Assembly (NCBI GenBank): GCA_016182795.1
Contig: JACPFW010000030.1
Location: 1 to 64,000, forward strand
Source of the DNA: Gemmatimonadota bacterium
GTDB lineage: Bacteria > Gemmatimonadota > Gemmatimonadetes > Gemmatimonadales > Gemmatimonadaceae
DNA: 64,000 bases
Direction of reading: 5' to 3'
The number at the start of each line of letters is the position of its first letter. Position 1 is the first letter of the stretch. Shown here piece by piece: positions 1-64,000 of this stretch. The notes beneath the pieces are model-generated. The model was not told the origin of the DNA. It did no database searches and saw only the letters and a list, made by a program, of their open reading frames with translations. Made by a program: the position numbers and the translations under genes.

Positions 1-843
1 GAGGAGCTCAAGCGCATCAAGCGCTACCGCCCGCGCCACAACGTGGCCGGCAAGCGTGACGCGCGGCACTTCGCCTTCATTCGCGTGGCGCACGGGGCGG
101 CCGAGTCGTTTCGCGTGGCGCGCGGCGCCGGGCACGACGAGGGCGGCGTCTTCTTTGGTCCGTTTCGCGGCGCCATCCAGCTCACCGAGGCGCTGCGCGA
201 ACTGAACGATGCGCTGGGCCTGCGCGACTGCGCGCTCGACCAGCCCATGCACTTCGCCGACCAGGCCGACCTCTTCCCCGCGCCGCGCACACCGGGCTGC
301 ATCCGGCACGAAATCGGCAAATGCCTCGGCCCCTGCGTGGCCGCGGTGCGCCGCGACGAGTACGCGGCGCGGTTTGCGCTGGCGCGTGCGTTTCTCGAGG
401 GGGCCAACGATGTGCCCGTTGCCGCCCTGCGCGGCGCGATGGAGGCCGCCAGCGACCAGCTCGAGTTTGAACGCGCCGCCGCGTTGCGCGACAAGATCAC
501 GCGGCTTGAATCGCTGCGCGCCCAGTTTGCGCGGCTGCGCTTCGCCGTGGAATCACTCTCGTTCGTGTATACACCCACGGCGCTGCACGGCGGCGAGGTC
601 AGCTACGTGATTCGCCGCGGCCGCGTGCGCGCCGTTCTGCCGGCGCCGCGCAGCGCCGACGAGCGCCGCACGTTCGACGCCAAGGTCGCCGGCATCTTTG
701 CCCCCGTCGAATCCTCCGACGGCACCGTGCCGGCGCACGAGATCGACGAACTGCTGCTCGTCACCAGTTGGTTCACGCGCTTTCAAAAGGAATTCGAGCG
801 CACAACCGCGCTCGCTCCAGCACCCGCGACGCGCAGCGCGTAG
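1..843 (+). CDS. UvrC-like GIY-YIG/UVR nuclease, 3' part
   Basis: The frame is open from the first base, so the gene starts upstream of the window. The first residues (ELKRIKRYRP) resemble the end of a GIY-YIG nuclease domain. The Cys-rich stretch CIRHEIGKCLGPC matches the UvrC signature, and a UVR-type helical hairpin (LEFERAAALRDKI) follows. The protein stops soon after that without the RNase H-like second nuclease half of full UvrC. It is therefore more like Cho, or the exonuclease/GIY-YIG fusions, than a complete excinuclease subunit. The likely role is DNA incision in nucleotide-excision repair. The missing N-terminus prevents a firm choice. It ends 11 bases before the next gene. Confidence 0.8.
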   Translation, partial: EELKRIKRYRPRHNVAGKRDARHFAFIRVAHGAAESFRVARGAGHDEGGVFFGPFRGAIQLTEALRELNDALGLRDCALDQPMHFADQADLFPAPRTPGCIRHEIGKCLGPCVAAVRRDEYAARFALARAFLEGANDVPVAALRGAMEAASDQLEFERAAALRDKITRLESLRAQFARLRFAVESLSFVYTPTALHGGEVSYVIRRGRVRAVLPAPRSADERRTFDAKVAGIFAPVESSDGTVPAHEIDELLLVTSWFTRFQKEFERTTALAPAPATRSA

Positions 844-854
844 AAGATTCAGTC

Positions 855-1343
855 ATGTTCACCGGCACCCAGATCGCGTCGCTGTTTACTTCGATGGGCA
901 TCACTCACGTGGTGTCCATTGCCGACAGCACCATTGGGCCGTGGCATCCGGCCATCGAGGCGTCACCCGACCTGCATCTGGTGCGCGTCTGCCGCGAAGG
1001 CGAGGCGTGGGCCGTGGCCGCCGGCTTGTACTTGGGCGGCGCCACGCCGCTGGTCCTCATCCAGTGCACCGGACTGTTTGAATCGGGCGATTCGCTGCGC
1101 AACATCCTCCACGATTGGAAGCTCCCGATCTTCTCGGTCATCGGGTACCGGAGTTATCTCAACCAGAGCACGCTCCCCGGCGACACCTGCCTGGTGTTCT
1201 CCGAGCCGCTCCTCGATGCGTGGCGCATTGACTACCGCCTCATCAAGGAGCCGTCCCAACTCGACGAAGTGCGCGCCCACTACCTCGCCTGCCGTGATGC
1301 CGGCACACCCGGCGCCGCGCTGATCGCCGAGGGCAAGGCATGA
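855..1343 (+). CDS. Split TPP-dependent decarboxylase, PYR-domain (ComD-like) subunit
   Basis: 162 residues. This is the pyrimidine-binding half of a thiamine-diphosphate enzyme, similar in layout to sulfopyruvate decarboxylase subunit alpha (ComD) and to phosphonopyruvate decarboxylases. The glutamate that activates the cofactor is visible in CREGEAWAVAAG (about residues 45-56). The ATG at 855 is chosen because it begins the recognisable domain; an upstream in-frame ATG at 768 would overlap the previous gene by 75 bases. The stop codon overlaps the next start (ATGA), so the two halves are translationally coupled and should form one enzyme. The substrate cannot be told from sequence. Confidence 0.8.
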   Translation: MFTGTQIASLFTSMGITHVVSIADSTIGPWHPAIEASPDLHLVRVCREGEAWAVAAGLYLGGATPLVLIQCTGLFESGDSLRNILHDWKLPIFSVIGYRSYLNQSTLPGDTCLVFSEPLLDAWRIDYRLIKEPSQLDEVRAHYLACRDAGTPGAALIAEGKA

Positions 1344-1957
1344 ACGCCACGCATCGCATGCCGCTCGTACCGGTGTTGACGGCGCTGCATCGCGCGCGTC
1401 GCCCCGACGACGTGGTGATCACCAGCATGGGCGCGGCGCGCGAATGGATGGCGCTCGGCGCGGGTCCGCTGGATCTTCCGCTCGTCCCGTCGAGCATGGG
1501 CACCGCCCCCGCCATTGCACTCGGCCTGGCGCTCGCCCAGCCGCAACGGCGCGTGATCGTGGTCAACGGCGACGGCGCGATGCTCATGAACCTCGGTTCG
1601 TTGGTTTCCATCACCGCCGCGGCGCCGCCCAACCTTGTGTTGATCCTCGAGGACAACGGCGTGTACGAGGTCACCGGCGCCCAGCCGACGCCCGGTTCAC
1701 CGAGTGCGCGCGGTGACGGCTTCAACGTCGACTTTGAGGCCATGGCGCGGGCGAGCGGATTCCGCGAGATCTTCCACTATCAGGATCTCGACGCCTGGAC
1801 GCGCGATATCGACCGCGTGCTGAACACACGCGGACCGGTCTTTGTGCTCCTCGACGTCAGTCCCGTTCCCGGAGCTGTTGGACCGCGTTCACCGGGGCCG
1901 GCGCCGGCGCGGGCGCGCGAACTGATGCGACACCTCGCCACACCGCCGGCGCGGTAG
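1340..1957 (+). CDS. Split TPP-dependent decarboxylase, PP-domain (ComE-like) subunit
   Basis: 205 residues. This is the diphosphate-binding half of the same enzyme. The Mg-TPP motif is clear: GDGAMLMNLGSL followed by EDNGVYEVTG (about residues 75-112). Together with the preceding subunit it makes a complete two-chain decarboxylase of the ComDE or phosphonopyruvate type, acting on a 2-oxo acid. No phosphonate or coenzyme M biosynthesis genes lie next to it, so the physiological substrate is open. The last 30 residues are Pro/Ala-rich. It ends convergently, 6 bases from the next gene on the other strand. Confidence 0.82.
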   Translation: MNATHRMPLVPVLTALHRARRPDDVVITSMGAAREWMALGAGPLDLPLVPSSMGTAPAIALGLALAQPQRRVIVVNGDGAMLMNLGSLVSITAAAPPNLVLILEDNGVYEVTGAQPTPGSPSARGDGFNVDFEAMARASGFREIFHYQDLDAWTRDIDRVLNTRGPVFVLLDVSPVPGAVGPRSPGPAPARARELMRHLATPPAR

Positions 1958-1963
1958 CCGGCT

Positions 1964-2437
1964 TCAGTCCGGCAGGTCGATGATTGCGACCTCGGTCTGA
2001 CCGGCCGAGATGGTGAGTCGCGCGACGCTCGCGTGCAGGTCGAAGCGCCGATGCCCGGCGGCTCCCGGATTCACCGCGAGCACGCTGCCGACACGCTCGA
2101 CCTTTTGCACGTGCGTATGTCCATACACCAGCACGTCGTAGTCGGGGTACCTCGCGGCGAGGCGCTCCGCCGTCGGCCGGCCGACTTCGTGCCCGTGCGA
2201 GACGTGGATACGCACTCCATCGACGGTCACGGTTCGCTCGGCGGGCAACGCGAGCTTCCACGGCGCATCGGTGTTGCCGAGCACGGCATGCACCGGGGCA
2301 ATCACGGCGAGTTCGTCGAGTATGCTCTCGTCGCCCACGTCGCCCGCGTGGAGGATCATCGACACACCCTTCAGCGCCTCGTGCACTTCTGGGCGCAGCA
2401 GGCCGTGCGTGTCGGAGATCAGCCCGATTTCGGTCAT
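1964..2437 (-). CDS. YfcE/MJ0936-type metallophosphodiesterase
   Basis: 157 residues, the normal size for the small YfcE/MJ0936 calcineurin-like phosphodiesterases. Metal-binding motifs are in order: ISDTHG (residues 7-12), HAGDVGD, GNTD, SHGHEVG and YGHTH. It should be a cytosolic Mn-dependent phosphodiesterase; the natural substrate of this family is usually unknown. The start ATG overlaps the stop of the upstream permease by four bases (ATGA), so the pair is one transcription unit. Confidence 0.88.
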   Translation of the reverse strand: MTEIGLISDTHGLLRPEVHEALKGVSMILHAGDVGDESILDELAVIAPVHAVLGNTDAPWKLALPAERTVTVDGVRIHVSHGHEVGRPTAERLAARYPDYDVLVYGHTHVQKVERVGSVLAVNPGAAGHRRFDLHASVARLTISAGQTEVAIIDLPD

Positions 2438-3609
2438 CGCAGCACGCGACGCGACACCGCGTCAAAGACGATGAGCGCCGCCGCGACGGTGAGGATCTCG
2501 GCGCCGAGCATTCCCGTCATCCCCCAGGCGTCGTGCGCCCAGCCGGCGCCCTTCACCAGGCCCAGCGAGCCGAGTGTGTTGAAGGCGATGAACAAACTGA
2601 CCTTGGTTGAGGCCGCGCCCCCTTTGGCGAGCGCGAGCGCCATGCCGGTGAGCGCCGCCGTGCACGAGCCCAGCGTCGCGGTGTAGGTGGCGGTGATCAC
2701 GGCGAAGGCCCACGGCTCGCGCGGCGAGTAGAGCAGCACGAGCGCAAGCACGCCCTGAGCCGCGCAGGCCCAGAAATACGCGCGCCGGTGCGGCACGCGG
2801 TCGGTGAACCAGCCACCGCCAAGCGTGCCAAGCGTAATCGCGATGCCGGCGACGATACCCAGCACCAGCGACACGAAATCAGCCGACGCGTGCCATTCCG
2901 ACGCCACCGCCGAGAAGAGGAACTGCGCGTTCCCCGTGCCGATGGGGAGAAAGGCGAGCAGGAGCGCGAGGCGTCCGTCCATGTTCGACAGCATGTCGCG
3001 CAGCTCGCGCCACACCTCGAGCGCTCGCGCGCCCAAACGTCCGGTGCCAACGCGCGGCGGCTCGCGGAGACGCAGCAGCGGCACGTTGCAGCAAAGCACG
3101 ACCGACGCCATCACCGCGCCCCCCATCCACGGCGCTGGCATATGCCGCACGAGGTAGAGCGCGGCGCCGCCGCCCAGCGTCTGCCCGAGCATGTTGCCCG
3201 TCTGGTAGAATCCCGCGGCGTGGCCGAGGTAAGCCGGGTCGCAGTTGTGCAGCAACAGCCCCTGCAGCGCGAACGCGATGAACGTGGCCGAGATGGCGCC
3301 GATGAGTACGAGCGCGGTGAGCAGCGGGAGCGTGGCCGCGCTCATCGGGATCGTGCACATCCCAAAGAAAACCGCGGCGCAGACGGCGTTGGCGATCACG
3401 TACCAACGCTTGCGCGTGAGCGTGAGGTCGCCGATCGGCGCCCACAGGAACTTGAATGCCGCCGGCGCAAACGCCGTTCCCACGATCGTCGCCGCGGCAC
3501 TCACCGGAAGCCCCGCCCGTGTCGCCAGCCACCCCAGCATCACCGCCGGCACGCCGACCATCAGGCCGTAGGGGAAGTAGAGGATGCCGAAGAGGGAGGG
3601 ATGGGTCAC
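2434..3609 (-). CDS. MFS permease, AmpG-like
   Basis: 391 residues with about 12 hydrophobic segments. The N-terminus (LYFPYGLMVGVP, then FKFLWAPIGDL) resembles the AmpG/PAT branch of the major facilitator superfamily, whose members import muropeptides or acetyl-CoA. The GTG at 3609 is used; no strong ribosome site is seen. The gene is coupled to the downstream phosphodiesterase. The substrate is unknown, so AmpG-like should be read as a fold-level call. Confidence 0.72.
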   Translation of the reverse strand: MTHPSLFGILYFPYGLMVGVPAVMLGWLATRAGLPVSAAATIVGTAFAPAAFKFLWAPIGDLTLTRKRWYVIANAVCAAVFFGMCTIPMSAATLPLLTALVLIGAISATFIAFALQGLLLHNCDPAYLGHAAGFYQTGNMLGQTLGGGAALYLVRHMPAPWMGGAVMASVVLCCNVPLLRLREPPRVGTGRLGARALEVWRELRDMLSNMDGRLALLLAFLPIGTGNAQFLFSAVASEWHASADFVSLVLGIVAGIAITLGTLGGGWFTDRVPHRRAYFWACAAQGVLALVLLYSPREPWAFAVITATYTATLGSCTAALTGMALALAKGGAASTKVSLFIAFNTLGSLGLVKGAGWAHDAWGMTGMLGAEILTVAAALIVFDAVSRRVLR

Positions 3610-3629
3610 GGACGGGTTACGGACGATTC

Positions 3630-3681
3630 AGGATTTGGACTTAGGATTGCGATCCGAGATCACGATCGAGGTTCACGATTG
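3630..3681. repeat. 13-bp tandem array, copy A (4 degenerate units)
   Basis: Four head-to-tail 13-mers are in exact phase: AGGATTTGGACTT, AGGATTGCGATCC, GAGATCACGATCG and AGGTTCACGATTG. The second unit is close to the reverse complement of the units at 41080-41131, so the two loci share one family. The array lies just upstream of the permease start at 3609. Confidence 0.7.
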
Positions 3682-3729
3682 GCGATGGTCCTGCGTGAGT
3701 CGAACAAAGCTGTCCCCTGAATACACAAA

Positions 3730-3748
3730 GGGCCAGCAACGCTGGCCC
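3730..3748 (-). terminator. Intrinsic terminator of the menaquinone operon
   Basis: A perfect 8-bp stem (GGGCCAGC / GCTGGCCC) has a 3-base loop. Read on the minus strand it is followed by CTTTGTGTATT, a U-rich tail. It lies downstream of ubiX. Confidence 0.7.
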
Positions 3749-3765
3749 CCACAAATTCCCCCTCA

Positions 3766-3824
3766 CCCTGCACCACACCCTGCCCCTGCACCCTGCACCA
3801 CACTCTGCCTCTGCACCCTGCACC
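3766..3824. repeat. 25-bp tandem array abutting the ubiX stop codon
   Basis: Two 25-bp units differ at only two positions (each begins CCCTGCACCACAC and ends CTGCA) and are followed by a partial third unit. The array runs directly into the stop codon of ubiX. Inside each unit the pattern CCCTGCA/CTCTGC repeats in shorter steps. Confidence 0.75.
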
Positions 3825-4426
3825 TAGCGGTCTTTCTCGCCCCACCGTGGTGCCAGCCCATTCTCCACGCCCAGGTGATCCAGCACCCGGGCCACCACGA
3901 AGTCCACCAGCTCCTCGATCTTCGTCGGCGCGTTGTAGAACCCCGGTGACGCGGGCATCACCACCGCGCCGGCGTGCGTCACGCGCAGCATGTTCTCCAG
4001 ATGGATACTCGACAGCGGCGTCTCGCGCGTCACGAGCACCAGCCGACGGCGCTCCTTGAGCGTCACGTCGGCGGCGCGCTCCACCAGCGACCGGCTGGTC
4101 CCGGCCGCAATCGCCGCCAGCGTCCCCATGGAGCACGGGCAGATCACCATCGCGCTCGCCCGGTGCGACCCGCTGGCCGGACCGGCGCCGCGATCAGCGT
4201 CGTCGTACACGGTCACCCACCGGTCCCACGCCGCGCCGCCGACGTGCGTGCGCAGTCCCTCTACAGAGTCCAGCGATGTCTCAGTCTGGATCAGCCGCAG
4301 GCCGTGGCTGCTCACAATCAGCGACACCCGCTGCTCGGCGTGCGCCAGCGCCTGTAGCAGCCGCACGCCGTACGGCGCGCCGGACGCGCCGGTGATGGCC
4401 ATGATGATCGGGCGCTTGTCGCTCAT
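3824..4426 (-). CDS. ubiX: UbiX-type flavin prenyltransferase
   Basis: 200 residues, full length for UbiX/Pad1. The N-terminal FMN site ITGASGAPYGVRLLQ (residues 10-24) and the central CPCSMGTLAAIA and HLENMLRVTHAGA motifs are present. UbiX attaches a dimethylallyl group to FMN, making prenylated FMN for its UbiD partner encoded two genes upstream. The start ATG overlaps the ubiA stop by four bases. In a menaquinone organism lacking ubiquinone genes here, this may be the MqnM-type enzyme of the futalosine pathway. Confidence 0.93.
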   Translation of the reverse strand: MSDKRPIIMAITGASGAPYGVRLLQALAHAEQRVSLIVSSHGLRLIQTETSLDSVEGLRTHVGGAAWDRWVTVYDDADRGAGPASGSHRASAMVICPCSMGTLAAIAAGTSRSLVERAADVTLKERRRLVLVTRETPLSSIHLENMLRVTHAGAVVMPASPGFYNAPTKIEELVDFVVARVLDHLGVENGLAPRWGEKDR

Positions 4427-5325
4427 GAGAACACCCGCTCGGCGAGCACGAAGAGGAAGAAGGTGACGCTCAGCGCGCCATTCACGCTGAAAAACGCGGC
4501 GTCCAGCTTCGAGAGGTCGTCGGACGAGACAAGTGAATGCTCCCAGCCGAGGATCCCCGCCGCCACCACGACGCCGGCAAAGTAGAGCACCCCAGAGCCT
4601 GACGCCACGCCCGCCGCGGCGAGCGCAACGACCGTGAGCATGTGCAGCGCGCGTGCCACGCGCAACGCCTTGGCGATGCCCATCGTCGCCGGAACTGAAT
4701 ACAAGCCCTGCGACCGGTCGAACTCCGTGTCGGGCAGTGCGTAGAGGATGTCGAATCCGCCCACCCAGCTCATGACGGCCACCGCCAGCGCGGGGAGCAG
4801 CCACCACGGATCGCTCCACGCCCCGGTGACGGCAAGGTACCCGCCGGCCGGCGCGATACCGAGACCCAACCCAAGCACGAGGTGCGCCCAACGCGTGAAG
4901 CGCTTGGTGTAGCTGTAGAAGAGCACCCACGCCAAGGCGACCGGCGACAACGCGAAGCAGAGCGGATTGATGCGCCACGCGGCGAAAAGAAAGACAGCCC
5001 CCGCCACGACCACGCTCGCCGTCGCCTCAACGACGCTCATCGTCCCACTCGGCAGTTCGCGCATCGCGGTGCGCGGATTCACGGCGTCGTAGTGCCGGTC
5101 AGCAATGCGGTTGAATCCCATCGCCGCAAAGCGCGCAGCGGTGAACGCGACCACGACCCACACGACCGTCGCCAGCGTCACGGGCATCAGGTGACTCGCC
5201 AGCGTCACGCCAACGAGCGCGAACGGCAGGGCAAAGACGGTGTGCGGGAGCTTCACGAAGTTCACGTAGCGCACCAGCCGCGACGCGCCCCCGTATGTCT
5301 GCCCCTCGCGCGCCGTGGCCTTCAC
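4423..5325 (-). CDS. ubiA: UbiA-family prenyltransferase (MqnP-like)
   Basis: 300 residues with about nine membrane segments. Both Asp-rich prenyl-diphosphate motifs are visible: NRIADRHYDAVNPRT and DILYALPDTEFD. The enzyme joins a polyprenyl chain to an aromatic acid in the membrane. The GTG at 5325 is preferred because it overlaps the ubiD stop as GTGA, like the coupling to ubiX downstream. The frame stays open to another GTG at 5349. With UbiD, UbiX and UbiE beside it, the acceptor may be 1,4-dihydroxy-6-naphthoate (the MqnP step) rather than 4-hydroxybenzoate. Confidence 0.9.
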   Translation of the reverse strand: MKATAREGQTYGGASRLVRYVNFVKLPHTVFALPFALVGVTLASHLMPVTLATVVWVVVAFTAARFAAMGFNRIADRHYDAVNPRTAMRELPSGTMSVVEATASVVVAGAVFLFAAWRINPLCFALSPVALAWVLFYSYTKRFTRWAHLVLGLGLGIAPAGGYLAVTGAWSDPWWLLPALAVAVMSWVGGFDILYALPDTEFDRSQGLYSVPATMGIAKALRVARALHMLTVVALAAAGVASGSGVLYFAGVVVAAGILGWEHSLVSSDDLSKLDAAFFSVNGALSVTFFLFVLAERVFS

Positions 5326-6800
5326 GCGCCGAGCCCCAGCCTCGCCCACACGGCGTCCATCTTCTTTTTCGTCGCCTCATCCATCTCGATCACCGTCGGC
5401 CACGCGCGGGTGAACCCTTCCTCCGGCATCTTCTTCGTCGCGTCGAGCCCCATCTTGGAGCCGAACGTGAACGCGCGGCTCGAGTGATCGAGCACGTCCA
5501 CCGGCCCCAGTGTGAAGCGCGCGTCGCGCTCGGGATCGATGTTGTTGAGCGCCACCCACCACGCTTCCTGCGTATTGCGCACGTTCACCCAGTCATCCAC
5601 CACGACGATGACCTTGGCGAGCGACATCAGCCCCATCCCCCACAGCGCGTTCATCACCTTGTACGCCTGGCCGGGATAGCTCTTCTTGATCGAGACAAAC
5701 ACGAGATTGTGGAACCCGCCCTCAGCGGGCATGTGATAATCCACGATCTCCGGCACCGTCAGCTTGAGCAGCGGCAGGAAGATTCGCTCGGTTGCATGGC
5801 CGAGGTAGAAGTCCTCCATCGGCGGACGCCCCACGATGGTGGCCACGTAGGTCATGTCGCGCCGCATCGTCACCGCCGTCACGTGCACGCGAGGGTAGAG
5901 GTCGGCCTCGGAGTAGTAGCCGGTGTGGTCGCCGAACGGCCCCTCCACCACCAGCTCCTCCGACGGGTCGATGTACCCTTCGATCACCAGCTCGGCGTCC
6001 CACGGTACCTCGAGGTCGCACGTCACCGCCTTCACCAGCTTCACCGGGTCGCGGCGCAGGAAGCCGGCGAAGATGTACTCGTCGATGCCCGGCGGCAGCG
6101 GCGCGCTGGCGCTGTACATCGACGCCGGGTCGGACCCGATGACGACGCACACCGGCATCTTCTCCCCGCGCTCGGCCATCTCGCGCCAGTGCGCAGCGCC
6201 GGTCTTGTGCCGCTGCCAGTGCATGGCCACCGACCGCTTATCGAGCTGCTGGACGCGGTACATCCCCACGTTCCGAATGCCGCGCGCGGGATCCTTGCTC
6301 ACCGCCTGCGTCATCGTGAAGAACGGTCCGCCGTCCTCCGGCCACGTGGTGAGCACGGGGATCTTGTCGAGGTCAATCTCGTCCCCCTGCCAGACCACTT
6401 CCTGGCACGGCGCCGCCCCGCCCTTCACGCGCGGCGGGAACTTGGAGACCTCAAACAAGCGCGGCAGCAGCGAGAGCTTGCCGACGAGTCCCTCGGGGAC
6501 CTTGAGGTCCATCAACTGCGTGATGCGCGCCCCGTGCTCGTCGAGCGACTCAACATTCAGCGCCATCGCCATCCGCTTCATCGATCCGTACAGGTTGATC
6601 GCCACCGGATACGCCGAGACGGAGCCATCGCGCAGGATCGGCTTCTCAAAGAGCAGCGCCGGCCCGCCCCCGGGGAGCTTCATGGCCCGGTCGGCGATCT
6701 CGCACATCTCGAGGTGCACCGACACAGGCTCGCTGACACGCACCAGTTCCCCGATGCCGTCAATCGCCGCAATGAATTCCGCTACCGTATCAATCGCCAT
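5322..6800 (-). CDS. ubiD: UbiD-family prenylated-FMN decarboxylase (MqnL-like)
   Basis: 492 residues, typical for UbiD. The stretch VEGPFGDHTGYYSE carries the conserved acidic residues of the active site, and GSDPASMYSAS is also family-typical. It decarboxylates the prenylated aromatic acid made by the UbiA homologue, using the cofactor from UbiX. The ATG at 6800 begins the recognisable domain, although the frame is open upstream into the ubiE region. No good ribosome site is present; the leader is instead made of the 11-bp repeats. Confidence 0.93.
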   Translation of the reverse strand: MAIDTVAEFIAAIDGIGELVRVSEPVSVHLEMCEIADRAMKLPGGGPALLFEKPILRDGSVSAYPVAINLYGSMKRMAMALNVESLDEHGARITQLMDLKVPEGLVGKLSLLPRLFEVSKFPPRVKGGAAPCQEVVWQGDEIDLDKIPVLTTWPEDGGPFFTMTQAVSKDPARGIRNVGMYRVQQLDKRSVAMHWQRHKTGAAHWREMAERGEKMPVCVVIGSDPASMYSASAPLPPGIDEYIFAGFLRRDPVKLVKAVTCDLEVPWDAELVIEGYIDPSEELVVEGPFGDHTGYYSEADLYPRVHVTAVTMRRDMTYVATIVGRPPMEDFYLGHATERIFLPLLKLTVPEIVDYHMPAEGGFHNLVFVSIKKSYPGQAYKVMNALWGMGLMSLAKVIVVVDDWVNVRNTQEAWWVALNNIDPERDARFTLGPVDVLDHSSRAFTFGSKMGLDATKKMPEEGFTRAWPTVIEMDEATKKKMDAVWARLGLGA

Positions 6801-6820
6801 GGAATACCGTGAGAGAGGGC

Positions 6821-6864
6821 CTGTTGTCTCTCTGTTGTCTATCTGTTGTTTGTCTGTTGTTTCT
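6821..6864. repeat. 11-bp tandem array, copy A (4 units), between ubiE and ubiD
   Basis: Four exact-phase units of CTGTTGTYTNT: CTGTTGTCTCT, CTGTTGTCTAT, CTGTTGTTTGT and CTGTTGTTTCT. The array supplies the ubiE stop codon and its last codons, as well as most of the leader before ubiD. The same family occurs at 45197-45251. Confidence 0.9.
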
Positions 6865-7606
6865 CTCCCACATGCACCGCCGCAATCCCAAACGTCAACG
6901 CCCTCCAGCTCACGTCGACATATCCCGCCGCCTGCATCCGCGCCGCCAGCACCGTCGTCTCGGGGAAGTTCTTCACCGAGTCGGGCAGATAGGTGTACGC
7001 CGTCCGGTGTCCGCTCACCAGCCCGCCAATCCGCGGCAGCACGTGATGGAAGTACGCGTGATAGACGGCCCGCACCAGCGGCACCCGTGGTGTCGAAAAC
7101 TCCAGGATCACAAACCGCGCCCCCGGGCGCAGCGCCCGATGCACCTCGCGCAGGCAGGCATCGAGATCGGCCACATTGCGAATCCCAAACGATACGATCG
7201 CCCCGGAAAGCGAGCCATCGGGCACCGGCAGGGCCAGCGCGTCGGCGACCACAGGGGCAATCGGCCGCCCCGCGAGTTTCGACTTCCCCGCGCGCAGCAT
7301 CGGTTCCGCGAAATCGGCGCCGATCACGCGCCCTCGGAACGCCTTCCTCGCCGTTAATACCCGGGCGACGTCCAGCGTTCCGGCACAGAGGTCCAGAAAC
7401 GTCCCCGCCGCGTCGCGCTCCCACCCGAGGCGGGCCAACGCCACGCGACGCCAGTAGCGGTCGATGCCCAGGCTGAGCACGCGGTTCAGCAAGTCATAAC
7501 GCGGCGCAATGTCCGAAAACATTCGCTGGACATACGCGCGTTTCACGGCGGCGCCGGCCGCCGCGGCGCTCGCCTCTCGCGCCTCGAAGTCGGCCAATCG
7601 GTTCAC
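6839..7606 (-). CDS. ubiE: Demethylmenaquinone methyltransferase (UbiE/MenG)
   Basis: About 255 residues. The UbiE signature is present (APRYDLLNRVLSLGID), then a SAM-binding motif (LDLCAGTLDVA; GTLD instead of the usual GTGD), GADFAEPML and SFGIRNVAD. It performs the last methylation in menaquinone synthesis. The GTG at 7606 is chosen because GGCGAG lies upstream and the length fits the family; the frame is open to a TTG at 7657. The last eight residues (EKQQTNNR) are encoded inside the 11-bp repeat array, so they are probably not conserved. It heads the menaquinone operon. Confidence 0.9.
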   Translation of the reverse strand: MNRLADFEAREASAAAAGAAVKRAYVQRMFSDIAPRYDLLNRVLSLGIDRYWRRVALARLGWERDAAGTFLDLCAGTLDVARVLTARKAFRGRVIGADFAEPMLRAGKSKLAGRPIAPVVADALALPVPDGSLSGAIVSFGIRNVADLDACLREVHRALRPGARFVILEFSTPRVPLVRAVYHAYFHHVLPRIGGLVSGHRTAYTYLPDSVKNFPETTVLAARMQAAGYVDVSWRALTFGIAAVHVGEKQQTNNR

Positions 7607-7713
7607 CCTCGAAAACTCGCCGGGGCCGCGCACGGGAGCAAGCGCCCAGCGCGGCAAAAACGGCGTCGCGCTAGTCGCTCGTGTGCTGAGCGGCTACCTT
7701 TCCGCCCCTGCGC

Positions 7714-8316
7714 ATGGCTCCCGCCCTCGACCTCCCCAACCTTCCCGACGCGGATGTCGCCCGACTCGCCCAACGCGGGCGGGAGGCGGCCTTTCGAGAG
7801 CTCGTACGCCGCTATGAACGGCCGGTCTTTTCGCTCGTCTTTCGCATGGTGCGCGACAGCGCCACCGCCGAGGATCTGGCCCAGGACACGTTCATCAAGG
7901 TCCTGAACCACATCGACAAGTACCGGCCCGAATTCAAGTTCTCGAGCTGGCTGTTCAAGATCGCCAACAACGTCGCCATCGATCACCTCCGGCGCCGGCA
8001 TCTCGACACCATTTCGATGGACGGCTCGCCCAATGCGGCCACGGCGGCTGACATCGAGGCGACGTCGTTCGATATCGCCGACCACTCGGAATCGGCGCTC
8101 GACGTCATGGAAGCCAAGGAACTGGGCTCGGCCATCGAGCGGGCCATCGGCTCGCTTAGGCCGGAGTACCGGTCGTGCATCATGCTGCGCCACGTAGAAG
8201 GCCGGTCCTACGAGGAAATTGCCGCCACCCTCGACCTCCCCCTCGGGACCGTCAAGACGTACATCCACCGCGCCCGGCACCAGCTGCGGGAGGCGCTGGA
8301 GCACCTGAGGGAGTGA
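7714..8316 (+). CDS. ECF RNA polymerase sigma factor (RpoE-like)
   Basis: 200 residues. Region 2 spans about residues 25-95 (AEDLAQDTFIKVLNHIDKY, then FSSWLFKIANNVAIDHLRR). Region 4 follows near 150-195 with the helix-turn-helix YEEIAATLDLPLGTVKTYI. It is followed by an anti-sigma factor and a membrane protein, the usual arrangement of an envelope-stress sigma regulon. It is divergent from ubiE with a gap of about 110 bases. Confidence 0.95.
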   Translation: MAPALDLPNLPDADVARLAQRGREAAFRELVRRYERPVFSLVFRMVRDSATAEDLAQDTFIKVLNHIDKYRPEFKFSSWLFKIANNVAIDHLRRRHLDTISMDGSPNAATAADIEATSFDIADHSESALDVMEAKELGSAIERAIGSLRPEYRSCIMLRHVEGRSYEEIAATLDLPLGTVKTYIHRARHQLREALEHLRE

Positions 8317-8330
8317 CCGGGCCCCGTGTT

Positions 8331-8359
8331 GGAACCCCGCCCCCGCTGAAACTCGTTTT
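8331..8359 (+). promoter_or_regulatory. Possible ECF-type promoter / small hairpin before the anti-sigma gene
   Basis: GGAAC at 8331 is followed 18 bases later by CGTTT at 8354, loosely like an ECF -35/-10 pair, and would allow autoregulation. A 6-bp hairpin (CTGAAA/TTTCAG) overlaps the -10 side. The spacing is slightly long, so this is tentative. Confidence 0.25.
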
Positions 8360-8392
8360 CAGGTAGCCACGTAAGGCACGATAGGAGGACCA

Positions 8393-8983
8393 GTGCAACA
8401 CCGTCATCTGCTTTCCAACGAAATCGACCTGCTGCTCGACGGCGACGCCGGATTCGGCGCCGCCCCGTTGCGCGCGCACGTCGACGAATGCGCCGACTGC
8501 CGGGCTCGCCTCGACGAGGCGCTCGTGCTGGCCAGCGCGTTGGAACGCCTCCCGCACTTTGCGCCGCGCACCGGCTTCGCCGACCGCGTGCTCAGCCAGG
8601 TGCAGATCGTCGAGCCGTGGCACGTCGCCGCGCTCAACACCGCCCAGCGCCTCATCCCCGAGTCGCGCCCGGTGCGCGTCCTCGCCCTGGCCGGCGTCGG
8701 CCTGGCCTCGGTGACGCTGTCCGCCAGCGCGGTCTGGATTGCCCTCAGCGCCAGACTGACCGCCGGCTCGGCCACCGTCGTCACCGGCCACCTGCGTGAT
8801 GCGCTGCTCGGCGGCGTCCAGCAAGGCTTCTCCGCGCTGTTCGGCGCCGGAGCCGCCGAGGCGATGCGCGCCAATGGCGGACTGGCCGTCGGTGCCGCCG
8901 CGGTGGCGATGCTTGCCGCCGTCGGCGCTGCGGCCGTCGGGTTCCGCGCTCTCGCGTCGGCCTCCCGCCAGCGCGGGAGCTGA
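8393..8983 (+). CDS. Zinc-finger anti-sigma factor with membrane segments
   Basis: 196 residues starting at GTG, with a strong AGGAGG ribosome site at 8383-8388. The N-terminal zinc-binding anti-sigma motif is H29-x3-C33-x2-C36 (RAHVDECADC). Two hydrophobic segments follow, near residues 98-122 and 163-188, so it should sit in the inner membrane with the sigma-binding domain in the cytosol. It presumably holds the adjacent ECF sigma factor inactive until an envelope signal arrives. Confidence 0.85.
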   Translation: MQHRHLLSNEIDLLLDGDAGFGAAPLRAHVDECADCRARLDEALVLASALERLPHFAPRTGFADRVLSQVQIVEPWHVAALNTAQRLIPESRPVRVLALAGVGLASVTLSASAVWIALSARLTAGSATVVTGHLRDALLGGVQQGFSALFGAGAAEAMRANGGLAVGAAAVAMLAAVGAAAVGFRALASASRQRGS

Positions 8984-8985
8984 CC

Positions 8986-10140
8986 ATGCGTCGACTCCTG
9001 ATGGCCGCGGTCGCGCCGCTGATCGCGATCGGCGGCTCGGTTCGTGCACAAACCCCGCAGACGCCCGCTCCGGCCGCTGAGACGCCGGCGGCGGCCTCAG
9101 CTCGCGACTCCATCGGCCGCCTGCTCGACAGCGCCCGGGCGACGAACGCCGGTCGCAACCTGCCGTCCGCCTACTCGTTCTCGTGGGGCGACCTGACGAT
9201 CCCCGCCGACTCGTCGGTGACGGGTCCCGTCGCGGTGGCCAAGGGGACGCTGCACGTGCAGGGGCGGGTGAACGGCGACGTCTACGCCGTGGGCGGAGAC
9301 GTCGTCGTGCATTCGGGGGGCGAGGTGACGGGTTCTGCCCTCGCCGTACAGGGTCAGGTGATCGTGCAGGGCGGACACGTGGGTGGCGAGATGAAGGCGG
9401 TCGCCCCCTTCGGCGCGGCCCCAGCCGGCGCGGCCGCCAAGGACGCGGCCTCCGATGCCGAACCCGCGCTGGCCGGTGCCGCCGCGGTGCAGCACGCCCT
9501 CAAGATCACGGTCGCCTGGTTCGTCATCACCCTCCTCGTCGGCCTCGGCGTCCTGCTGTTCTCCGGCGCGCAGCTCGAGGGCGTCGTGCAGGCGCTCGAA
9601 CATCGCTTCACGACGGCCTTCGCCCTTGGCGTTGCCGCGCAGATCGGAGCCGCCCCGCTCCTTGCCCTGCTCTGCCTCGCGCTGGCGCTGACGATCGTCG
9701 GCATCCTGCTCATCCCGTTTGCCGTGGTGGCCTATATCCTGGGCGTGGTCGGGCTCGTCACGCTGGGCGCGCTCGCCGCGGCCACGGTGGCTGGGCACGC
9801 GCTGGTGCGCGAGGGGCCCAACGTGCGCGTGCGCGCGGTGCGGTCGATGCTCGTGGGCACCACCTTGCTGCTCCTGCCCTGGCTGGCCAATGCGCTGCTG
9901 GTGAACAGCACGTGGGGCGGCATGCTGGCCCGCATTGTCGCGATCGCCATCACCTGGGTGGCGGCCAGCGCCGGACTCGGCGCGGCGTTGATGGCGCGTG
10001 GCGGCGTGCGGCGGGTGCAGGTGCACATGGCCAGCGCCGAGGTATCTCCGGCGTCGTGGCAGACGCCAACACCTATCAGCGGCATCGTGGCGGCACGTCG
10101 ACCGGTAACCCCGTCGACGCCGACTGGGTCGGCGGGCTAG
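8986..10140 (+). CDS. Bactofilin-like polymer-forming domain with C-terminal membrane helices
   Basis: 384 residues starting 2 bases after the anti-sigma gene. A signal peptide (residues 1-21, ending SVRAQ) is followed by a Gly/Val repeat region typical of bactofilin or polymer-forming beta-helices (VQGRVNGDVYAVGGDVVVHS, residues 82-130). About five membrane segments occupy residues 165-340. Proteins of this mixed design often accompany ECF sigma/anti-sigma pairs and are thought to act in the envelope. The exact role is unknown. Confidence 0.7.
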   Translation: MRRLLMAAVAPLIAIGGSVRAQTPQTPAPAAETPAAASARDSIGRLLDSARATNAGRNLPSAYSFSWGDLTIPADSSVTGPVAVAKGTLHVQGRVNGDVYAVGGDVVVHSGGEVTGSALAVQGQVIVQGGHVGGEMKAVAPFGAAPAGAAAKDAASDAEPALAGAAAVQHALKITVAWFVITLLVGLGVLLFSGAQLEGVVQALEHRFTTAFALGVAAQIGAAPLLALLCLALALTIVGILLIPFAVVAYILGVVGLVTLGALAAATVAGHALVREGPNVRVRAVRSMLVGTTLLLLPWLANALLVNSTWGGMLARIVAIAITWVAASAGLGAALMARGGVRRVQVHMASAEVSPASWQTPTPISGIVAARRPVTPSTPTGSAG

Positions 10141-10146
10141 CCCGCG

Positions 10147-10896
10147 CTACGGGTCGCGGCGCAGCGTCACAAGCGCGCCGCGGCCGATGCCCAGCGTCCG
10201 CGCGGCGTTGCCGCCGCGCACGGCCACCTCAATGAGCCCGTGCGACCCGACGAGCGCTAGCAGGTCGCCCTCGCTGACGTCGCCGTAGGTGCGCATGATG
10301 CGCAGCAGCTTTCCGTCGATCTCCACCGTGCCGTCGCCGCGCGCGGTCAGGTTGGTGATCAAGTTGCCAAAGCGGTCGACGCCCAGCACGAGTCCGTCCT
10401 GTCCGCCGTCCACGCGGCGCTGCGCCTCCGGGGTGCGTCGCAGCGCGGCGTCGCTGTACCACGCACCGAGCTCCTCGAGCGCCGCGCCATTGAGCAGGCG
10501 CACGGCGGCCGGCGCAAAAACGTCGCGCCCGTGAAAGGTGGGCGCCGCCCCGTGCGGAATGTCGAGCGCCACGGCCCGCGCGCCGGGGAGCAGCATGGCC
10601 GGCGACAGCACGCCGTTGTCCGGGCCCACCGCAAAGCGACCGTCGCTCTCGATGGCCAGCGCCTTGCGGTCGGTTCCCACGTCGGGATCGACGACCACCA
10701 GGTGCACTGTCCCCTCCGGAAACCGCCGCCAGTAGCGCGCGAAGGTCAGCCGGGCGAACTCGACGTCCTGTGCCGGGACGTCATGCGAGATGTCCACCAG
10801 GTGCGCACTCGGGGCACCGCTGAGCAGCACGCCCTTCATTTCGCCGACGTACCCATCGGCGGTTCCGAAATCGGTGAGCAGAGTGCAGAGCGGCAT
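10147..10896 (-). CDS. SAM hydrolase / SAM hydroxide adenosyltransferase (DUF62)
   Basis: 249 residues, the usual size for the DUF62 family, which splits S-adenosylmethionine into adenosine and methionine using water. Conserved motifs: DFGTADGYVGEMKG (residues 9-22), DPDVGT, VGPDNGVL and FGNLITN. The ATG at 10896 begins the domain directly; the longer upstream frame would run through the terminator hairpin. Confidence 0.9.
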   Translation of the reverse strand: MPLCTLLTDFGTADGYVGEMKGVLLSGAPSAHLVDISHDVPAQDVEFARLTFARYWRRFPEGTVHLVVVDPDVGTDRKALAIESDGRFAVGPDNGVLSPAMLLPGARAVALDIPHGAAPTFHGRDVFAPAAVRLLNGAALEELGAWYSDAALRRTPEAQRRVDGGQDGLVLGVDRFGNLITNLTARGDGTVEIDGKLLRIMRTYGDVSEGDLLALVGSHGLIEVAVRGGNAARTLGIGRGALVTLRRDP

Positions 10897-10911
10897 GGGC
10901 GCAAATTGCGC

Positions 10912-10941
10912 GCGGGCGGCCCTCGCACAAGGGCCGCCCGC
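10912..10941 (-). terminator. Strong hairpin between mrp and the SAM hydrolase
   Basis: Perfect 12-bp stem (GCGGGCGGCCCT / AGGGCCGCCCGC) with a 6-base loop. It lies 23 bases after the mrp stop codon and probably ends that transcript. Confidence 0.7.
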
Positions 10942-10964
10942 TGCCGAGTGGGAGGCGGAGTGGG

Positions 10965-12062
10965 CTACCGCGCAGCGAGCTTGGCCGCCACCTCGGTGAG
11001 TTTCTTCGCCGCGCTGCACGACGGATCGGCAACGACGATCGGGCGCCCGGTGTCGCCGCCGACGCCGACCGGCGGATACAGCGGCACCTGACCGAGCAGA
11101 GCGACGCCGAGTTCGTCGGCCAGCCGCTGCCCGCCGCCCGAGCCGAAGATTGCCATTGGCTTGCCCGTCTCGGGCGACTCGAACCAGCTCATGTTCTCGA
11201 CGATGCCGAGCACCGGCACGCCGACACGCTCAAACATCTTGGCGCCGCGCAGGGCGTCGCCGATGGCCACTTCCTGCGGCGTCGTCACGATCACCGCGCC
11301 GTCGATCTTGGCCACCTGCACCAGCGAGAGCTGCGCGTCGCCCGTACCGGGCGGCATGTCGACGAACAGGTAGTCGAGCTGGCCCCACGCCACGTCGCGC
11401 AGGAACTGCGTGACGATCTTCATGACGATCGGGCCGCGCCAGATGGCCGGCTGGTCGCGCTCGATGAGGAAGCCGAGCGAGATGACCTTCACGCCGTGCG
11501 CGTCGAGCGGAATGATCTGCTCATTCACCACCATGGGCGGCGAGTTGACGCCGAGCATGATCGGGAGATTGGGACCGTAGATGTCGGCGTCGAGAATGCC
11601 CACGCGCTTGCCCTGCTGGGCGAGCGCGACCGCCAGGTTCACGGTGACCGTGGACTTGCCCACGCCCCCCTTGCCCGACGAAACGGCGATGATGCGCCCG
11701 AGGTGCGGCATCGCCGTCGGCTGCGGCGCCTGCGGCTGGGCGGCCGACTGCGGCTGGCTCATCACCGGCAGCGTCTTGGGTTGGCGGGCCGGCGGCGCGT
11801 TGTCCGTCACCGACACCTGCACCGCGTCACGCACGTCGACGCGCACGTCGGTCACGCCGTCCACTTTCTCCACGGCCTGTCGCACCGTGCGCGCCAACGT
11901 GGCGTCGTCGGCCGAGGCGAGGCGCAGTTCGAGGCGCACCTTGCCGTCGGGCGTGACCGCGATGTTGGCGACCTGCTCGCTCGACACGAGGTCTTCGCCC
12001 GTGCGCGGATTGGTGATGTGCTTGAGCGCGGCGGAGACACGCGCGGTGAGGTTGTCAGTCAT
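10965..12062 (-). CDS. mrp: Mrp/NBP35-type P-loop ATPase lacking the cluster cysteines
   Basis: 365 residues. An N-terminal DUF59/MIP18-like domain (residues 1-90) and a Pro/Gln linker precede the ATPase with its deviant Walker A SSGKGGVGKSTVTVN. The family loads Fe-S clusters onto apo-proteins. The place where most members have CPxCG reads ENMSWFESPETGKP here, and only one Cys remains in the whole protein. It therefore cannot hold the usual bridging cluster with this motif. The ATG at 12062 starts the domain. The leader just upstream is AT-rich. Confidence 0.9.
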   Translation of the reverse strand: MTDNLTARVSAALKHITNPRTGEDLVSSEQVANIAVTPDGKVRLELRLASADDATLARTVRQAVEKVDGVTDVRVDVRDAVQVSVTDNAPPARQPKTLPVMSQPQSAAQPQAPQPTAMPHLGRIIAVSSGKGGVGKSTVTVNLAVALAQQGKRVGILDADIYGPNLPIMLGVNSPPMVVNEQIIPLDAHGVKVISLGFLIERDQPAIWRGPIVMKIVTQFLRDVAWGQLDYLFVDMPPGTGDAQLSLVQVAKIDGAVIVTTPQEVAIGDALRGAKMFERVGVPVLGIVENMSWFESPETGKPMAIFGSGGGQRLADELGVALLGQVPLYPPVGVGGDTGRPIVVADPSCSAAKKLTEVAAKLAAR

Positions 12063-12093
12063 GATATAAGGATATTCGGGGGAGAAGGGCTGA

Positions 12094-12149
12094 TGGTAGA
12101 TGGCAGAAGACAGATGGTAGAGGGTGGATGGTAGACGGTAGAAGGCAAC
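12094..12149. repeat. 7-bp tandem array, copy A (8 units)
   Basis: Eight heptamers are in exact phase: TGGTAGA, TGGCAGA, AGACAGA, TGGTAGA, GGGTGGA, TGGTAGA, CGGTAGA and AGGCAAC. The array abuts the hairpin at 12150 and lies between the mrp start and the pilin operon end. Confidence 0.88.
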
Positions 12150-12174
12150 GAGGGGGAGCCCATGGCTCCCCCTC
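12150..12174 (-). terminator. Hairpin downstream of the minor pilin operon
   Basis: An 11-bp perfect stem (GAGGGGGAGCC / GGCTCCCCCTC) with a 3-base loop. The 65 bases between it and the pilin stop at 12240 are strongly pyrimidine-rich on the plus strand and show no gene. Confidence 0.6.
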
Positions 12175-12239
12175 CTCGTTCCCACCCCCCACCCACCTCC
12201 TTAGTCCCTACCCCCTCCCCGTTCCGTGCCGTACCCCGA

Positions 12240-13403
12240 TCAGTATGTCTTGAAGTTGTTCGCCCACGTGTTCTTGTACACGCGCAGCTTGCCAAGGCCA
12301 GCGACCGACTGCGCGACGGTGCACGAATTGTACAGGAAGGCCTTCGTGCCGTTCAGATCGTTGATGTCGGAAGGAAGCGGCGTGACGCCAAACTGGGTGT
12401 TGAGCCCGGCCACCGTCGCACCCGACACGCGATTGGAGCCGTTGGTACGAATGCGCCCTCCTACCAAGAGCACGCCGTCCCAACCCGCCGTGTTGCCGTG
12501 GAGTTCGATGTCGTCCTGCACGATGAGCATGCCGCGCCCGAACGCGCTGAGGATGAACTCGTGCCCCGAGTTCGGTGGACCGTTCTGTACCAAGATGATC
12601 GGAAAAACGGTCGGATTGGCGGTGAACCAGACATCCGACGGGAAGCCGTTCCCTTGATAGTCTGAGACGAAGGTGGGCGTGATGGCCGTGCCGTCGTAGA
12701 TCGCCGGCCAGTCAATCGGCGACGCGGCAGCGGCGTCGGCTGGCGTCGCGCCGATGGACTGGATGAGCGGCGATCCTTCGAGTGGCGCCGTCAACCCATC
12801 GTAGCCGGGACCGCCATCAGAGGCGGTCGTCGGCACCGCCACCGCCGGCAGGGTGGTGCCCGTCCCACCGTCGGCGACCGCGCACTGATCCACGCCGCTG
12901 ATCGCGCCAGCCGCACCGTCCTTGTCGGTGCCGTTGTAGCCGGTCAGCGCGCTCTGCACCGTCATGCTGCCGTTCAGCCACGAGGCCAGCGTCGTCACGG
13001 TATACTCGGACGCCGGCGCTCCCGCAACGCTCGCGCTGGTGATCACCGCATGCGAGCGGAGGTAGTACAGCGCCGGAATCGTCGTTCCGCTCGAGGGGCG
13101 GATGCGCGTCGTGATGACATCGTAGTATCCGCCGGTGAAGGTCACGCGCGTGGAGTCCGACGCACCCGGCTGACCAGTCAATCCCAACGCGGTCCGGTCG
13201 GACTCGAGGCGCTCGAGCCCGGTCTCGGCGTACGTCTGCGCGCTCACCGAGGACTTTGCCGCGTCGTCGAGCGCCCGCTCGCCGCGCGCCAGCGCGACGC
13301 CGCCGGCGAAGCTCGCCGTCAGGACGAGCAGGACCACGATGACCATCGGCAGCGCCATGCCGCGGCGCGTGCGGGACTGACTGGGGTTGGGGAGCCCGAG
13401 CAT
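12240..13403 (-). CDS. PilX-like minor pilin / type IV pilus assembly protein
   Basis: 387 residues. The N-terminus has a basic stretch and one hydrophobic segment (RRGMALPMVIVVLLVLTASF, residues 14-33) like PilX N-terminal domains. A long extracellular part rich in Gly/Ser/Thr follows. It is last in a four-gene pilin operon, with no spacing from the gene before it. Minor pilins of this kind prime pilus or pseudopilus assembly in the inner membrane. The C-terminal two thirds are not recognised. Confidence 0.75.
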   Translation of the reverse strand: MLGLPNPSQSRTRRGMALPMVIVVLLVLTASFAGGVALARGERALDDAAKSSVSAQTYAETGLERLESDRTALGLTGQPGASDSTRVTFTGGYYDVITTRIRPSSGTTIPALYYLRSHAVITSASVAGAPASEYTVTTLASWLNGSMTVQSALTGYNGTDKDGAAGAISGVDQCAVADGGTGTTLPAVAVPTTASDGGPGYDGLTAPLEGSPLIQSIGATPADAAAASPIDWPAIYDGTAITPTFVSDYQGNGFPSDVWFTANPTVFPIILVQNGPPNSGHEFILSAFGRGMLIVQDDIELHGNTAGWDGVLLVGGRIRTNGSNRVSGATVAGLNTQFGVTPLPSDINDLNGTKAFLYNSCTVAQSVAGLGKLRVYKNTWANNFKTY

Positions 13404-14243
13404 TTAGTCCACCCTGTTGCGGAAGAAGATCGCCGTCTTGATCTGTACCGACTCCGGGTTCGCCTGGCCGCCGGCTCGATTCGGACTCTGGGCGTCGAGG
13501 TTGAGTTCGACGCCGCGGATGTTCGCCAGCGAGGGCACGGCGGTCTGGGCCACGTCGCTGTAAAGCTCGTAGTACCTGAACTTGGCCGATGTGTCGAACG
13601 GAGCCAGCAACTCCTCCGCGGTGCCCGTGCCAATGCGACGGAAGAGCCCGCGCTTGCCCGGCACCAGGTTCGACGCGGCAAACCGATAGGTGACCGTCTG
13701 GTAGAGAAAGACCGGCGACCCGGTCGTGGCCGTCGCCGTTGGCGAAAGTTGCAGATAGACGCCGTTGGGCGGCGCCGTGATGTTCATCGGCGCGTTGGTG
13801 CAGTCGGACGAAGAGCCCGTCGTCGGCGCGCTGCTGGCCGAGGTGTACGCGTACGTGCCGGTGGACGAGGTGTCCTTGATCGCGTATCCCTCGTAGGTCG
13901 CCATCGCCCGCATCGCGGAGTCCACCGGAAGGCGCATGATCGTGCTGCTCGAGCAGAACACGCCCCAGGCGATCGGCATCCGCACGCGGATCGAATCGTT
14001 GGAGGCCGCCACCACGCCGCCCCCAGCCTCAACCATGGACAGTTCCGTCTGGATGATGTTGCGCGCGGCGCGTGTGACCGAGCGGGCGTCCTTCTGGCCG
14101 GCAATCCGAGCGTAGAAACGCGTCTGACTCATCAGCAGCCGACCGGCGGCCGCCCCGATGATGGCCACGAGGACGAGCGTGATGATGAGCTCCACCAGCG
14201 AGAACCCGCGACGCACGCGGCGAGGCGCACGGGGGGCGGTCAT
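13404..14243 (-). CDS. PilW-like prepilin
   Basis: 279 residues with a class III prepilin leader: RRGFSLVELIITLVLVAII (cleavage after the Gly, with Glu five residues on). The rest is a mainly beta globular domain. The start overlaps the stop of the preceding pilin gene (ATGA). It is probably processed by a prepilin peptidase encoded elsewhere. Confidence 0.82.
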   Translation of the reverse strand: MTAPRAPRRVRRGFSLVELIITLVLVAIIGAAAGRLLMSQTRFYARIAGQKDARSVTRAARNIIQTELSMVEAGGGVVAASNDSIRVRMPIAWGVFCSSSTIMRLPVDSAMRAMATYEGYAIKDTSSTGTYAYTSASSAPTTGSSSDCTNAPMNITAPPNGVYLQLSPTATATTGSPVFLYQTVTYRFAASNLVPGKRGLFRRIGTGTAEELLAPFDTSAKFRYYELYSDVAQTAVPSLANIRGVELNLDAQSPNRAGGQANPESVQIKTAIFFRNRVD

Positions 14244-14632
14244 GTCAGGGGGTTTCCGTTGTAGCGCTTGATGCGAGTCAGCGTCACGGTGTCCGGCTTG
14301 ATCGCGGTGAAGGTGGGCGTCAGCACGAGCCGCACCGTATAGGTGTTGCCGGCGACGCTCACACTGATCGTGCGCGTATTGGGAAATGCCCCCGACGTGG
14401 TCGCGAACGTCCCGGCACGCCCCGGAAGTGAGTCAACCGGCAACGCCATGAGGCGGTTGATGTACTCGGTCAGCGCAGCGGACCGCGCCGCCCCCGCGCT
14501 GATGGTCTTCATTTGCGTGGCGTACCGCAGGGAGACCGCCGCGTACGAGGTCGCCAGCAGCGAGAAGATCACCATCGCGAGCAGAATCTCCGCGAGACCA
14601 GCGCCGCGGCGCGCTCGGAGGTGCCACGTCAT
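14240..14632 (-). CDS. PilV-like minor pilin
   Basis: 130 residues. The N-terminal segment is RRGAGLAEILLAMVIFSLLA, a prepilin helix in which Ala-Gly-Leu-Ala-Glu replaces the more common Gly-Phe-Thr-Leu-Ile-Glu but keeps the position-five Glu. A short globular part follows. It is coupled by four-base overlaps to the pilin genes on both sides, so all are made from one message. Confidence 0.78.
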   Translation of the reverse strand: MTWHLRARRGAGLAEILLAMVIFSLLATSYAAVSLRYATQMKTISAGAARSAALTEYINRLMALPVDSLPGRAGTFATTSGAFPNTRTISVSVAGNTYTVRLVLTPTFTAIKPDTVTLTRIKRYNGNPLT

Positions 14633-15093
14633 GATTTCGTCACCTGTCCGGCGCGTGTCACCATCACCGTCCGCGTGAAGTTTCCGTTGCTGACCGTCAC
14701 GGTCACCGCCGCCGTGGCGAGCCCCGCCGGGAAGATCGTGATGCCACCGGACGGCGAAAACGTCACCGCCGTCGTAGAAGACGACTGGTTCTGGCCGAGA
14801 TAGCGCGTCTTCAGCACCGTGCTCGTAGCGCGGTCGGTGATGGCCAGCACCTGCGTGGAGGTGCTGTACGTGACCGTCACCGGCTTGCGCTCCCGGCTGG
14901 CCAGCGCGAACGCCAGCTCGAAGTCGGTGGCGACCGCCGCCTGCAGCTTGCGAATGCGCTCCTCCGCCACGATGCGGCTGATGCGCGGCATGATGGCCGA
15001 GGCCATCAAGCCGATGATGACCATGGCAATGACCATCTCGATGGCCGTGAAGCCACCGCGCGTCGTGCGGCGTTGCCTGGTCAATTGCGTCAT
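14629..15093 (-). CDS. GspH/FimT-like minor pilin
   Basis: 154 residues with a prepilin leader TRGGFTAIEMVIAMVIIGLM and the long helix and beta domain of the GspH/FimT family. The ATG at 15093 is chosen because GGAGG lies 6-10 bases upstream on the minus strand; the frame is open to 15153. It is the first gene of the minor pilin operon. No pilus motor, secretin or PilY1 gene is in the window. Confidence 0.82.
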   Translation of the reverse strand: MTQLTRQRRTTRGGFTAIEMVIAMVIIGLMASAIMPRISRIVAEERIRKLQAAVATDFELAFALASRERKPVTVTYSTSTQVLAITDRATSTVLKTRYLGQNQSSSTTAVTFSPSGGITIFPAGLATAAVTVTVSNGNFTRTVMVTRAGQVTKS

Positions 15094-15149
15094 GCGTGGC
15101 CTCCGCTTCCCGGGGCGAAACGGGCCGCCCTCCCTTCGCGCTTCCACCG

Positions 15150-16175
15150 TCAACCGCGACGGCCAATGAATTCGCGAGCCTCGTCCAGCACCCGCTCCTT
15201 CACCTCGTCGAGCGATCCGGCAATCAAGGCCCCGGACGCCCGCGCATGCCCTCCGCCCCCGAACCGGCGAGCCAGGGCATTGCTGTCCACCTCTCCCACG
15301 CTGCGGAACGACACCTTCACCTTGCCGTGACCGAGGTCACGGAACAGCAAGGCGAGACGCGTACCCTCAATAGATCGTGGGTATTCGGCCACACCGTCAA
15401 GATCTTCCGCTGTCACATTGTGACGGTCAAGTAGTCCATTGTGCACATCAACCCAAGACAAGCCGTACGCCTCATCGACGCCGATGGTCTCCAAGGCGTC
15501 ACGGATGAGGGCAATCCGTCCGCGTGGCACCGACGCGTAAATGCGCTGGTACATCCGCTCCGGATCCACCCCCGCCTGCAGCATCGCCGCCGCCACGGCG
15601 TGACAGCGCGGTGAGGTGTTGGCGAACCGGAACCCGCCGGTGTCGGTGAGCATCGCCGTGTATATGGCGGTGGCAATGGGCGGCGTCAGCTCGGCCCCCA
15701 TCACCTGCGCCACATCATAGATGAGCTCGCCGGTGGCGCAGGCGCTCGTGTCGGTCACGTGCAGCGTCCCCGGCGGCTCGTCGCCAGGCAAGTGGTGGTC
15801 GATGACCAGCGGCGGCTTGGGGAGCGCGCGCACGGCATCGGCGAGCTGACCGAGCCGGCGCACGTCGCTGATGTCGAGCACAATCAACCGGTCGGCCGAA
15901 TTGAGCGCCTTGGCGCCCGCGGCGCTGCGGTCGGTGACGCCCCCCTCCTCGAGGAGGAACCGGAACATCGCCGGCCACGGCGTGGGGTTCACCACGAACG
16001 CGGTCATCCCCCGCTGGGCGGGCAGGCCGGCCAGCGCCGCCTCCGAGCCGCATCCGTCGCCGTCGGAGTTGATGTGCGTGCTCAGCGCGATCGTCTGGCC
16101 GGGAGAAAGTTCGGCCAGCAGGCGCTCGATCGCCGCGCGGCGATGCGGGGGGACAGCGAAGAGGTCGGGAGTCAA
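15150..16175 (-). CDS. DHH/DHHA1 phosphoesterase (NrnA-like)
   Basis: 341 residues. The DHH-family motifs are in order: NSDGDGCGSE (residues 36-45), VLDISD, VIDHHLPGD, a metal Asp in TDTGG and the DHHA1 loop RFGGGGHARASG near the C-terminus. NrnA-type enzymes degrade nanoRNA (2-4 nucleotides) and dephosphorylate pAp in the cytosol. It stands alone upstream of the pilins, with a 56-base gap. Confidence 0.9.
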   Translation of the reverse strand: MTPDLFAVPPHRRAAIERLLAELSPGQTIALSTHINSDGDGCGSEAALAGLPAQRGMTAFVVNPTPWPAMFRFLLEEGGVTDRSAAGAKALNSADRLIVLDISDVRRLGQLADAVRALPKPPLVIDHHLPGDEPPGTLHVTDTSACATGELIYDVAQVMGAELTPPIATAIYTAMLTDTGGFRFANTSPRCHAVAAAMLQAGVDPERMYQRIYASVPRGRIALIRDALETIGVDEAYGLSWVDVHNGLLDRHNVTAEDLDGVAEYPRSIEGTRLALLFRDLGHGKVKVSFRSVGEVDSNALARRFGGGGHARASGALIAGSLDEVKERVLDEAREFIGRRG

Positions 16176-16240
16176 GATCAGTAAGTTGCAGGGTCCGGCA
16201 GTGTGCCTGGCGAGCGATCAGACGAGGTCCATAACGCGAC

Positions 16241-16272
16241 GCGGCGGCGCCCGGTGATTCGGGCGCCGCCGC
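16241..16272 (-). terminator. Hairpin downstream of the amino-acid permease
   Basis: Perfect 12-bp stem (GCGGCGGCGCCC / GGGCGCCGCCGC) with an 8-base loop, 17 bases past the permease stop codon. Confidence 0.7.
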
Positions 16273-16289
16273 AAACATAACCGATTCCG

Positions 16290-17759
16290 TCAGCCCTGCG
16301 CCTGCTGCAGCTTGGAGTGCCTGCGGCTGTAGAAGAAGTAGATCACCAGGCCGGCGGCCATCCAGAGGAGCAGCCGCCACCACGTGTCGCGCGGCAGGTT
16401 CCACATCAGCCAGCCGCAGACCAGCACGCCGCCGACGGGGACGAACGGAACGAAGGGCGTCTTGAACGGACGCACGAGGTCGGGCTGGGTGTATCGCAGC
16501 ACCAGGATGCCGGCGCAGACGATTACAAACGCGAGCAGCGTGCCGATCGACACGAGTTGGCCCAGCAGGTCGATGGGAAACATGCCGGCCACCAAGGCGG
16601 CCACGACGCCGGTGATGATCGTCGACACATACGGCGTCTTGAATCGCGGATGCACGCTGCTGAACAGCGGCGGCAGCAGCCCGTCGCGCGACATGGCGTA
16701 GAAGATGCGCGGCTGGCCCATGAGCATCACCAGCACCACCGAGGCGAGTCCGGCCACGGCGCCGATCGTCGTGAGGTACTTGAGCCACGCGAGCCCCGGG
16801 CCGGCGGCGTCGAGCGCCACGTACACGGGGTCGGCCACGTTGAGCGTCTTGAACGGCGCGAGGCCGGTCATCACCAGCGCCATCAGGATGTAGAGCACCG
16901 TGCAGATGGCCAGCGACGCCAGAATGCCGATGGGAAGGTCGCGCTTGGGGTTCTTCGCTTCCTGCGCCGCCGTGGAGACGGCGTCAAATCCGATATACGC
17001 GAAGAAGATCACGCCGGCGCCGGCAAAGATGCCCGGCCAGCCGAACTTGGTGGTGTTGGTCGCGGCGTCCACCACCTCAACCGGCGGGATGAACGGATGC
17101 CAGTTGGCCGAGTTCACGAACATGAACCCGAAACCGATGACGAGCAGGACGATGGTCAGCTTGACGGCAACGATGAGGTTGTTGAATCCCGCCGACTCCT
17201 TGATGCCAACCACCAGCAGCGTGGTGAGCGCCAGCACAAGCAGCACGGCCGGCAGGTTGATGATCGCTCCCGTGGACACCAGCGTGTGCGTCCCCTCCAC
17301 CTTGTACGGCGCATTGGCGAGCGCGGCGGGGATGGGGAAGCCGATGTCGTTCATGATGCGCGAGAAGTAGCCCGACCAGCCCACCGCGACGGTGGACGCG
17401 GCGAACAGATACTCGAGAATCAGGTCCCAGCCGATGATCCAGGCGAAGAACTCGCCGAGCGTCGCGTACCCATACGTGTACGCCGAGCCGGCAATTGGAA
17501 TCATCGACGCGAACTCGGCGTAGCAGAGCCCGGCGAACGCGCAGCCGAGGCCGGCAAAGATGAACGAGATGACAATGGCCGGCCCGGCGTGATTGGCCGC
17601 GGCAGTGCCCGTGAGGACAAAGATTCCCGCGCCGATGATCGCGCCGATGCCGAGCGCCGTGAGGTTCAGCGCGCTGAGCGAGCGTTTGAGGGAATGCGAA
17701 TCCTCAGAGCTCGCCTCCTTCATCAGGATGGCCATCGGCTTCTTGATGAGCAGACCCAT
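16290..17759 (-). CDS. APC-superfamily amino acid permease
   Basis: 489 residues with about 12 membrane segments. The APC signature near TM1 is GIGAIIGAGIFVLTGTAA (residues 37-54), and SAYTYGYATLGEFFAWIIGW follows. It resembles the cationic amino-acid transporter type (YfnA/CAT-like). It is divergent from the Na+ symporter across a 246-base gap at 17760-18005, in which I see no riboswitch or clear operator. Confidence 0.88.
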   Translation of the reverse strand: MGLLIKKPMAILMKEASSEDSHSLKRSLSALNLTALGIGAIIGAGIFVLTGTAAANHAGPAIVISFIFAGLGCAFAGLCYAEFASMIPIAGSAYTYGYATLGEFFAWIIGWDLILEYLFAASTVAVGWSGYFSRIMNDIGFPIPAALANAPYKVEGTHTLVSTGAIINLPAVLLVLALTTLLVVGIKESAGFNNLIVAVKLTIVLLVIGFGFMFVNSANWHPFIPPVEVVDAATNTTKFGWPGIFAGAGVIFFAYIGFDAVSTAAQEAKNPKRDLPIGILASLAICTVLYILMALVMTGLAPFKTLNVADPVYVALDAAGPGLAWLKYLTTIGAVAGLASVVLVMLMGQPRIFYAMSRDGLLPPLFSSVHPRFKTPYVSTIITGVVAALVAGMFPIDLLGQLVSIGTLLAFVIVCAGILVLRYTQPDLVRPFKTPFVPFVPVGGVLVCGWLMWNLPRDTWWRLLLWMAAGLVIYFFYSRRHSKLQQAQG

Positions 17760-18005
17760 TCAACGCTCCACGTCGGGAAGGACACTGCAGGGGGGATCGC
17801 GTGGCCGCGGAGGTGCGGACGGGCGAACCGGGGGAAGCTGTGCCGCGCGCCGACTGCCGTCAATGCGCGAACATAGGAGTACGCGCGAGCCGATGCAGAC
17901 GCTGGACACGCCAACGGGCGCTGGAGTTTTGTCCTCCACCCGCTGGACGCACCCGCCCCCATCCCCCACTTTTGAGCGATTCACACCCGACCAGGAGTCC
18001 GGACT

Positions 18006-19628
18006 TTGGCTTCCAATGGTGGCGGCAGTTCAAATGAGGCGTGGGGGAGCCGCATTGGCTTGATCCTCGCGATGGCTGGCAATGCCGTGGGGCTCGGCAA
18101 CTTCCTGCGCTTCCCGCGGCAGGCGGCGGCCAACGGCGGCGGCTCGTTCATGATCACGTACTTCATCGCCTTGCTCCTGCTCGGCATCCCGCTGATGTGG
18201 ATCGAGTGGGGCATCGGCCGCCACGGCGGGCAGTACCGCAAGGGGCACATCCCCGGAATGTTCGCGGCCATCTGGAAGCATCCGGCCGCCAAGTATGTGG
18301 GCGCGGTGGGACTGGTCGTGCCGCTCGTCGTGATGATCTACTACACGTACATCGAGAGCTGGACGGCGGCGTTCGCCTGGTTCTCGCTGACCAAGGACTA
18401 CTGGGGCCACACGACGCAGGAAGGGATGATCGCCTACCTCCAGTCGTTCCAGTCGATCCCCGCCGAAGGGGCGCCCGTGTACCACCACGAGTACACGCCG
18501 TACGCCTTCTTCATCGGCACGCTGTTCATCAACATCTTCGTCCTCTCCAAGGGGATCAGCGGCGGCATCGAGAAGCTGGCGAAGATCGGCATGCCGATTC
18601 TGTTCGTCTTCGCAATCATTCTCGCCGGCGTGGTGCTGTTCCTGCCGGCACAGCCGGGCATCGGCGCCACTCCGTGGCAGGGGCTCGAGTTCATCTACAA
18701 GCCCGACTATTCGCGACTCGGCGAACCGGGCGTCTGGCTCGCCTCGGCGGGGCAGATCTTCTTCACGCTGTCGGTGGGCATGTGCACGCTGACGGCGTAC
18801 GCGTCTTACCTGTCGAAGAAGGACGACATCACGCTCAACGGCATCGCCACCGCGGCCACCAATGAGACGGCTGAAGTGGTGCTCGGCGGGACCATTGCCA
18901 TTCCGGCGGCGGTGACGTTCTTCGGCGTGACCGGTGCGATGGCCATTGCGCAGAGCGGCTCGTTCAACCTCGGCTTCGCCACGATGCCGGTGGTCTTTCA
19001 GCAGCTCCCGTTCGGCAACCTGCTCGGCGTCGCCTGGTTCGGGCTGCTCTTCTTTGCCGGCATCACGTCGTCGGTGGCGATGCTGACGCCGATCACCGCC
19101 TTCTTCCGCGAGGAGTTCGGTTTCAAGCGCGAGTCGGTGGCGTGGTCGCTCGGCGCGCTCTGCCTTGTGTTTGGCCTGATGCACGTGCACTGGCTGCAGC
19201 ACGGCGTGCTCGACGAGTGGGACTACTGGGCCGGCACGTTTGGGCTGGTGGTGGTGGCGGTGCTCGAGGTGATCATCTTCATGTGGATCTTCACGCCGGC
19301 CAAGGCGTGGGAGAGCATGCACCAGGGCGCCGACATCCGGATTCCGCAGATCTTCAAGTTCATCATGACGTACGTGACGCCCATTTACCTGCTGTTCATT
19401 CTTGGCTGGTGGGGCTGGGTCGATGCGCTGCCCATCCTGTTGAACGAGAAGACGGCCGGCGGCGGCCCAGTGAACCCCGCCGACACGCCGTACATCACGC
19501 TGGCGCGCGCGATCATCGTGCTCTTCGCGATCGTCGCGGTGGTGCTGATCAAGATGGCGTGGGTGCGCAACAAGTACGATGACCGCAAGGGCTTTGCGCT
19601 CGCCGACCACACGGGGGAGGCCGCCTAA
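18006..19628 (+). CDS. Na+-dependent NSS-family symporter (MetP-like)
   Basis: 540 residues with about 12 membrane segments, in the neurotransmitter:sodium symporter (LeuT/MetP) family. TM1 contains the sodium-site pattern LAMAGNAVGLGNFLRFP (residues 22-38). The start is TTG at 18006 with AGGAG at 17993-17997. The stop overlaps the next tiny gene (TAATG), which matches the known MetPS pairing, where a large NSS protein needs a small subunit. Methionine or alanine uptake is therefore a reasonable guess. Confidence 0.9.
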   Translation: MASNGGGSSNEAWGSRIGLILAMAGNAVGLGNFLRFPRQAAANGGGSFMITYFIALLLLGIPLMWIEWGIGRHGGQYRKGHIPGMFAAIWKHPAAKYVGAVGLVVPLVVMIYYTYIESWTAAFAWFSLTKDYWGHTTQEGMIAYLQSFQSIPAEGAPVYHHEYTPYAFFIGTLFINIFVLSKGISGGIEKLAKIGMPILFVFAIILAGVVLFLPAQPGIGATPWQGLEFIYKPDYSRLGEPGVWLASAGQIFFTLSVGMCTLTAYASYLSKKDDITLNGIATAATNETAEVVLGGTIAIPAAVTFFGVTGAMAIAQSGSFNLGFATMPVVFQQLPFGNLLGVAWFGLLFFAGITSSVAMLTPITAFFREEFGFKRESVAWSLGALCLVFGLMHVHWLQHGVLDEWDYWAGTFGLVVVAVLEVIIFMWIFTPAKAWESMHQGADIRIPQIFKFIMTYVTPIYLLFILGWWGWVDALPILLNEKTAGGGPVNPADTPYITLARAIIVLFAIVAVVLIKMAWVRNKYDDRKGFALADHTGEAA

Positions 19629-19801
19629 TGTCCACGTCAGCGATTGTCTTCATGGCCGGAAGCTGGACGTTCGTCCTCGGCCTGATGTTTTGGTCGTTCT
19701 CCAAGCTGCTCAAGGATCAGAAGCACTTTGATCCGGATGGGCTAGGGCCTGCTGTTCCCCCCGAACCTGCGGAGACGGAGCGGGGCGCGAAGCGCTCGTG
19801 A
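19628..19801 (+). CDS. MetS-like small subunit of the NSS transporter
   Basis: 57 residues beginning MSTSAIVFMAG, with one membrane helix (about residues 5-26) and a charged C-terminal tail. It starts inside the stop of the symporter gene (TAATG), so it is translationally coupled. Position, size and the N-terminal sequence match MetS-family small subunits of NSS transporters, which are needed for activity of MetP in Corynebacterium. It is easily missed by gene callers because of its length. Confidence 0.8.
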   Translation: MSTSAIVFMAGSWTFVLGLMFWSFSKLLKDQKHFDPDGLGPAVPPEPAETERGAKRS

Positions 19802-19808
19802 GTGCAGA

Positions 19809-19915
19809 TGGTAGATAGTAGATGGTAGAAGGTAGATGCGGGGCGGCACCAATTGGTGTCGCCCCGCTCGTTTAGTTGCCCCGCTCATCTACCATCCACC
19901 ACCTACCATCTACAA
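19809..19915. repeat. 7-bp array, copy B: inverted arms around a terminator
   Basis: Left arm 19809-19836: TGGTAGA, TAGTAGA, TGGTAGA, AGGTAGA. Right arm 19888-19915: TCTACCA, TCCACCA, CCTACCA, TCTACAA. The arms are complementary in family sequence and flank the hairpin at 19838-19867, so the transcript could fold into one long stem. Confidence 0.88.
19838..19867 (+). terminator. Strong bidirectional terminator after metPS-like genes
   Basis: A 30-base near-perfect palindrome (GCGGGGCGGCACCAA and its complement, one G-T pair), followed by TCGTTTA on the plus strand. It separates the symporter genes from guaB, which converges from the right. Confidence 0.8.
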
Positions 19916-19924
19916 TCTGCCCGC

Positions 19925-21410
<1,486 letters not shown>

Positions 21411-21417
<7 letters not shown>

Positions 21418-21445
21418 GCAGCCGGAGAAGTCCGGTGCGGGCCGT
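21411..21445 (-). terminator. Hairpin upstream of guaB / downstream of the 142-residue protein gene
   Basis: Long stem: ACGGCCCGCA pairs with TGCGGGCCGT, then CCGG with CCGG after a one-base bulge, closing on a 6-base loop. On the minus strand it is followed by CGCGCTTT. It may be a plain terminator for the upstream gene or part of a guaB attenuator. Confidence 0.6.
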
Positions 21446-21500
21446 TGGTGGGACAAATGTGGTCGCCATAGTGAATTGTAGCGTCCACACCCCCTAGGGT

Positions 21501-21929
21501 CTAGGGCTTGGGCGTCTGGGCTGGCGGCGGTTCGGGCGGAATCGTCTTGGCGGCCGGCGCGGCCACGGCGGCGGGGCTCGCCGCCGGGGTCGTGCCGCTG
21601 GGCTTCTGCAGCGGGTTTGACGTGATCTGGGTGGCCGTGGTCACCAGGTCGCTGGCCACCGACTTCCCCGCGGCCGTCACGCCATTAAGCACGCCCATGG
21701 CCCCGTTCAGCAGATCCATCGTCTGCCCAATGGTCTGCGTCGACAAACGCCCCGCGCGCATCGCGTCTTCCACGCCCTCGGCGAACCGCTGCAACAAGTT
21801 CGGCGGAGGCGCCTGCCGCTCGGCGTACTTCGATTCGAGGAACTCGACGTAGTCGAGCACCTGATAGCCGCGGTCGTCACTCAGCGACTCGAGCTTTCGT
21901 GCGATGCGTTCGCGCAAGGACTGGTTCAT
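21501..21929 (-). CDS. Uncharacterised small protein with Pro/Ala tail
   Basis: 142 residues, not recognised. The N-terminal 40 residues are helical and charged (RIARKLESLSDDRGYQVLDY), reminiscent of short domains that end in a leucine-rich VEFLESK helix (DUF2281-like). An alpha-helical middle follows. The last 40 residues are Pro/Ala/Thr-rich and probably disordered. There is no signal peptide or membrane segment. It lies between guaB and the M15 genes on the same strand but is separated from both by hairpins or arrays. Confidence 0.65.
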   Translation of the reverse strand: MNQSLRERIARKLESLSDDRGYQVLDYVEFLESKYAERQAPPPNLLQRFAEGVEDAMRAGRLSTQTIGQTMDLLNGAMGVLNGVTAAGKSVASDLVTTATQITSNPLQKPSGTTPAASPAAVAAPAAKTIPPEPPPAQTPKP

Positions 21930-21945
21930 GGGCTGGAGAGGCAGC

Positions 21946-22019
21946 GGGTAGATGGTGGAAGGTGGATGGTAGAGATGCCGACGGCGGATGGTCTACCATC
22001 TACCATCCACCATCTACTA
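21946..22019. repeat. 7-bp array, copy C: inverted arms
   Basis: Left arm 21946-21973: GGGTAGA, TGGTGGA, AGGTGGA, TGGTAGA. Right arm 21992-22019: TCTACCA, TCTACCA, TCCACCA, TCTACTA. The right arm runs directly into the stop codon of the M15 gene at 22020. The arms can pair across an 18-base spacer. Confidence 0.88.
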
Positions 22020-23033
22020 TCAGCCCTTCCAGCGCGCACGTTTCCCGCGCACGTCTATATGTACGTACGGCACGCCGTTCTGGTTACCGTACAGCCCCAA
22101 GCCGCCGACGTACTGCGGGAAGTCCCGCTCCACCTGCTCGACCTGCAGCGAGACGAGCATGCCGTCGCGCCAGGTGACGCGGCCGTCGCCGTCGGCATCG
22201 ATGGCCAGATCGGCGGCATCACCGTACTGATGGCGGCTGTCGCGCGCGGCGCGCGGGACGCGGCGGTTATAGACGGGCGCGCGGAAGCCGGAATGCACAT
22301 CGACATTCACCGTCTTATTGCGGCCGCCGCGGAAGGCTCCCACGTACGCGATGACGAGTTCCACTTTGTCGAGCACGCGCGCATCGAGGGCCACGTACTT
22401 GGGCCACTGATCCTGCTGCTCGTCGTGCGTGACGAAATCGGCGAGCCGCATGTGCGTGCTGACGGGCAGTTCGACGCTGGCCGGCGTGACTTCCACGAAG
22501 CCGCGCGGCGGCGGCGGGGCCTCGCCGTCAATGCCCGAACGATAGTTGCCAATGCGATAGCCGTTGATCGTCTGACCGATCTTCGCCGAGTATGGGACCA
22601 TGACGGCCACGAGGATCGAATCGACGATCTGGTGGCCGGTCTCGCCTTCGACTTCGAGCCGGTAGAAGCCGGAGAAGCCCGGCGCCACGACCGTGGCCCC
22701 GAACAGCTGCTCCGACGGCGTGACGACGGCACTGTCCTGCGCGCGCACCCAGGCGTAGCCGAGCCGTCCGGGATCGCCGCGGACTTCAAGCGGAAAATCG
22801 AACCGTTCGCTGGGCAGCACCATCTGCACGCGCACCTGTCCGCTGCGTCCAAAGACGGCCGGCGAGGCGGAGACCGCGGGCGCGCGCGCCTCGCGCGCGA
22901 ACGGCGACGCGAGCAAGAGATGCGGCGGATGCAAGATCAGGACGACGGCGCCCACGAGCGCCAGCGCGCCGAGGAGCAGCGCCCACCATCCGGCCCGGAA
23001 TCCGCCGTCGGCGGCCTGGCCGGGGGGGATCAC
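22020..23033 (-). CDS. Membrane-anchored M15-type peptidase with EF-hand-like insert
   Basis: 337 residues from a GTG. One membrane helix lies near residues 16-37, with the rest outside. The N-terminal domain (VFGRSGQVRVQM) is shared with the neighbouring paralogue. The C-terminal part is M15/VanY-like: SGFRAPVYN, then SRHQYGDAADL (zinc His and Asp), a Ca-binding-like loop DADGDGRVTW and a final zinc His in YVHIDVRG. It probably trims peptidoglycan stem peptides (D-Ala-D-Ala type). It lies 2 bases after its paralogue. Confidence 0.8.
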   Translation of the reverse strand: MIPPGQAADGGFRAGWWALLLGALALVGAVVLILHPPHLLLASPFAREARAPAVSASPAVFGRSGQVRVQMVLPSERFDFPLEVRGDPGRLGYAWVRAQDSAVVTPSEQLFGATVVAPGFSGFYRLEVEGETGHQIVDSILVAVMVPYSAKIGQTINGYRIGNYRSGIDGEAPPPPRGFVEVTPASVELPVSTHMRLADFVTHDEQQDQWPKYVALDARVLDKVELVIAYVGAFRGGRNKTVNVDVHSGFRAPVYNRRVPRAARDSRHQYGDAADLAIDADGDGRVTWRDGMLVSLQVEQVERDFPQYVGGLGLYGNQNGVPYVHIDVRGKRARWKG

Positions 23034-23035
23034 CG

Positions 23036-23947
23036 CTAGTACCGCCCCCAGCGTGCACGTACGCCGCGCACATCCACATGGATGAACGGACCGCGCGCGC
23101 GGGTGGCACGGTACACGCCGAGCCCGCCAATCAACTCTGGGTACTGCCGCTCCACTGACTCCACCGCGTCGGCCATCACTCGGATGTCCTTGGAGTTCAC
23201 GCGGCCGTCGTGGTTGAGGTCGTCGAGGCGGTTGTCCTGGTTGTTGTCGACCATGATGTCCGCCGCGTCACCGAACTGGTGCCGGCTGTCGCGCGCACGG
23301 CCGCGCCCGACGCCCTTCTGGTTGTACTGCGGCGAGCGGAATCCGCTCGTGACGCGCAGGCGCTGGGCATCCACCCCGCGGTGCTGGAGTTCGACCATCA
23401 CCAACTCGAGCTTATCGACCAGCGCTTCGCGCAACACCAGATACTTGGGCCACACATTGGCCTGATCATGCGTCAGGAAGTCGGCAAGGCGGAAATGCTC
23501 AGAGACCGGCGTGTCCTTGTTCTCGCGCGTGACCTCGATGAACCCCTCTGGATTCTCGTAGGCCTCGGAACGCAGGCGCCCCTTCTCCGCCGGAAACCGG
23601 CCGATGTGATAGTCGCCGACGCGGCCATTCACCTTCTCCGTGAACGGGCGCAGCGTGATGAGCGACAACTGCCGGCCGGAGGCTGAATCGGTCACCGCGA
23701 CCGTGGCGTCGTTCTTCTGCTCCCGTTTGCCGAAGAGGCGGGCGATGGGCTCGACCTCCATGGAGCGCGGCGGGGCAAAGAACCGGGCGAAGAGGCGACC
23801 GCTGCGCCCGAAGATCGTGTCGGCGGCCGTGGCTTCAACCGATGCCGGAGGCGTCGCCGCCGCCGTTTGTCCAGATGCCACAGTGGCCGTTGCCAGAGTG
23901 AGGGCAACAGCGAAGCAGGCGGGAAGCAGGCGGCGCGAACCGGTCAC
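23036..23947 (-). CDS. Secreted M15-type peptidase with dockerin-like calcium loop
   Basis: About 303 residues from the GTG at 23947, which gives a good signal peptide (hydrophobic core near residues 9-22, ending ASGQ). The frame is open to a TTG at 24025. It shares the whole architecture of the downstream gene: IFGRSG N-terminal domain, SGFRSPQYN, SRHQFGDAADI, two Ca-loop-like segments (DNNQDNRLDD and NHDGRVNSKD) and FIHVDVRG. It looks like a tandem duplicate, one copy soluble and one anchored, acting on peptidoglycan in the periplasm. Confidence 0.78.
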   Translation of the reverse strand: MTGSRRLLPACFAVALTLATATVASGQTAAATPPASVEATAADTIFGRSGRLFARFFAPPRSMEVEPIARLFGKREQKNDATVAVTDSASGRQLSLITLRPFTEKVNGRVGDYHIGRFPAEKGRLRSEAYENPEGFIEVTRENKDTPVSEHFRLADFLTHDQANVWPKYLVLREALVDKLELVMVELQHRGVDAQRLRVTSGFRSPQYNQKGVGRGRARDSRHQFGDAADIMVDNNQDNRLDDLNHDGRVNSKDIRVMADAVESVERQYPELIGGLGVYRATRARGPFIHVDVRGVRARWGRY

Positions 23948-24065
23948 TAGTTCTCGGGCGTGGAGACGAGTCCGCCGCGGCGCGGGGGGCGCCTGCGGCG
24001 GGATAAGACCCCGAAAAATAAGCAATACCCGGGGCTGGGGCTATGGGTTCCCAGACAACTGCTTC

Positions 24066-24144
24066 GGAACGGGGAGGGGGTAGAGGCGTAGGGTCGAGGA
24101 CCGGGACTGGTGAAGGGGGATGAGATGGCCCCCCTCCCCGTTCC
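24066..24144 (-). terminator. Long-range 15-bp inverted repeat after the L,D-transpeptidase gene
   Basis: GGAACGGGGAGGGGG at 24066-24080 is perfectly complementary to CCCCCTCCCCGTTCC at 24130-24144, with a 49-base loop. The right arm ends 7 bases from the transpeptidase stop. The right-arm sequence also occurs unpaired at about 12216-12230 next to the pilin operon end. Confidence 0.55.
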
Positions 24145-24151
24145 CGCCTAT

Positions 24152-25018
24152 TTAGTAGATGTACACCGGCGTCCCCACCGGCACGATTCGGAACAGCGTC
24201 TCAATGTCCTCGTTCCGTACGCGCACGCATCCGTGGCTGGCGCCACGTCCGATGCTCGCCGGCGCGTCGGTACCGTGGATGCCATAGCCGTCGCCCAAGT
24301 ACAGGCGATTCACGCCGAGCACGCCCGCATAGCGGCGCTGGTTGGTATTCATCGGCGGTACTATGAGATCGCGGCCAACGACGATCTCCTTGCCCTCAGC
24401 GACCTCGAACGGAATCTCGCGGCCGTCGGGATAGCGCGTGACGACATCGTTCCCCGACACCGCGATGACGGCGCCGCCGGCGAGCGGAATCGGCTTGGAC
24501 GGCTCCAGACGCCGCAGGCGCTTGCCCGCCTTGCGCGCCGCTTCCACATAGTGCCAGTCAGGCGGCACCCACGCCGGATCGACATCTTTGCGAAGCACCA
24601 CGAGTCGGCCGCGCGGCGTCTCGAACGTCCAACGCGAACCACCGGCGCGTTCGAGATGCTTGCCGGTGCCCGTTGCCACGCGTGTGCGAAACAGCACGGT
24701 TGAACCGCGCTTGTACCACAGCTGATTCTCGGCAATGCTGATCACGATGTACGGCTGGTCGCCCAGCGAGTCGGGCGACGCGGCCAGCACGCGCTCGAGC
24801 GAATCGCCGGCGGACGCCGCCTGGGCGCGCACCATCGCGAGGATGTCGGCGTTGTCGTTGTACACGGCTTGCGTGAGGTCGCGCTCGCGTCGCGCGGCGA
24901 GCGCGTCGCGCAGCCGCACAACCGCCAAGCCCACGGCCGCGACGACGGCCGCGAGACTGAGCCACGCCACCGGCCCACCGCTCGCGAAGAGATTCCGCCG
25001 TGTCGGTGCGTCGCGCAT
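24152..25018 (-). CDS. L,D-transpeptidase (YkuD), membrane-anchored
   Basis: 288 residues. An N-terminal membrane helix (residues 14-35) and a linker precede the YkuD domain. Catalytic motif: GIHGTDAPASIGRGASHGCV with the nucleophilic Cys and the upstream His. It forms or edits 3-3 cross-links, or attaches proteins, in peptidoglycan from the periplasmic face. Its start overlaps the stop of the next gene upstream by one base (TGATG). It ends PVGTPVYIY, very like its neighbour's AGLPVYFY. Confidence 0.92.
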   Translation of the reverse strand: MRDAPTRRNLFASGGPVAWLSLAAVVAAVGLAVVRLRDALAARRERDLTQAVYNDNADILAMVRAQAASAGDSLERVLAASPDSLGDQPYIVISIAENQLWYKRGSTVLFRTRVATGTGKHLERAGGSRWTFETPRGRLVVLRKDVDPAWVPPDWHYVEAARKAGKRLRRLEPSKPIPLAGGAVIAVSGNDVVTRYPDGREIPFEVAEGKEIVVGRDLIVPPMNTNQRRYAGVLGVNRLYLGDGYGIHGTDAPASIGRGASHGCVRVRNEDIETLFRIVPVGTPVYIY

Positions 25019-25605
25019 CAGTAGAAGTACACCGGAAGACCGGCCTTGAGATTGGGGAGTATCGACTTCAGGTCGACGGTGCCAATCCGGACGCTTCCCG
25101 CGCGCACCGAAGCAGCAGCGTCACCGCGATACAGCATCGCGCCGCCGCTGAGCACGACCTCGGAGTCACCCCGCACTTCCTCCACGCGCCGCAGGCCGCG
25201 CGGCGACGCGATGGGGATAGAATCGTCGGCCGCGCGCTGCCACCCGTCGGCGCCGACTTCCACCGTCGCTGTGCGCAGCACCGCACCGTGCTGTTCGAGG
25301 TGCAGCACGCCGCTGTCCACCGCGATGGCGAGGTACAGCCCGCCGGCGGTGCGCGCCTGACGGACGGCGAGTGACATCATCACCTGCAAGCGCTTGGCGT
25401 CGGAGGCGAGCGCCAGGTCGGCCTTCATCTTCTCGAGGCCGCTCATCCCCGCGCGCAGCGCGCGCGTCTCGCGCCGATACTCGGCGGCGCGCCACGCCAG
25501 CGCCGCCGCCGCGGCCAGCGACGCCGTAAAGCTCCAGAACAGCACGCGCATCAGCCGAGGATGCTCACGCCACGCAGCGCGCCAACCGGCGTCCACGGGG
25601 TTCAC
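25018..25605 (-). CDS. Non-catalytic L,D-transpeptidase-like companion
   Basis: 195 residues from a GTG. One membrane helix (about residues 19-40) and a short helical linker precede a small beta domain whose end (LPNLKAGLPVYFY) mirrors the end of the adjacent L,D-transpeptidase. The HxG...SHGC active site is absent. The gene overlaps both neighbours (TGATG and GTGA), so the proteins are made together. It may regulate or scaffold the transpeptidase; this is inference from context and the shared C-terminus. Confidence 0.65.
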   Translation of the reverse strand: MNPVDAGWRAAWREHPRLMRVLFWSFTASLAAAAALAWRAAEYRRETRALRAGMSGLEKMKADLALASDAKRLQVMMSLAVRQARTAGGLYLAIAVDSGVLHLEQHGAVLRTATVEVGADGWQRAADDSIPIASPRGLRRVEEVRGDSEVVLSGGAMLYRGDAAASVRAGSVRIGTVDLKSILPNLKAGLPVYFY

Positions 25606-26657
25606 TGCCGGGCGAACGAAAGCAGGTCGAGAATGGGAATGCCCACCGGCTGGCTGCGTCCCGTGCGCACTCGCGCGGTCACGAGCAGGCGCGTCAGCGA
25701 CTGCGTGGCGCGCGCCTCGGCGAGGAGCGACGGTGGGATGGCCAGATACAACAGCTGGTCTTCCGTGCCGGGTCCCTTGGCCAGAAAGTATGGCTCGTCA
25801 ATCGCCAGATCACGACGCAGCGGATCGGCGTACTGCAGCGCAAGCACCTGCACTTCCCAGCGTACCGTCTTGCCGCGTGTGCCCTCGGGGTCGGCGCGCA
25901 GATCGGCTGCGCTCAGCGACGCGCCGAAGGTGGAGTCGGCCGGCACCACATCGCGCTCGGGGACCCACACCTCGGTGCGCACCCGCACCCAGCCGCGCGA
26001 CCGCGCCAGCGGGATCACATACGTCCCGCCGCCAATTTGCCCCACGACGGCACCGTTGGGTGCATTGCGCGCCATGGTACTGCGCGCCACTCGCATGGCG
26101 CCGTCGGGGAGCAATTCGATGGCGGGCGCGGTGTCGGGCGCCGCCTTTTCTTCAGCCACAGGTGCCGGCGGCGGCGCCTTCTTGGCGGTCGGTTTCGGCG
26201 CGGCTTTCGCCGGCGGCTTGGCCGTCGCAGCCGGCGGCGCTTTCGCCTTGGCGGCCGTCGCAGGCAGCACCTTGGCGTCCACCCAGCCGCTGCGGCGCAC
26301 GTTGACCCACGACGTTCGCTTGCCGTCGGTGAACAGACCGGCGTTGGGTCGCACCTCGCCGAGGATCACACCCTTCATCGACGGCGCTGATCGCAGGCGC
26401 ATGGCAATGGCGCCCGTCAGGTGCGCGGGGAACGAATCGCGCGCGCCGCCGAGCCGGGTGCCGTCGAGCCATCCGCTGAACGTGATGTACACCGAGCCGC
26501 CGCGGGCGGCGCCGACCGTTACCGTCGTCCCCTCCTTGAGCAGGGCGACGACGTTTCCGCCGGGCGTGGCGCGCACGGCGGCGTCGGCAATGAGCGCGGT
26601 TTGCGCCGAGAGCGGCGCCGCGCAGAGCAGGAACAGGAGGGAACGAAGAAGTCGCAT
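25602..26657 (-). CDS. Secreted SH3-domain protein
   Basis: 351 residues. A signal peptide (MRLLRSLLFLLCAAPLSAQ) is followed by two or three bacterial SH3-like repeats (about residues 20-75, 80-130 and 185-235), joined by a Lys/Pro/Ala linker (residues 135-175). The C-terminal 100 residues are not recognised. Such SH3 repeats bind cell-wall peptides. It is the first gene of the transpeptidase operon and is divergent from gpmI. Confidence 0.75.
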   Translation of the reverse strand: MRLLRSLLFLLCAAPLSAQTALIADAAVRATPGGNVVALLKEGTTVTVGAARGGSVYITFSGWLDGTRLGGARDSFPAHLTGAIAMRLRSAPSMKGVILGEVRPNAGLFTDGKRTSWVNVRRSGWVDAKVLPATAAKAKAPPAATAKPPAKAAPKPTAKKAPPPAPVAEEKAAPDTAPAIELLPDGAMRVARSTMARNAPNGAVVGQIGGGTYVIPLARSRGWVRVRTEVWVPERDVVPADSTFGASLSAADLRADPEGTRGKTVRWEVQVLALQYADPLRRDLAIDEPYFLAKGPGTEDQLLYLAIPPSLLAEARATQSLTRLLVTARVRTGRSQPVGIPILDLLSFARQ

Positions 26658-26743
26658 CGCTGGTAGGGGGGCGTGACCGGGGCTAGTTTTCCCTGCGTAT
26701 TGCCCCCCGTCGAACTTATCACCCGTCTCGGAACTCAGCCAAG

Positions 26744-28291
26744 ATGACGCCCCGCACTGACCGTCCGGTCGTTCTCGTCGTGCTCGACGGATGGGGCTAC
26801 CGTGAAAGCACCGAAGGGAACGCCGTTCGCCTGGCCCAGACGCCCACGTGGGACAAGTTATGGGCCAAGGCGCCGCGCACCCTGCTCGACGCCTCCGGAC
26901 GCGCCGTCGGCCTCCCCGCCGGCCAGATGGGCAATAGCGAGGTCGGCCACCTGAACCTCGGCGCCGGCCGCGTGGTGATGCAGGATCTCGTGCGCGTCAC
27001 CGCCGCGGTGGAGGACGGGACCTTCTTCCAGAACCCCGCCTTCGTCGCCGCCTGCGCGCAGGTGAAGCGGAGCGGCGGCACGCTGCACCTCATGGGGCTC
27101 GTGGGCGACGGCGGCGTGCATGCCCATCAGGAGCACGCCATCGCCCTGGTGGACCTGGCGCAGAAGCACGGCATCAGCAAGGTGGCCCTGCACTGCCTGC
27201 TCGACGGGCGCGACACGCTGCCCACGAGCGCGCTCGAGTTCACGCGCGCGCTGCAGCAGCGCACGGCCGGGCGTGCGCGCATCGCGAGCATCGGCGGTCG
27301 CTACTACGGTATGGACCGCGACCAACGCTGGCAGCGCATTGAGCCGTGGTACCGCGCGGCCGTGCAGGGCGTGGGCCCAGCGGCCACCGACCCGCTGGCG
27401 TTCATCAAGGCCAACTACGAGCGCAACGTCACCGACGAGTTCATGGAGCCGGCGGTCATCGTCGGCGCCGACGGCGCGGCCGTGGCCCCGATGCGTGACG
27501 GCGACGCACTGATCACGTGGAACTTCCGGTCGGATCGCATGCGGCAGATCACCCGCGCGATCAAGATCGACGGCTTCAGCGGGTTCGAGACCGGCGCCCG
27601 GCCGCAGCTGTACGTCGCCTGCATGACGCAGTACGACCAGACGTTCGGCCTGCCCGTCGCGTTCGAGCCGTTTTCGATGGCGAAGATCGTCGCCGAGGTG
27701 CTGCAGGAGCACGGCCTGACGACCCTGCGCACCGCCGAGACGGAAAAATACCCGCACGTCACCTACTTCTTTAACGGCGGCAACGAAGTACCGTACAAGG
27801 GAGAGGAGCGCATTCTGGTGCCGAGCCAGAAGGTGGCCACATACGATTTGATGCCCGAGATGAGCGCACCGGGCATTACCGACGTGCTGTGCCAGGCCAT
27901 CGAGGAGAAGCGGCATCCGTACACGCTGTGCAACTACGCGAACGGCGACATGGTGGGGCACAGCGGCAATCTCGAAGCGACGATCAAGGCGTGCGAGGTG
28001 GTGGACCAGCAGCTCACCCGCGTGGTGGCGAGCGCGGAGAAGGCCGGAGCGCGGCTGCTCATCACCGCCGATCACGGCAATTGCGAGATGATGTTCGACC
28101 CGGCAACCGGCGGCCCGCACACGGCGCACACGACCAATCCGGTGCCGTTGGTGTACGTGGATGGCGGGGAAGCGGTGGCGCTGCGCACGGGCGGCGCGCT
28201 CTGTGATGTGGGACCGACCGTGCTCGGCATGCTGGGGGTGCCCCAGCCGCCGCAGATGACTGGCCACGACCTTCGAATCCTGGGAGCTTGA
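26744..28291 (+). CDS. gpmI: Cofactor-independent phosphoglycerate mutase
   Basis: 515 residues, full length. The metal ligands and catalytic residues are all visible: VVLDGWG (residues 10-16), GQMGNSEVGHLN with the phosphoserine nucleophile, GDGGVHAH, LLDGRDT, FRSDRMRQ, DHGNCEMM and HTAHTTNPVP. It interconverts 3- and 2-phosphoglycerate in glycolysis and gluconeogenesis using Mn2+ without bisphosphoglycerate. It is followed after one base by an unrelated secreted protein gene. Confidence 0.97.
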   Translation: MTPRTDRPVVLVVLDGWGYRESTEGNAVRLAQTPTWDKLWAKAPRTLLDASGRAVGLPAGQMGNSEVGHLNLGAGRVVMQDLVRVTAAVEDGTFFQNPAFVAACAQVKRSGGTLHLMGLVGDGGVHAHQEHAIALVDLAQKHGISKVALHCLLDGRDTLPTSALEFTRALQQRTAGRARIASIGGRYYGMDRDQRWQRIEPWYRAAVQGVGPAATDPLAFIKANYERNVTDEFMEPAVIVGADGAAVAPMRDGDALITWNFRSDRMRQITRAIKIDGFSGFETGARPQLYVACMTQYDQTFGLPVAFEPFSMAKIVAEVLQEHGLTTLRTAETEKYPHVTYFFNGGNEVPYKGEERILVPSQKVATYDLMPEMSAPGITDVLCQAIEEKRHPYTLCNYANGDMVGHSGNLEATIKACEVVDQQLTRVVASAEKAGARLLITADHGNCEMMFDPATGGPHTAHTTNPVPLVYVDGGEAVALRTGGALCDVGPTVLGMLGVPQPPQMTGHDLRILGA

Positions 28292-28292
28292 C

Positions 28293-28982
28293 GTGACGCG
28301 ACTCCGCGCCGCGCTGTTTGCGCTAATCTTGGCAGCCGCCCCCGCGGCCGCGCAGGTGGGGTATGAACCCGCCAAGAGTCCCTACAGCGACCTGCCGTGG
28401 TCGCAGTCGGTGGCGTTCTTCGCCGGCGGGTTCAACACCGAGACCGATCCGGCACGCGTTGGCCCGCAGCCGGGGTGGCTGGCTGGCGTGCGCTACGACT
28501 TGCGCATCGGCGGCCCCGTGGCGCTGGTCGGGCGCATCACTACCGGACCGACGACGCACCGCGTCATCGCACCGCTCAACCCGATCGCGTCGCGCGTCGT
28601 CGGCAGCAAGGACAGTCAGCTGCTGGCGGCGGATCTGGGCATCGCATTGAATCTCACCGGGCAAAAGAGCTGGCACCACGTGGTGCCGGTGCTCTCCAGC
28701 GGCGTCGGCGTGGTTACGGACTTCAACGGCGATCCCGACGCCGGCGGGTATCGGTTCGGCACGCGCTTCATGTTCACCACGGGCGTCGGCCTGCGCTACC
28801 ACACGCAGGGGCGGTGGGAGCCGCGCGTGGACTTCACGAACTACCTGTGGCAGATCCAGTATCCGACGGAGTATCGCAGCCAGCCGTCGGATGGCAGCGA
28901 CCCGGTGCTCTCCCGCAAGCAGGCGCCCTGGCTCGGGAACCATCTCTGGTCGCTGGGCCTCAGCTACCACCTCTTCCGCTGA
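28293..28982 (+). CDS. Secreted outer-membrane beta-barrel-like protein
   Basis: 229 residues from a GTG. A signal peptide (residues 1-22, ending PAAAQ) is followed by alternating hydrophobic/polar strands and a C-terminal aromatic end (SLGLSYHLFR) typical of outer-membrane barrels. No named family was recognised. It is one base from gpmI and four from the pterin synthase gene, so it is probably co-transcribed with both. Confidence 0.65.
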   Translation: MTRLRAALFALILAAAPAAAQVGYEPAKSPYSDLPWSQSVAFFAGGFNTETDPARVGPQPGWLAGVRYDLRIGGPVALVGRITTGPTTHRVIAPLNPIASRVVGSKDSQLLAADLGIALNLTGQKSWHHVVPVLSSGVGVVTDFNGDPDAGGYRFGTRFMFTTGVGLRYHTQGRWEPRVDFTNYLWQIQYPTEYRSQPSDGSDPVLSRKQAPWLGNHLWSLGLSYHLFR

Positions 28983-28986
28983 TCGC

Positions 28987-29409
28987 GTGCCGCGCCTCGC
29001 GCTGACGCGCCGCGTCACCTTCGCCGCCGCCCACCGCTACCGGCGGCCGGAGTGGAGCGAGGAGCGCAACTTTGCGGTGTTCGGCAAGTGCTCGCGCGAG
29101 CCGTGGCACGGCCACACCTACACGTGTGACGTCACGGTCAGCGGCGCGCTGGATCCGGTGACCGGCTTCGTAGTCGACCTCGCCCTGCTCGATGAGATCC
29201 TGGAGCGCGAGGTGATGGCGCGGTTTGATCATCGCACGATCAACACCGACATCCCGGAGTTCGCCGACGGCCTGCTGATTCCGAGCTGCGAAAACGTGTC
29301 GGCCTTCATCGCCGAACGCGTGCAGACCGCGCTCGGCGAGCGCGCCCGCGTCACGCGCGTCTGGCTGTCGGAGAGCCCGACGCTGTGGGCTGAGTGGACG
29401 GCCGACTGA
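28987..29409 (+). CDS. 6-pyruvoyl-tetrahydropterin synthase / QueD family
   Basis: 140 residues from a GTG placed 4 bases after the previous stop. Zinc ligands and active-site residues: TFAAAHRY (first His), KCSREPWHGHTY (catalytic Cys and the His-x-His pair), FDHRTIN and the final Glu in WLSESPT. It belongs to the PTPS/QueD fold, making 6-carboxytetrahydropterin for queuosine or a related pterin. No other queuosine gene is nearby. The next genes make molybdopterin cofactor, so a pterin link is possible but unproven. Confidence 0.85.
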   Translation: MPRLALTRRVTFAAAHRYRRPEWSEERNFAVFGKCSREPWHGHTYTCDVTVSGALDPVTGFVVDLALLDEILEREVMARFDHRTINTDIPEFADGLLIPSCENVSAFIAERVQTALGERARVTRVWLSESPTLWAEWTAD

Positions 29410-29425
29410 CCCCGGAGCGCACGCG

Positions 29426-30142
29426 ATGACGCGACACGATGCCGTCGAGGAAGCGGCCGTCTGGCTCGAGGTGAACGGCGAGAGCGCCGTCACCTGGATG
29501 TGCACCCCCGACCAGCTCCCCGAACTCGTCACGGGCTGGCTGTATGGCGAGGGATACATCGATTCCCTCGCCGACCTGCAGTCGCTCCGCCCCTGCGCCC
29601 TCGAGCTGGGCTTCTGGGCCAAGGTACCGCGCGAACGGTACGAGACCGTGGAGGGGACGGAACGCCGCCGCGTGCTCGCCAGCGGCTGCGGCGCCGTCAC
29701 CACCATCCTCGGCTCGCTCTCCAACGTGCCACGGCGCACCACGCCGCCGGTGATTCCCGATCTCGCTCACACGCGCAAGCTCTTCAAGGAGCTGTTCGCC
29801 AAAGGGGTGCGGTACAGCGACACGGGCGGCATCCACGCCGCCGCGCTCACCGACGGCGAGACGCTGCTGGCGCACGCCGAGGACATCGGCCGCCACAACG
29901 CGGTCGACAAAGTGCTGGGCGCAATGCTCATGGCGGGGCGCCGCCCCGACGACCTCACGCTCCTCGTCACCGGGCGCATCTCCGGCGAACTCGCCTTCAA
30001 GGCGGCGCGGGCGCGGCTCGCGGTGGTGGCGACGCCCAGCGTGCCGAGCACATTGGCGGTGGACATTGCCGCCGCCGCCGGGATGGCGCTGGTGGGTCGC
30101 GCCGTTTCGGGCGAGCCGCAAGTGTGGATGGCGGGCGCGTGA
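29426..30142 (+). CDS. fdhD: FdhD-type sulfurtransferase for molybdoenzyme maturation
   Basis: 238 residues. Family motifs: LVTGWLYGEGYI near residue 35, a loop Cys in ASGCGAV, GGIHAAAL, EDIGRHNAVDK and TGRISGELAFKAARA. FdhD passes sulfur to the molybdenum cofactor of formate dehydrogenases. The usual C-x2-C loop has only its first Cys here, and the N-terminus is shorter than in E. coli. It leads the molybdenum-cofactor gene run. No formate dehydrogenase lies in the window. Confidence 0.9.
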   Translation: MTRHDAVEEAAVWLEVNGESAVTWMCTPDQLPELVTGWLYGEGYIDSLADLQSLRPCALELGFWAKVPRERYETVEGTERRRVLASGCGAVTTILGSLSNVPRRTTPPVIPDLAHTRKLFKELFAKGVRYSDTGGIHAAALTDGETLLAHAEDIGRHNAVDKVLGAMLMAGRRPDDLTLLVTGRISGELAFKAARARLAVVATPSVPSTLAVDIAAAAGMALVGRAVSGEPQVWMAGA

Positions 30143-30161
30143 TGACACGCGGCGGCCGGCG

Positions 30162-30761
30162 ATGACGGGCGCACTTCCGTGCGTCGGCGTGATCCTCGCC
30201 GGCGGCGCGGCGTCGCGCTTTGGCGGTGAGCCCAAGGGTCTGCGCGTCGTCGACGGTCGGCGCATCATCGACCGCGTCGCGTCCGTGCTGCGTCCGCTCA
30301 CCGACGAGCTGCTGCTCGTGGCCAATCATCCCGACGCGCCGACCTGGCTGCCGGGCATTCGCACGGAATCCGACGTGCGGCGCGGCGACGGGGCGCTCGG
30401 CGGACTCCACGCCGCGCTCACGCACGCGGGGGGCCGCGCCGTGCTCGTAGTCGCATGGGACATGCCGTATGCGAGCGAGGGACTGCTGCGCGCGCTGCGC
30501 GCGCTGGGTGAACGAGACGCCGACGCCGCAGTGCCCGAGAGCGAGACCTCGGGGCGCGGCGTCGAACCGCTGTGCGCCTGGTACGCGCCGGCGTGCCTCG
30601 CCGCCATCGAACGGCGGCTCAACGCCGGCGACCGGCGCGTGGTCTCGTTCTTCGACGACGTGCGCGTGGCCCACCTGCCGGCCGCCGAGGTGTCGCAGTG
30701 GGGAGATCCGGCGCGCATCTTTTTCAATGTGAATTCTCCGGACGACCTTCCGCCGGGCTGA
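30162..30761 (+). CDS. mobA: Molybdenum cofactor guanylyltransferase
   Basis: 199 residues. The nucleotidyltransferase signature is at the N-terminus (VILAGGAASRFGGEPKGL, residues 9-26) and AWDMPYAS carries a metal Asp. It transfers GMP to molybdopterin to make the bis-MGD cofactor in the cytosol. The ATG at 30162 begins the domain directly. The gap to mobB is 4 bases. Confidence 0.92.
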   Translation: MTGALPCVGVILAGGAASRFGGEPKGLRVVDGRRIIDRVASVLRPLTDELLLVANHPDAPTWLPGIRTESDVRRGDGALGGLHAALTHAGGRAVLVVAWDMPYASEGLLRALRALGERDADAAVPESETSGRGVEPLCAWYAPACLAAIERRLNAGDRRVVSFFDDVRVAHLPAAEVSQWGDPARIFFNVNSPDDLPPG

Positions 30762-30765
30762 CGCC

Positions 30766-31296
30766 ATGACGCCACCGCTCCTCTCGATCACGGGCAAGAA
30801 GAACTCGGGCAAGACCACGCTGGTGGTGCGCCTCGCTGACGCGCTCACGCGCCGCGGCGTGCGCGTGATGACCATCAAGCACGGGTCGCACACGTTCAAC
30901 ATGGACCCGGTGAACACCGACACGTACCGCCACTATCACGAAGGGCAGGCCGAGCGCGTGGCGATGATCTCACCCGACAAGTTCGCGCTGGTCGAGCGCT
31001 GGGAGCAGCCGCTGACGCCGGAGCAGGTGGCCGCGCGGCACATGGCCGACGCCGACCTCGTGCTCTGCGAAGGATTCAAGGCGACCGACCTGCCGAAGGT
31101 GGAGGTCTTCCGCCGCGCGGCGCACGCGGAGCCGCTGTACGATCCGGCCCTCGCCAACGCCGCCGCATGGCGCGCGATGGTGACTGACGGGCCGATCGAC
31201 AACCTGCCCTTCCCCGTCTTCCGCCTCGATCGCGACGGCTGGCTGCCGGCGCTCGCCGACTGGGTCGAACTGCACTTCGTCTCGCGCAGGGGCTGA
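30766..31296 (+). CDS. mobB: Molybdopterin-guanine dinucleotide biosynthesis adaptor protein
   Basis: 176 residues. A Walker A at the N-terminus (ITGKKNSGKTTLVVRL, residues 6-21) is followed by the family motifs TIKHGSH and LCEGFKATDLPKVEV. MobB is a GTP-binding helper of MobA. It is tightly packed between mobA and dacB. Confidence 0.93.
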   Translation: MTPPLLSITGKKNSGKTTLVVRLADALTRRGVRVMTIKHGSHTFNMDPVNTDTYRHYHEGQAERVAMISPDKFALVERWEQPLTPEQVAARHMADADLVLCEGFKATDLPKVEVFRRAAHAEPLYDPALANAAAWRAMVTDGPIDNLPFPVFRLDRDGWLPALADWVELHFVSRRG

Positions 31297-31299
31297 CCG

Positions 31300-32793
31300 A
31301 TGCGCCGTCTCGTTCTGTTTGGCAGTGCCCTCGCCGCCGCGTGCGGCGCGTGGGGCGGTCCGTCGCGGCCGTCGCCAAGCGGTGAGCGCGCCGCGTTCCG
31401 CCGCGCGGTGGATTCGATGGTCGCGCAGCCCGTGTTCCGCAATGCGAACTGGGGCATCGTCGTGGTCGACCCAGCTCGCGGCGACACGCTCTACTCGCAC
31501 AATGCGGGCAAGCTGTTCATGCCCGCGTCCAATCAGAAGATCCTGACCGGCGCCACCGCGCTCAACCAGCTCGGCGCCGAGTTCCGCTTCCGCACCGACT
31601 TCGCCGCCAACGGCGCGTTGGTGAACGGCTCGCTGCGCGGCGACCTCGTCGTCATCGGCCGCGGCGATCCGACATTCAGCGACGCCGCGTTCGGCGACGC
31701 CATGAAGCCGCTGCGCGCCGCGGCCGATTCGCTCTCGGCGCGTGGAGTGCGCGAGATCGCCGGCGCGCTCGTGCGCGGCGGCGATGCCTTCCCCGACTCG
31801 ACGCTCGGGTTCGGCTGGGCGTGGGACGACCTCGACTACGACTACTCGGCCGGCGTCGATGAGCTGTTCTTCAACGAGGGCTTCGCCCGCGTCACCGTGC
31901 TCGCGTCACCGACCGCCGGCGGCCCAGCCACGGCGCGCACCGCGCCGGCGCGTACGGTGCCGCGCATCGGCCGCGTTTCCGTGGTGACCGGCGGGATGAT
32001 GGACCCCGAAGCACGCCAGGCGAATCGCGTGATGTGGGAGACCGACATTCGCGGCCCGCGGCCGCTGCTGAACCTTTCGGGTTTCGTGAAGATGCGCGAC
32101 AGCAGCCGTGTGTCGGTAGCCATTCGCAATCCGGCGCAGGCGTGGCTCGACGCGTTCGCCGAGGCACTCGCCGACCGCGGGATTGTCGTGCGCGGCAATG
32201 TGATCACCGAGCCCGCTGCGGACACCGCCGGCCTCACGCATCTGTTCACCCTGCGGTCGCCGCCGCTGCGCACGATTCTGCCGCTGTTTGAGAAACCCTC
32301 TCAGAATCAGATTGGCGAGATCCTGTTTCGCACGCTCGGCCTCGAGAAGACCGGCGTCGGCACGCCCGACAGCGGACGTCGCGTGGTGCAGCGCCAACTC
32401 ACCGCCTGGGGGGCCGACACGGCGGGGCACGCGGTGCGCGACGGCAGCGGCCTGTCGCGTCACGATTACGTGACGCCCGAGACGATCGTGCGCGTGCTCG
32501 ATGCCATGCGCAAACACGCCGACTTTACGGCGTTCTACAACGCGTTCCCCATCGGCGGCGTCGATGGCACCATTGCGTCGCGGATGCGCGGGACGCCGGC
32601 GCAGGGGAACGTGCACGCCAAGACGGGCACCGTCGATAAGGCGCGCAGCCTCTCCGGCTACGTCACCGCGCCCGACGGCCGGCTTCTGCTGTTCAGCTTC
32701 CTGTGCAACAACTTCACCGTGCCCAACAGCGCCGTGGAGGCCGTGCAGGATGCCATCCTCGTCCGGCTCGCGTCGCCGGGCGCGCCGCGGTAG
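31300..32793 (+). CDS. dacB: D-alanyl-D-alanine carboxypeptidase/endopeptidase (PBP4, S13 family)
   Basis: 497 residues with an N-terminal signal segment. The three penicillin-binding motifs are present: S-x-x-K in MPASNQKILTG (about residue 70), S-x-N in PSQNQIGEIL (about residue 330) and HAKTGTVDKA (about residue 440). It trims or cuts peptidoglycan peptides in the periplasm. It sits oddly inside the molybdenum-cofactor operon, 3 bases after mobB and 5 before moeA, so it is probably co-transcribed without a functional link. Confidence 0.93.
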   Translation: MRRLVLFGSALAAACGAWGGPSRPSPSGERAAFRRAVDSMVAQPVFRNANWGIVVVDPARGDTLYSHNAGKLFMPASNQKILTGATALNQLGAEFRFRTDFAANGALVNGSLRGDLVVIGRGDPTFSDAAFGDAMKPLRAAADSLSARGVREIAGALVRGGDAFPDSTLGFGWAWDDLDYDYSAGVDELFFNEGFARVTVLASPTAGGPATARTAPARTVPRIGRVSVVTGGMMDPEARQANRVMWETDIRGPRPLLNLSGFVKMRDSSRVSVAIRNPAQAWLDAFAEALADRGIVVRGNVITEPAADTAGLTHLFTLRSPPLRTILPLFEKPSQNQIGEILFRTLGLEKTGVGTPDSGRRVVQRQLTAWGADTAGHAVRDGSGLSRHDYVTPETIVRVLDAMRKHADFTAFYNAFPIGGVDGTIASRMRGTPAQGNVHAKTGTVDKARSLSGYVTAPDGRLLLFSFLCNNFTVPNSAVEAVQDAILVRLASPGAPR

Positions 32794-32798
32794 CGCGA

Positions 32799-34055
32799 AT
32801 GCTCAGCGTCGCGGAAGCGGTCGCGCGGGTCGTTGGCGACGTCACCGTACTCGGTGACGAGCGGGTGCCCCTGCTCGACGCCGCGGGGCGCGTGCTCGCC
32901 GCGGATGTGCGCGCGAGCTACACGCTCCCGGCGTGCGACAACTCGGCGATGGACGGCTATGCGGTGAAGTCGTCGGAGCTGGCCGGCGCGAGCGCCGAGT
33001 CGCCGCGCCAGTTTCGCGTGGTGGAGACCGTCGCTGCCGGCCGGTTCCCGACGCGCCCCATTGAACCGGGCGAGGCGACCCGCATCATGACCGGCGCGCC
33101 ACTGCCGATGGGCGCCGACACCGTGGTCCGCGTGGAAGACACCGATGGCGGCGTCGCGGCGGTGCGCGCGCTGAATGATCGCGACTGCGGCAAGAATGTG
33201 AGGCCGCGCGGCGAGGATTTTCGCGCCGGCGACATTGTGCTCGCGGCCGGCGAGCCGATTGGCGCGGCACAGGTCGGCGTGCTCGCCTCGCTCGGCGTGG
33301 CGCAGGTGCCGGTGCACCGCGCGCCGCGCGTGGCGATACTCGGGTCCGGCGACGAGTTGGTGGACCTCGACCAGTTCGACCGCGTCGTGGCCGGCGAGAA
33401 GATCGTTGCCTCCAACAGCTACACGCTGCACACCCTTGTTCGCGCCGCCGGCGGCGTGCCGGTGCCGCTCGGCAATGCGCTCGACACGCCCGAGTCGATG
33501 CGCGAGATCTTCTCTCGCGCTGTCGACGCCAGGCCTGACCTGATCATCAGTTCGGCCGGCATTTCCGTGGGCGAGTTCGACTACACGCGCGACGCACTCG
33601 GCAGCCTCGGCGCCGATCTCAAGTTCTGGAAGGTGCGCATGCGCCCGGGCGCGCCAATCGGCTTCGGCAGCATCGCCGGCATTCCATGGATTGGCCTCCC
33701 CGGCAACCCGGTGTCGGTGATGGTGACGTTTGAACTCTTCGCACGCCCGGCGATTCTGCGGATGCTCGGACATGCACGGCTGCATCGGCGCCCTCTGCCC
33801 GTAACGCTGGAGGAGCCCGTGAAGATAGGCGCGCGCCTCACGCATTTCCTGCGCGCCATCGTGACGTCGCAGCCCTCCGGCGCGCTCACCGCGCGGCTGA
33901 CCGGCCCGCAGGGATCGGGGATTCTCACGTCGATGGCGCGCGCCAATGCCCTGCTCATCGTCCCCGAGGACCGTGCGTCGAGCGCGGCCGGCGACACGCT
34001 GTCGGCGCTGCTCCTTTCGCCGAGCGCCCAGCTCGCCGAGCGCTTCGCGCTGTGA
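32799..34055 (+). CDS. moeA: Molybdopterin molybdenumtransferase
   Basis: 418 residues, full length for MoeA. Motifs: CDNSAMDGYAV (residues 46-56), RIMTGAPLPMGADTVVRVED, the MoCF-like SSAGISVGEFDYTRDAL and LPGNPVSVMV. It inserts molybdate into adenylated molybdopterin. The start ATG is 5 bases past dacB, and the stop overlaps the next gene's GTG start (GTGA). Confidence 0.95.
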   Translation: MLSVAEAVARVVGDVTVLGDERVPLLDAAGRVLAADVRASYTLPACDNSAMDGYAVKSSELAGASAESPRQFRVVETVAAGRFPTRPIEPGEATRIMTGAPLPMGADTVVRVEDTDGGVAAVRALNDRDCGKNVRPRGEDFRAGDIVLAAGEPIGAAQVGVLASLGVAQVPVHRAPRVAILGSGDELVDLDQFDRVVAGEKIVASNSYTLHTLVRAAGGVPVPLGNALDTPESMREIFSRAVDARPDLIISSAGISVGEFDYTRDALGSLGADLKFWKVRMRPGAPIGFGSIAGIPWIGLPGNPVSVMVTFELFARPAILRMLGHARLHRRPLPVTLEEPVKIGARLTHFLRAIVTSQPSGALTARLTGPQGSGILTSMARANALLIVPEDRASSAAGDTLSALLLSPSAQLAERFAL

Positions 34056-34732
34056 CCGCGGCGCCGCCCCTCGCCCCCGAGCTGGCCGCGCTCGAGGATC
34101 GCTTCGTGTTGCAGGAGCGCGAAGTGGCCGTTGGCGATCGCGAGTGGCGGCTCGACCGGCCGCGCAGCGCGGAGGAGTTGATCAACGAGGCCGAGTTCGA
34201 GCACGACGAGCGCCTCCCCTACTGGGCCGATCTGTGGCCGTCGGCCATTGTCCTCGCGCGCGTGGTGGCCGCGCTCGACGGCACGGGGCGCCGGGCAATC
34301 GAATTTGGCGCCGGACTCGGCCTCCCGGCGCTCGCGGCGGCTGGCGCCGGTTTCGACGTCACCGCCACCGACTACTACGCCGACGCGCTGCTGTTCGCAC
34401 GCCGCAATGCGCTGTTTAATCTGGGACGCGACATTCGCACCCGATTGCTCGACTGGCGCACGCCGCCCGATGACGTTGGGCGCTTTGACCTCGTGCTGGC
34501 GGCCGATGTACTGTATGAGAGGCCGTATGCCCCGCTCGTGGCGCGGGCCGTCGTCCATGCACTCGCGCCGGACGGCGTGGGCTTGATCGCCGACCCCGGA
34601 CGCGTGGCGCTCAATGCCTGCCTCGACGAGTGTCGGGTGCTCGGCGCGACGGTGCGTGAACGGTGCGCGGAACGGCACGAGGACGGAGCGGCGAAGCATA
34701 CGATCACCATTTACGAGGTGCGGCTCGGGTGA
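34052..34732 (+). CDS. Class I SAM methyltransferase, protein-lysine type (family 16-like)
   Basis: 226 residues starting at GTG overlapping the moeA stop. Motif I is AIEFGAGLGLPALAAA (residues 89-104). The PYWADLWPSA motif before it and ADVLYERPY after it are typical of the family-16 lysine methyltransferases (METTL21/ETFKMT-like). A protein substrate is likely but cannot be named. EtfAB, a known target of one eukaryotic branch, is encoded 6 kb away, which is only suggestive. Confidence 0.72.
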   Translation: MTAAPPLAPELAALEDRFVLQEREVAVGDREWRLDRPRSAEELINEAEFEHDERLPYWADLWPSAIVLARVVAALDGTGRRAIEFGAGLGLPALAAAGAGFDVTATDYYADALLFARRNALFNLGRDIRTRLLDWRTPPDDVGRFDLVLAADVLYERPYAPLVARAVVHALAPDGVGLIADPGRVALNACLDECRVLGATVRERCAERHEDGAAKHTITIYEVRLG

Positions 34733-35244
34733 ACCAGCCGTTGCTGCAAATGGACCTGCGACTCGTCGTTGGCGCCGTGCTGGTGCTCGCGGGCGCCGTC
34801 ATCGCGATCTGGCTGATCGGACGCCGAATGCGCGCGGACATGGGACTCGTACGGAGTGAGGGCGGCGCGGCGACCGAACAGAATGTCTCGTCGCAGGTGG
34901 CGCGCGAACTGCAGGCCCGCGGTCTCGCCACGCCGGCGCAACTGGCCACCATGACGGAGAGTGAAAGGCAGCTGCTGTTCAGCACCGCGGCTGGCGTGAT
35001 CGGCCGCGCGGCGGATGCCGACACCCGCCCACCGGGCGACATGGCGCGCGTCGTCGTAAGCCCGGAGGAGCTGCCGGTTATGTACTGCCCGATGTGCAGC
35101 TACCGCATCGAACGGTTCACGAGCGCCCTGCCGATCACGGGTCAGTGCGAAACTTGCGGCACCAAGGTGATCGTGCGCCGCGACGCCGCGCGTCTGCTGC
35201 TCACGGTCGTGCCGCCGGGCCGCCGGTCCGAGCCGCGCATCTGA
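34729..35244 (+). CDS. Membrane-anchored zinc-ribbon protein
   Basis: 171 residues from a GTG overlapping the previous stop. One N-terminal membrane helix (residues 10-33), a helical middle, then a C-terminal pair of CxxC knuckles (CPMCSYRI and CETCGTK, 27 residues apart) able to bind zinc. The family is not recognised. It is the last gene of the moe-type operon. After it comes a 143-base gap with a weak 7-bp hairpin just past the stop (35245-35276) and no clear promoter. Confidence 0.65.
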   Translation: MNQPLLQMDLRLVVGAVLVLAGAVIAIWLIGRRMRADMGLVRSEGGAATEQNVSSQVARELQARGLATPAQLATMTESERQLLFSTAAGVIGRAADADTRPPGDMARVVVSPEELPVMYCPMCSYRIERFTSALPITGQCETCGTKVIVRRDAARLLLTVVPPGRRSEPRI

Positions 35245-35387
35245 TCGCGCGAAGTCGAATAGGGATTTCTCGCGCGGGACGCAAGCACTTTTCCGACAGC
35301 GCACGACGCGCTCACATCACAGATTATGCGTATTCCCTCCCCGTACCCCCACCGGACCCGAGGGCCCGCGCCCTCGCGAGGTATCCC

Positions 35388-36650
35388 ATGCTTCGCTCCC
35401 GTGCCCGATTCGCCGCCATCGTTGCCGCTGCGCTCGTCGCCCTGACCCTTCTGCCCGCGGACGCGTCCGCAATCCCCGCGTTTGCCCGCAAGTATCGGGT
35501 GAGCTGCTCGATGTGCCATCAGCCGGTGCCGCGGCTCAACACGTTCGGCGAGAACTTCGCGGCCAACGGTTTTGAGATGGCGCCCGGCGAGCCGCCGCGC
35601 GATACGATCGGCACGGGCGATCCCCTGCTTCGCCTCAACAACTCGTTCCCGCTCGCCGTTCGCTTTGAGGCCTACCAGCGCTTCCTCACCGACCGCAAGG
35701 CAGGCGAGGCGAGCGTCGATCAGCAGACGCCGTGGATCATCAAGCTGCTTAGCGGCGGTCAGGTGACCGACAAGATCAGCTACTACATGTATTTCCTCGC
35801 CACGGAGCGCGGTAATGTGGCCGGTCTCGAGGATGCGTACGTGCAGTTCACCGACATCAAGGGAAGCGGCGTCAACCTGATCGTCGGTCAGTTCCAGGTC
35901 TCCGATCCGATGTTCAAGCGCGAACTGCGGCTTTTCTACGAGGACTACCAGCCGTATCGCGTGAAGGTGGGCAACGTGAATGCCGACCTGACGTATGATC
36001 GCGGCATGATGGCCATGTGGTCGCCGCGTGAGGGGACCGATGTGGTCGCCGAGATGGTGACCGGCAACGGACTTGGTGTGGCCAACGGCGCCAAGCAGTA
36101 TGACGACGATAACAACAAGAACTTCGCGCTGCGGCTGTCGCAGGACGTCGGTCCGGTGCGCGTCGGCCTGTTCGGCTACACCGGCAAGCAGGCTTTTTCC
36201 GGCCTCTCCAGCTCGATGCGCGTCTTCGGCCCAGACGCCACGCTTCCGCTCGCCTCGTTCGGCGAACTCAACCTGCAGTTCCTGCGCCGCTGGGACAGCA
36301 ATCCGTTCCTCGGGCAGTGCCCCGCCGACGTCTGCGCCGCCAGCACCGTCATCGCGCCGTTGCGCACCAAGGTGGATGCCGCGATGGCCGAGATGATTCT
36401 CTGGCCGCAGGGGCCGGCCGGCCGCTGGTATCTCTCCGGGCTCGTGAACTACGTCGACGCCGACGCCCCGGTCCTTTCACTCCGCATTGGGGAGCAGGGC
36501 AACGATCCAGCCACGGTCTCACGCTACACCACCGGCACCTTCGGCCTGCACTACGTGCTCAAGCGCAACGTGCGGCTCTCGGGCGAGGGGACGTGGGACT
36601 TCGAGCGCGATCGCGCGCGGCTCCTCGCGGGCATCAACCTGGCGTTCTGA
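35388..36650 (+). CDS. Cyc2-like outer-membrane monohaem cytochrome-porin
   Basis: 420 residues. A signal peptide (1-28, ending ASA) is followed at once by a haem motif C40-S-M-C-H44, within IPAFARKYRVSCSMCH and then PRLNTFGENFAANGF. This layout (P-x-FAR...CxxCH...P-x-L-x-x-FG-x-x-F) matches the cytochrome domain of Cyc2, the outer-membrane iron oxidase in which a haem domain is fused to a small porin. The remaining 350 residues are beta-strand rich and end in a terminal Phe (GINLAF). A cytochrome c gene follows 2 bases later. Confidence 0.72.
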   Translation: MLRSRARFAAIVAAALVALTLLPADASAIPAFARKYRVSCSMCHQPVPRLNTFGENFAANGFEMAPGEPPRDTIGTGDPLLRLNNSFPLAVRFEAYQRFLTDRKAGEASVDQQTPWIIKLLSGGQVTDKISYYMYFLATERGNVAGLEDAYVQFTDIKGSGVNLIVGQFQVSDPMFKRELRLFYEDYQPYRVKVGNVNADLTYDRGMMAMWSPREGTDVVAEMVTGNGLGVANGAKQYDDDNNKNFALRLSQDVGPVRVGLFGYTGKQAFSGLSSSMRVFGPDATLPLASFGELNLQFLRRWDSNPFLGQCPADVCAASTVIAPLRTKVDAAMAEMILWPQGPAGRWYLSGLVNYVDADAPVLSLRIGEQGNDPATVSRYTTGTFGLHYVLKRNVRLSGEGTWDFERDRARLLAGINLAF

Positions 36651-36652
36651 CC

Positions 36653-37081
36653 ATGACACGCAATTCGGTTCTCGTTCACTCCGCGCGGGCCATCGCCCTC
36701 GCGGCCGGCGCTCTCGTGCTATGCGTGGCTTCCACTGCGGTCGCGCAGGGGCAGCCGAGCGCCCCGCAGGGCGACAATAAAGCACTCATCGCGCAGGGCG
36801 AAGGCATCTTTACCGGCAAGGTCGCCGGCGGTCTGTGCTGGACCTGTCACGGCCTCAACGCCAAGGGGATGAAGGGGCTCGGCCCCGACCTCACCGACAA
36901 GACATGGCTGCACGGCGACGGCAGCACGGACTTCGTGAAGAAGACCGTGAAGGCCGGCATTGCCGCGCCCAAGAAGAGCGCGACGCCGATGCCGCCGTTC
37001 GGCGGCATTCCGCTGTCCGACGCGCAGCTCGAGGCCGTGGCGGCTTACGTGACGTCGCTGAGCGCGGGGGCCAAGAAGTAG
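36653..37081 (+). CDS. Periplasmic monohaem cytochrome c
   Basis: 142 residues. A signal peptide (about residues 1-31), the haem site C62-W-T-C-H66, and a likely distal Met113 in TPMPPFGG. This is an ordinary class I cytochrome c fold of about 100 mature residues. It lies 2 bases after the cytochrome-porin, so it is a likely direct redox partner in the periplasm. It converges on the Etf quinone oxidoreductase gene with a 4-base gap. Confidence 0.9.
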   Translation: MTRNSVLVHSARAIALAAGALVLCVASTAVAQGQPSAPQGDNKALIAQGEGIFTGKVAGGLCWTCHGLNAKGMKGLGPDLTDKTWLHGDGSTDFVKKTVKAGIAAPKKSATPMPPFGGIPLSDAQLEAVAAYVTSLSAGAKK

Positions 37082-37085
37082 CCGC

Positions 37086-39107
37086 CTACGCCAGCCGGTC
37101 GGCGACGACCTCGGCGATATCGTACACCTTCACCGACTCGTCGCGGGCCGAGATCGAGTCGTGCATCATCGTCATGCAGAACGGGCAGGCAACGGCCACC
37201 GCTTGCGCACCGGTGGCCAGCGCCTCCTCGGCGCGCTCGGCGTTGATGCGCTTGCCCTCGTTCTCCTCCATCCACATGCGCCCGCCGCCGGCGCCGCAGC
37301 ACAGTCCGCGGTCGCGTGAGCGCGGCATTTCCACCAGACGCATCACCGGCAGCGCGCGCTTGAGGGTTTCGCGCGGCGCATCGTAGATCTTGTTGTACCG
37401 CCCCAGATAGCACGAATCGTGGTACGTGAACGTGCTGACCGCCTCGTGCAGATCCTGGCGCAGCGGCACGCGCCCTTGCGCCATCAGGTGCTCAATGAAC
37501 GTCGAGTGGTGGATGGCGTCGTAGTTGCCGCCAAACTGCGGATACTCGTTCCCCAGTTGGTGCATGCAATGCGGGCACGCCGTCACGATCGTGCGCACCT
37601 TGTACTTGGCGAGCGTCTCGACGTTCTCGCGGGCGAGCATCTGGTAGAGGTACTCGTTGCCCATGCGGCGCGCCGGGTCGCCGTTGCACTTCTCCTCGCG
37701 GCCGAGGATGGCAAAGTTGACGCCAGCGGCCTGCATGATCTTGGCAAACGCCACCGTCGTCTTCTTGGCGCGGTCGTCAAACGACCCCATGCAGCCGACG
37801 AAGTACAGGATGTCGGCCGTCTCGCCGCGCTCCGCCAGCTCCGCCATCGTCGGGATGTTCATCCCGTCGGCCCACTTGCCGCGCTCTCCCGGATCGAACG
37901 CCCACGGCGAGCCGCGCTGCTCCATGCTCTCGAACGCCGGCATCACTTCTTCGGGGAACCGCGACTCCCCGAGCACCAGGTTGCGGCGCAGCTCAAGGAT
38001 GACCGAGAGCTGGTCGATGGAGACCGGGCACTCCTGCACGCAGGCGCGGCAGGTCGTGCACGCCCACAGTTCCTGCTCCGTGATGAAGCCGTCAAGCAGC
38101 GGCCTGTCATCCGCCATCTGCACGCTGCCATCCGCCATCAGCATCGGGGCGCGCTGTTCCAGGCGTTCGCGCACATTCACGATGATCTTCCGCGGCGACA
38201 GCATCTTCCCCGTCGTGTTCGCCGGACAGACTGCCGTGCAGCGCCCGCACTCGGTGCAGGCAAAGCCATCCATCAGGCTCTTCCACGACAGGTGCTCCAC
38301 ATCCTTGGCGCCGAACTGCTCGACGTCGGCCTCGAGGTCCATGTACTTCATGACCCCTGCCTGCCCCGGTCCGCTCGTGTTGGAGAGGTAGACGTTGGGG
38401 AGCGACGCGACGACGTGCAGGTGCTTGGAGTACGGCAGGTAGTTCAGGAAGCCGAGCACCAGCAGGCCGTGCGCCCACCAGTTGAGCGAGCGGAAGAAGG
38501 CGGCCCAGTCCTGCGGCACGAACGACAGCACGTTCGCCAGCCCGTATGAGAGTGGCCGATAGAACGGCGACGCATGCGCCGGAAACGCGACCATCTCGAA
38601 CGACTCGGCCAGGAACATCGTGACCATCAGCAGGCCGATCCAGCTGAGAATGAGCAGCGGGTCGTTGGCGTGCGTCTCCGCCCCCTGCAGCCGCTTGACG
38701 CGATGCGTCAGGCGCCGCCAGAGCGCAAACGCCACGGCGCCGATGACGATGGCGCCCCACAGGTCCTGATTGTGCTGGTAGAAGCGGTACGCCCACTGCG
38801 GCATGAACTTCGCGAGCGTGAAGCCGGGCATGATGCCGCGGGCGATGAACTCGCCCGTGCCGACCGGCAGCACGCAGAAGCCCCAGAAGATGGCCGCGTG
38901 CATCGGGCCGGCAATCGAGTCGCGGAAGATCTTCCGCTGGAAGACGCCGACCGTAATCAGGTTGAAGAGCCGGCGCGGAACGTGATCCCAGCGCGAATCG
39001 TCGAGCCGTCCGATGCGCAGGTATCCCACGAGGCGCTGGACGTTGTAGGCGAAGAAGCCGCCGGCAACGCAGACGATGAGTGCGAAAATGCCGTTCGATG
39101 CGGTCAC
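37086..39107 (-). CDS. EtfAB:menaquinone oxidoreductase (HdrD/DUF224-type membrane Fe-S protein)
   Basis: 673 residues. The N-terminal 230 residues hold about six membrane helices, resembling nitrate-reductase gamma (haem b). Two [4Fe-4S] motifs follow ([12 protein letters not shown] and [12 protein letters not shown]), then two CCG-type domains with CPHCMHQ and [10 protein letters not shown]. This architecture, next to etfAB, is that of the membrane EtfAB:quinone oxidoreductase (EMO) that moves electrons from acyl-CoA dehydrogenases into menaquinone. The start is GTG at 39107; no strong ribosome site is visible. Confidence 0.88.
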
Positions 39108-39153
39108 GGGACGCTCACTGTCTGAAGGCGACCTACGGGGGGCACTCCAGCGA

Positions 39154-40137
39154 TTATGCTCCGGCCTTCGCTGCCTTCACCGCCTCGGTGAGCGCGGGCA
39201 GCACGTCCATCACGTCGCCCACGATGCCGTAATCGGCGGCCTTGAAGATCGGTGCTTCCTTGTCCTTGTTGATGGCGACGATCGTCTTGGACGTCCGCAT
39301 GCCGGCGAGGTGCTGAATCGCACCGGAGATGCCGCACGCGATGTAGAGGTCCGGGCTGACCAGCCGACCTGTCTGGCCAATCTGGTCAGAATGCGGGCGC
39401 CACCCGTCGTCGGTGACCGCGCGCGTCGCGCCGACCGCCGCATTGCCGAACGCGGCGGCGAGATCTTCCACCAGCTTGAAGTTCGCCGCCTCCTTCAGGC
39501 CGCGGCCGCCGGCGACGATCACCGGCGCCTCGCCGAGGTCGATCTTGCCGCCAGCCGCCTTCTCGGTGAGCGTCACTTTCACGCGCACCGCCGTCGGATC
39601 AACGGCTGGCGCCAGCGCCTCGACCGTGCCCGCCTTGGCGTTCTCAACCGGAAGCACCGCGCCAGCGCGCAGCGAGATGAGCGCCGGCGTCGCCTTCAGC
39701 ACGAAGCGCTGCACAATCTTGTTGGTGTACCCCGGATGGGCCACCGCCACCGCGTCGCCGGAGAACGCGAACTCGGTGACGTCGGAGGCGTAGGCGAGCT
39801 TCATCTTGGCCGCAACCCGGGCCACGAGATCGTGCCCAATGGCGCTCGCCGCGAAGAACGCCGAGCGATAGCCGCCGCCGAGCCGCGCGGCGAGCGTCGC
39901 CGCGATGGCTTCAGGGTTGTAGTTCGCGAAACTTTCGTGCTCCATCACCAGCACCACATCGGCGCCGTGGGCCGCGAGCTTGGCGGCGTGCTGCGCGACG
40001 CCCGGCGCGCCCACCAGCACCGCGTGCACCTGGCCGCCCGTGGCGTCGGCCACCTGGCGCGCCGCGGTGACGGTCTCGATCCCGGCGCGCCGCAGCTCGC
40101 CAAGACGGGTTTCGGAGAATGCGAGAATGTTCGCCAT
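39154..40137 (-). CDS. etfA: Electron transfer flavoprotein, alpha subunit
   Basis: 327 residues, full length. The C-terminal FAD-binding region is intact ([14 protein letters not shown], then [11 protein letters not shown] and DYGIVGD). With EtfB it carries electrons from acyl-CoA dehydrogenases to the membrane oxidoreductase encoded downstream. The start overlaps the etfB stop by one base, so the subunits are coupled. A GCDH-type dehydrogenase gene is 5 kb away. Confidence 0.96.
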
Positions 40138-40889
40138 TAGAGCACCTTCGCCTCTTCCTTGAGGAGACGGACGAGTTCGGGCACGGCGTCCTTGCCCTCG
40201 CCGATGATGCGCCCCGCGGCCCGTTCGGCCGGCAGCTCCATCTTCTCCAGTTGATAGGTGACGGCGCCGAGCTGCGCCGGTTTCACCTCAAGCGGCTTCT
40301 TCTTGGCCGCCATGATTCCCTTGAGCGATGGGTAGCGCGCGCGGGCAATCCCTTCGTCGATCGTCACCACTGCGGGGAGCGGGCACTCGATCAGCTCGTA
40401 CGCCCCTTCGAGTTCACGCCGCGCCTTCACCACGCCACCGTCGACGTTCAGCTGCGAAATGGCGGAGATGACCGGCAGGCCCAGCAGCTCCGCGAGGAAG
40501 ATGCCCGTCGAGCGGTTCTGCGTGTCCACCGCCATGCGTCCGCACATCACGAGGTCGTAGCCGCCGTCCTTGATCTCGGCGGCCAGCGCCGTGGCGATGG
40601 CGAATCCGTCGCTCACCGGCGCGTCGTGCTTGAGCTGCACCGCGCGGTGCGCGCCCATCGACAGCGCCTTGCGGAGCGTCTCCTGCACGACGTCGGGGCC
40701 GAGCGAAATGACCGTCACCTCGCCAGCGCCGAGCTTCTCGGTGACCTGGATCGCCACCTCGGCGGCGTATCCGTCGAAGTCGGACATGTCATACTTGAGG
40801 CCCGCCTCGTCAATGCCGGTCCCCGACGCAGCGATCTTGAAGCGCCCTTCCATGTCAGGAACGCGCTTGATGCACACGGCGATTTTCAC
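40137..40889 (-). CDS. etfB: Electron transfer flavoprotein, beta subunit
   Basis: 250 residues, full length. Motifs: VCIKRVPD at the N-terminus and MCGRMAVDTQNRSTG in the nucleotide-binding region. It begins with GTG preceded by GAGGA, a fair ribosome site. It heads the etfB-etfA-EMO transcription unit; the 253-base gap upstream (40890-41142) is shared with the divergent SDR gene and carries 7- and 13-bp arrays. Confidence 0.95.
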   Translation of the reverse strand: MKIAVCIKRVPDMEGRFKIAASGTGIDEAGLKYDMSDFDGYAAEVAIQVTEKLGAGEVTVISLGPDVVQETLRKALSMGAHRAVQLKHDAPVSDGFAIATALAAEIKDGGYDLVMCGRMAVDTQNRSTGIFLAELLGLPVISAISQLNVDGGVVKARRELEGAYELIECPLPAVVTIDEGIARARYPSLKGIMAAKKKPLEVKPAQLGAVTYQLEKMELPAERAAGRIIGEGKDAVPELVRLLKEEAKVL

Positions 40890-40956
40890 CGTGAAATCCT
40901 CGGTTGGAGTGCGGCTGAAAGATACTGCCGGGGGAATGTGATGGTAGCGGGCCTGA

Positions 40957-40991
40957 CGGCAGAAAGTAGATGGTAGAGGGTGGAAGGTGGA
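40957..40991. repeat. 7-bp tandem array, copy D (5 units)
   Basis: Five heptamers in phase: CGGCAGA, AAGTAGA, TGGTAGA, GGGTGGA and AGGTGGA. The array lies in the divergent gap between etfB and the SDR gene. Confidence 0.8.
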
Positions 40992-41079
40992 CTTCTGCGC
41001 TCGGGCCCGTCCGTGCCGGCTCGGGCGGTTGGTGGCCCGCCGGACGCTCAGGACCCATCTTCTTGGGCGGAGTCATCGT

Positions 41080-41131
41080 GAATCGCAATCCTGAATCGCG
41101 ATCCTCGATCGCAATCCTCGGTCCACGTCCT
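41080..41131. repeat. 13-bp tandem array, copy B (4 units)
   Basis: Four exact-phase units: GAATCGCAATCCT, GAATCGCGATCCT, CGATCGCAATCCT and CGGTCCACGTCCT. It ends 11 bases before the SDR start codon. It is the same family as 3630-3681, in the opposite orientation. Confidence 0.85.
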
Positions 41132-41142
41132 CAATCTCTCCC

Positions 41143-41910
41143 ATGCCCCTCGCCCTCGTCACCGGCGCCTCTGCCGGCATCGGCCGCTCGTTCGCCGACG
41201 CGCTCGCCCGTCGTGGCTACGATCTCATCCTGGCCGCCCGCTCCACCGCGCGCCTCGAGGCGGTGGTGCAGGAGCTGTCCGCGCGACACCACGTGCGCGC
41301 CGAGTCGTGGACGGCGGACCTCACATCGGATGCGGGACGCGAGCAGGTGGCTGAGCGCATCGCCGCGCTCCCCCACCTCGACCTGCTCGTCAACAACGCC
41401 GGCTTCGCCACAACCGGCAAGCTGCACAAGATCCCTCTCGCGCCGCAGATGGACATGCTGCGCCTGCACGTGATGGCGCCGATGCGCCTGTGCGCCGCGG
41501 CGCTGCCGCGGATGGTCGAACACGGCGCCGGCGCGATCATCAACGTCAGCTCGATCGCCGGATTTCTGTTCGGCCCCGGCAACGTCAACTACTCGGCTAC
41601 GAAGTCATACCTGACGTCGTTCTCCTTGGGTCTCGACACCGAGGTCCGCGGCGCGGGCGTGCGCGTGCAGGCGCTCTGCCCTGGCTTTACGCACACCGAG
41701 ATTCATACGGAGATGCCGCACGTGAAGCGGCAGATCCCGGGCTTCCTGTGGGGCCGACCCGAGCATGTCGTCGAGACGTCGCTTCGCCAGTTGGCGGCCG
41801 GCGGTCCGGTGATCTGCGTCCCCGGATCGCTCAACAAGATCCTCTGGCGCGTTCTGACGATGATCCCGAGAGGACTGCGGGGGAGGTTGGCGGTGAGGCG
41901 AAGACGCTAG
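41143..41910 (+). CDS. Short-chain dehydrogenase/reductase
   Basis: 255 residues. The NAD(P) motif TGASAGIGRS (residues 7-16), NNAG, the catalytic Ser in NVSSIAG and Y-x-x-x-K in NYSATKSYL are all present. It is a classical cytosolic SDR with a slightly hydrophobic, basic C-terminus. The substrate is not evident. The 13-bp array forms its leader, and no Shine-Dalgarno sequence is visible. Confidence 0.9.
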   Translation: MPLALVTGASAGIGRSFADALARRGYDLILAARSTARLEAVVQELSARHHVRAESWTADLTSDAGREQVAERIAALPHLDLLVNNAGFATTGKLHKIPLAPQMDMLRLHVMAPMRLCAAALPRMVEHGAGAIINVSSIAGFLFGPGNVNYSATKSYLTSFSLGLDTEVRGAGVRVQALCPGFTHTEIHTEMPHVKRQIPGFLWGRPEHVVETSLRQLAAGGPVICVPGSLNKILWRVLTMIPRGLRGRLAVRRRR

Positions 41911-41933
41911 AACGGTGCGCGGGGCGAAGCAGT

Positions 41934-41993
41934 GATGGCGGAAAGCAGAGGGCGGATGGCCGATTCTTCTACGGCCATCCGCCCTCCGCCATC
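41934..41993 (+). terminator. Very strong bidirectional terminator hairpin
   Basis: The inner 15-bp perfect stem (41948-41962 with 41972-41986; GAGGGCGGATGGCCG and its complement) has a 9-base loop. Outer arms GATGGCG / CGCCATC extend it. It separates the convergent SDR and M28 peptidase genes. Confidence 0.85.
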
Positions 41994-42016
41994 TCTAACC
42001 CGTCAACGAACGCTTC

Positions 42017-43687
42017 TTACGGTTTCAAGCTCGCCTCGCGCGCCGCGCGGAACTCATTCCCGGGCGCCCATTCCGGCCACTTGGCCGCATTCGCCACGCG
42101 ATAGCCGACCTTGTAGTAGAGCTGCAGGTCCTGCACCGCGCCCGACAGATCCCAGTCGGGCTTGATGTCATCCGACGGCTTGTGATAATGGTTCGCCACG
42201 TACTCGGCGCGCTTCGTCATGCCGTACGTCGAGTCCTTGCCGACGAAGGTCACGCCCGAACCCGGATAGAACGCCGGCACGCCAACCTTGGCGAAGTTGA
42301 AGTGGTCGGAGCGGTAGTAGTACCCCTTCTCTGGCTCGGCGTCTGGCACGAGCACCCGCTTGCCCTGCTCCTCCGCCGCCGCGCGGGCGTACTCGTCGAG
42401 GTCCGACGCGCCGTATCCCGTCACCACGATGTCCGACGTTTTGCCCCACGTGTTCAGGCCGTCCATGTTGATGATCGCGACGGTCTTGTTGATCGGATAC
42501 AGCGGGTTGGTCGCGTAGTACTGCGAGCCCACGAGTCCCTGCTCTTCCGCCGTGACCGAGAGGAACAGAATGGTGCGCTTTGGCGGCGTCAGGACGGCGA
42601 ACGCCTTGGCAACAGCCAGCAGTCCGGCCACGCCCGTCGCGTTGTCGGAAGCGCCGTTGTAGATCGAGTCGCCGTTCACCTTGGCGCCGATGCCGAAGTA
42701 GTCCCAGTGCGCGTTGTAGACCACGTACTCGTTCTTCAGCGTCGAGTCGCGCCCTTCGAGCTTGGCGATGATGTTCCGCGACTGCACGTTGCGCAGCTTG
42801 TTCGTGAGCGACACGCTGGCGGTGACGCCCAGCGGCACCGGCGCGAACTCCTTGGTGGCGGCCTTCGCCTTCAGGGCATCGAAGTCCTGGCCGGCCATCT
42901 TGAACAGCGCCTTGGCCTGATCCAGGGTGATCCACCCTTCGACGTCGCTGCGCGCCATGTTCTTGTCAGGCGTCGCGAGGTCGAACTGCTCGGCCGTCTT
43001 GCCCTGCACAACGGCGAACGGATAGCCAGCTTCCTTGGTCTCGTGCACGATCAGCACGCCGGCCGCCTTATGCTTCATCCCCTGTTCGTACTTGTACGTC
43101 CAGCGGCCGTAGTAGGTCATTCGCGCCCCGCCGAACAGCGCCGTGTCGGCGACCGGCGGATCGTTGACCAGCACGACCATCGTCTTCCCCTTCAGGTCCA
43201 CGCCCTTGAAGTCGTCCCAGCCAAACTCCGGCGCCTCAACGCCGTAGCCGACGAAGACCAGCTCCGAGTTGCGCAGCGCGGCCGACGCACTCACGTGCTT
43301 CGTCCACGCCACGAAATCGTCTCGCCACTTGAGCGTGGCGCGCGCGCCGCCCTTGGCGAACGTCATCGACGGGCTGTTGGTGACCGTGATGCCGACCAGC
43401 GGCACCTTCTGCTCCCACGTGCCATCCGGGTTGCCGGGCTTGAGCCCCATTCCTGAGAACTGCGCCTCCAAATACGCGGCGGTCCGCTCCTCGCCCAGCG
43501 TACCGGGGGCGCGCCCCTGCAGCGAGTCGTCGGCCAGCACGCGGATGTGGCGCATCAGCACGGCCGTATCGATCGCGGAGACCCCGTCACCCGGGATCTT
43601 CTCCTTATACGGATTCGCTTCGCCTCCACACGCGACGGCGAACGCCGCGGCGAGGAAAAGTGAAGAATGACGAACGATGCCTTTCAT
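42017..43687 (-). CDS. M28-family metallopeptidase lipoprotein
   Basis: 556 residues. Lipoprotein signal with lipobox AVAC (Cys near residue 20). An apical PA-like insert lies around residues 140-300. Di-zinc M28 ligands are in order: YNAHWDYFG, ASDNATGVA, AEEQGLVGS, NMDG and HYHKPSDD. It is probably an aminopeptidase anchored on the outer side of the membrane. The ATG at 43687 is preferred (AGGCAGG upstream); a GTG lies two codons earlier. Confidence 0.9.
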   Translation of the reverse strand: MKGIVRHSSLFLAAAFAVACGGEANPYKEKIPGDGVSAIDTAVLMRHIRVLADDSLQGRAPGTLGEERTAAYLEAQFSGMGLKPGNPDGTWEQKVPLVGITVTNSPSMTFAKGGARATLKWRDDFVAWTKHVSASAALRNSELVFVGYGVEAPEFGWDDFKGVDLKGKTMVVLVNDPPVADTALFGGARMTYYGRWTYKYEQGMKHKAAGVLIVHETKEAGYPFAVVQGKTAEQFDLATPDKNMARSDVEGWITLDQAKALFKMAGQDFDALKAKAATKEFAPVPLGVTASVSLTNKLRNVQSRNIIAKLEGRDSTLKNEYVVYNAHWDYFGIGAKVNGDSIYNGASDNATGVAGLLAVAKAFAVLTPPKRTILFLSVTAEEQGLVGSQYYATNPLYPINKTVAIINMDGLNTWGKTSDIVVTGYGASDLDEYARAAAEEQGKRVLVPDAEPEKGYYYRSDHFNFAKVGVPAFYPGSGVTFVGKDSTYGMTKRAEYVANHYHKPSDDIKPDWDLSGAVQDLQLYYKVGYRVANAAKWPEWAPGNEFRAAREASLKP

Positions 43688-43770
43688 GGACACCTGCCTA
43701 AAGAGTGAAATTGCGTCAGGTGAGTGCTGCGAAGAATTACGTTCCTTCTCAACGGAATGCTGTCCAACCG

Positions 43771-43882
43771 TTCTACCTTCTACCGTCTACCGTCTACCGT
43801 CTACCGTCTACCGTCTACCGTCTACCGTCAACCGTCAACCGTCAACCGTCAACCGTCAAGGTTCTACCTACTACCTTCTGCC
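43771..43882. repeat. 7-bp tandem array, copy E (16 units)
   Basis: Sixteen heptamers in perfect phase over 112 bases: 2 x TTCTACC, 6 x GTCTACC, 4 x GTCAACC, then GTCAAGG, TTCTACC, TACTACC and TTCTGCC. It is the longest and most homogeneous array, four bases from the stop codon of the hydroxylase gene at 43887. The blocks of identical units suggest recent local expansion. Confidence 0.95.
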
Positions 43883-43886
43883 CTCC

Positions 43887-45197
43887 CTACTGCATAACCG
43901 GCGCCGGCGTATTCTCCGTGAGGAACCGACGCCGCGGCATGAACCACGCCAGCGACGCCACCACCGCCAGCGCGGTGAGCAGCGCGAACCAGCCTGGTAC
44001 AATTTGCAGACGCCAGAGCACCGCCGTCGAGGCGCCCAGCACCACCAGCCGCGCCGTCTCGAGCGGCGCCGCCCACTGCTCGGTTTCGAAGATCCCGCCG
44101 ATCGCCGTCAGTGAGATGGCCACATAGAACCCGCCGCCGGCGAGCTGCGCCGTCGGAATGCGCGCGGCGCCGGCCAGCAGCACGAACGTCGCCCCCAGCG
44201 CGCAGACGAAGTGGAATAGGCCGTACGCCGCGAGCGACCCGGGAATCTTGGGGTCGTAGCGCTGGAAGTGTTCCACTCGGACCTCGCTCGGCCGCACGCG
44301 CCCGCCCAGCCGCTCCGGCCGCCACCCCGGCGGCCCGAACACGTACAGCCATCGCTCGCGCCACGACTCGGAGCGCCAGACGTCCCGCATGATCTGCCAG
44401 AAGACGTGGACGTTGGCCCACAGCGGGTTCCAGCTGCGCAGGGGATGCGTGAGGCCGTAGACCGGCTCTTCTTCCTCGGCGACGAACGTCCCGAACAGCC
44501 GGTCCCACGTGATGAACACGCCCGCATAGTTCTTGTCCTGATACTTCGGATTCACGCCGTGATGCACGCGGTGGTGCGACGGCGTATTCAACACGTACTC
44601 GGCGACGCGCCCAAGCTTGCCGACGGCGCGCGTGTGGATCCAGAACTGATAAACCAGATTGAGCGCGTTGCACGCCACGAACATCTGCCACGGCATGCCC
44701 AGCACAGCGAGCGGCGCGTAGAAGATCCACGCGAGGAGGCCGTGCAGCGAGCTCTGCCGCAGGGCGACGGCGAGGTTGTACTCCTCGCTCGAGTGGTGCA
44801 CCACGTGCCCCGCCCACAGCAGGTTGATCTCGTGGGCGTAACGGTGACTGAAGTAGTAGGCCACGTCGACGAGGATGAACGCCAGCGCCCAGCTCACCAA
44901 CTCCGGACCGCGCACCCCAAACCACGGGACGCCCGCCACACCGACAAAAGGCGCCGCCGAAGGCCACTCGGCGACGCCCAGCCACCCCTGCACGGTCCAC
45001 CGCGCCCCAATCCAGATGAAGATCCCGATGGAGAACAGCTTGGTGAACACGCCGCTGATCTGGGAGAGAATGCCGCAAGAGAGGTCGGCGATCGAGTCGT
45101 TGAGCCGCAGCAGGTGCTTCCCCGACCATACCGAGTAGACCAACTCCATCCCGATGAGCAGGAAGAAGAAGGGTATGGAGTAGAGGATGATGCCCAC
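43887..45197 (-). CDS. Sterol desaturase/fatty acid hydroxylase family, AGMO-like
   Basis: 436 residues with about eight membrane segments. The di-iron His motifs of the family are all present: FSHRYAHE (residues 118-125), [12 protein letters not shown] and [12 protein letters not shown]. The length and long C-terminal membrane part resemble alkylglycerol monooxygenase (AGMO) rather than short desaturases. It is likely a membrane hydroxylase of lipids. It starts at GTG 45197, exactly at the end of the 11-bp array that fills the gap to the dehydrogenase gene. Confidence 0.85.
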
Positions 45198-45251
45198 TGT
45201 TGTCTCTCTGTTGTCTCTCTGTTGTTTTTCTGTTGTTTCTCTGTTGTTTCT
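45197..45251. repeat. 11-bp tandem array, copy B (5 units) filling the whole intergenic gap
   Basis: Five exact-phase units of CTGTTGTYTYT: CTGTTGTCTCT twice, CTGTTGTTTTT and CTGTTGTTTCT twice. The array runs precisely from the dehydrogenase stop codon to the hydroxylase start codon, so nothing else lies between the genes. Confidence 0.95.
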
Positions 45252-46469
45252 CTATTTGAAGGCGTTTATCCCCGTCTCCGCCATCCCAATCACCAGCGAA
45301 TGCACATCATGCGTCCCCTCGTACGTGTACACACTTTCGAGGTTCGCCATGTGGCGCATCGAGTGGTACTCGGCGAGGATGCCGTTGGCGCCGAGCAGCC
45401 GGCGCGCCTCGCGCGCAATGTCGGTGGCGACGTTGACGTTGTTGCGCTTGGCAAGGCTCACCTGCTGCGGGGTGAAGGTCCCCGCGTCCTTCATGCGTCC
45501 CAGGTGCAGGGCGAGGAGCTGCCCCTTCACGATCTCGGTGAGCATGTCGGCGAGGCGCACCTGCTGAATCTGAAAGCCGCCGATCGGCCGGTCGAACATC
45601 ACGCGCGTCTTCGCGTAGCTCAGCGCCTCCTCGTAGCAGGCCATCGCGGCACCCATGGCGCCCCAGGCAATGCCGTACCGCGCCTGCGTCAGGCACATCA
45701 GCGGGCTCTTGAGCCCCTTGGAGTTCGGCAGGATCGCGTCGGCTGGCAGACGCACATCGTCGAACACCAGTTCGCTGGTCATCGAGGCGCGCAGCGACAG
45801 CTTGCCCTTGGTCTCCTTGATCGTGTACCCCTTCGTGCCGGTGGGGACCAGGAAACCGCGCACGCTCTTGCCGTCCGGATCGTTGTCTTCGGTCTTCGCC
45901 CAGACCACGCCCACGTGAGACAAGGAGCCGTTGGTAATCCACATCTTGGCGCCGTTCAGCACCCAGGTGCCGTCCTTCTGCTGCCGCGCGCGGGTGATCA
46001 TCCCCGCCGGGTTTGAGCCGTAGTCGGGCTCGGTCAGTCCGAAGCAGCCAATCGCCTCGCCCGTTGCCATCTTCGGCAGCCAGTGGCGCTTCTGCGCCTC
46101 ACTGCCGAAGGTGAAAATGGGGTACATTACCAGCGCACCCTGCACCGACGAGAAGGACCGAATGCCCGAGTCGCCGCGTTCGAGCTCCTGGTTGATGATG
46201 CCATACGCCACGTTGCTCAGGCCGGCGCAGCCGTACTCCTCGGGGAGATTCGCGCCGAAATACCCCAGCGTGCCCATTTCGGCGATGAGTTCGGTTGGGA
46301 AGCGGCCGTCCACATAGCACTGGCCGATGATCGGCATCACCTTCTCGTCCACGAAGGCGCGCACCGAGTCGCGAATCGCGCGCTCTTCTTCGGTGAGCGC
46401 CGCGTCAATGTTGTACAGGTCGCCCGTGCGGGGCTTCAGCGCAGGCGAACCGAGCAGCGTATCAGTCAT
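45252..46469 (-). CDS. Acyl-CoA dehydrogenase, glutaryl-CoA dehydrogenase type
   Basis: 405 residues. FAD-binding and substrate motifs: CFGLTEPDYGSNP (residues 141-153), WITNGSLSHV and the catalytic Glu in YEGTHDVHSL. That last motif, with TRVMFDRPIGGFQIQQV, is characteristic of the GCDH branch, which oxidises and decarboxylates glutaryl-CoA in lysine and tryptophan breakdown. Electrons would go to EtfAB (39154-40889). It is first in a unit with the hydroxylase gene. Confidence 0.92.
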   Translation of the reverse strand: MTDTLLGSPALKPRTGDLYNIDAALTEEERAIRDSVRAFVDEKVMPIIGQCYVDGRFPTELIAEMGTLGYFGANLPEEYGCAGLSNVAYGIINQELERGDSGIRSFSSVQGALVMYPIFTFGSEAQKRHWLPKMATGEAIGCFGLTEPDYGSNPAGMITRARQQKDGTWVLNGAKMWITNGSLSHVGVVWAKTEDNDPDGKSVRGFLVPTGTKGYTIKETKGKLSLRASMTSELVFDDVRLPADAILPNSKGLKSPLMCLTQARYGIAWGAMGAAMACYEEALSYAKTRVMFDRPIGGFQIQQVRLADMLTEIVKGQLLALHLGRMKDAGTFTPQQVSLAKRNNVNVATDIAREARRLLGANGILAEYHSMRHMANLESVYTYEGTHDVHSLVIGMAETGINAFK

Positions 46470-46569
46470 GGCGGGCCGGGTTGATGGAGTTGCGGATCTG
46501 TGAAATATATCAGCCCATCCGTGCGCTCGCGGTCCGCACCGGCCCGTCGGCGGTCACTCTACAGATGCC

Positions 46570-46584
46570 GTTACACCTTGTAAC
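46570..46584 (+). promoter_or_regulatory. Palindromic operator-like site GTTACA-CCT-TGTAAC
   Basis: A perfect 6-bp inverted repeat with a 3-base spacer, 30 bases upstream of the small gene at 46615 and within a relatively AT-rich stretch. The position suits a repressor or activator site overlapping a promoter. No regulator gene is adjacent. Confidence 0.4.
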
Positions 46585-46614
46585 TTAGGGGCCATTCATC
46601 GACGGAGTGTTTGC

Positions 46615-46986
46615 GTGGATCATGAGATCGTCGTGTCGCCAGACCGGTCGCACATCGTGCTCCGCATCATCGGCCCCACGGGGCGCAATCGCATGGGGCA
46701 GGTCTTCGAGGCGCACCGGCTCGGCGTCCAGCTCAACATCCGCTGTTTTCTGGTGGACCTCCGCCGGGCGGTGAACCTCGAGTCGCCGGAAGACGACCAC
46801 GCCATGGCACACGTCGACTTTCCGAATACGCCGCTGGTAGACCGCACCGCGCGCGTCTGTTGCGTGGTGTCGCCCGACGACCACTCGCACGACTTGTTGC
46901 TCGCCGCCTTCCGGGAATCGGGCTCGAATATCGAGCGGTTCGAGAGCATAGAGGAGGCGGAGGCGTACCTGCGCGCCGGCCGCTAG
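46615..46986 (+). CDS. Uncharacterised small cytosolic protein
   Basis: 123 residues from a GTG (an in-frame ATG follows two codons later at 46621 in another frame, so GTG is used). Not recognised with certainty. It shows an alternating beta/alpha pattern without signal peptide or membrane helix; the opening strand HIVLRIIGPTG and the later FLVDLRRAVN vaguely suggest a STAS/SpoIIAA-like fold. It is isolated, convergent with the NrfD gene, and has a palindromic site upstream. Confidence 0.6.
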   Translation: MDHEIVVSPDRSHIVLRIIGPTGRNRMGQVFEAHRLGVQLNIRCFLVDLRRAVNLESPEDDHAMAHVDFPNTPLVDRTARVCCVVSPDDHSHDLLLAAFRESGSNIERFESIEEAEAYLRAGR

Positions 46987-47016
46987 GCCGACCGGCGCGC
47001 CGCCCGATCGCACGCC

Positions 47017-48249
47017 CTACGCGTGCGCCTCCGCCCCGTGCGCCCGCTCAAACAGGATCGCCACGCTCACCTTCACCATCAGCGTGAACAGCAGGAAGCC
47101 GATGCCGAAGACCCCGGCGGCCACCCGCAGTTCCGTCGCGCTGGGCACGTATTCGTACACCTGCCCCAGCTGGTCCGGCGTAAAGCCGGGAATGATCAGC
47201 GCGATGCCTTTCTCGATGTAGACGGACGCGTAGATCAGCACGCAGCCGACGTTCATCGTGATGACATTGCGCCGCGTCTTCGGAATCAGGAAGAGCAGGA
47301 ACGAAATCACGGCGAAGGCCAGCGACATCCACGCGTAGAGGGCAATGGGCGACGGCGTGCCATGCAGCCCGGCGAACAGGTACTCGTAGTGCACGAGGTG
47401 ATGCGTGTTGGAGTAGTACTCCTTGAACACCTCGGCGCCGAACAAGAACAGGTTGAAGCCCATCGCATAGGCCATGAGCTCCGCCACCTTGTGGATGGCC
47501 TCGTCCTTGATCTCGAACGCCGACACCTTGCGCAGAATCTGGAAGAGGATGAGCAGCAGCGCGGGTCCCGAGCAGAACGCCGACGCGATGAACCGCGGCG
47601 CGAGAATGGCGCTGTTCCAGTACGGACGGCTCGCCATCCCGTTGTACAGGAAGGCCGTCACCGTGTGGATGCTGATCGCCATCGGAATCGAAAAGATGAC
47701 CAGCGGCCACACGAACTTCTTGTTGTAGTGAACGCCGTGGTAGCCGCAGTACACCAGGTAGCTGGCCACGATGAGGTTCACGGCGAGGTAGATATTCAGC
47801 ACCACGGCGTCCCATGCCATGATCGCACCGGGCAGGTTCATGTGCCCGACGAACGGCAGGATGTGCCAAAAGCGGTCGGGGCGCCCCATGTCGACGAGTA
47901 CAAACAGCAGGCACATCACGATCGAGCAGACGGCCAGCAGCTCGCCAAAGAGCGCGACTTCCTTGATCGGCTTCCAGTCGTAGACGTAGGCCGGCACGAC
48001 CAGCAGCACCGCCGCGGCCGCCACGCCGACGAGAAAGGTGAAGTTGCCGATGTAGAAGCCCCACGACACCGAGTCCCGCATGTTGGTGCTGATGAGGCCG
48101 TGCTGGAACTGGTGCGCGAACGCGAACCCCGCCTGCACGATGCAGACGGCGAGCACGGCGAGCCACGCGTAGTAGTACCGGTTGCCGCCCACCAGGGCCA
48201 TGCGCGCGGTGCCGGTGACGAAGCTGCCGAAGCGGCGAATGACGTTCAT
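47017..48249 (-). CDS. NrfD/DsrP-like quinone-interacting membrane subunit
   Basis: 410 residues with about ten membrane segments, matching NrfD/PsrC/DsrP proteins. Conserved features: GFYIGNFTFLVGVAAAAVLL near the N-terminus and MGRPDRFWHILPF. These subunits exchange electrons between menaquinone and a periplasmic Fe-S subunit. It is the third gene of a tetrahaem cytochrome / Fe-S / NrfD unit, 13 bases after the Fe-S gene. It carries no haem motif itself. Confidence 0.92.
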   Translation of the reverse strand: MNVIRRFGSFVTGTARMALVGGNRYYYAWLAVLAVCIVQAGFAFAHQFQHGLISTNMRDSVSWGFYIGNFTFLVGVAAAAVLLVVPAYVYDWKPIKEVALFGELLAVCSIVMCLLFVLVDMGRPDRFWHILPFVGHMNLPGAIMAWDAVVLNIYLAVNLIVASYLVYCGYHGVHYNKKFVWPLVIFSIPMAISIHTVTAFLYNGMASRPYWNSAILAPRFIASAFCSGPALLLILFQILRKVSAFEIKDEAIHKVAELMAYAMGFNLFLFGAEVFKEYYSNTHHLVHYEYLFAGLHGTPSPIALYAWMSLAFAVISFLLFLIPKTRRNVITMNVGCVLIYASVYIEKGIALIIPGFTPDQLGQVYEYVPSATELRVAAGVFGIGFLLFTLMVKVSVAILFERAHGAEAHA

Positions 48250-48262
48250 CTCGGCATCCTCC

Positions 48263-49204
48263 TCACAGCCCGTAGTAGTAGAAGAACTTCGGCTGCGTGT
48301 TCAGCTCTTCCTTCAGGATGAACACGCGCTTGTTCTCGATGATGTAGCGGATCTCGCTGTCCGGATCGAGCAGGTTGCCGAACTTGCGCGCCCCCACCGG
48401 GCAGACCTCCACGCACTTGGGGTACAGCCCCTTGCGCACGCGCTGCAGGCAGAACGAACACTTCTCCACCACGCCGCGCTGGCGCGGTCGGTTGCCGAGG
48501 TATTCGGTGTTCGGGTTCAGCTCGTCCTTGGGAATCGACGGCGTCCCCCAGTTGAACCGCCGCGCGCCGTAGGGACATGCCGCGATGCAATTGCGGCACC
48601 CAATGCACCAGTCGTAGTCGATGACGACGATGCCATCCGGCTCCTTCCATGTCGCCTGAACCGGACAGACCTTCACGCACGGCGGGTTCTCGCAGTGCTG
48701 GCACGCCACCGGCATGTAGAACTTGCCGGGGGCCGGCACCGTTTCGTGGTCGTAGAACGCGTTCGCGTTCTGCAGATTCACGCCCTCTTCCTTGTCCATC
48801 TCCAGCACCGTAATCCAGTGCGTCTGCGGATCGCGCGACTGGTTGTTCTCCTCGACGCAGCCATACACGCAGCGTCGGCAGCCGATGCAGCGCGACAGGT
48901 CAAGCGCGTAGCCGAACAGCACCCCCGCCTGGGGCGGGGTCGCGCTCACGTGCACGTCCTTGCCGTACTGCTCGGTGTACCGCTTCTCCATCGAGGCCAG
49001 CCGGTCCTTCAGCTCTTCGGGCGACAGATCCTTGAAATGCTTTTGGACAAACTCTTCATACGCCAGCTTGTCCGCCGCCGAGCAGCCGGTGGCGGTCGCC
49101 GCGGCGGCCAGCGCAAAGAGGCCCATCACCAGCGCTTCGCGCCGCGAGTACCCCTCGGCTGGCGGTGCCGGCGCGGGCAGTGGAAGTGTCGGGAGCTGTC
49201 TCAT
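48263..49204 (-). CDS. Tat-exported DsrO/NrfC-like four-cluster ferredoxin
   Basis: 313 residues. A twin-Arg signal is present (YSRREALVMGLFA, residues 27-39) and ends in ATGC, so it may also be lipidated. Four [4Fe-4S] motifs follow: CIGCRRCVYGC, CQHCENPPCVKVCP, CIGCRNCIAACP and CSFCLQRV...CVEVCP. It is the electron relay between the NrfD-type membrane subunit and the tetrahaem cytochrome on the periplasmic side. The ATG overlaps the cytochrome stop by four bases. Confidence 0.93.
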   Translation of the reverse strand: MRQLPTLPLPAPAPPAEGYSRREALVMGLFALAAAATATGCSAADKLAYEEFVQKHFKDLSPEELKDRLASMEKRYTEQYGKDVHVSATPPQAGVLFGYALDLSRCIGCRRCVYGCVEENNQSRDPQTHWITVLEMDKEEGVNLQNANAFYDHETVPAPGKFYMPVACQHCENPPCVKVCPVQATWKEPDGIVVIDYDWCIGCRNCIAACPYGARRFNWGTPSIPKDELNPNTEYLGNRPRQRGVVEKCSFCLQRVRKGLYPKCVEVCPVGARKFGNLLDPDSEIRYIIENKRVFILKEELNTQPKFFYYYGL

Positions 49205-49827
49205 CGAATCGCCTCCTGCCGCCGAGGGGCCGGCTTTGGCTTGATCGGCTTGAAATGCGGCGAATGCGGACTGTGGCAGCTGGCACACAGCAGGTACTGC
49301 TTGTCGCCGGACCACGACCCCGTGCGCTTGCCATGCTCGCCGGCCTTCCAGTTGCGAAGCGTGGGACCGTGGCATTGGCCGCACAGGCGATACGACTCCG
49401 TGAAGTCGATCAGACGGCCGTCGGCGAGGTGCAGCTTGTCGCGGTTCTGCGCATCGTGGCAGTCGAGGCACCACCGGTTCTGTTCGTCGTGGTGCAGCAC
49501 GATGTCCTCGTGGAACTCCACCTTGTGCGGCGTGCGGTTCACCACGTCGGTCTTGCCGTGGCAGTCAGAGCACGGAAAGACCCCGTCGGAAAACGGCGGC
49601 GGCGCCACGGGGTAGAGCTGCGCGCCGGTCTTGCGCGGCGACTTGGCCGGCGCGGACACGGGCTTCGCGGCTGCCCTCGTCGCGGCTTCCGCCGTGTCCT
49701 GCGTCGCGGTCGATGGCATGACCGATCCAAACCGGGGATGCTTCTCCTCCACCGGACGGCACGCCACCGCGAGCAACAGCGTTACGGTGCCACAGGCCAA
49801 CGCCCACCAGTCTGATCTCATCCGCAT
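49201..49827 (-). CDS. Tetrahaem cytochrome c lipoprotein
   Basis: 208 residues. A lipoprotein signal ends at LLLAVAC (Cys23). Four haem motifs: C86SDCH, C120LDCH, C149GQCH and C181ASCH, with several extra His residues for bis-His ligation. The last 25 residues are Lys/Pro/Arg-rich. It resembles small c3/c7-type or NrfB-like carriers. It is the first gene of the quinone-linked complex, so it should be the periplasmic electron entry or exit point. Two ATGs, at 49827 and 49821, are possible. Confidence 0.92.
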   Translation of the reverse strand: MRMRSDWWALACGTVTLLLAVACRPVEEKHPRFGSVMPSTATQDTAEAATRAAAKPVSAPAKSPRKTGAQLYPVAPPPFSDGVFPCSDCHGKTDVVNRTPHKVEFHEDIVLHHDEQNRWCLDCHDAQNRDKLHLADGRLIDFTESYRLCGQCHGPTLRNWKAGEHGKRTGSWSGDKQYLLCASCHSPHSPHFKPIKPKPAPRRQEAIR

Positions 49828-49935
49828 CGTCTATCCCCACCGCACGTCGGTCGCCGCACGCCAGAGGCGCGCGCCAAGAAAAGGGGGGCAGCAGAATGTG
49901 GATGTACGGTACTGGCGACGCGGGCCGGCGCCGTA

Positions 49936-49969
49936 GGGCATTTGCCAGTATTCACGTGGGTATTTGCCC
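49936..49969 (-). promoter_or_regulatory. Two direct copies of GGGYATTTGCC, 22 bp apart
   Basis: GGGCATTTGCC at 49936-49946 and GGGTATTTGCC(C) at 49958-49969 are spaced two helical turns apart, 109-142 bases upstream of the tetrahaem cytochrome start. Each half has weak internal symmetry (GGCA...TGCC). They are candidate binding sites for a regulator of the cytochrome operon. Confidence 0.4.
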
Positions 49970-49978
49970 GAATTGTTA

Positions 49979-50004
49979 GCCGTTGTCGGCCCGACACCAA
50001 CGGC
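49979..50004 (-). terminator. Hairpin downstream of the corrinoid operon
   Basis: Nested stem GCCGTT / AACGGC with inner GTC / GAC and a 3-base bulge, 24 bases past the last gene of the corrinoid operon. There is no strong U-tail. The rest of the 200-base gap (49828-50027) holds the paired GGGYATTTGCC sites and no gene. Confidence 0.45.
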
Positions 50005-50027
50005 CAACGGCCGGACGATGTCGCGCG

Positions 50028-50912
50028 CTACCCTCGGGCCCGCGCGAAAGCGGCGATGTGCGCCGGCGTCGTTCCGCAGCAGCCACCGACGATCGCCGCG
50101 TGGCGCGCGAGTTCGAGCAATGCCGGTGCAAGGCTCTCCGGACCGCGCGGATACACGATTGCCGTCCCCTCCAGCCGCGGCTGGCCGGCGTTTGGCTGCA
50201 GCATCAACGGCGCGTCCGTCACCGCCGCCATCTCGCCGGCCACCGCCACAAAGTCCTCCGGCTCCATCCGGCCGCAGTTCGCGCCAATCACGTCGGCGCC
50301 GGCCGCCGCGCACGCGCGCGCGCCGTCCGCCGGCGAGACGCCCATCATCGTCCTGAATCCACCGCCGCGCACGGGATCATACGCCATCGACGCCGCCACC
50401 AGCGGCGCGCCAAGCTCGCGCGCCAGACGCACGCCGAGCGTAATCTCATCGAGCGCCGTCATCGTCTCGAAGATGATGCCAGCGACCCCGACGTCGAGCA
50501 TGGCCTGTATCGCCAGGCGCCACGTCTGGCGCAGCGCGTCTTCGGAGATCTCACCCAGCGGCTCGAGAAACCCGCCGCATGGTCCGATGTCCCCGAGGAC
50601 GTAGGTGTGTGGTCCCGCCGCGGCCCGCGCGTTCATCGCCGCCGCGCGCGCAATCTCGGCGACCTGTTCAGCGAGGTCGTAGCGCGACAGCACAAACTGG
50701 TTGGTCCCGAACGTATTGGTCAGCAGAATCTGCGCGCCGGCTTCCGCATACCGTCGCTGAATCGCCTGCACCGCCGCGGCGTGCGACAGGTTCCATTCGT
50801 CGCCGCAGCCACCCGGCTCGAGGCCTGCAAGCTGCAGTTCGGTGCCCATGCCGCCGTCGCCCACAAACGTCGCGCCGCCACGCAGCGCGTCGAGCAGGAG
50901 CGGCCGCGTCAT
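50028..50912 (-). CDS. Homocysteine S-methyltransferase domain protein
   Basis: 294 residues, a stand-alone homocysteine-binding barrel like BHMT or the first domain of MetH. The three zinc Cys ligands are visible: GANCGRM and GGCCGT near the C-terminus, and DGGMGTELQ marks the N-terminus. It methylates homocysteine to methionine; the methyl donor is not fixed by the family. As the last gene of a corrinoid operon (3 bases after the UroD-family gene), it may take the methyl group from the methylated corrinoid protein. Confidence 0.88.
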   Translation of the reverse strand: MTRPLLLDALRGGATFVGDGGMGTELQLAGLEPGGCGDEWNLSHAAAVQAIQRRYAEAGAQILLTNTFGTNQFVLSRYDLAEQVAEIARAAAMNARAAAGPHTYVLGDIGPCGGFLEPLGEISEDALRQTWRLAIQAMLDVGVAGIIFETMTALDEITLGVRLARELGAPLVAASMAYDPVRGGGFRTMMGVSPADGARACAAAGADVIGANCGRMEPEDFVAVAGEMAAVTDAPLMLQPNAGQPRLEGTAIVYPRGPESLAPALLELARHAAIVGGCCGTTPAHIAAFARARG

Positions 50913-50915
50913 CGA

Positions 50916-52109
50916 TTATCGCGGCGTGCTGTCATACCGCCCCCACGTCTCCGCCGCCTCGCGCAGCACCATGATGTTGGCCGGCGGCGCGGCCGGCGAC
51001 ACCGAGCAGGCCGTGCTCAGAATGTACCCGCCCCCCGGCGCGGCGATCTCCAGCCGTCCGCGCGCCGCGGCGCGCACGTCATCGACGGAGCCGAACAGCA
51101 CCGTGTTCACGGGATCGAGGTTTCCCTTGATGAACATCCGACCCTTCGTCTGCGCCACCGCCTCGGCGAGGTCGACCGTGCCGAGCGGCGGCGGGTCGAG
51201 CGTATCGATGCCCTGCGTGTGCGTCGCTTCCATAAGGTCGAGCCGGTCGCCGATGGCGCCGCACGTGTGCGTGTAGATGGGGATGTCGTGCTCCGCGTGA
51301 ATCCCGTCAATCACCTTGCGCTCATAGGGCAGCACGAACTGCGCGTAGTGATCGCGCGAGATGAGCCCCGCCCCGGCAAACGCCGACGAGATGAGCACCG
51401 CGTGCGCGCCGGCGCGCGCCTGCCCGCGACCCAGCTCAATCGCGCCGTCAGCCAGCCGATCCAGACAGGCCTTCACCTTCTCGGGGTCATCGACCAGCGC
51501 CATCAGGCCGCTGGTGTAGTCGAGCAGTTCCATGAACTGCGCGAAAGGCGAGAAGATCTCGCCGTGCACCGACACCTCCCCGCCGACGCGCCGCACGACC
51601 TCACGAATGGTGTCGTAGTGCCACGGCGGAAAGAACGCCGCGCCGGGCTCGGCCCGCTCGCCGCTGAAGCCCCACGAGTACGGATGCGTGATCGACGACA
51701 GGTCGTGCGGCTCCACGTAGAACAGCTCGTCGGGGTCGATCTCGTCGAACAGCGGGAAGTATCGCGTGCCGTCGGCCTGATACACGTGTGGATTGTCGTC
51801 GGACGGCACCTCGGTGTACCACCCGTTCTTCCAGGTGATCACCCGCTCCTCACCGCGCGTCTCGATCTTGGCGACCGCCTTCCGCCACTCGGGATCGCGT
51901 CCCGGCAGGTTGATCAGAATGCCATCGAATCCGTACCGCTGCTGCAGCCGCACGAGCGCCTCGGCGAAGGCGTGCGTGCCGTGCCAGATCTCGATGGCGT
52001 CGAGCCCCGCGTGCAGGAAGTAGTGGCCCAGCGCGAGCTGGCACATCACCGGCACGCGGTCGGGCACGCCGAGTCGCATGGCGGTGTCCATTCGCTCGCG
52101 ACTGTTCAT
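50916..52109 (-). CDS. UroD-family corrinoid methyltransferase
   Basis: 397 residues in the uroporphyrinogen decarboxylase superfamily, but operon context and zinc ligands place it with the methyltransferases (MtaA, MtvB types) rather than haem synthesis. Putative zinc ligands: His-x-Cys in THTCGAIGD (about residue 270) and a Cys in LSTACSVSP (about residue 372). The His-x-Cys...Cys pattern is that of thiol-activating MtaA-like enzymes. It probably transfers methyl groups to or from the adjacent corrinoid protein. The ATG at 52109 overlaps the small upstream gene. Confidence 0.85.
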   Translation of the reverse strand: MNSRERMDTAMRLGVPDRVPVMCQLALGHYFLHAGLDAIEIWHGTHAFAEALVRLQQRYGFDGILINLPGRDPEWRKAVAKIETRGEERVITWKNGWYTEVPSDDNPHVYQADGTRYFPLFDEIDPDELFYVEPHDLSSITHPYSWGFSGERAEPGAAFFPPWHYDTIREVVRRVGGEVSVHGEIFSPFAQFMELLDYTSGLMALVDDPEKVKACLDRLADGAIELGRGQARAGAHAVLISSAFAGAGLISRDHYAQFVLPYERKVIDGIHAEHDIPIYTHTCGAIGDRLDLMEATHTQGIDTLDPPPLGTVDLAEAVAQTKGRMFIKGNLDPVNTVLFGSVDDVRAAARGRLEIAAPGGGYILSTACSVSPAAPPANIMVLREAAETWGRYDSTPR

Positions 52110-52321
52110 GTGCCTGTTCTCCGCAGCAGGTGATCGCCGCCGCACGTCACGACGTCCGGCGCGCGCCGTTGGTTGACACAGCCGCCCGCAAACGTACACC
52201 GCTCGTCACGGGCACGGTACGGACAGCGCTCGTGGATGCGCTCGACCATGCTCGACGCCACCGCGCTGAGCACTTCCCGCAGCTTCTCGTGCGCGGCGCG
52301 AGTGCGCGCGTCGTCGGTCAC
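52106..52321 (-). CDS. Small Cys-rich protein of the corrinoid operon
   Basis: 71 residues from a GTG. It overlaps the RACE stop as GTGA and the UroD-family start as ATGA, so it is translated as part of the operon and is a real gene. Four cysteines at about 33, 42, 48 and 60 (C-x8-C-x5-C-x11-C) follow an N-terminal helix and could bind zinc or an Fe-S cluster. The family is not recognised. A role beside the activating protein or the methyltransferase is inferred only from position. Confidence 0.72.
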   Translation of the reverse strand: MTDDARTRAAHEKLREVLSAVASSMVERIHERCPYRARDERCTFAGGCVNQRRAPDVVTCGGDHLLRRTGT

Positions 52322-53982
52322 AGTCGCTCCCCAAGCGGAATGGCCGCCATGAACGCGTCCTCATACCCCGGATGGCCGGCCAGTTCGAGATACGCGCACT
52401 CGGCGGCGATGCGTCGCGCCCGCTCGCGCATCCGCGCATCCACCAGCACCATCCGCGCGCCGACGCCCGCCGCATTGCCCACAAAGTGCACGCGCTCCGG
52501 ATCAATGGCCGGCACCAGGCCGATCCCCTGCACCGATTCCTTGCGCACGAAACTGCCGAACGTGCCGGCAATGTGAATCGCGTCGAGCGCGTCGGCACGA
52601 ACGCCGGCGTGCTCCAGCACCAGCGCGATGCCGGCGGCAATGGACCCTTTGACGAGCTGCAGCTGCCGTACGTCCTGCGCGGTCAGCGTCACGTCGCGGT
52701 CAAGGCGCACGCGACGCACGACGCGCGCTTCGCCTGGCCCGCCGGGCGTCTCGATCACACGTTCGCACAGCACCGGATGCACCCCCGCCGCCTCGCACTC
52801 GGCGCGGCTGCGCATGTAGCCGCTTTCGGCAATCACACCCGCCGTGTGCAGCTCGGCCACCGCGTCAATGAGACCGCTGCCGCACAGGCCGCGCGCCGGC
52901 TGGTTCGCCACCGTCCCGACGACGAGCCGTCCACTGCGCAGCACCCGCACGCGGTCGATCGCGCCGGGGGCGGCGCGCATGCCGTGCTCGATGTTCGCTC
53001 CCTCAAACGCTGGCCCGGCCGCGGTGGAGGTAGCGTACAGACCGCGCGCGCTTCCCAGCACCACCTCGGTGTTGGTGCCAAGGTCAATCAGCAGCTGCCA
53101 GTCGGCGGCGCGGTCCATGCCGGTGGCAAGAATCGCCCCTACGGTGTCGCCTCCGATGTGGTGGCCGACCATGGGCAGAAACAGCGCCACGCCCTCCGGG
53201 TGTATCGGCCAGCCGAACTCGCGCGCGGCACGCTCGACTTCCCGCGTGAACGTGCCGCGGTACGGCGCTTGCCCCAAGGGCGTGATGTCGGCACCCACCG
53301 CCGCGTGAGTCATCGTCGCGTTCCCTGCGCACGCCACCGCCACCACCTGTCGCGCGTCGACCGCGTCGCCAGTCAGGTCGGCGATCATTTCGCTGATTGC
53401 CGATACCACGCTCGTGTGCAGCTGCGCATTGCCGTCGGCCCGCTCCTGCGCGAAGTGGATCCGCGAGATCACATCGGCGCCAAAGCGCACCTGTGGATTC
53501 ACGCGTGACGTGATGCCCGCCACGTGGCCGGTGTCCAGCCGCACGAGCGCCGCGGCCAGCGAGGTGGATCCGATGTCCACGGCGATGCCGTACGCATTGC
53601 CCGCATTCCGCGCCGCGCCGCCCGCCATCGAGCCAAAGGACGGCGCAATCCCGTCGCCAAACACCGCGTCATCACCGAATGACTTGGCCGCCGTGGATCG
53701 CGTCTGCGGAGGGATCGTGACCGTCGCGTCGCTGTCGAGCGTGAGTTGGCATCCCAGCCGCCAGCCGTCCGCGCGCTCCGCGTCGGTGAGCAGGCGCTCG
53801 TCGGCACGCGTGGCAGGCGCGTCGCCGCTGACCACGCGCACACGGCACTTGCCGCACGCCGTGCGCGCGCCGCACGGCTGCTCAGTCCAGATGTCGCATT
53901 GTGCCGCCGCGAGAAACAGGTCCACCGCGCCCTCGGACACGGTGGACCGATCCTCGGGGAGGAACCGCACGCGGAAACTCAC
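52318..53982 (-). CDS. Reductive activator of corrinoid enzymes (RACE; ferredoxin + ASKHA)
   Basis: 554 residues. The N-terminal [2Fe-2S] domain has Cys37, Cys43, Cys46 (PCGARTACGKC) and Cys78. After a linker, the large DUF4445/ASKHA ATPase begins near residue 132 (GIAVDIGSTS), with DLGTNTEV, GLCGSGLIDA and IAGTFGSFVRKE further on. Such proteins use ATP and an electron to reduce Co(II) back to Co(I) in corrinoid methyltransferases. The stop of the corrinoid protein overlaps its start by four bases. An electron donor is not encoded nearby. Confidence 0.93.
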   Translation of the reverse strand: MSFRVRFLPEDRSTVSEGAVDLFLAAAQCDIWTEQPCGARTACGKCRVRVVSGDAPATRADERLLTDAERADGWRLGCQLTLDSDATVTIPPQTRSTAAKSFGDDAVFGDGIAPSFGSMAGGAARNAGNAYGIAVDIGSTSLAAALVRLDTGHVAGITSRVNPQVRFGADVISRIHFAQERADGNAQLHTSVVSAISEMIADLTGDAVDARQVVAVACAGNATMTHAAVGADITPLGQAPYRGTFTREVERAAREFGWPIHPEGVALFLPMVGHHIGGDTVGAILATGMDRAADWQLLIDLGTNTEVVLGSARGLYATSTAAGPAFEGANIEHGMRAAPGAIDRVRVLRSGRLVVGTVANQPARGLCGSGLIDAVAELHTAGVIAESGYMRSRAECEAAGVHPVLCERVIETPGGPGEARVVRRVRLDRDVTLTAQDVRQLQLVKGSIAAGIALVLEHAGVRADALDAIHIAGTFGSFVRKESVQGIGLVPAIDPERVHFVGNAAGVGARMVLVDARMRERARRIAAECAYLELAGHPGYEDAFMAAIPLGERL

Positions 53983-54632
53983 GCGCGCGCCGCCTTGAGC
54001 TCCGCCAGCAGGCTCCGCGCCTTGGCCACCGACGACGGCGCGTCGGCGCCGTACGCGTGCGCGCCGATGCTCTCGGCGTAGTCCTCCGAGACCGCCGCGC
54101 CGCCCACCATCACGCGCAGCCGGTCAAACAGCCCCGCCGCACGGAACGACTCGATGTTCACCTTCATCTGCCCCATCGTCGTCGTGAGCAGGGCCGACAT
54201 CCCCACGATGTCGGGGCGATGCTCCTCGATGGCCGCCTGGAACTTGGCGAGCGGCGTGTTGACTCCCAGGTCGATGACCCGGAAACCGGCGCCCTTGAGC
54301 ATCATCCCGACGAGGTTCTTGCCGATGTCGTGGATGTCGCCCTTCACGGTGCCAATCACGTACGTGCCTATCGGTTCGATGCCGCACGCCGCCAGCACCG
54401 GCTCGAGGTGCGCGAGCCCCGCCTTCATCGCCCGCGCCGCCACCAGCACTTCGGGCACGAAGATGATGTTGTCGCGGAACCGCTCCCCCACCACCTGCAT
54501 GCCGGCAATCAGACCCTGCTCAAGGATCGCCGCCGGCGCTCGCCCTTCGTCGAGCGCGTCGCGCGTCAGGCGCGCGACGTCGGCGTCGTGCCCATCAATT
54601 AGGTGCTGAGCGAGTTCGGCAAGGTCGGTCAT
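53979..54632 (-). CDS. Corrinoid (B12-binding) methyl-carrier protein
   Basis: 217 residues, the standard two-domain methyl-carrier of MtaC/MtbC/MtvC type. A helical cap (residues 1-85, LIAGMQVVGERF) is followed by the Rossmann B12 domain with the lower-axial His101 in GDIHDIGKN. It cycles between Co(I) and methyl-Co(III), shuttling methyl groups between the substrate methyltransferase and the acceptor enzyme. The ATG at 54632 overlaps the symporter stop by four bases. Confidence 0.95.
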   Translation of the reverse strand: MTDLAELAQHLIDGHDADVARLTRDALDEGRAPAAILEQGLIAGMQVVGERFRDNIIFVPEVLVAARAMKAGLAHLEPVLAACGIEPIGTYVIGTVKGDIHDIGKNLVGMMLKGAGFRVIDLGVNTPLAKFQAAIEEHRPDIVGMSALLTTTMGQMKVNIESFRAAGLFDRLRVMVGGAAVSEDYAESIGAHAYGADAPSSVAKARSLLAELKAARA

Positions 54633-56428
54633 GGCGTCGGGGGGACGGACAGGGCATTCACTGGCTCGCGCAGCGAATGGAGGATCCCCCACCCGCAGAG
54701 CAGCGACGCGGCCACCAGCGCGGCGCCGCGCAGGGTGCTGCCGAGCAGCAGCTCACCAATGCCAAACAGCGACAGGTAGACGGTGGCGCATCCCAGCACC
54801 CACTGGCGCAGCGACACCCACCCATTGTGGTCAATTCTGACCTCTGGCGCGAGCGCCGCAATGCGCGTCCACCCGCGGCGAGACGGGCGCGTGCGCCGGT
54901 AGAACTCCACCAGCGTCTCCTCGTCGGTGGGCGGCGTCAGGAACGTGACCGCCACCCACACCACGGTCACCACGGCGGTCGTGAGCAGAATTGAATACGC
55001 AAAGAACAGCTGCGCGTCGCGCCCCGTCGCGCCCAGCCCGAACCCTGCCGGCCCCACCACCAGCTGCAGGTACAGCGACGTCGCCGTCGCCGCCAGCATC
55101 GCCGAGATCTCCGACCACGCGCTCACGCGCCACCAGTACCAGCGCAAGATGAAGACGAGCCCCGTCCCCGCGCCGATGGAAAGCAGAATGTCCAGCGCGC
55201 GCGTCACCTGGCCGAGTCGCAGGGCAACCAGTGCGCTCAGCACCATGATGATCACGCTGGCCACGCGCGACACGCCCACATAGTGCGCTTCGCTGGCGTC
55301 CTTCTTGAGATACGGGCGGTACAGATCGTTCACCAGGTACGACGCGCCCCAATTGAGCTGGGTGGAGATGGTGGACATGTACGCCGCGCCAAACGCCGCG
55401 AGCATCACGCCGCGCCACCCGTGCGGGAGCACGTCGGTCATCATCTTCACATAGCCGAGCTCGGGGTCGGCCGTCACGACGGGGTTGCCCGCGTAGTAGA
55501 CCATCGCCGCCAGCCCGGTGAGGATCCACGGCCACGGGCGCACCGTGTAGTGCAGGATGTTGAACGTGAGCACCGCGAGCAGCGACGACTTCTCGTCGCG
55601 CGACGCGAACATCCGCTGCGCCACGTATCCGCCGCCGCCCGGTTCGGCGCCGGGATACACCGCCGCCCACCATTGCACACAGAGGAAGACGGCCAGCGTC
55701 ATCAGCGGCAGATACGCGCCGTCGGTGCGCGGGAAGAACTTCAGCAGCGACGCGGCCGCGTCGCCGTGCGTGCGCACCAGCCCGTCCTGCAGCCCGCCGA
55801 GTCCGCCGACCGCCGCCACGGCGAAGACCGCCAGCGCCACCGACCCGGCCATCGCCAGCAGGAACTGGAAGAAGTCGGTCCACAGCACGCCCATGAACCC
55901 GCCGAGCGTCGAGTAGACCGCCGTGACGCCAATGCACACCATCACGGCCGTCCACTCGTCGATCCCGGTGGTCGACTTGAGCACCTTGATCATCCCCAGC
56001 GTCACCGCGCCGCCGATGATCGCGTTGATCGGCAGGCCGAGGTAGACGGCGCGGAAGATCCGCAGGAAGTGCGCCGGGCGCCCCGAGTAGCGGATGGCGA
56101 CAAACTCGACGTCGGTCATCACTCCCGACCGGCGCCACAGCCGCGCGAAGAAGAAGACGGTGAGCATCCCCGACAGCACGAATGCCCACCAGATCCAGTT
56201 GCCGGCGATGCCGCCGCGGGCGGTGATGCCGGCGACCAGCAGCGGGGTGTCCGACGCGAAGGTGGTGGCGACAATCGAGATGCCCGCCAGCCACCACGGC
56301 ACCGACCGCCCGGCCAGGAAGTAGTTCTCCGTGCTCGTTGACGCGCGCTTTGTGAACATCAGTCCCACGCCGAGGCTCAGCGTGAAGTAAACGCCAACGA
56401 TGAGCCAGTCGATGCGGGCCAGTGTCAT
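54629..56428 (-). CDS. Sodium:solute symporter (SSS family)
   Basis: 599 residues with about 13-14 membrane segments. N-terminal SSS features: TENYFLAGRSVPWWLAGISI and VATTFASDTP (residues 33-61). It imports an organic solute with Na+. Immediate coupling to a corrinoid protein gene (ATGA overlap) suggests it brings in the methylated substrate of the system, as SSS or BCCT carriers do for betaines. The substrate is unknown. The gap to the preceding barrel gene is zero bases. Confidence 0.92.
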   Translation of the reverse strand: MTLARIDWLIVGVYFTLSLGVGLMFTKRASTSTENYFLAGRSVPWWLAGISIVATTFASDTPLLVAGITARGGIAGNWIWWAFVLSGMLTVFFFARLWRRSGVMTDVEFVAIRYSGRPAHFLRIFRAVYLGLPINAIIGGAVTLGMIKVLKSTTGIDEWTAVMVCIGVTAVYSTLGGFMGVLWTDFFQFLLAMAGSVALAVFAVAAVGGLGGLQDGLVRTHGDAAASLLKFFPRTDGAYLPLMTLAVFLCVQWWAAVYPGAEPGGGGYVAQRMFASRDEKSSLLAVLTFNILHYTVRPWPWILTGLAAMVYYAGNPVVTADPELGYVKMMTDVLPHGWRGVMLAAFGAAYMSTISTQLNWGASYLVNDLYRPYLKKDASEAHYVGVSRVASVIIMVLSALVALRLGQVTRALDILLSIGAGTGLVFILRWYWWRVSAWSEISAMLAATATSLYLQLVVGPAGFGLGATGRDAQLFFAYSILLTTAVVTVVWVAVTFLTPPTDEETLVEFYRRTRPSRRGWTRIAALAPEVRIDHNGWVSLRQWVLGCATVYLSLFGIGELLLGSTLRGAALVAASLLCGWGILHSLREPVNALSVPPTP

Positions 56429-57745
56429 CTAGAACCTCGGGTTCACGACATTGTTGTAGATCGACCCGAACGTATAGCTCACGCCAACCGACATCGAGTA
56501 CTCGTATCCGGTGAGCAGCGCCCGGCGGCGCAGCAGCACGTCGGCCGCCGTCTGCTCGCCGCGCGGCAGGTACAGCTGGTCGTGGATCCACTCGTACCGC
56601 GCGCCGGCATTGATGCTGAATCCGCGGAACACGCGCACGTTGAAGTTGCCGCTCACCTGCGTGCTGCGCTTGGAGGGGTCAGTAAGCACGCTCACGTGCT
56701 CGCCGTAGAAGTTGGCGCCGCCCCACGGCTGGTTGGTGCGATACTCGATTTCCGTCCGCTGGCGCGGCACCGACTCGCGAATCTTGTTGAAGATCGTCGT
56801 GTCGGCGTACTGGTAGTTCGTGTATCCCACGCCGTAGCGCACCAGCAGCTTGCGGCGCGTGGCCTCCGCATACTGCAGAACGCTGTACTCCACGGCGGCC
56901 AGGCCCTCCACGCGCAGGTCCTGATTGCGGAACGTCTGCGACGCCACCTCAAAGAAGCCGCCCACCGACAGGTGCCCGGTGATGCTCTTCACCTGGAGCA
57001 AGTCGGCGGACCAGTCGCGCTGCAGGCTCGTATACGTCTCTTGCGACGTGATGGTGCCGAGACTGTCGTACTCGATCGCCGTCGCCCGGTTGTCACGGTA
57101 CGAGTGCGATAGGTCCGCTTCGGTCTTCCATGCCTCGGTCACGCGGCGGGCAGAGAATCGGGAGTAGACGTTGCGGCTCCTGTAGTACTCTTCGCCGCTG
57201 GTCGAGCCGCCGAGGCTCACCGAGAAGACCCACGCGTCCCATTTGTCGGCGGCCCGCGTCGTCTGCCCGTTGGTGGCCTTTACCGTCTTGTCGGTGCTGA
57301 TGCGCAAGCTCGTCGACACCGGCGTATGGGCGGCGAACGGCACGAGGCCCATGGCGATGGTATTCAGCACGCCACGACGGCGCTCGTCATTGGTGCTCGT
57401 GGCATTGCTGACATACGTCAGGGTGTCCCCGCGCCCGGCAAAGGCGCGTGCGCCAAGCAGCGCAATGGTGAACTCCTGCCCGGCCCCCGCCCCCTGGCTC
57501 GTGACCAGCACGTGCACGTCCGACTCCAGGCGATACCGCACCCAGTTCACCCAGCTGATCTCGGTGCGAATCAAGTCGCCGTCGCACCCACTGCGGCAGT
57601 CGAGGTAGACGGCGAGCGGCGTCTTGGACTGCGGCTTCGCCTGGGCGTCGGCCAAACTCGGCGCGGCGCCCAGAACACATAAGGCGAGCATGGCGCGCGC
57701 GGCCGCAGCGCCGGCGCGAAAGAATTCGCGTGAAGACATCGACAT
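56429..57745 (-). CDS. Outer-membrane beta-barrel protein of unknown family
   Basis: 438 residues. A signal segment (about residues 8-28, ending ADAQ) precedes a small N-terminal domain with two close Cys (LDCRSGCDGD). A long run of amphipathic strands follows and ends VNPRF, with a terminal Phe as in outer-membrane barrels. It is directly joined to the symporter gene, so it may start the corrinoid operon and could be an outer-membrane route for the substrate; this is inference. The ATG at 57745 or the one two codons later is the start. Confidence 0.7.
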   Translation of the reverse strand: MSMSSREFFRAGAAAARAMLALCVLGAAPSLADAQAKPQSKTPLAVYLDCRSGCDGDLIRTEISWVNWVRYRLESDVHVLVTSQGAGAGQEFTIALLGARAFAGRGDTLTYVSNATSTNDERRRGVLNTIAMGLVPFAAHTPVSTSLRISTDKTVKATNGQTTRAADKWDAWVFSVSLGGSTSGEEYYRSRNVYSRFSARRVTEAWKTEADLSHSYRDNRATAIEYDSLGTITSQETYTSLQRDWSADLLQVKSITGHLSVGGFFEVASQTFRNQDLRVEGLAAVEYSVLQYAEATRRKLLVRYGVGYTNYQYADTTIFNKIRESVPRQRTEIEYRTNQPWGGANFYGEHVSVLTDPSKRSTQVSGNFNVRVFRGFSINAGARYEWIHDQLYLPRGEQTAADVLLRRRALLTGYEYSMSVGVSYTFGSIYNNVVNPRF

Positions 57746-57810
57746 AGAGGGAATTACGTGACACGGCGCGCGCGCGTTCAGGGCGAACGCGGACAAAAGA
57801 CAGCTGAAAC

Positions 57811-58278
57811 CTACCCCGGAACGCGGCGTCGAAGACGCAGAAGCCAACGGAACGCTCGGTGTACCGGGTCCACCGGACCGCAATACATCATTGGGCAGCC
57901 GCCGACAATCGGCTCCACCCCCGCGCGATGACACAGTTCCACGGCCGCGTCGGACACCGAGCCCGCGCCAAACGACCGGTGAAACCAGACGTGCTTCACC
58001 CCCGCGTCGAGCGCGTCGCACACCACGGCGGGTGCCGCGTCGGGGTGCGTGACGACCATGAGGCCGTGCACCGGTCCGGGGACGGAGCGCACGTCGGGAT
58101 ACGCGCGCTCACCGGCGATCTCCGTCGCGTTCGGATTGACGGCGAACACGTCGTGGCCGCAGTCGCGCAGCCGCTGGAAGATGGCATTGGCCGGCGTCTT
58201 TCCCGATCGCGAGACGCCGGCGACGGCAATGCGTCGGCCTGCAAGAAATGCGGCCACGGACGGCGGAACTTCCGGCAT
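57811..58278 (-). CDS. CoA-binding domain protein (YccU-like)
   Basis: 155 residues. A Rossmann CoA-binding domain with AVAGVSRSGKTPANAIFQRL near the N-terminus and GGCPMMYCGP near the C-terminus, typical of the small YccU family. The ATG at 58278 has AGGAG 8 bases upstream. Function in the family is unclear. It is 65 bases ahead of the barrel gene on the same strand and might be the true first gene of that unit. Confidence 0.85.
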   Translation of the reverse strand: MPEVPPSVAAFLAGRRIAVAGVSRSGKTPANAIFQRLRDCGHDVFAVNPNATEIAGERAYPDVRSVPGPVHGLMVVTHPDAAPAVVCDALDAGVKHVWFHRSFGAGSVSDAAVELCHRAGVEPIVGGCPMMYCGPVDPVHRAFRWLLRLRRRVPG

Positions 58279-58405
58279 CGAACCACTCCTGAACTCGATC
58301 GACGGGGGCCGCTTGCGAGCCTCCAAATTTGGACGCGCCCCCGGCGCGCGCGCCAGTCAACACCTCGCCCTCCCCTCGGGACCGTCGTTGCGCCATACTC
58401 CGCCC

Positions 58406-59221
58406 ATGAAGATCGCACTCATTCAACAGCACGCCTCTCCGAACCGCGTCGAGAACCTCACCCGCGGCCTCGCCGCCGCCGACGCGGCGGCCCGGAACGG
58501 CGCCACGCTTATCTGCTTCGCCGAACTCGCGTTTGAGCCGTTCTACCCGCAGGAGCGAGCGGGCGGTGACGTCGCCGCGCTCGCCGAGGAGATTCCCGGG
58601 CGCACCACCAATGCCTTCGCCGAACTCGCGCGCAATTATGGCGTGGTCATCGTGCTCAATCTCTTCGAGCGCGACGGTGCCCACACCTACGACACCTCGC
58701 CCGTCATCGGCGCCGACGGCACGTTGCTGGGCCGCACGCGCATGGTGCATATCACCGAGTACGCCTGCTTCCACGAGCAGGGGTACTACGCGCCCGGCGA
58801 CACCGGCGTGCGCGTGTACGACACCGCGGCCGGGCGCATTGGCGTGGCCATCTGCTATGACCGCCATTATCCCGAGTACATGCGGGCGCTCGCCATCGCC
58901 GGCGCGCAGATAGTCGTGGTTCCGCAGGCCGGCTCCGTCGGCGAATGGCCCGAAGGGCTGTACGAGGCCGAAATGCGCGTGGCCGCGTTCCAGAACGGCT
59001 ACTTCACCGCGCTCTGCAACCGTGTGGGGAAGGAGACAAAGCTCGAGTTCGGCGGCGAGTCGTTTGTCTGCGACCCCGAGGGGCGCGTGATCGCGCGCGC
59101 CGGCGCGGGGACCGACGAGATCCTCTACTGCGACATCGACCTCGGCGCCATCGACCAATCGCACGCCAAGCGTCTGTTCCTGCGCGATCGGCGCCCGGAG
59201 TTGTACGGCGAATGGAAGTGA
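58406..59221 (+). CDS. Carbon-nitrogen hydrolase (nitrilase superfamily) with altered Lys position
   Basis: 271 residues. Glu40 (CFAELAFEP) and the nucleophile Cys150 (VAICYDRHYPE) are in place and the fold is complete. Where most members have the catalytic Lys in R-K-x-H, this protein reads RTRMVHIT, with Met113 at that position. It resembles N-carbamoylputrescine amidase or beta-ureidopropionase in length. It may be an active variant with another base or a non-hydrolytic member. It is divergent from the CoA-binding gene and ends convergently with zero gap. Confidence 0.85.
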   Translation: MKIALIQQHASPNRVENLTRGLAAADAAARNGATLICFAELAFEPFYPQERAGGDVAALAEEIPGRTTNAFAELARNYGVVIVLNLFERDGAHTYDTSPVIGADGTLLGRTRMVHITEYACFHEQGYYAPGDTGVRVYDTAAGRIGVAICYDRHYPEYMRALAIAGAQIVVVPQAGSVGEWPEGLYEAEMRVAAFQNGYFTALCNRVGKETKLEFGGESFVCDPEGRVIARAGAGTDEILYCDIDLGAIDQSHAKRLFLRDRRPELYGEWK

Positions 59222-60742
59222 CTACGGCCGCTCGCGAATAACGAGACTCCGCCCGCGATAACGCGACGGCTCCACATGGCGCACCGACTGCGTGCGGCGT
59301 CCGTCGCGCGACATAAACGTCACTTCCACGGTCACCCTTCCACGCCGTGCCAAGCCTACGTGCACCGGCGCGGCACGCTGGGCATCGTAGCCGCCGCCGG
59401 CCACCACGAGACGCGACCCAAGCAGCGCACCCGCCCGATCATACACGCGCACCTCAGCGCCGAACCGCGTCTGGTGCCCGTTGGCGTCGAGCACGAGCAC
59501 GCTCAGACTGCGCCGCTTGTCGGCGTCGGGCAGCGTGTTGCGGAACAGGAAGTGCCCACCCACCGGGCCGTAGCCGTCGGTGACGGAGAGGTCGAGCGCG
59601 CCGTCGCCATCGAAGTCGACGAACTGCACGCTGTGATCCGCCACGTTCAGCGGACTGTCCTTGGTGAGCACATTCACAAATCCGGCTGAGCCGTCGTTGC
59701 GATACAGGGCGTTGAGCGGCGTCTGCGCCCCTGATGCCCCTGCGTACGAGATGACTGACAGATCGAGGTCACCGTCGTTGTCGTAGTCGCCAAAGTCGGC
59801 GCTTACCGCGTGGTTCTCGTTGGTGATGCCCAGCGAGGCGGCCACGTCGGTGAACGTGCCGTTGTCATTGTTGCGGTACAACTGGTTATGGCCGTAGTTG
59901 GCGACGAACAGGTCGAAGTCGCCGTCGTTGTCGTAGTCGCCCACGGCGCAGCCGACGCCCCCCTCGGCGGTCGTGCGCGTCGGGCCGGCGACACCGGCGG
60001 CGGCCGCGACATCGGTGAACGTGCCGCCATCGTTGCGCCACAGCGCATCGGTGGCCCCCGCCTGGTTGGCGAGAAAGACATCGAGGTCGCCATCGCGGTC
60101 GAAGTCGAACCAGCACGAGCCAACGGTGGGACGCGCATCGGTTGGCCCGACGCCAACGAACACGTGCCTGAAATGACCACCGTCATTGCGGAACAAGCGG
60201 TTGTCGCCGGCGCGGTCGGTGGCGTAGACGTCGAGATCCCCGTCGTTGTCGTAGTCCACCCAGTTCGTCTGGCGCGACGAACGTCCCGTGATCGCGAGCC
60301 CAATCGCCGGGGCGACGTCGGTGAAATGCCTGCCCCTTTCGCTGCGCAGCACGAGCGTCACCTTGTCCTTGGCCGTGGCGCCGCCAAGCAAGTCGATAAA
60401 CCCGTCGCGGTCGTAGTCGCCCCAGCTCAGGCCGCGCAGTTCGTGACTCCCCGCCTGCGGCATTCCCATCTGCGCGCCAACGCTGACCAGCACACCCTTG
60501 TCGTTGCGGTAGAGCCGCACCTCTCCGCTGCCGAGCGAAACGGCCAGATCGAGATCGCCATCGTTGTCGTAGTCGCCCCACGCATTGGAGAACGAGTTCG
60601 GCGTGGCGAACAGCTCCGTCTGGACGGAGCGGAAGGGGAGCGCAGTTGGAGAAGGCGACTGACCGACCGCTCGCGCGGGGAGAGCGGCGGCAATGCAGGT
60701 GGCCGCGAGGAGGTGCGCGGCGGTGGTGTGAGGAAGACTCAT
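59222..60742 (-). CDS. Secreted FG-GAP/VCBS repeat protein with ASPIC/UnbV domain
   Basis: 506 residues. A signal peptide (residues 1-26) is followed by seven integrin-like Ca-binding repeats of the D-Y/F-D-x-D-G-x-x-D-L/V type (such as DYDNDGDLDL), forming a beta-propeller. A C-terminal ASPIC/UnbV domain lies at about residues 405-500. Such proteins are secreted or surface bound, with adhesion or carbohydrate-related roles that are poorly defined. The ATG at 60742 gives a clean signal peptide; the frame is open further upstream. Confidence 0.85.
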   Translation of the reverse strand: MSLPHTTAAHLLAATCIAAALPARAVGQSPSPTALPFRSVQTELFATPNSFSNAWGDYDNDGDLDLAVSLGSGEVRLYRNDKGVLVSVGAQMGMPQAGSHELRGLSWGDYDRDGFIDLLGGATAKDKVTLVLRSERGRHFTDVAPAIGLAITGRSSRQTNWVDYDNDGDLDVYATDRAGDNRLFRNDGGHFRHVFVGVGPTDARPTVGSCWFDFDRDGDLDVFLANQAGATDALWRNDGGTFTDVAAAAGVAGPTRTTAEGGVGCAVGDYDNDGDFDLFVANYGHNQLYRNNDNGTFTDVAASLGITNENHAVSADFGDYDNDGDLDLSVISYAGASGAQTPLNALYRNDGSAGFVNVLTKDSPLNVADHSVQFVDFDGDGALDLSVTDGYGPVGGHFLFRNTLPDADKRRSLSVLVLDANGHQTRFGAEVRVYDRAGALLGSRLVVAGGGYDAQRAAPVHVGLARRGRVTVEVTFMSRDGRRTQSVRHVEPSRYRGRSLVIRERP

Positions 60743-60800
60743 GGCAGGTCGAAGATTCGCCTCTCGTCGAGATAATGCGGCGAACATCGTAAGCCCGATG

Positions 60801-61361
60801 CTACCGCAAGCGCAGCCCAAGTCGCAATGAACCAAGATAAAGCGTCTCGCCGCCGAATCGCGCGACCACGTCACCTTGCGCGCCGAGCGTCAATGCCACT
60901 CGCGACACTCCGACGGCGGCGTCCAACTGGCACTGTCCACCGACCCCCGACGGACCGCTCCCACCATAGAGCGCCGGTCCGATGAGCACACGCAGCGTGC
61001 CGACGCCCATCGTCCGCTCGGTCCCGCCGAGCACGCCGACGTGCGAGAGCGTTGGATACGCCTCAAGACAGCCGGAGCCGATGCCCGCTGCCAAAATGCA
61101 GCGGTCATCCGAGAGGGAGGCACGGGTACCGACCGACACGGCCGATAGTCGAGTCGCGCGATGCTTGGCAGCGATGGTTAGCTCGGCGGCGATGCCGTCG
61201 CGACCCATGTATCTGCCGCCCCCGCCAGAGCTCGTCCCGACGGCAAGATCCAGCGAGAGGTGAGGCGCTGATTGCGCGGAGGTGGAGTCGATCGCCGCGA
61301 CGGCTAGCGCGCACCACAGCGTCAGAGTGCGACAGATTCGCACTGAATGGGGTATTCTCAT
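60801..61361 (-). CDS. Secreted protein of unknown function
   Basis: 186 residues. A signal peptide (about residues 1-30, ending TSAQ) precedes a Gly-rich, strand-rich body ending in YLGSLRLGLRLR, compatible with a small outer-membrane barrel. Two Cys pairs are present in the middle. No family was recognised. It lies 4 bases after the lipoprotein gene upstream, so it is in the same operon. Confidence 0.6.
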   Translation of the reverse strand: MRIPHSVRICRTLTLWCALAVAAIDSTSAQSAPHLSLDLAVGTSSGGGGRYMGRDGIAAELTIAAKHRATRLSAVSVGTRASLSDDRCILAAGIGSGCLEAYPTLSHVGVLGGTERTMGVGTLRVLIGPALYGGSGPSGVGGQCQLDAAVGVSRVALTLGAQGDVVARFGGETLYLGSLRLGLRLR

Positions 61362-61365
61362 CGAT

Positions 61366-61866
61366 TCACCGTTGTGCGGTTGCCGTGACTGGCAGCGTGA
61401 TGCGTACCTCCGCCGGCACTGGTGTCGCGCCCACGGGGGCGACAGTCACGACCGTAAGGACACTGTCGCGCACCACGGCGGCTCCGCTGCCCGGCGCGAC
61501 GGGCTGCGACGCGGAGACGTAGCACGAGAGCGTGTCGGGGGTCCCCGCCGACGGAGGCGAACCGACCATTCGCGTGAGACGGATGCGGAACCGTCCGCTC
61601 GTATCTGTCGTAGCGAAGGTCGTCGGGAAGCCCCAGCTAGTCCGAAGCGGTCGAACGGAGACCAACATGCCGCCGAGCCCGCGCCCAATCGTGCTGACGA
61701 CCTGGCCGCGGACCTCCAGGCACCCCGAATTGCTGAACTCGTAAGTCTGGCGGCACGCACCGCCGGCGTCGTCGGTGTTGGTCAAGCCGGAGCACGCCAC
61801 GGCGAGTGCGGCGATGAGCGGCAGGGCCGCGAAAATGTGAACTCGATCCGGTAACTCTGGTGTCAC
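61366..61866 (-). CDS. Lipoprotein with carboxypeptidase-regulatory-like beta domain
   Basis: 166 residues from a GTG overlapping the upstream stop (GTGA). A lipobox ALAVAC gives an acylated Cys near residue 25. The body contains CLEVRGQVVSTIGRGLGG and DTSGRFRIRL, the pattern of carboxypeptidase regulatory-like (transthyretin-type) domains often found on surface lipoproteins. Function unknown. Confidence 0.65.
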   Translation of the reverse strand: MTPELPDRVHIFAALPLIAALAVACSGLTNTDDAGGACRQTYEFSNSGCLEVRGQVVSTIGRGLGGMLVSVRPLRTSWGFPTTFATTDTSGRFRIRLTRMVGSPPSAGTPDTLSCYVSASQPVAPGSGAAVVRDSVLTVVTVAPVGATPVPAEVRITLPVTATAQR

Positions 61867-62312
61867 GTGGTCCCCTGCCGTCGACCCTCGTCCGGCAAGC
61901 GCCTGAGCATAGACTGCAGTTGTCCCACCAAATGTGCGATTTCCTGATCGGCCTTGCCGCTTCGCGGCATCCGCGCGGTCACAAGCGCGCTATCGTCAAC
62001 AACCGCGTCCGTGCGCGCCACGCGAGCCGCAACCTCCCGGTGGCGCGCGTTCCAGCTGACAGAAATGGACTGACTCGCGCGCTCAAGGCGGAATCGCGTG
62101 GCGTCGACGTCTTCATCAACGAGCGTGAAGCCCATCGGCGACAACGCTTCAAGCACGGTATCGCGAGCCTGACGCCAGGACAGGTCACCTCGTGAATCCG
62201 CCACGTCCGGCCGCGCGCGCTCACGCAGGATCTGCCGCAGCATAAACAACGTCGCCAGAATAACGACGATGTTGAGAAGCTCCGAGAATCCGACTCCTGC
62301 GACTTCCTGCAT
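61863..62312 (-). CDS. Membrane-anchored protein of unknown function
   Basis: 149 residues. One N-terminal membrane helix (about residues 9-26), then a cytosolic or periplasmic alpha/beta domain rich in charged residues. No family was recognised. It is first in a three-gene unit with the lipoprotein and the secreted protein. The 122 bases upstream (62313-62434) contain an AT-richer patch (TACCAATATCATACCAG) that could hold a promoter, but I could not assign its elements. Confidence 0.55.
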   Translation of the reverse strand: MQEVAGVGFSELLNIVVILATLFMLRQILRERARPDVADSRGDLSWRQARDTVLEALSPMGFTLVDEDVDATRFRLERASQSISVSWNARHREVAARVARTDAVVDDSALVTARMPRSGKADQEIAHLVGQLQSMLRRLPDEGRRQGTT

Positions 62313-62434
62313 TGCCAGCGTCCCTCTCCGGGTCTCGACGCAAGGTGCGGGGTTCCGTGCCTATCACGCCCCGTTACCAATATCATACCAGCATCAGTCA
62401 GACCGCGCTACGAGGTGTTCCGCCCTCTGTTGCC

Positions 62435-63160
62435 CTAATCCACCACCCGCTTGGCCCGTCCCCCAATCCCTACCGCGCGCGCCTTCTCGCGGAACCGCTT
62501 GTCGTGTCCCAGCGGATGCCCTTCCTCGTCCTGCCACTGGTGCACCATCTCGTGCAGCAGCGTCTCCAGCGCCTCGGCGAAGCCGTGACGGCGCAGGTGA
62601 CGGCGGGAGATCGCAATCTCCGCCGCGCGCCCCTGCTGCGCCGGCGCGTAGTGGCCAAGCCGGGCCCGCATCCGCCGCGACACCCGCACCGCCACTCGCT
62701 TGAGCGCTCCGCCAAACCGCTCCGCATTGTACCGCGCATGCCACTCCGCGAGCGTCGCCGCCAGCTTCTCGTCGTCCGGATGCGTCCGCTCCGGCGCGCG
62801 CGCCGCGCGACGCTCGTCGTCGCCAATGGGAAACGCCACCAGCAGCTTGCGCGCCGCCAACCGCTCGGCGCGGCGCGACGACATCAGGAACTTCACGATC
62901 GCGCGATGCACCGACTCCGGCGCTCCAAGAAAGGCGCGATGCACGCGCAGCGTGCCGTCGGTGAGGCTGACCATCACGCTGCGGTTGCGCGTCAGCGACA
63001 GGGCGCGCACGCCGCGCAGCCCCATCGCGTTCAGGCGCGCCAGCAACTCCGCCCCCGTGCGGGGCGGCGTGGTGAGATCGATCGTGAGTTGATGCGCGTC
63101 CCGCGACGTGCGCGTCCCGCGCACGCCGCGCAGTCGGCCAATCAGCGCGCGAAGGCCCAC
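62435..63160 (-). CDS. SprT-like zinc metalloprotease
   Basis: About 241 residues. The catalytic zinc motif is HEMVHQWQDEEGHPLGHD (H-E-x-x-H with a third His), as in SprT/Spartan-type domains. The N-terminal 100 residues are basic and not recognised. The GTG at 63160 overlaps the upstream phosphoesterase gene by 19 bases; GTG at 63124 is an alternative. SprT-type proteins are DNA-linked proteases in eukaryotes, but the bacterial role is unclear. Confidence 0.78.
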   Translation of the reverse strand: MGLRALIGRLRGVRGTRTSRDAHQLTIDLTTPPRTGAELLARLNAMGLRGVRALSLTRNRSVMVSLTDGTLRVHRAFLGAPESVHRAIVKFLMSSRRAERLAARKLLVAFPIGDDERRAARAPERTHPDDEKLAATLAEWHARYNAERFGGALKRVAVRVSRRMRARLGHYAPAQQGRAAEIAISRRHLRRHGFAEALETLLHEMVHQWQDEEGHPLGHDKRFREKARAVGIGGRAKRVVD

Positions 63161-63963
63161 GTCCCCGCCGGCGTGAAGTCGCCGGCCTCGTCGTTCCATG
63201 CCTGCCGCGTCACCTTGATCTGCCCCGCATCCCACGCGACTTCGTGGTAACTCAGCGGCAGTCCGCCGCGCGCGCGGTTGGATATCGTGTTCACCTGCGA
63301 CACCACATACCGGCGCCCGCCAGTCACGACCTGCTCCACCTGCCCCTCGTGGTCGTGGCCGCAGAGCACCAGTTCGCACCCGGTCGCCGCCAGGTCGTCG
63401 AGCCCCGTCGCGCGGGATGTCAGGCCCCAGCGGTTCGAGAGCTTTCCCTTCAGCGCGTTGTGATGGAGCATCAGCACTTTCAGGTCGTCACTCGGCGCGC
63501 TTGCAAGGATATCATGCACGCGCACCCACTGCTCGCGACGCACGGCTCCTACCCCCGACAGATCGCGCAGCCGTGAGGTCAGCGTGTACCACTGAATGCC
63601 GTGCGACGTATTGATCGTCGCCACCGATGCCCCCGCGGCGCGAAGCGTCGGCTCAAGCTCGGGACTGATCCACCGGCGATACCCGGCGTACATCGCCCGC
63701 CGCACGCCGAGCCCGCCCACACACCACCACCACGCCACGTCGTGGTTTCCCGGAATCACCACCGTCGGCGCCGACATCCGCGCCTTCTCCACAAAGGCGC
63801 GCGCTTTCACAAACTGCCAGCGCCGGTTCCGCTGGGTCAGGTCGCCCGAGATGGCAATCAGGTCCCACCGCCGCTCGCCGATGCGACGCTCCACGGCCGC
63901 AACGGCCGACGGCACCTCGGGGTGCCCGAAGTGAATATCAGAGAGATGGACTAAACGAGGCAC
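63142..63963 (-). CDS. Calcineurin-like metallophosphoesterase
   Basis: 273 residues. All five metal motifs are present: HLSDIHFGH (residues 6-14), SGDLTQRN, PGNHDVAWW, LHHNALKG and CGHDHEGQ. It resembles the class III cyclic-nucleotide phosphodiesterase group (CpdA-like), though substrate cannot be called. It starts with GTG and is coupled to the SprT-like gene by overlap. The last 37 bases of the window show nothing further. Confidence 0.9.
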   Translation of the reverse strand: MPRLVHLSDIHFGHPEVPSAVAAVERRIGERRWDLIAISGDLTQRNRRWQFVKARAFVEKARMSAPTVVIPGNHDVAWWWCVGGLGVRRAMYAGYRRWISPELEPTLRAAGASVATINTSHGIQWYTLTSRLRDLSGVGAVRREQWVRVHDILASAPSDDLKVLMLHHNALKGKLSNRWGLTSRATGLDDLAATGCELVLCGHDHEGQVEQVVTGGRRYVVSQVNTISNRARGGLPLSYHEVAWDAGQIKVTRQAWNDEAGDFTPAGTWAFAR

Positions 63964-64000
63964 GCTGGGATCGTCGCTGAACGCTTGGGGTGGGCCTACG

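Follow-up and report, generated by a model that had tools for sequence, protein, structure and literature searches.

Systems in which a homocysteine module and a demethylase work on one corrinoid protein are already known, as in split MetH and MtgBCDE. In the glycine betaine demethylase/methionine synthase MtgBCDE of Ruegeria pomeroyi (PMC12478193), a separate corrinoid protein serves the demethylase and the homocysteine module (MtgE, PF02574), with RamA-type reactivation and B12 dependence; the donor enzyme MtgB belongs to the MttB family, MtgD (pterin) and DUF1638 participate, and the genes are scattered. In the split MetH of Phaeobacter inhibens (PMC5764234), the homocysteine methyltransferase module, the B12 module, and a RamA-like reactivase are each a protein of their own, and methyl-folate is the donor via a pterin module. 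Type 1 mlp clusters (PMC10418091) combine a UroD-superfamily His-Cys-Cys methyltransferase, a corrinoid protein, and a RACE activase with no folate methylase; they encode two or three Mlp proteins, occur in anaerobes, and are not described as having a homocysteine methyltransferase as a core component. The O-demethylase/Cdm systems MtvABC, OdmABD, MtoABCD, and CdmBCA (PMC13222342) use a UroD-family MT1, a corrinoid protein, and a reductive activator, with a tetrahydrofolate or tetrahydromethanopterin enzyme as acceptor and zinc ligands that differ or are absent. The core methionine synthases MesA-MesC (PMC7857596) form methionine independently of folate, probably from methyl-corrinoid proteins, through a MetE-type catalytic domain and not PF02574, the corrinoid source being the Wood-Ljungdahl pathway or methanogenesis.

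The window analyzed here (64,000 nt of a Gemmatimonadota bacterium, GCA_016182795.1, contig JACPFW010000030.1, positions 1-64,000, forward strand) contains an operon encoding a sodium:solute symporter (SSS), a corrinoid protein (Corr), a RACE activase, a 71-aa four-Cys protein (Cys71), a UroD-superfamily methyltransferase (UroD), and a homocysteine S-methyltransferase (HMT). It resembles MtgBCDE in its separate corrinoid protein, its reactivase, and its MtgE-type homocysteine module (PF02574); in contrast, UroD stands in place of an MttB-family donor (PF06253), neither a pterin-binding MtgD nor DUF1638 is present, and the genes form one operon. Compared with split MetH, UroD replaces the pterin module, and a full MetH is present as well. 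Unlike the mlp clusters, the locus has a single, distant UroD gene and no Mlp2 plus Mlp3, together with HMT and SSS, although the His-Cys-Cys triad is found (H281, C283, C368). The folate-dependent O-demethylases differ in that no MtrH/MtvA-type acceptor occurs here and that 27/27 members of the UroD subfamily have an invariant H, C, C triad, where those enzymes have a carboxylate-type ligand or lack a Cys ligand. A preliminary description had stated that no characterized system is known with exactly this gene set; its claim was overstated insofar as a corrinoid protein common to a homocysteine module and a demethylase has been published (PMC5764234, PMC12478193).

Gene organization and conservation of the locus

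All seven closely spaced ORFs of the proposed operon were confirmed in place on the minus strand between 57745 and 50028, as were their families and tight junctions (Table 1). Reading the junctions directly, the TAG stop of the barrel gene abuts the ATG of the SSS gene (0 bp), 4-bp overlaps (ATGA or GTGA) join SSS/Corr, Corr/RACE, RACE/Cys71, and Cys71/UroD, and a 3 bp gap separates UroD from HMT. ATG 54632, and not GTG 54692, is the most probable start of the corrinoid protein, since the 4-bp overlap with SSS then results.

Table 1 Genes of the operon in 5' to 3' order
Feature	Coordinates	Strand	Evidence
Barrel-like protein, 438 aa, exported	56429..57745	-	ORF with signal-peptide-like start
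SSS-family sodium:solute symporter, 599 aa	54629..56428	-	PF00474, 5.1e-41
Corrinoid protein, 217 aa from ATG 54632	53979..54632	-	PF02310/PF02607; B12 motif GDIHDIGKN
RACE/RamA-type ATP-dependent corrinoid reductive activase, N-terminal 2Fe-2S domain	52318..53982	-	PF14574, PF17651, PF00111, Fer2
Cys71, four-Cys protein, 71 aa	52106..52321	-	ORF; 4 Cys
UroD-superfamily methyltransferase, 397 aa, predicted MT1	50916..52109	-	PF01208, 2.8e-44
HMT, homocysteine S-methyltransferase, 294 aa, predicted MT2	50028..50912	-	PF02574, 6.6e-54

The gene-order search suggested earlier found that five more genomes from the genus have SSS-Corr-RACE-Cys71-UroD-HMT in an identical arrangement (52-89% protein identity), and because of this recurrence the arrangement is not a matter of chance. 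The operon is decayed in G031, and the UroD gene was not found in three further members of the genus. No homologue of the barrel gene adjoins the operon in any relative examined, and the conserved unit therefore comprises the last six genes (56428-50028). The barrel protein, which has no match in Pfam or NCBIfam, probably lies outside the conserved system, and its earlier inclusion as a system member went too far. Control by riboswitches was also rejected, as no cobalamin or SAM riboswitch was matched in Rfam in the window or at 12 related loci.

The host genome carries a complete MetH with a normal B12 motif (DVHDIGK). The earlier observation that the operon lacks an MtrH/MtvA-type folate enzyme held, and it extends to the genome, where no enzyme of the MtrH/MtvA/MtgD type was detected and MetH is the sole protein with a pterin domain (PF00809). 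No free-standing pterin methyltransferase or MtgD-like protein was found in any genus genome searched, and MttB-family proteins (PF06253) are likewise missing from the window's genome and from six relatives in the genus. The complete MetH excludes the operon as sole methionine synthase; the operon would thus be an accessory, methyl-scavenging methionine route alongside MetH and not an essential methionine synthase. In G158 and G184 no MetH was detected, but MetE matches were.

Properties of the encoded proteins

The predicted zinc triad of UroD (His281-X-Cys283...Cys368) aligns with the His-X-Cys and Cys ligands of MtaA (4ay7), and the structure model matches 4ay7 with a TM of 0.81 (by target length). 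From its URO-D family membership, MtaA-like predicted triad, and modeled fold, the protein would be an MT1-type enzyme (UroD/MttB/MtaB). It scored 98.7 bits against the mtaA_cmuA model (cut-off 235.4) and 59.2 bits against the HemE model, so far below the cut-off of 302.95 that uroporphyrinogen decarboxylase was rejected. PDB sequence and fold searches returned HemE and MtaA as neighbors and none pointing to a substrate, and no substrate-specific gene neighbors the operon. His-Cys-Cys zinc sites have been interpreted as S/Se-type (PMC10418091). The invariant His-X-Cys...Cys triad favors a sulfur compound (thioether/sulfonium) or another soft methyl donor as the candidate substrate; N-methyl betaines may be further candidates. 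The dimethylglycine-oxidase domain FAO_M was absent from 19 host genomes, which is a weak clue regarding betaine since other demethylation routes exist.

The corrinoid protein (PF02310 and PF02607) has the DxHxxG-type motif and the helical cap; its nearest solved structure is 1y80, and in NCBIfam it is MtgC/MtbC-like with a score below the cut-offs. RACE, the only such protein in the genome, carries the RACo/RamA-family activase domains (PF14574/PF17651 plus Fer2) and is AcsV/RACo-like, with 3zyy as a related structure. UroD, the corrinoid protein, and RACE all scored below the NCBIfam cut-offs of every characterized subfamily. HMT has predicted zinc-thiolate residues at C213 and C278-C279, and its NCG and GGCCG motifs are invariant among the compared sequences. 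Its best solved match is the N-terminal module of Thermotoga maritima MetH (1q7m, 2.5e-41), with a weaker match to BHMT (5e-14); by similarity, it is thus closest to MetH/HMT modules and not to the direct betaine:homocysteine methyltransferases.

Cys71 lies between RACE and UroD in six genus genomes and G283 and immediately upstream of UroD in G190. Its four Cys are invariant across eight sequences, and no family was matched in Pfam or NCBIfam. The AlphaFold model has low confidence overall, with only the N-terminal helix confident. Possibly, Cys71 is an accessory to UroD/HMT, perhaps metal-binding.

Exchange of the donor gene across Gemmatimonadota and Acidobacteriota

In related loci, the corrinoid protein and HMT are constant while the donor gene is exchanged. 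G199 has MttB-activator-Corr-HMT, its UroD gene being far from the corrinoid-HMT genes; G109 has UroD-IclR-MttB-Corr-RACE-activator-HMT, spread over two abutting contig ends; G080 has a different UroD in the order UroD-Corr-RACE-activator-HMT; and the Acidobacteriota G424 and G757 have UroD-activator-Corr-HMT. MttB is a donor-side enzyme, and HMT therefore takes the acceptor side wherever both occur; the comparison points to HMT as the acceptor enzyme and UroD as a donor-side enzyme.

Conserved synteny with a folate-type acceptor, named beforehand in the preliminary description as counter-evidence, was searched for: the acceptor gene beside UroD and corrinoid partners was HMT in every such locus. 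Folate-type Corr-RACE-pterin clusters do occur in the phylum, but solely in another class and without an operon-type UroD. In the set of 395, 11/14 genomes with UroD also carried RACE, against an expectation of 0.8 (p about 3e-13, uncorrected for relatedness); by genus, the figure was 6/7 (p about 4e-6, again uncorrected). SSS tracks UroD across genera and phyla, lying beside or near it in the genus relatives, G184, G158, G190, G199, and one Acidobacteriota genome; it adjoins UroD in G199 (without RACE) and also in G640.

Corrinoid, RACE, and HMT genes are all missing from the surroundings of some UroD relatives (L010, L097, L098, L038, and a 42-44% identical clade, L105-L114), so UroD of the operon type need not always feed HMT. 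In G184, HMT lies outside the UroD locus. A plasmid search returned distant UroD relatives only, in one case together with a cobalamin-dependent and an ASKHA protein but not HMT.

Proposed reaction sequence and alternative explanations

We consider it probable that the six-gene unit is a dedicated donor:corrinoid:homocysteine methyltransferase that makes methionine from an imported methylated solute. From the gene data we infer the transport, the interaction of the proteins, the direction of transfer, and the acceptor as follows. SSS would import the solute; UroD (MT1) would bind it at the His-Cys-Cys zinc site and pass the methyl group to the corrinoid protein in its Co(I) state; and HMT (MT2), at a predicted second zinc-thiolate site, would transfer it from CH3-Co(III) to homocysteine, yielding methionine without folate. 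RACE would re-reduce accidentally oxidized Co(II) using ATP and its 2Fe-2S domain, and Cys71 could assist UroD/HMT. The preliminary description had offered methyl import with methionine synthesis or, alternatively, another thiol as acceptor for UroD; the former is favored, HMT being the acceptor gene in UroD-corrinoid loci.

The roles could be reversed: HMT would load the corrinoid protein with a methyl group taken from an imported methylsulfonium (e.g. S-methylmethionine), and UroD would act as MtaA/MtbA do and pass that group to a thiol. PF02574 includes S-methylmethionine:homocysteine methyltransferases, and UroD matches the methylcorrinoid:thiol methyltransferase MtaA in its zinc triad and fold; however, G199 keeps HMT in an operon where the methyl group comes from MttB and the locus lacks UroD, UroD takes the donor's place in operons that do not otherwise differ, and SSS tracks UroD, not HMT, making this reading improbable. 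Least probable of all is a biosynthetic methylation, with methyl groups from methionine/SAM running in reverse through HMT, the corrinoid protein, and UroD to a substrate, comparable to what has been proposed for cobalamin-dependent estrogen methylation: methionine gives up its methyl group to Co(I) very poorly, and the linked importer and the swapping with MttB demethylases indicate the opposite direction. Corrinoid methyltransferases can nevertheless run reversibly, and SAM-derived C1 units are reported to be channelled in the estrogen system (PMC7448270).

A catabolic demethylase, in which the methyl group ends in the folate pool via MetH or its pterin module and HMT just tops up methionine like MtgE beside MtgBCD, also seems unlikely. 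Ruegeria MtgC is common to MtgB/MtgD and MtgE (PMC12478193), and the phylum does have folate-type clusters, but the lack of an MtgD-like protein in the genus genomes and, as a weaker point, of FAO_M speak against it. Very doubtful, finally, is internal S-methyl recycling by a split-MetH-like module with UroD in place of the folate enzyme, which would convert methylthio by-products to methionine and leave SSS incidental; a role in methionine salvage has been proposed for Mlp clusters that combine UroD, a corrinoid protein, and RACE (PMC10418091), whereas the SSS-UroD linkage is retained across genera and in Acidobacteriota, including loci that lack corrinoid partners.

More tentatively, and with slightly less than even confidence, the dedicated methyltransferase may belong to a folate-free methionine synthase platform common to Gemmatimonadota and Acidobacteriota: a constant Corr plus HMT chassis with a pluggable donor enzyme (MttB, UroD from a new His-Cys-Cys subfamily, or an O-type UroD with uronate genes next to it) that would bring environmental methyl groups, including those from a new class of UroD substrate, straight to methionine, with Cys71 as a new accessory subunit. 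A literature search found no precedent for corrinoid 4-O-methylglucuronate demethylation. If correct, uncultured Gemmatimonadota and some Acidobacteriota would make methionine from environmental methyl donors without folate, and the recently reported link between osmolyte demethylation and methionine synthesis would extend beyond marine Proteobacteria (MttB-type) to other phyla and another donor-enzyme family. The operon would then offer a small set of expressible genes for finding the methyl donor, and a testable rule would follow, an HMT acceptor with an exchangeable donor.

Gene organization and conservation

The seven minus-strand genes announced in the preliminary description are indeed present and form a real and coherent operon, with one 0-bp junction, four 4-bp overlaps (ATGA/GTGA), and one 3-bp gap. 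As a conserved unit, however, the claim stood only for the six genes from the SSS symporter to the homocysteine S-methyltransferase (HMT): the order SSS-Corr (corrinoid protein)-RACE (reductive activase)-Cys71-UroD-HMT was maintained in five additional congeneric genomes, with different genes ahead of SSS, so the barrel gene is local. In the relative G031, the first ~256 SSS codons are fused to the last third of UroD, Corr, RACE, and Cys71 are lost, and HMT is broken across two frames (misassembly is possible). Because of this wreck and the absence of UroD from the search results in three further genomes of the genus, the function is, judging by gene content, dispensable. Gene calls in the relatives, many of them MAGs, were made with a simple codon-usage caller and BLAST.

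Features of the operon and of related loci
Feature	Position	Strand	Description
Operon	50028-57745	minus	Seven genes, listed next in order
Barrel		minus	438-aa barrel-like exported protein; no family match
SSS		minus	Symporter; family match
Corr		minus	B12-binding, GDIHDIGKN motif; top NCBIfam MtgC/MtbC, below their cut-offs
RACE		minus	Fer2, RACo middle, and C-terminal domains
Cys71		minus	71 aa; four conserved Cys
UroD		minus	URO-D family
HMT		minus	PF02574
Window cluster	29426-34055		FdhD-, MobA-, MobB-, and MoeA-like genes (by eye, translations)
Genes after this cluster	up to 49 kb		Cytochrome/EtfAB and NrfD/4Fe-4S genes (by eye, translations)
L067 (G080:C3)	6223-14760	minus	D-mannonate oxidoreductase and mannonate-dehydratase-like genes directly upstream of O-type UroD
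Stand-alone PF02965	L065 7861-8520; L101 9772-10476; L102 9768-10481; L064 842-1576		MetH activation domain
~110-aa protein	L060 6314-6652; L066 4481-4810; L067 6223-6558		Conserved; L060 copy without Pfam match

Among 395 Gemmatimonadota genomes, UroD occurred in 14 (one a fragment) and RACE in 22; 11 genomes carried both against 0.8 expected (hypergeometric p ~3e-13), and by genus the comparison was 6/7 UroD genera versus 15/138 RACE genera (p ~4e-6), both p values being uncorrected for kinship.

Methionine and folate background of the host

The host genome encodes a complete MetH (1116 bits, positions 3-1182) with an undamaged B12 motif, adjoining an HMT-MTHFR fusion on another contig, and is thus predicted to have ordinary methionine synthesis. 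The reported lack of a folate-type partner enzyme was borne out: the only Pterin_bind domain of the genome lies within MetH. As the genome also holds no MTTB and its sole RACE is that of the operon, Corr has no dedicated folate acceptor and the operon is accessory. Dihydropteroate synthase was undetected in the host and its genus relatives, where PF00809 (Pterin_bind) occurs in MetH only; this sets them apart from a number of genomes in the class that belong to other families.

Assignment of donor and acceptor roles

The neighborhood comparison provided the strongest evidence on roles. Genome G199 has the order MttB, activation-domain protein (PF02965), Corr, HMT, and the operons of Acidobacteriota G424 and G757 differ from it only in having UroD at the MttB position. 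MttB-family proteins are established donor-side enzymes (PMC12478193); where only MttB, Corr, and HMT occur, gene content therefore implies that HMT must be the acceptor side, and UroD, by its position, is assigned to the donor side. Genome G109 shows the order UroD-IclR-MttB/MttB-Corr-RACE-activation-like-HMT-small protein, with the join inferred from two contig ends abutting within the MttB gene, and G080 has another UroD (26% identity) followed by Corr, RACE, activation-like, HMT, and small-protein genes. UroD, Cys71, and HMT stay together in G283 and G190, UroD adjoins RACE-HMT in G158, and G314 has RACE-HMT without the window-type UroD. When synteny with a folate-type acceptor was examined, the Corr-RACE-pterin enzyme clusters of the phylum proved confined to a separate group (family f11) lacking operon-type UroD. 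G184 has a UroD locus without HMT, and two tandem PF02574 genes lie ~240 kb away beside a GcvT-like gene (L032, L076; G184:C1).

SSS lies next to or near UroD in the genus, in G184, G158, and G199, and across phyla in G640, the G199 and G640 loci having no corrinoid gene; from these shared loci, SSS appears tied to UroD more closely than it is to HMT, which fits a role in importing the substrate of UroD. In G190, SSS is divergent from Corr-RACE at the same locus. Corr proteins of UroD loci, with the exception of G184, fell mostly into one clade (97/93) separate from MttB- and pterin-linked Corr, and the genus HMTs were monophyletic (100/100), grouping weakly with G283 and G190 (80/78). These trees suggest that Corr and its donor enzyme co-evolve in part, with exchanges.

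Predicted active site of UroD

In a 14-member profile, UroD H281-T-C283 and C368 align with the His-X-Cys and Cys of MtaA (4ay7), and the AlphaFold model (pLDDT 83, pTM 0.89) matched 4ay7 with a TM score of 0.81 by target length. The triad and the surrounding blocks HTCG, LDPPP, and ACS are conserved in 27 UroD members from two phyla, some of them without corrinoid partners. Such His-Cys-Cys sites have been interpreted as favoring sulfur or selenium, whereas O-demethylases have carboxylates at the site or have lost the ligands (PMC10418091); by this analogy, the site hints at, but does not prove, a donor of the thioether or sulfonium kind. Identification as MtaA, MtbA, CmuA, or HemE was rejected, since all model scores were far under the cut-offs, placing UroD outside these subfamilies. 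Solo UroD genes in Acidobacteriota, among them a clade (L105-L114; 42-44% identical, same triad, corrinoid partners not nearby), indicate a family broader than the window operon.

Proposed mechanism and precedents

We infer every catalytic step of the following route. SSS would import the donor, which UroD-Zn would activate for attack by Co(I); CH3-Co(III) would then pass to HMT, whose zinc-bound homocysteine thiolate would accept the methyl group, releasing methionine. RACE would repair Co(II), and Cys71, modeled as a helix with an uncertain Cys-rich tail, may bind metal through its four Cys. Already known are a methionine synthase in split form that is served by a RamA-like activator (PMC5764234) and the shared corrinoid protein of Ruegeria MtgBCDE (PMC12478193). 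Mlp clusters (PMC10418091) and core methionine synthases (PMC7857596) have likewise been described, as have demethylases of the UroD type that use folate acceptors (PMC13222342). In a search that reached a minority of subscription papers, no publication was found to combine a UroD donor enzyme and a homocysteine acceptor in one operon.

Related loci

At L067, the O-type UroD has His-X-Asp at the zinc position and lacks the second Cys; the genes after it encode Corr, RACE, an activation-like protein, HMT, and a protein of 111 aa. This locus may specify a corrinoid O-demethylase that acts on a methylated uronate (perhaps 4-O-methylglucuronate), with homocysteine as acceptor. The ~110-aa protein ends RACE-activation(-HMT) operons in three genera. 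Stand-alone PF02965 genes are placed between the donor and Corr genes in loci without RACE, where an AdoMet-type reactivator may replace it.
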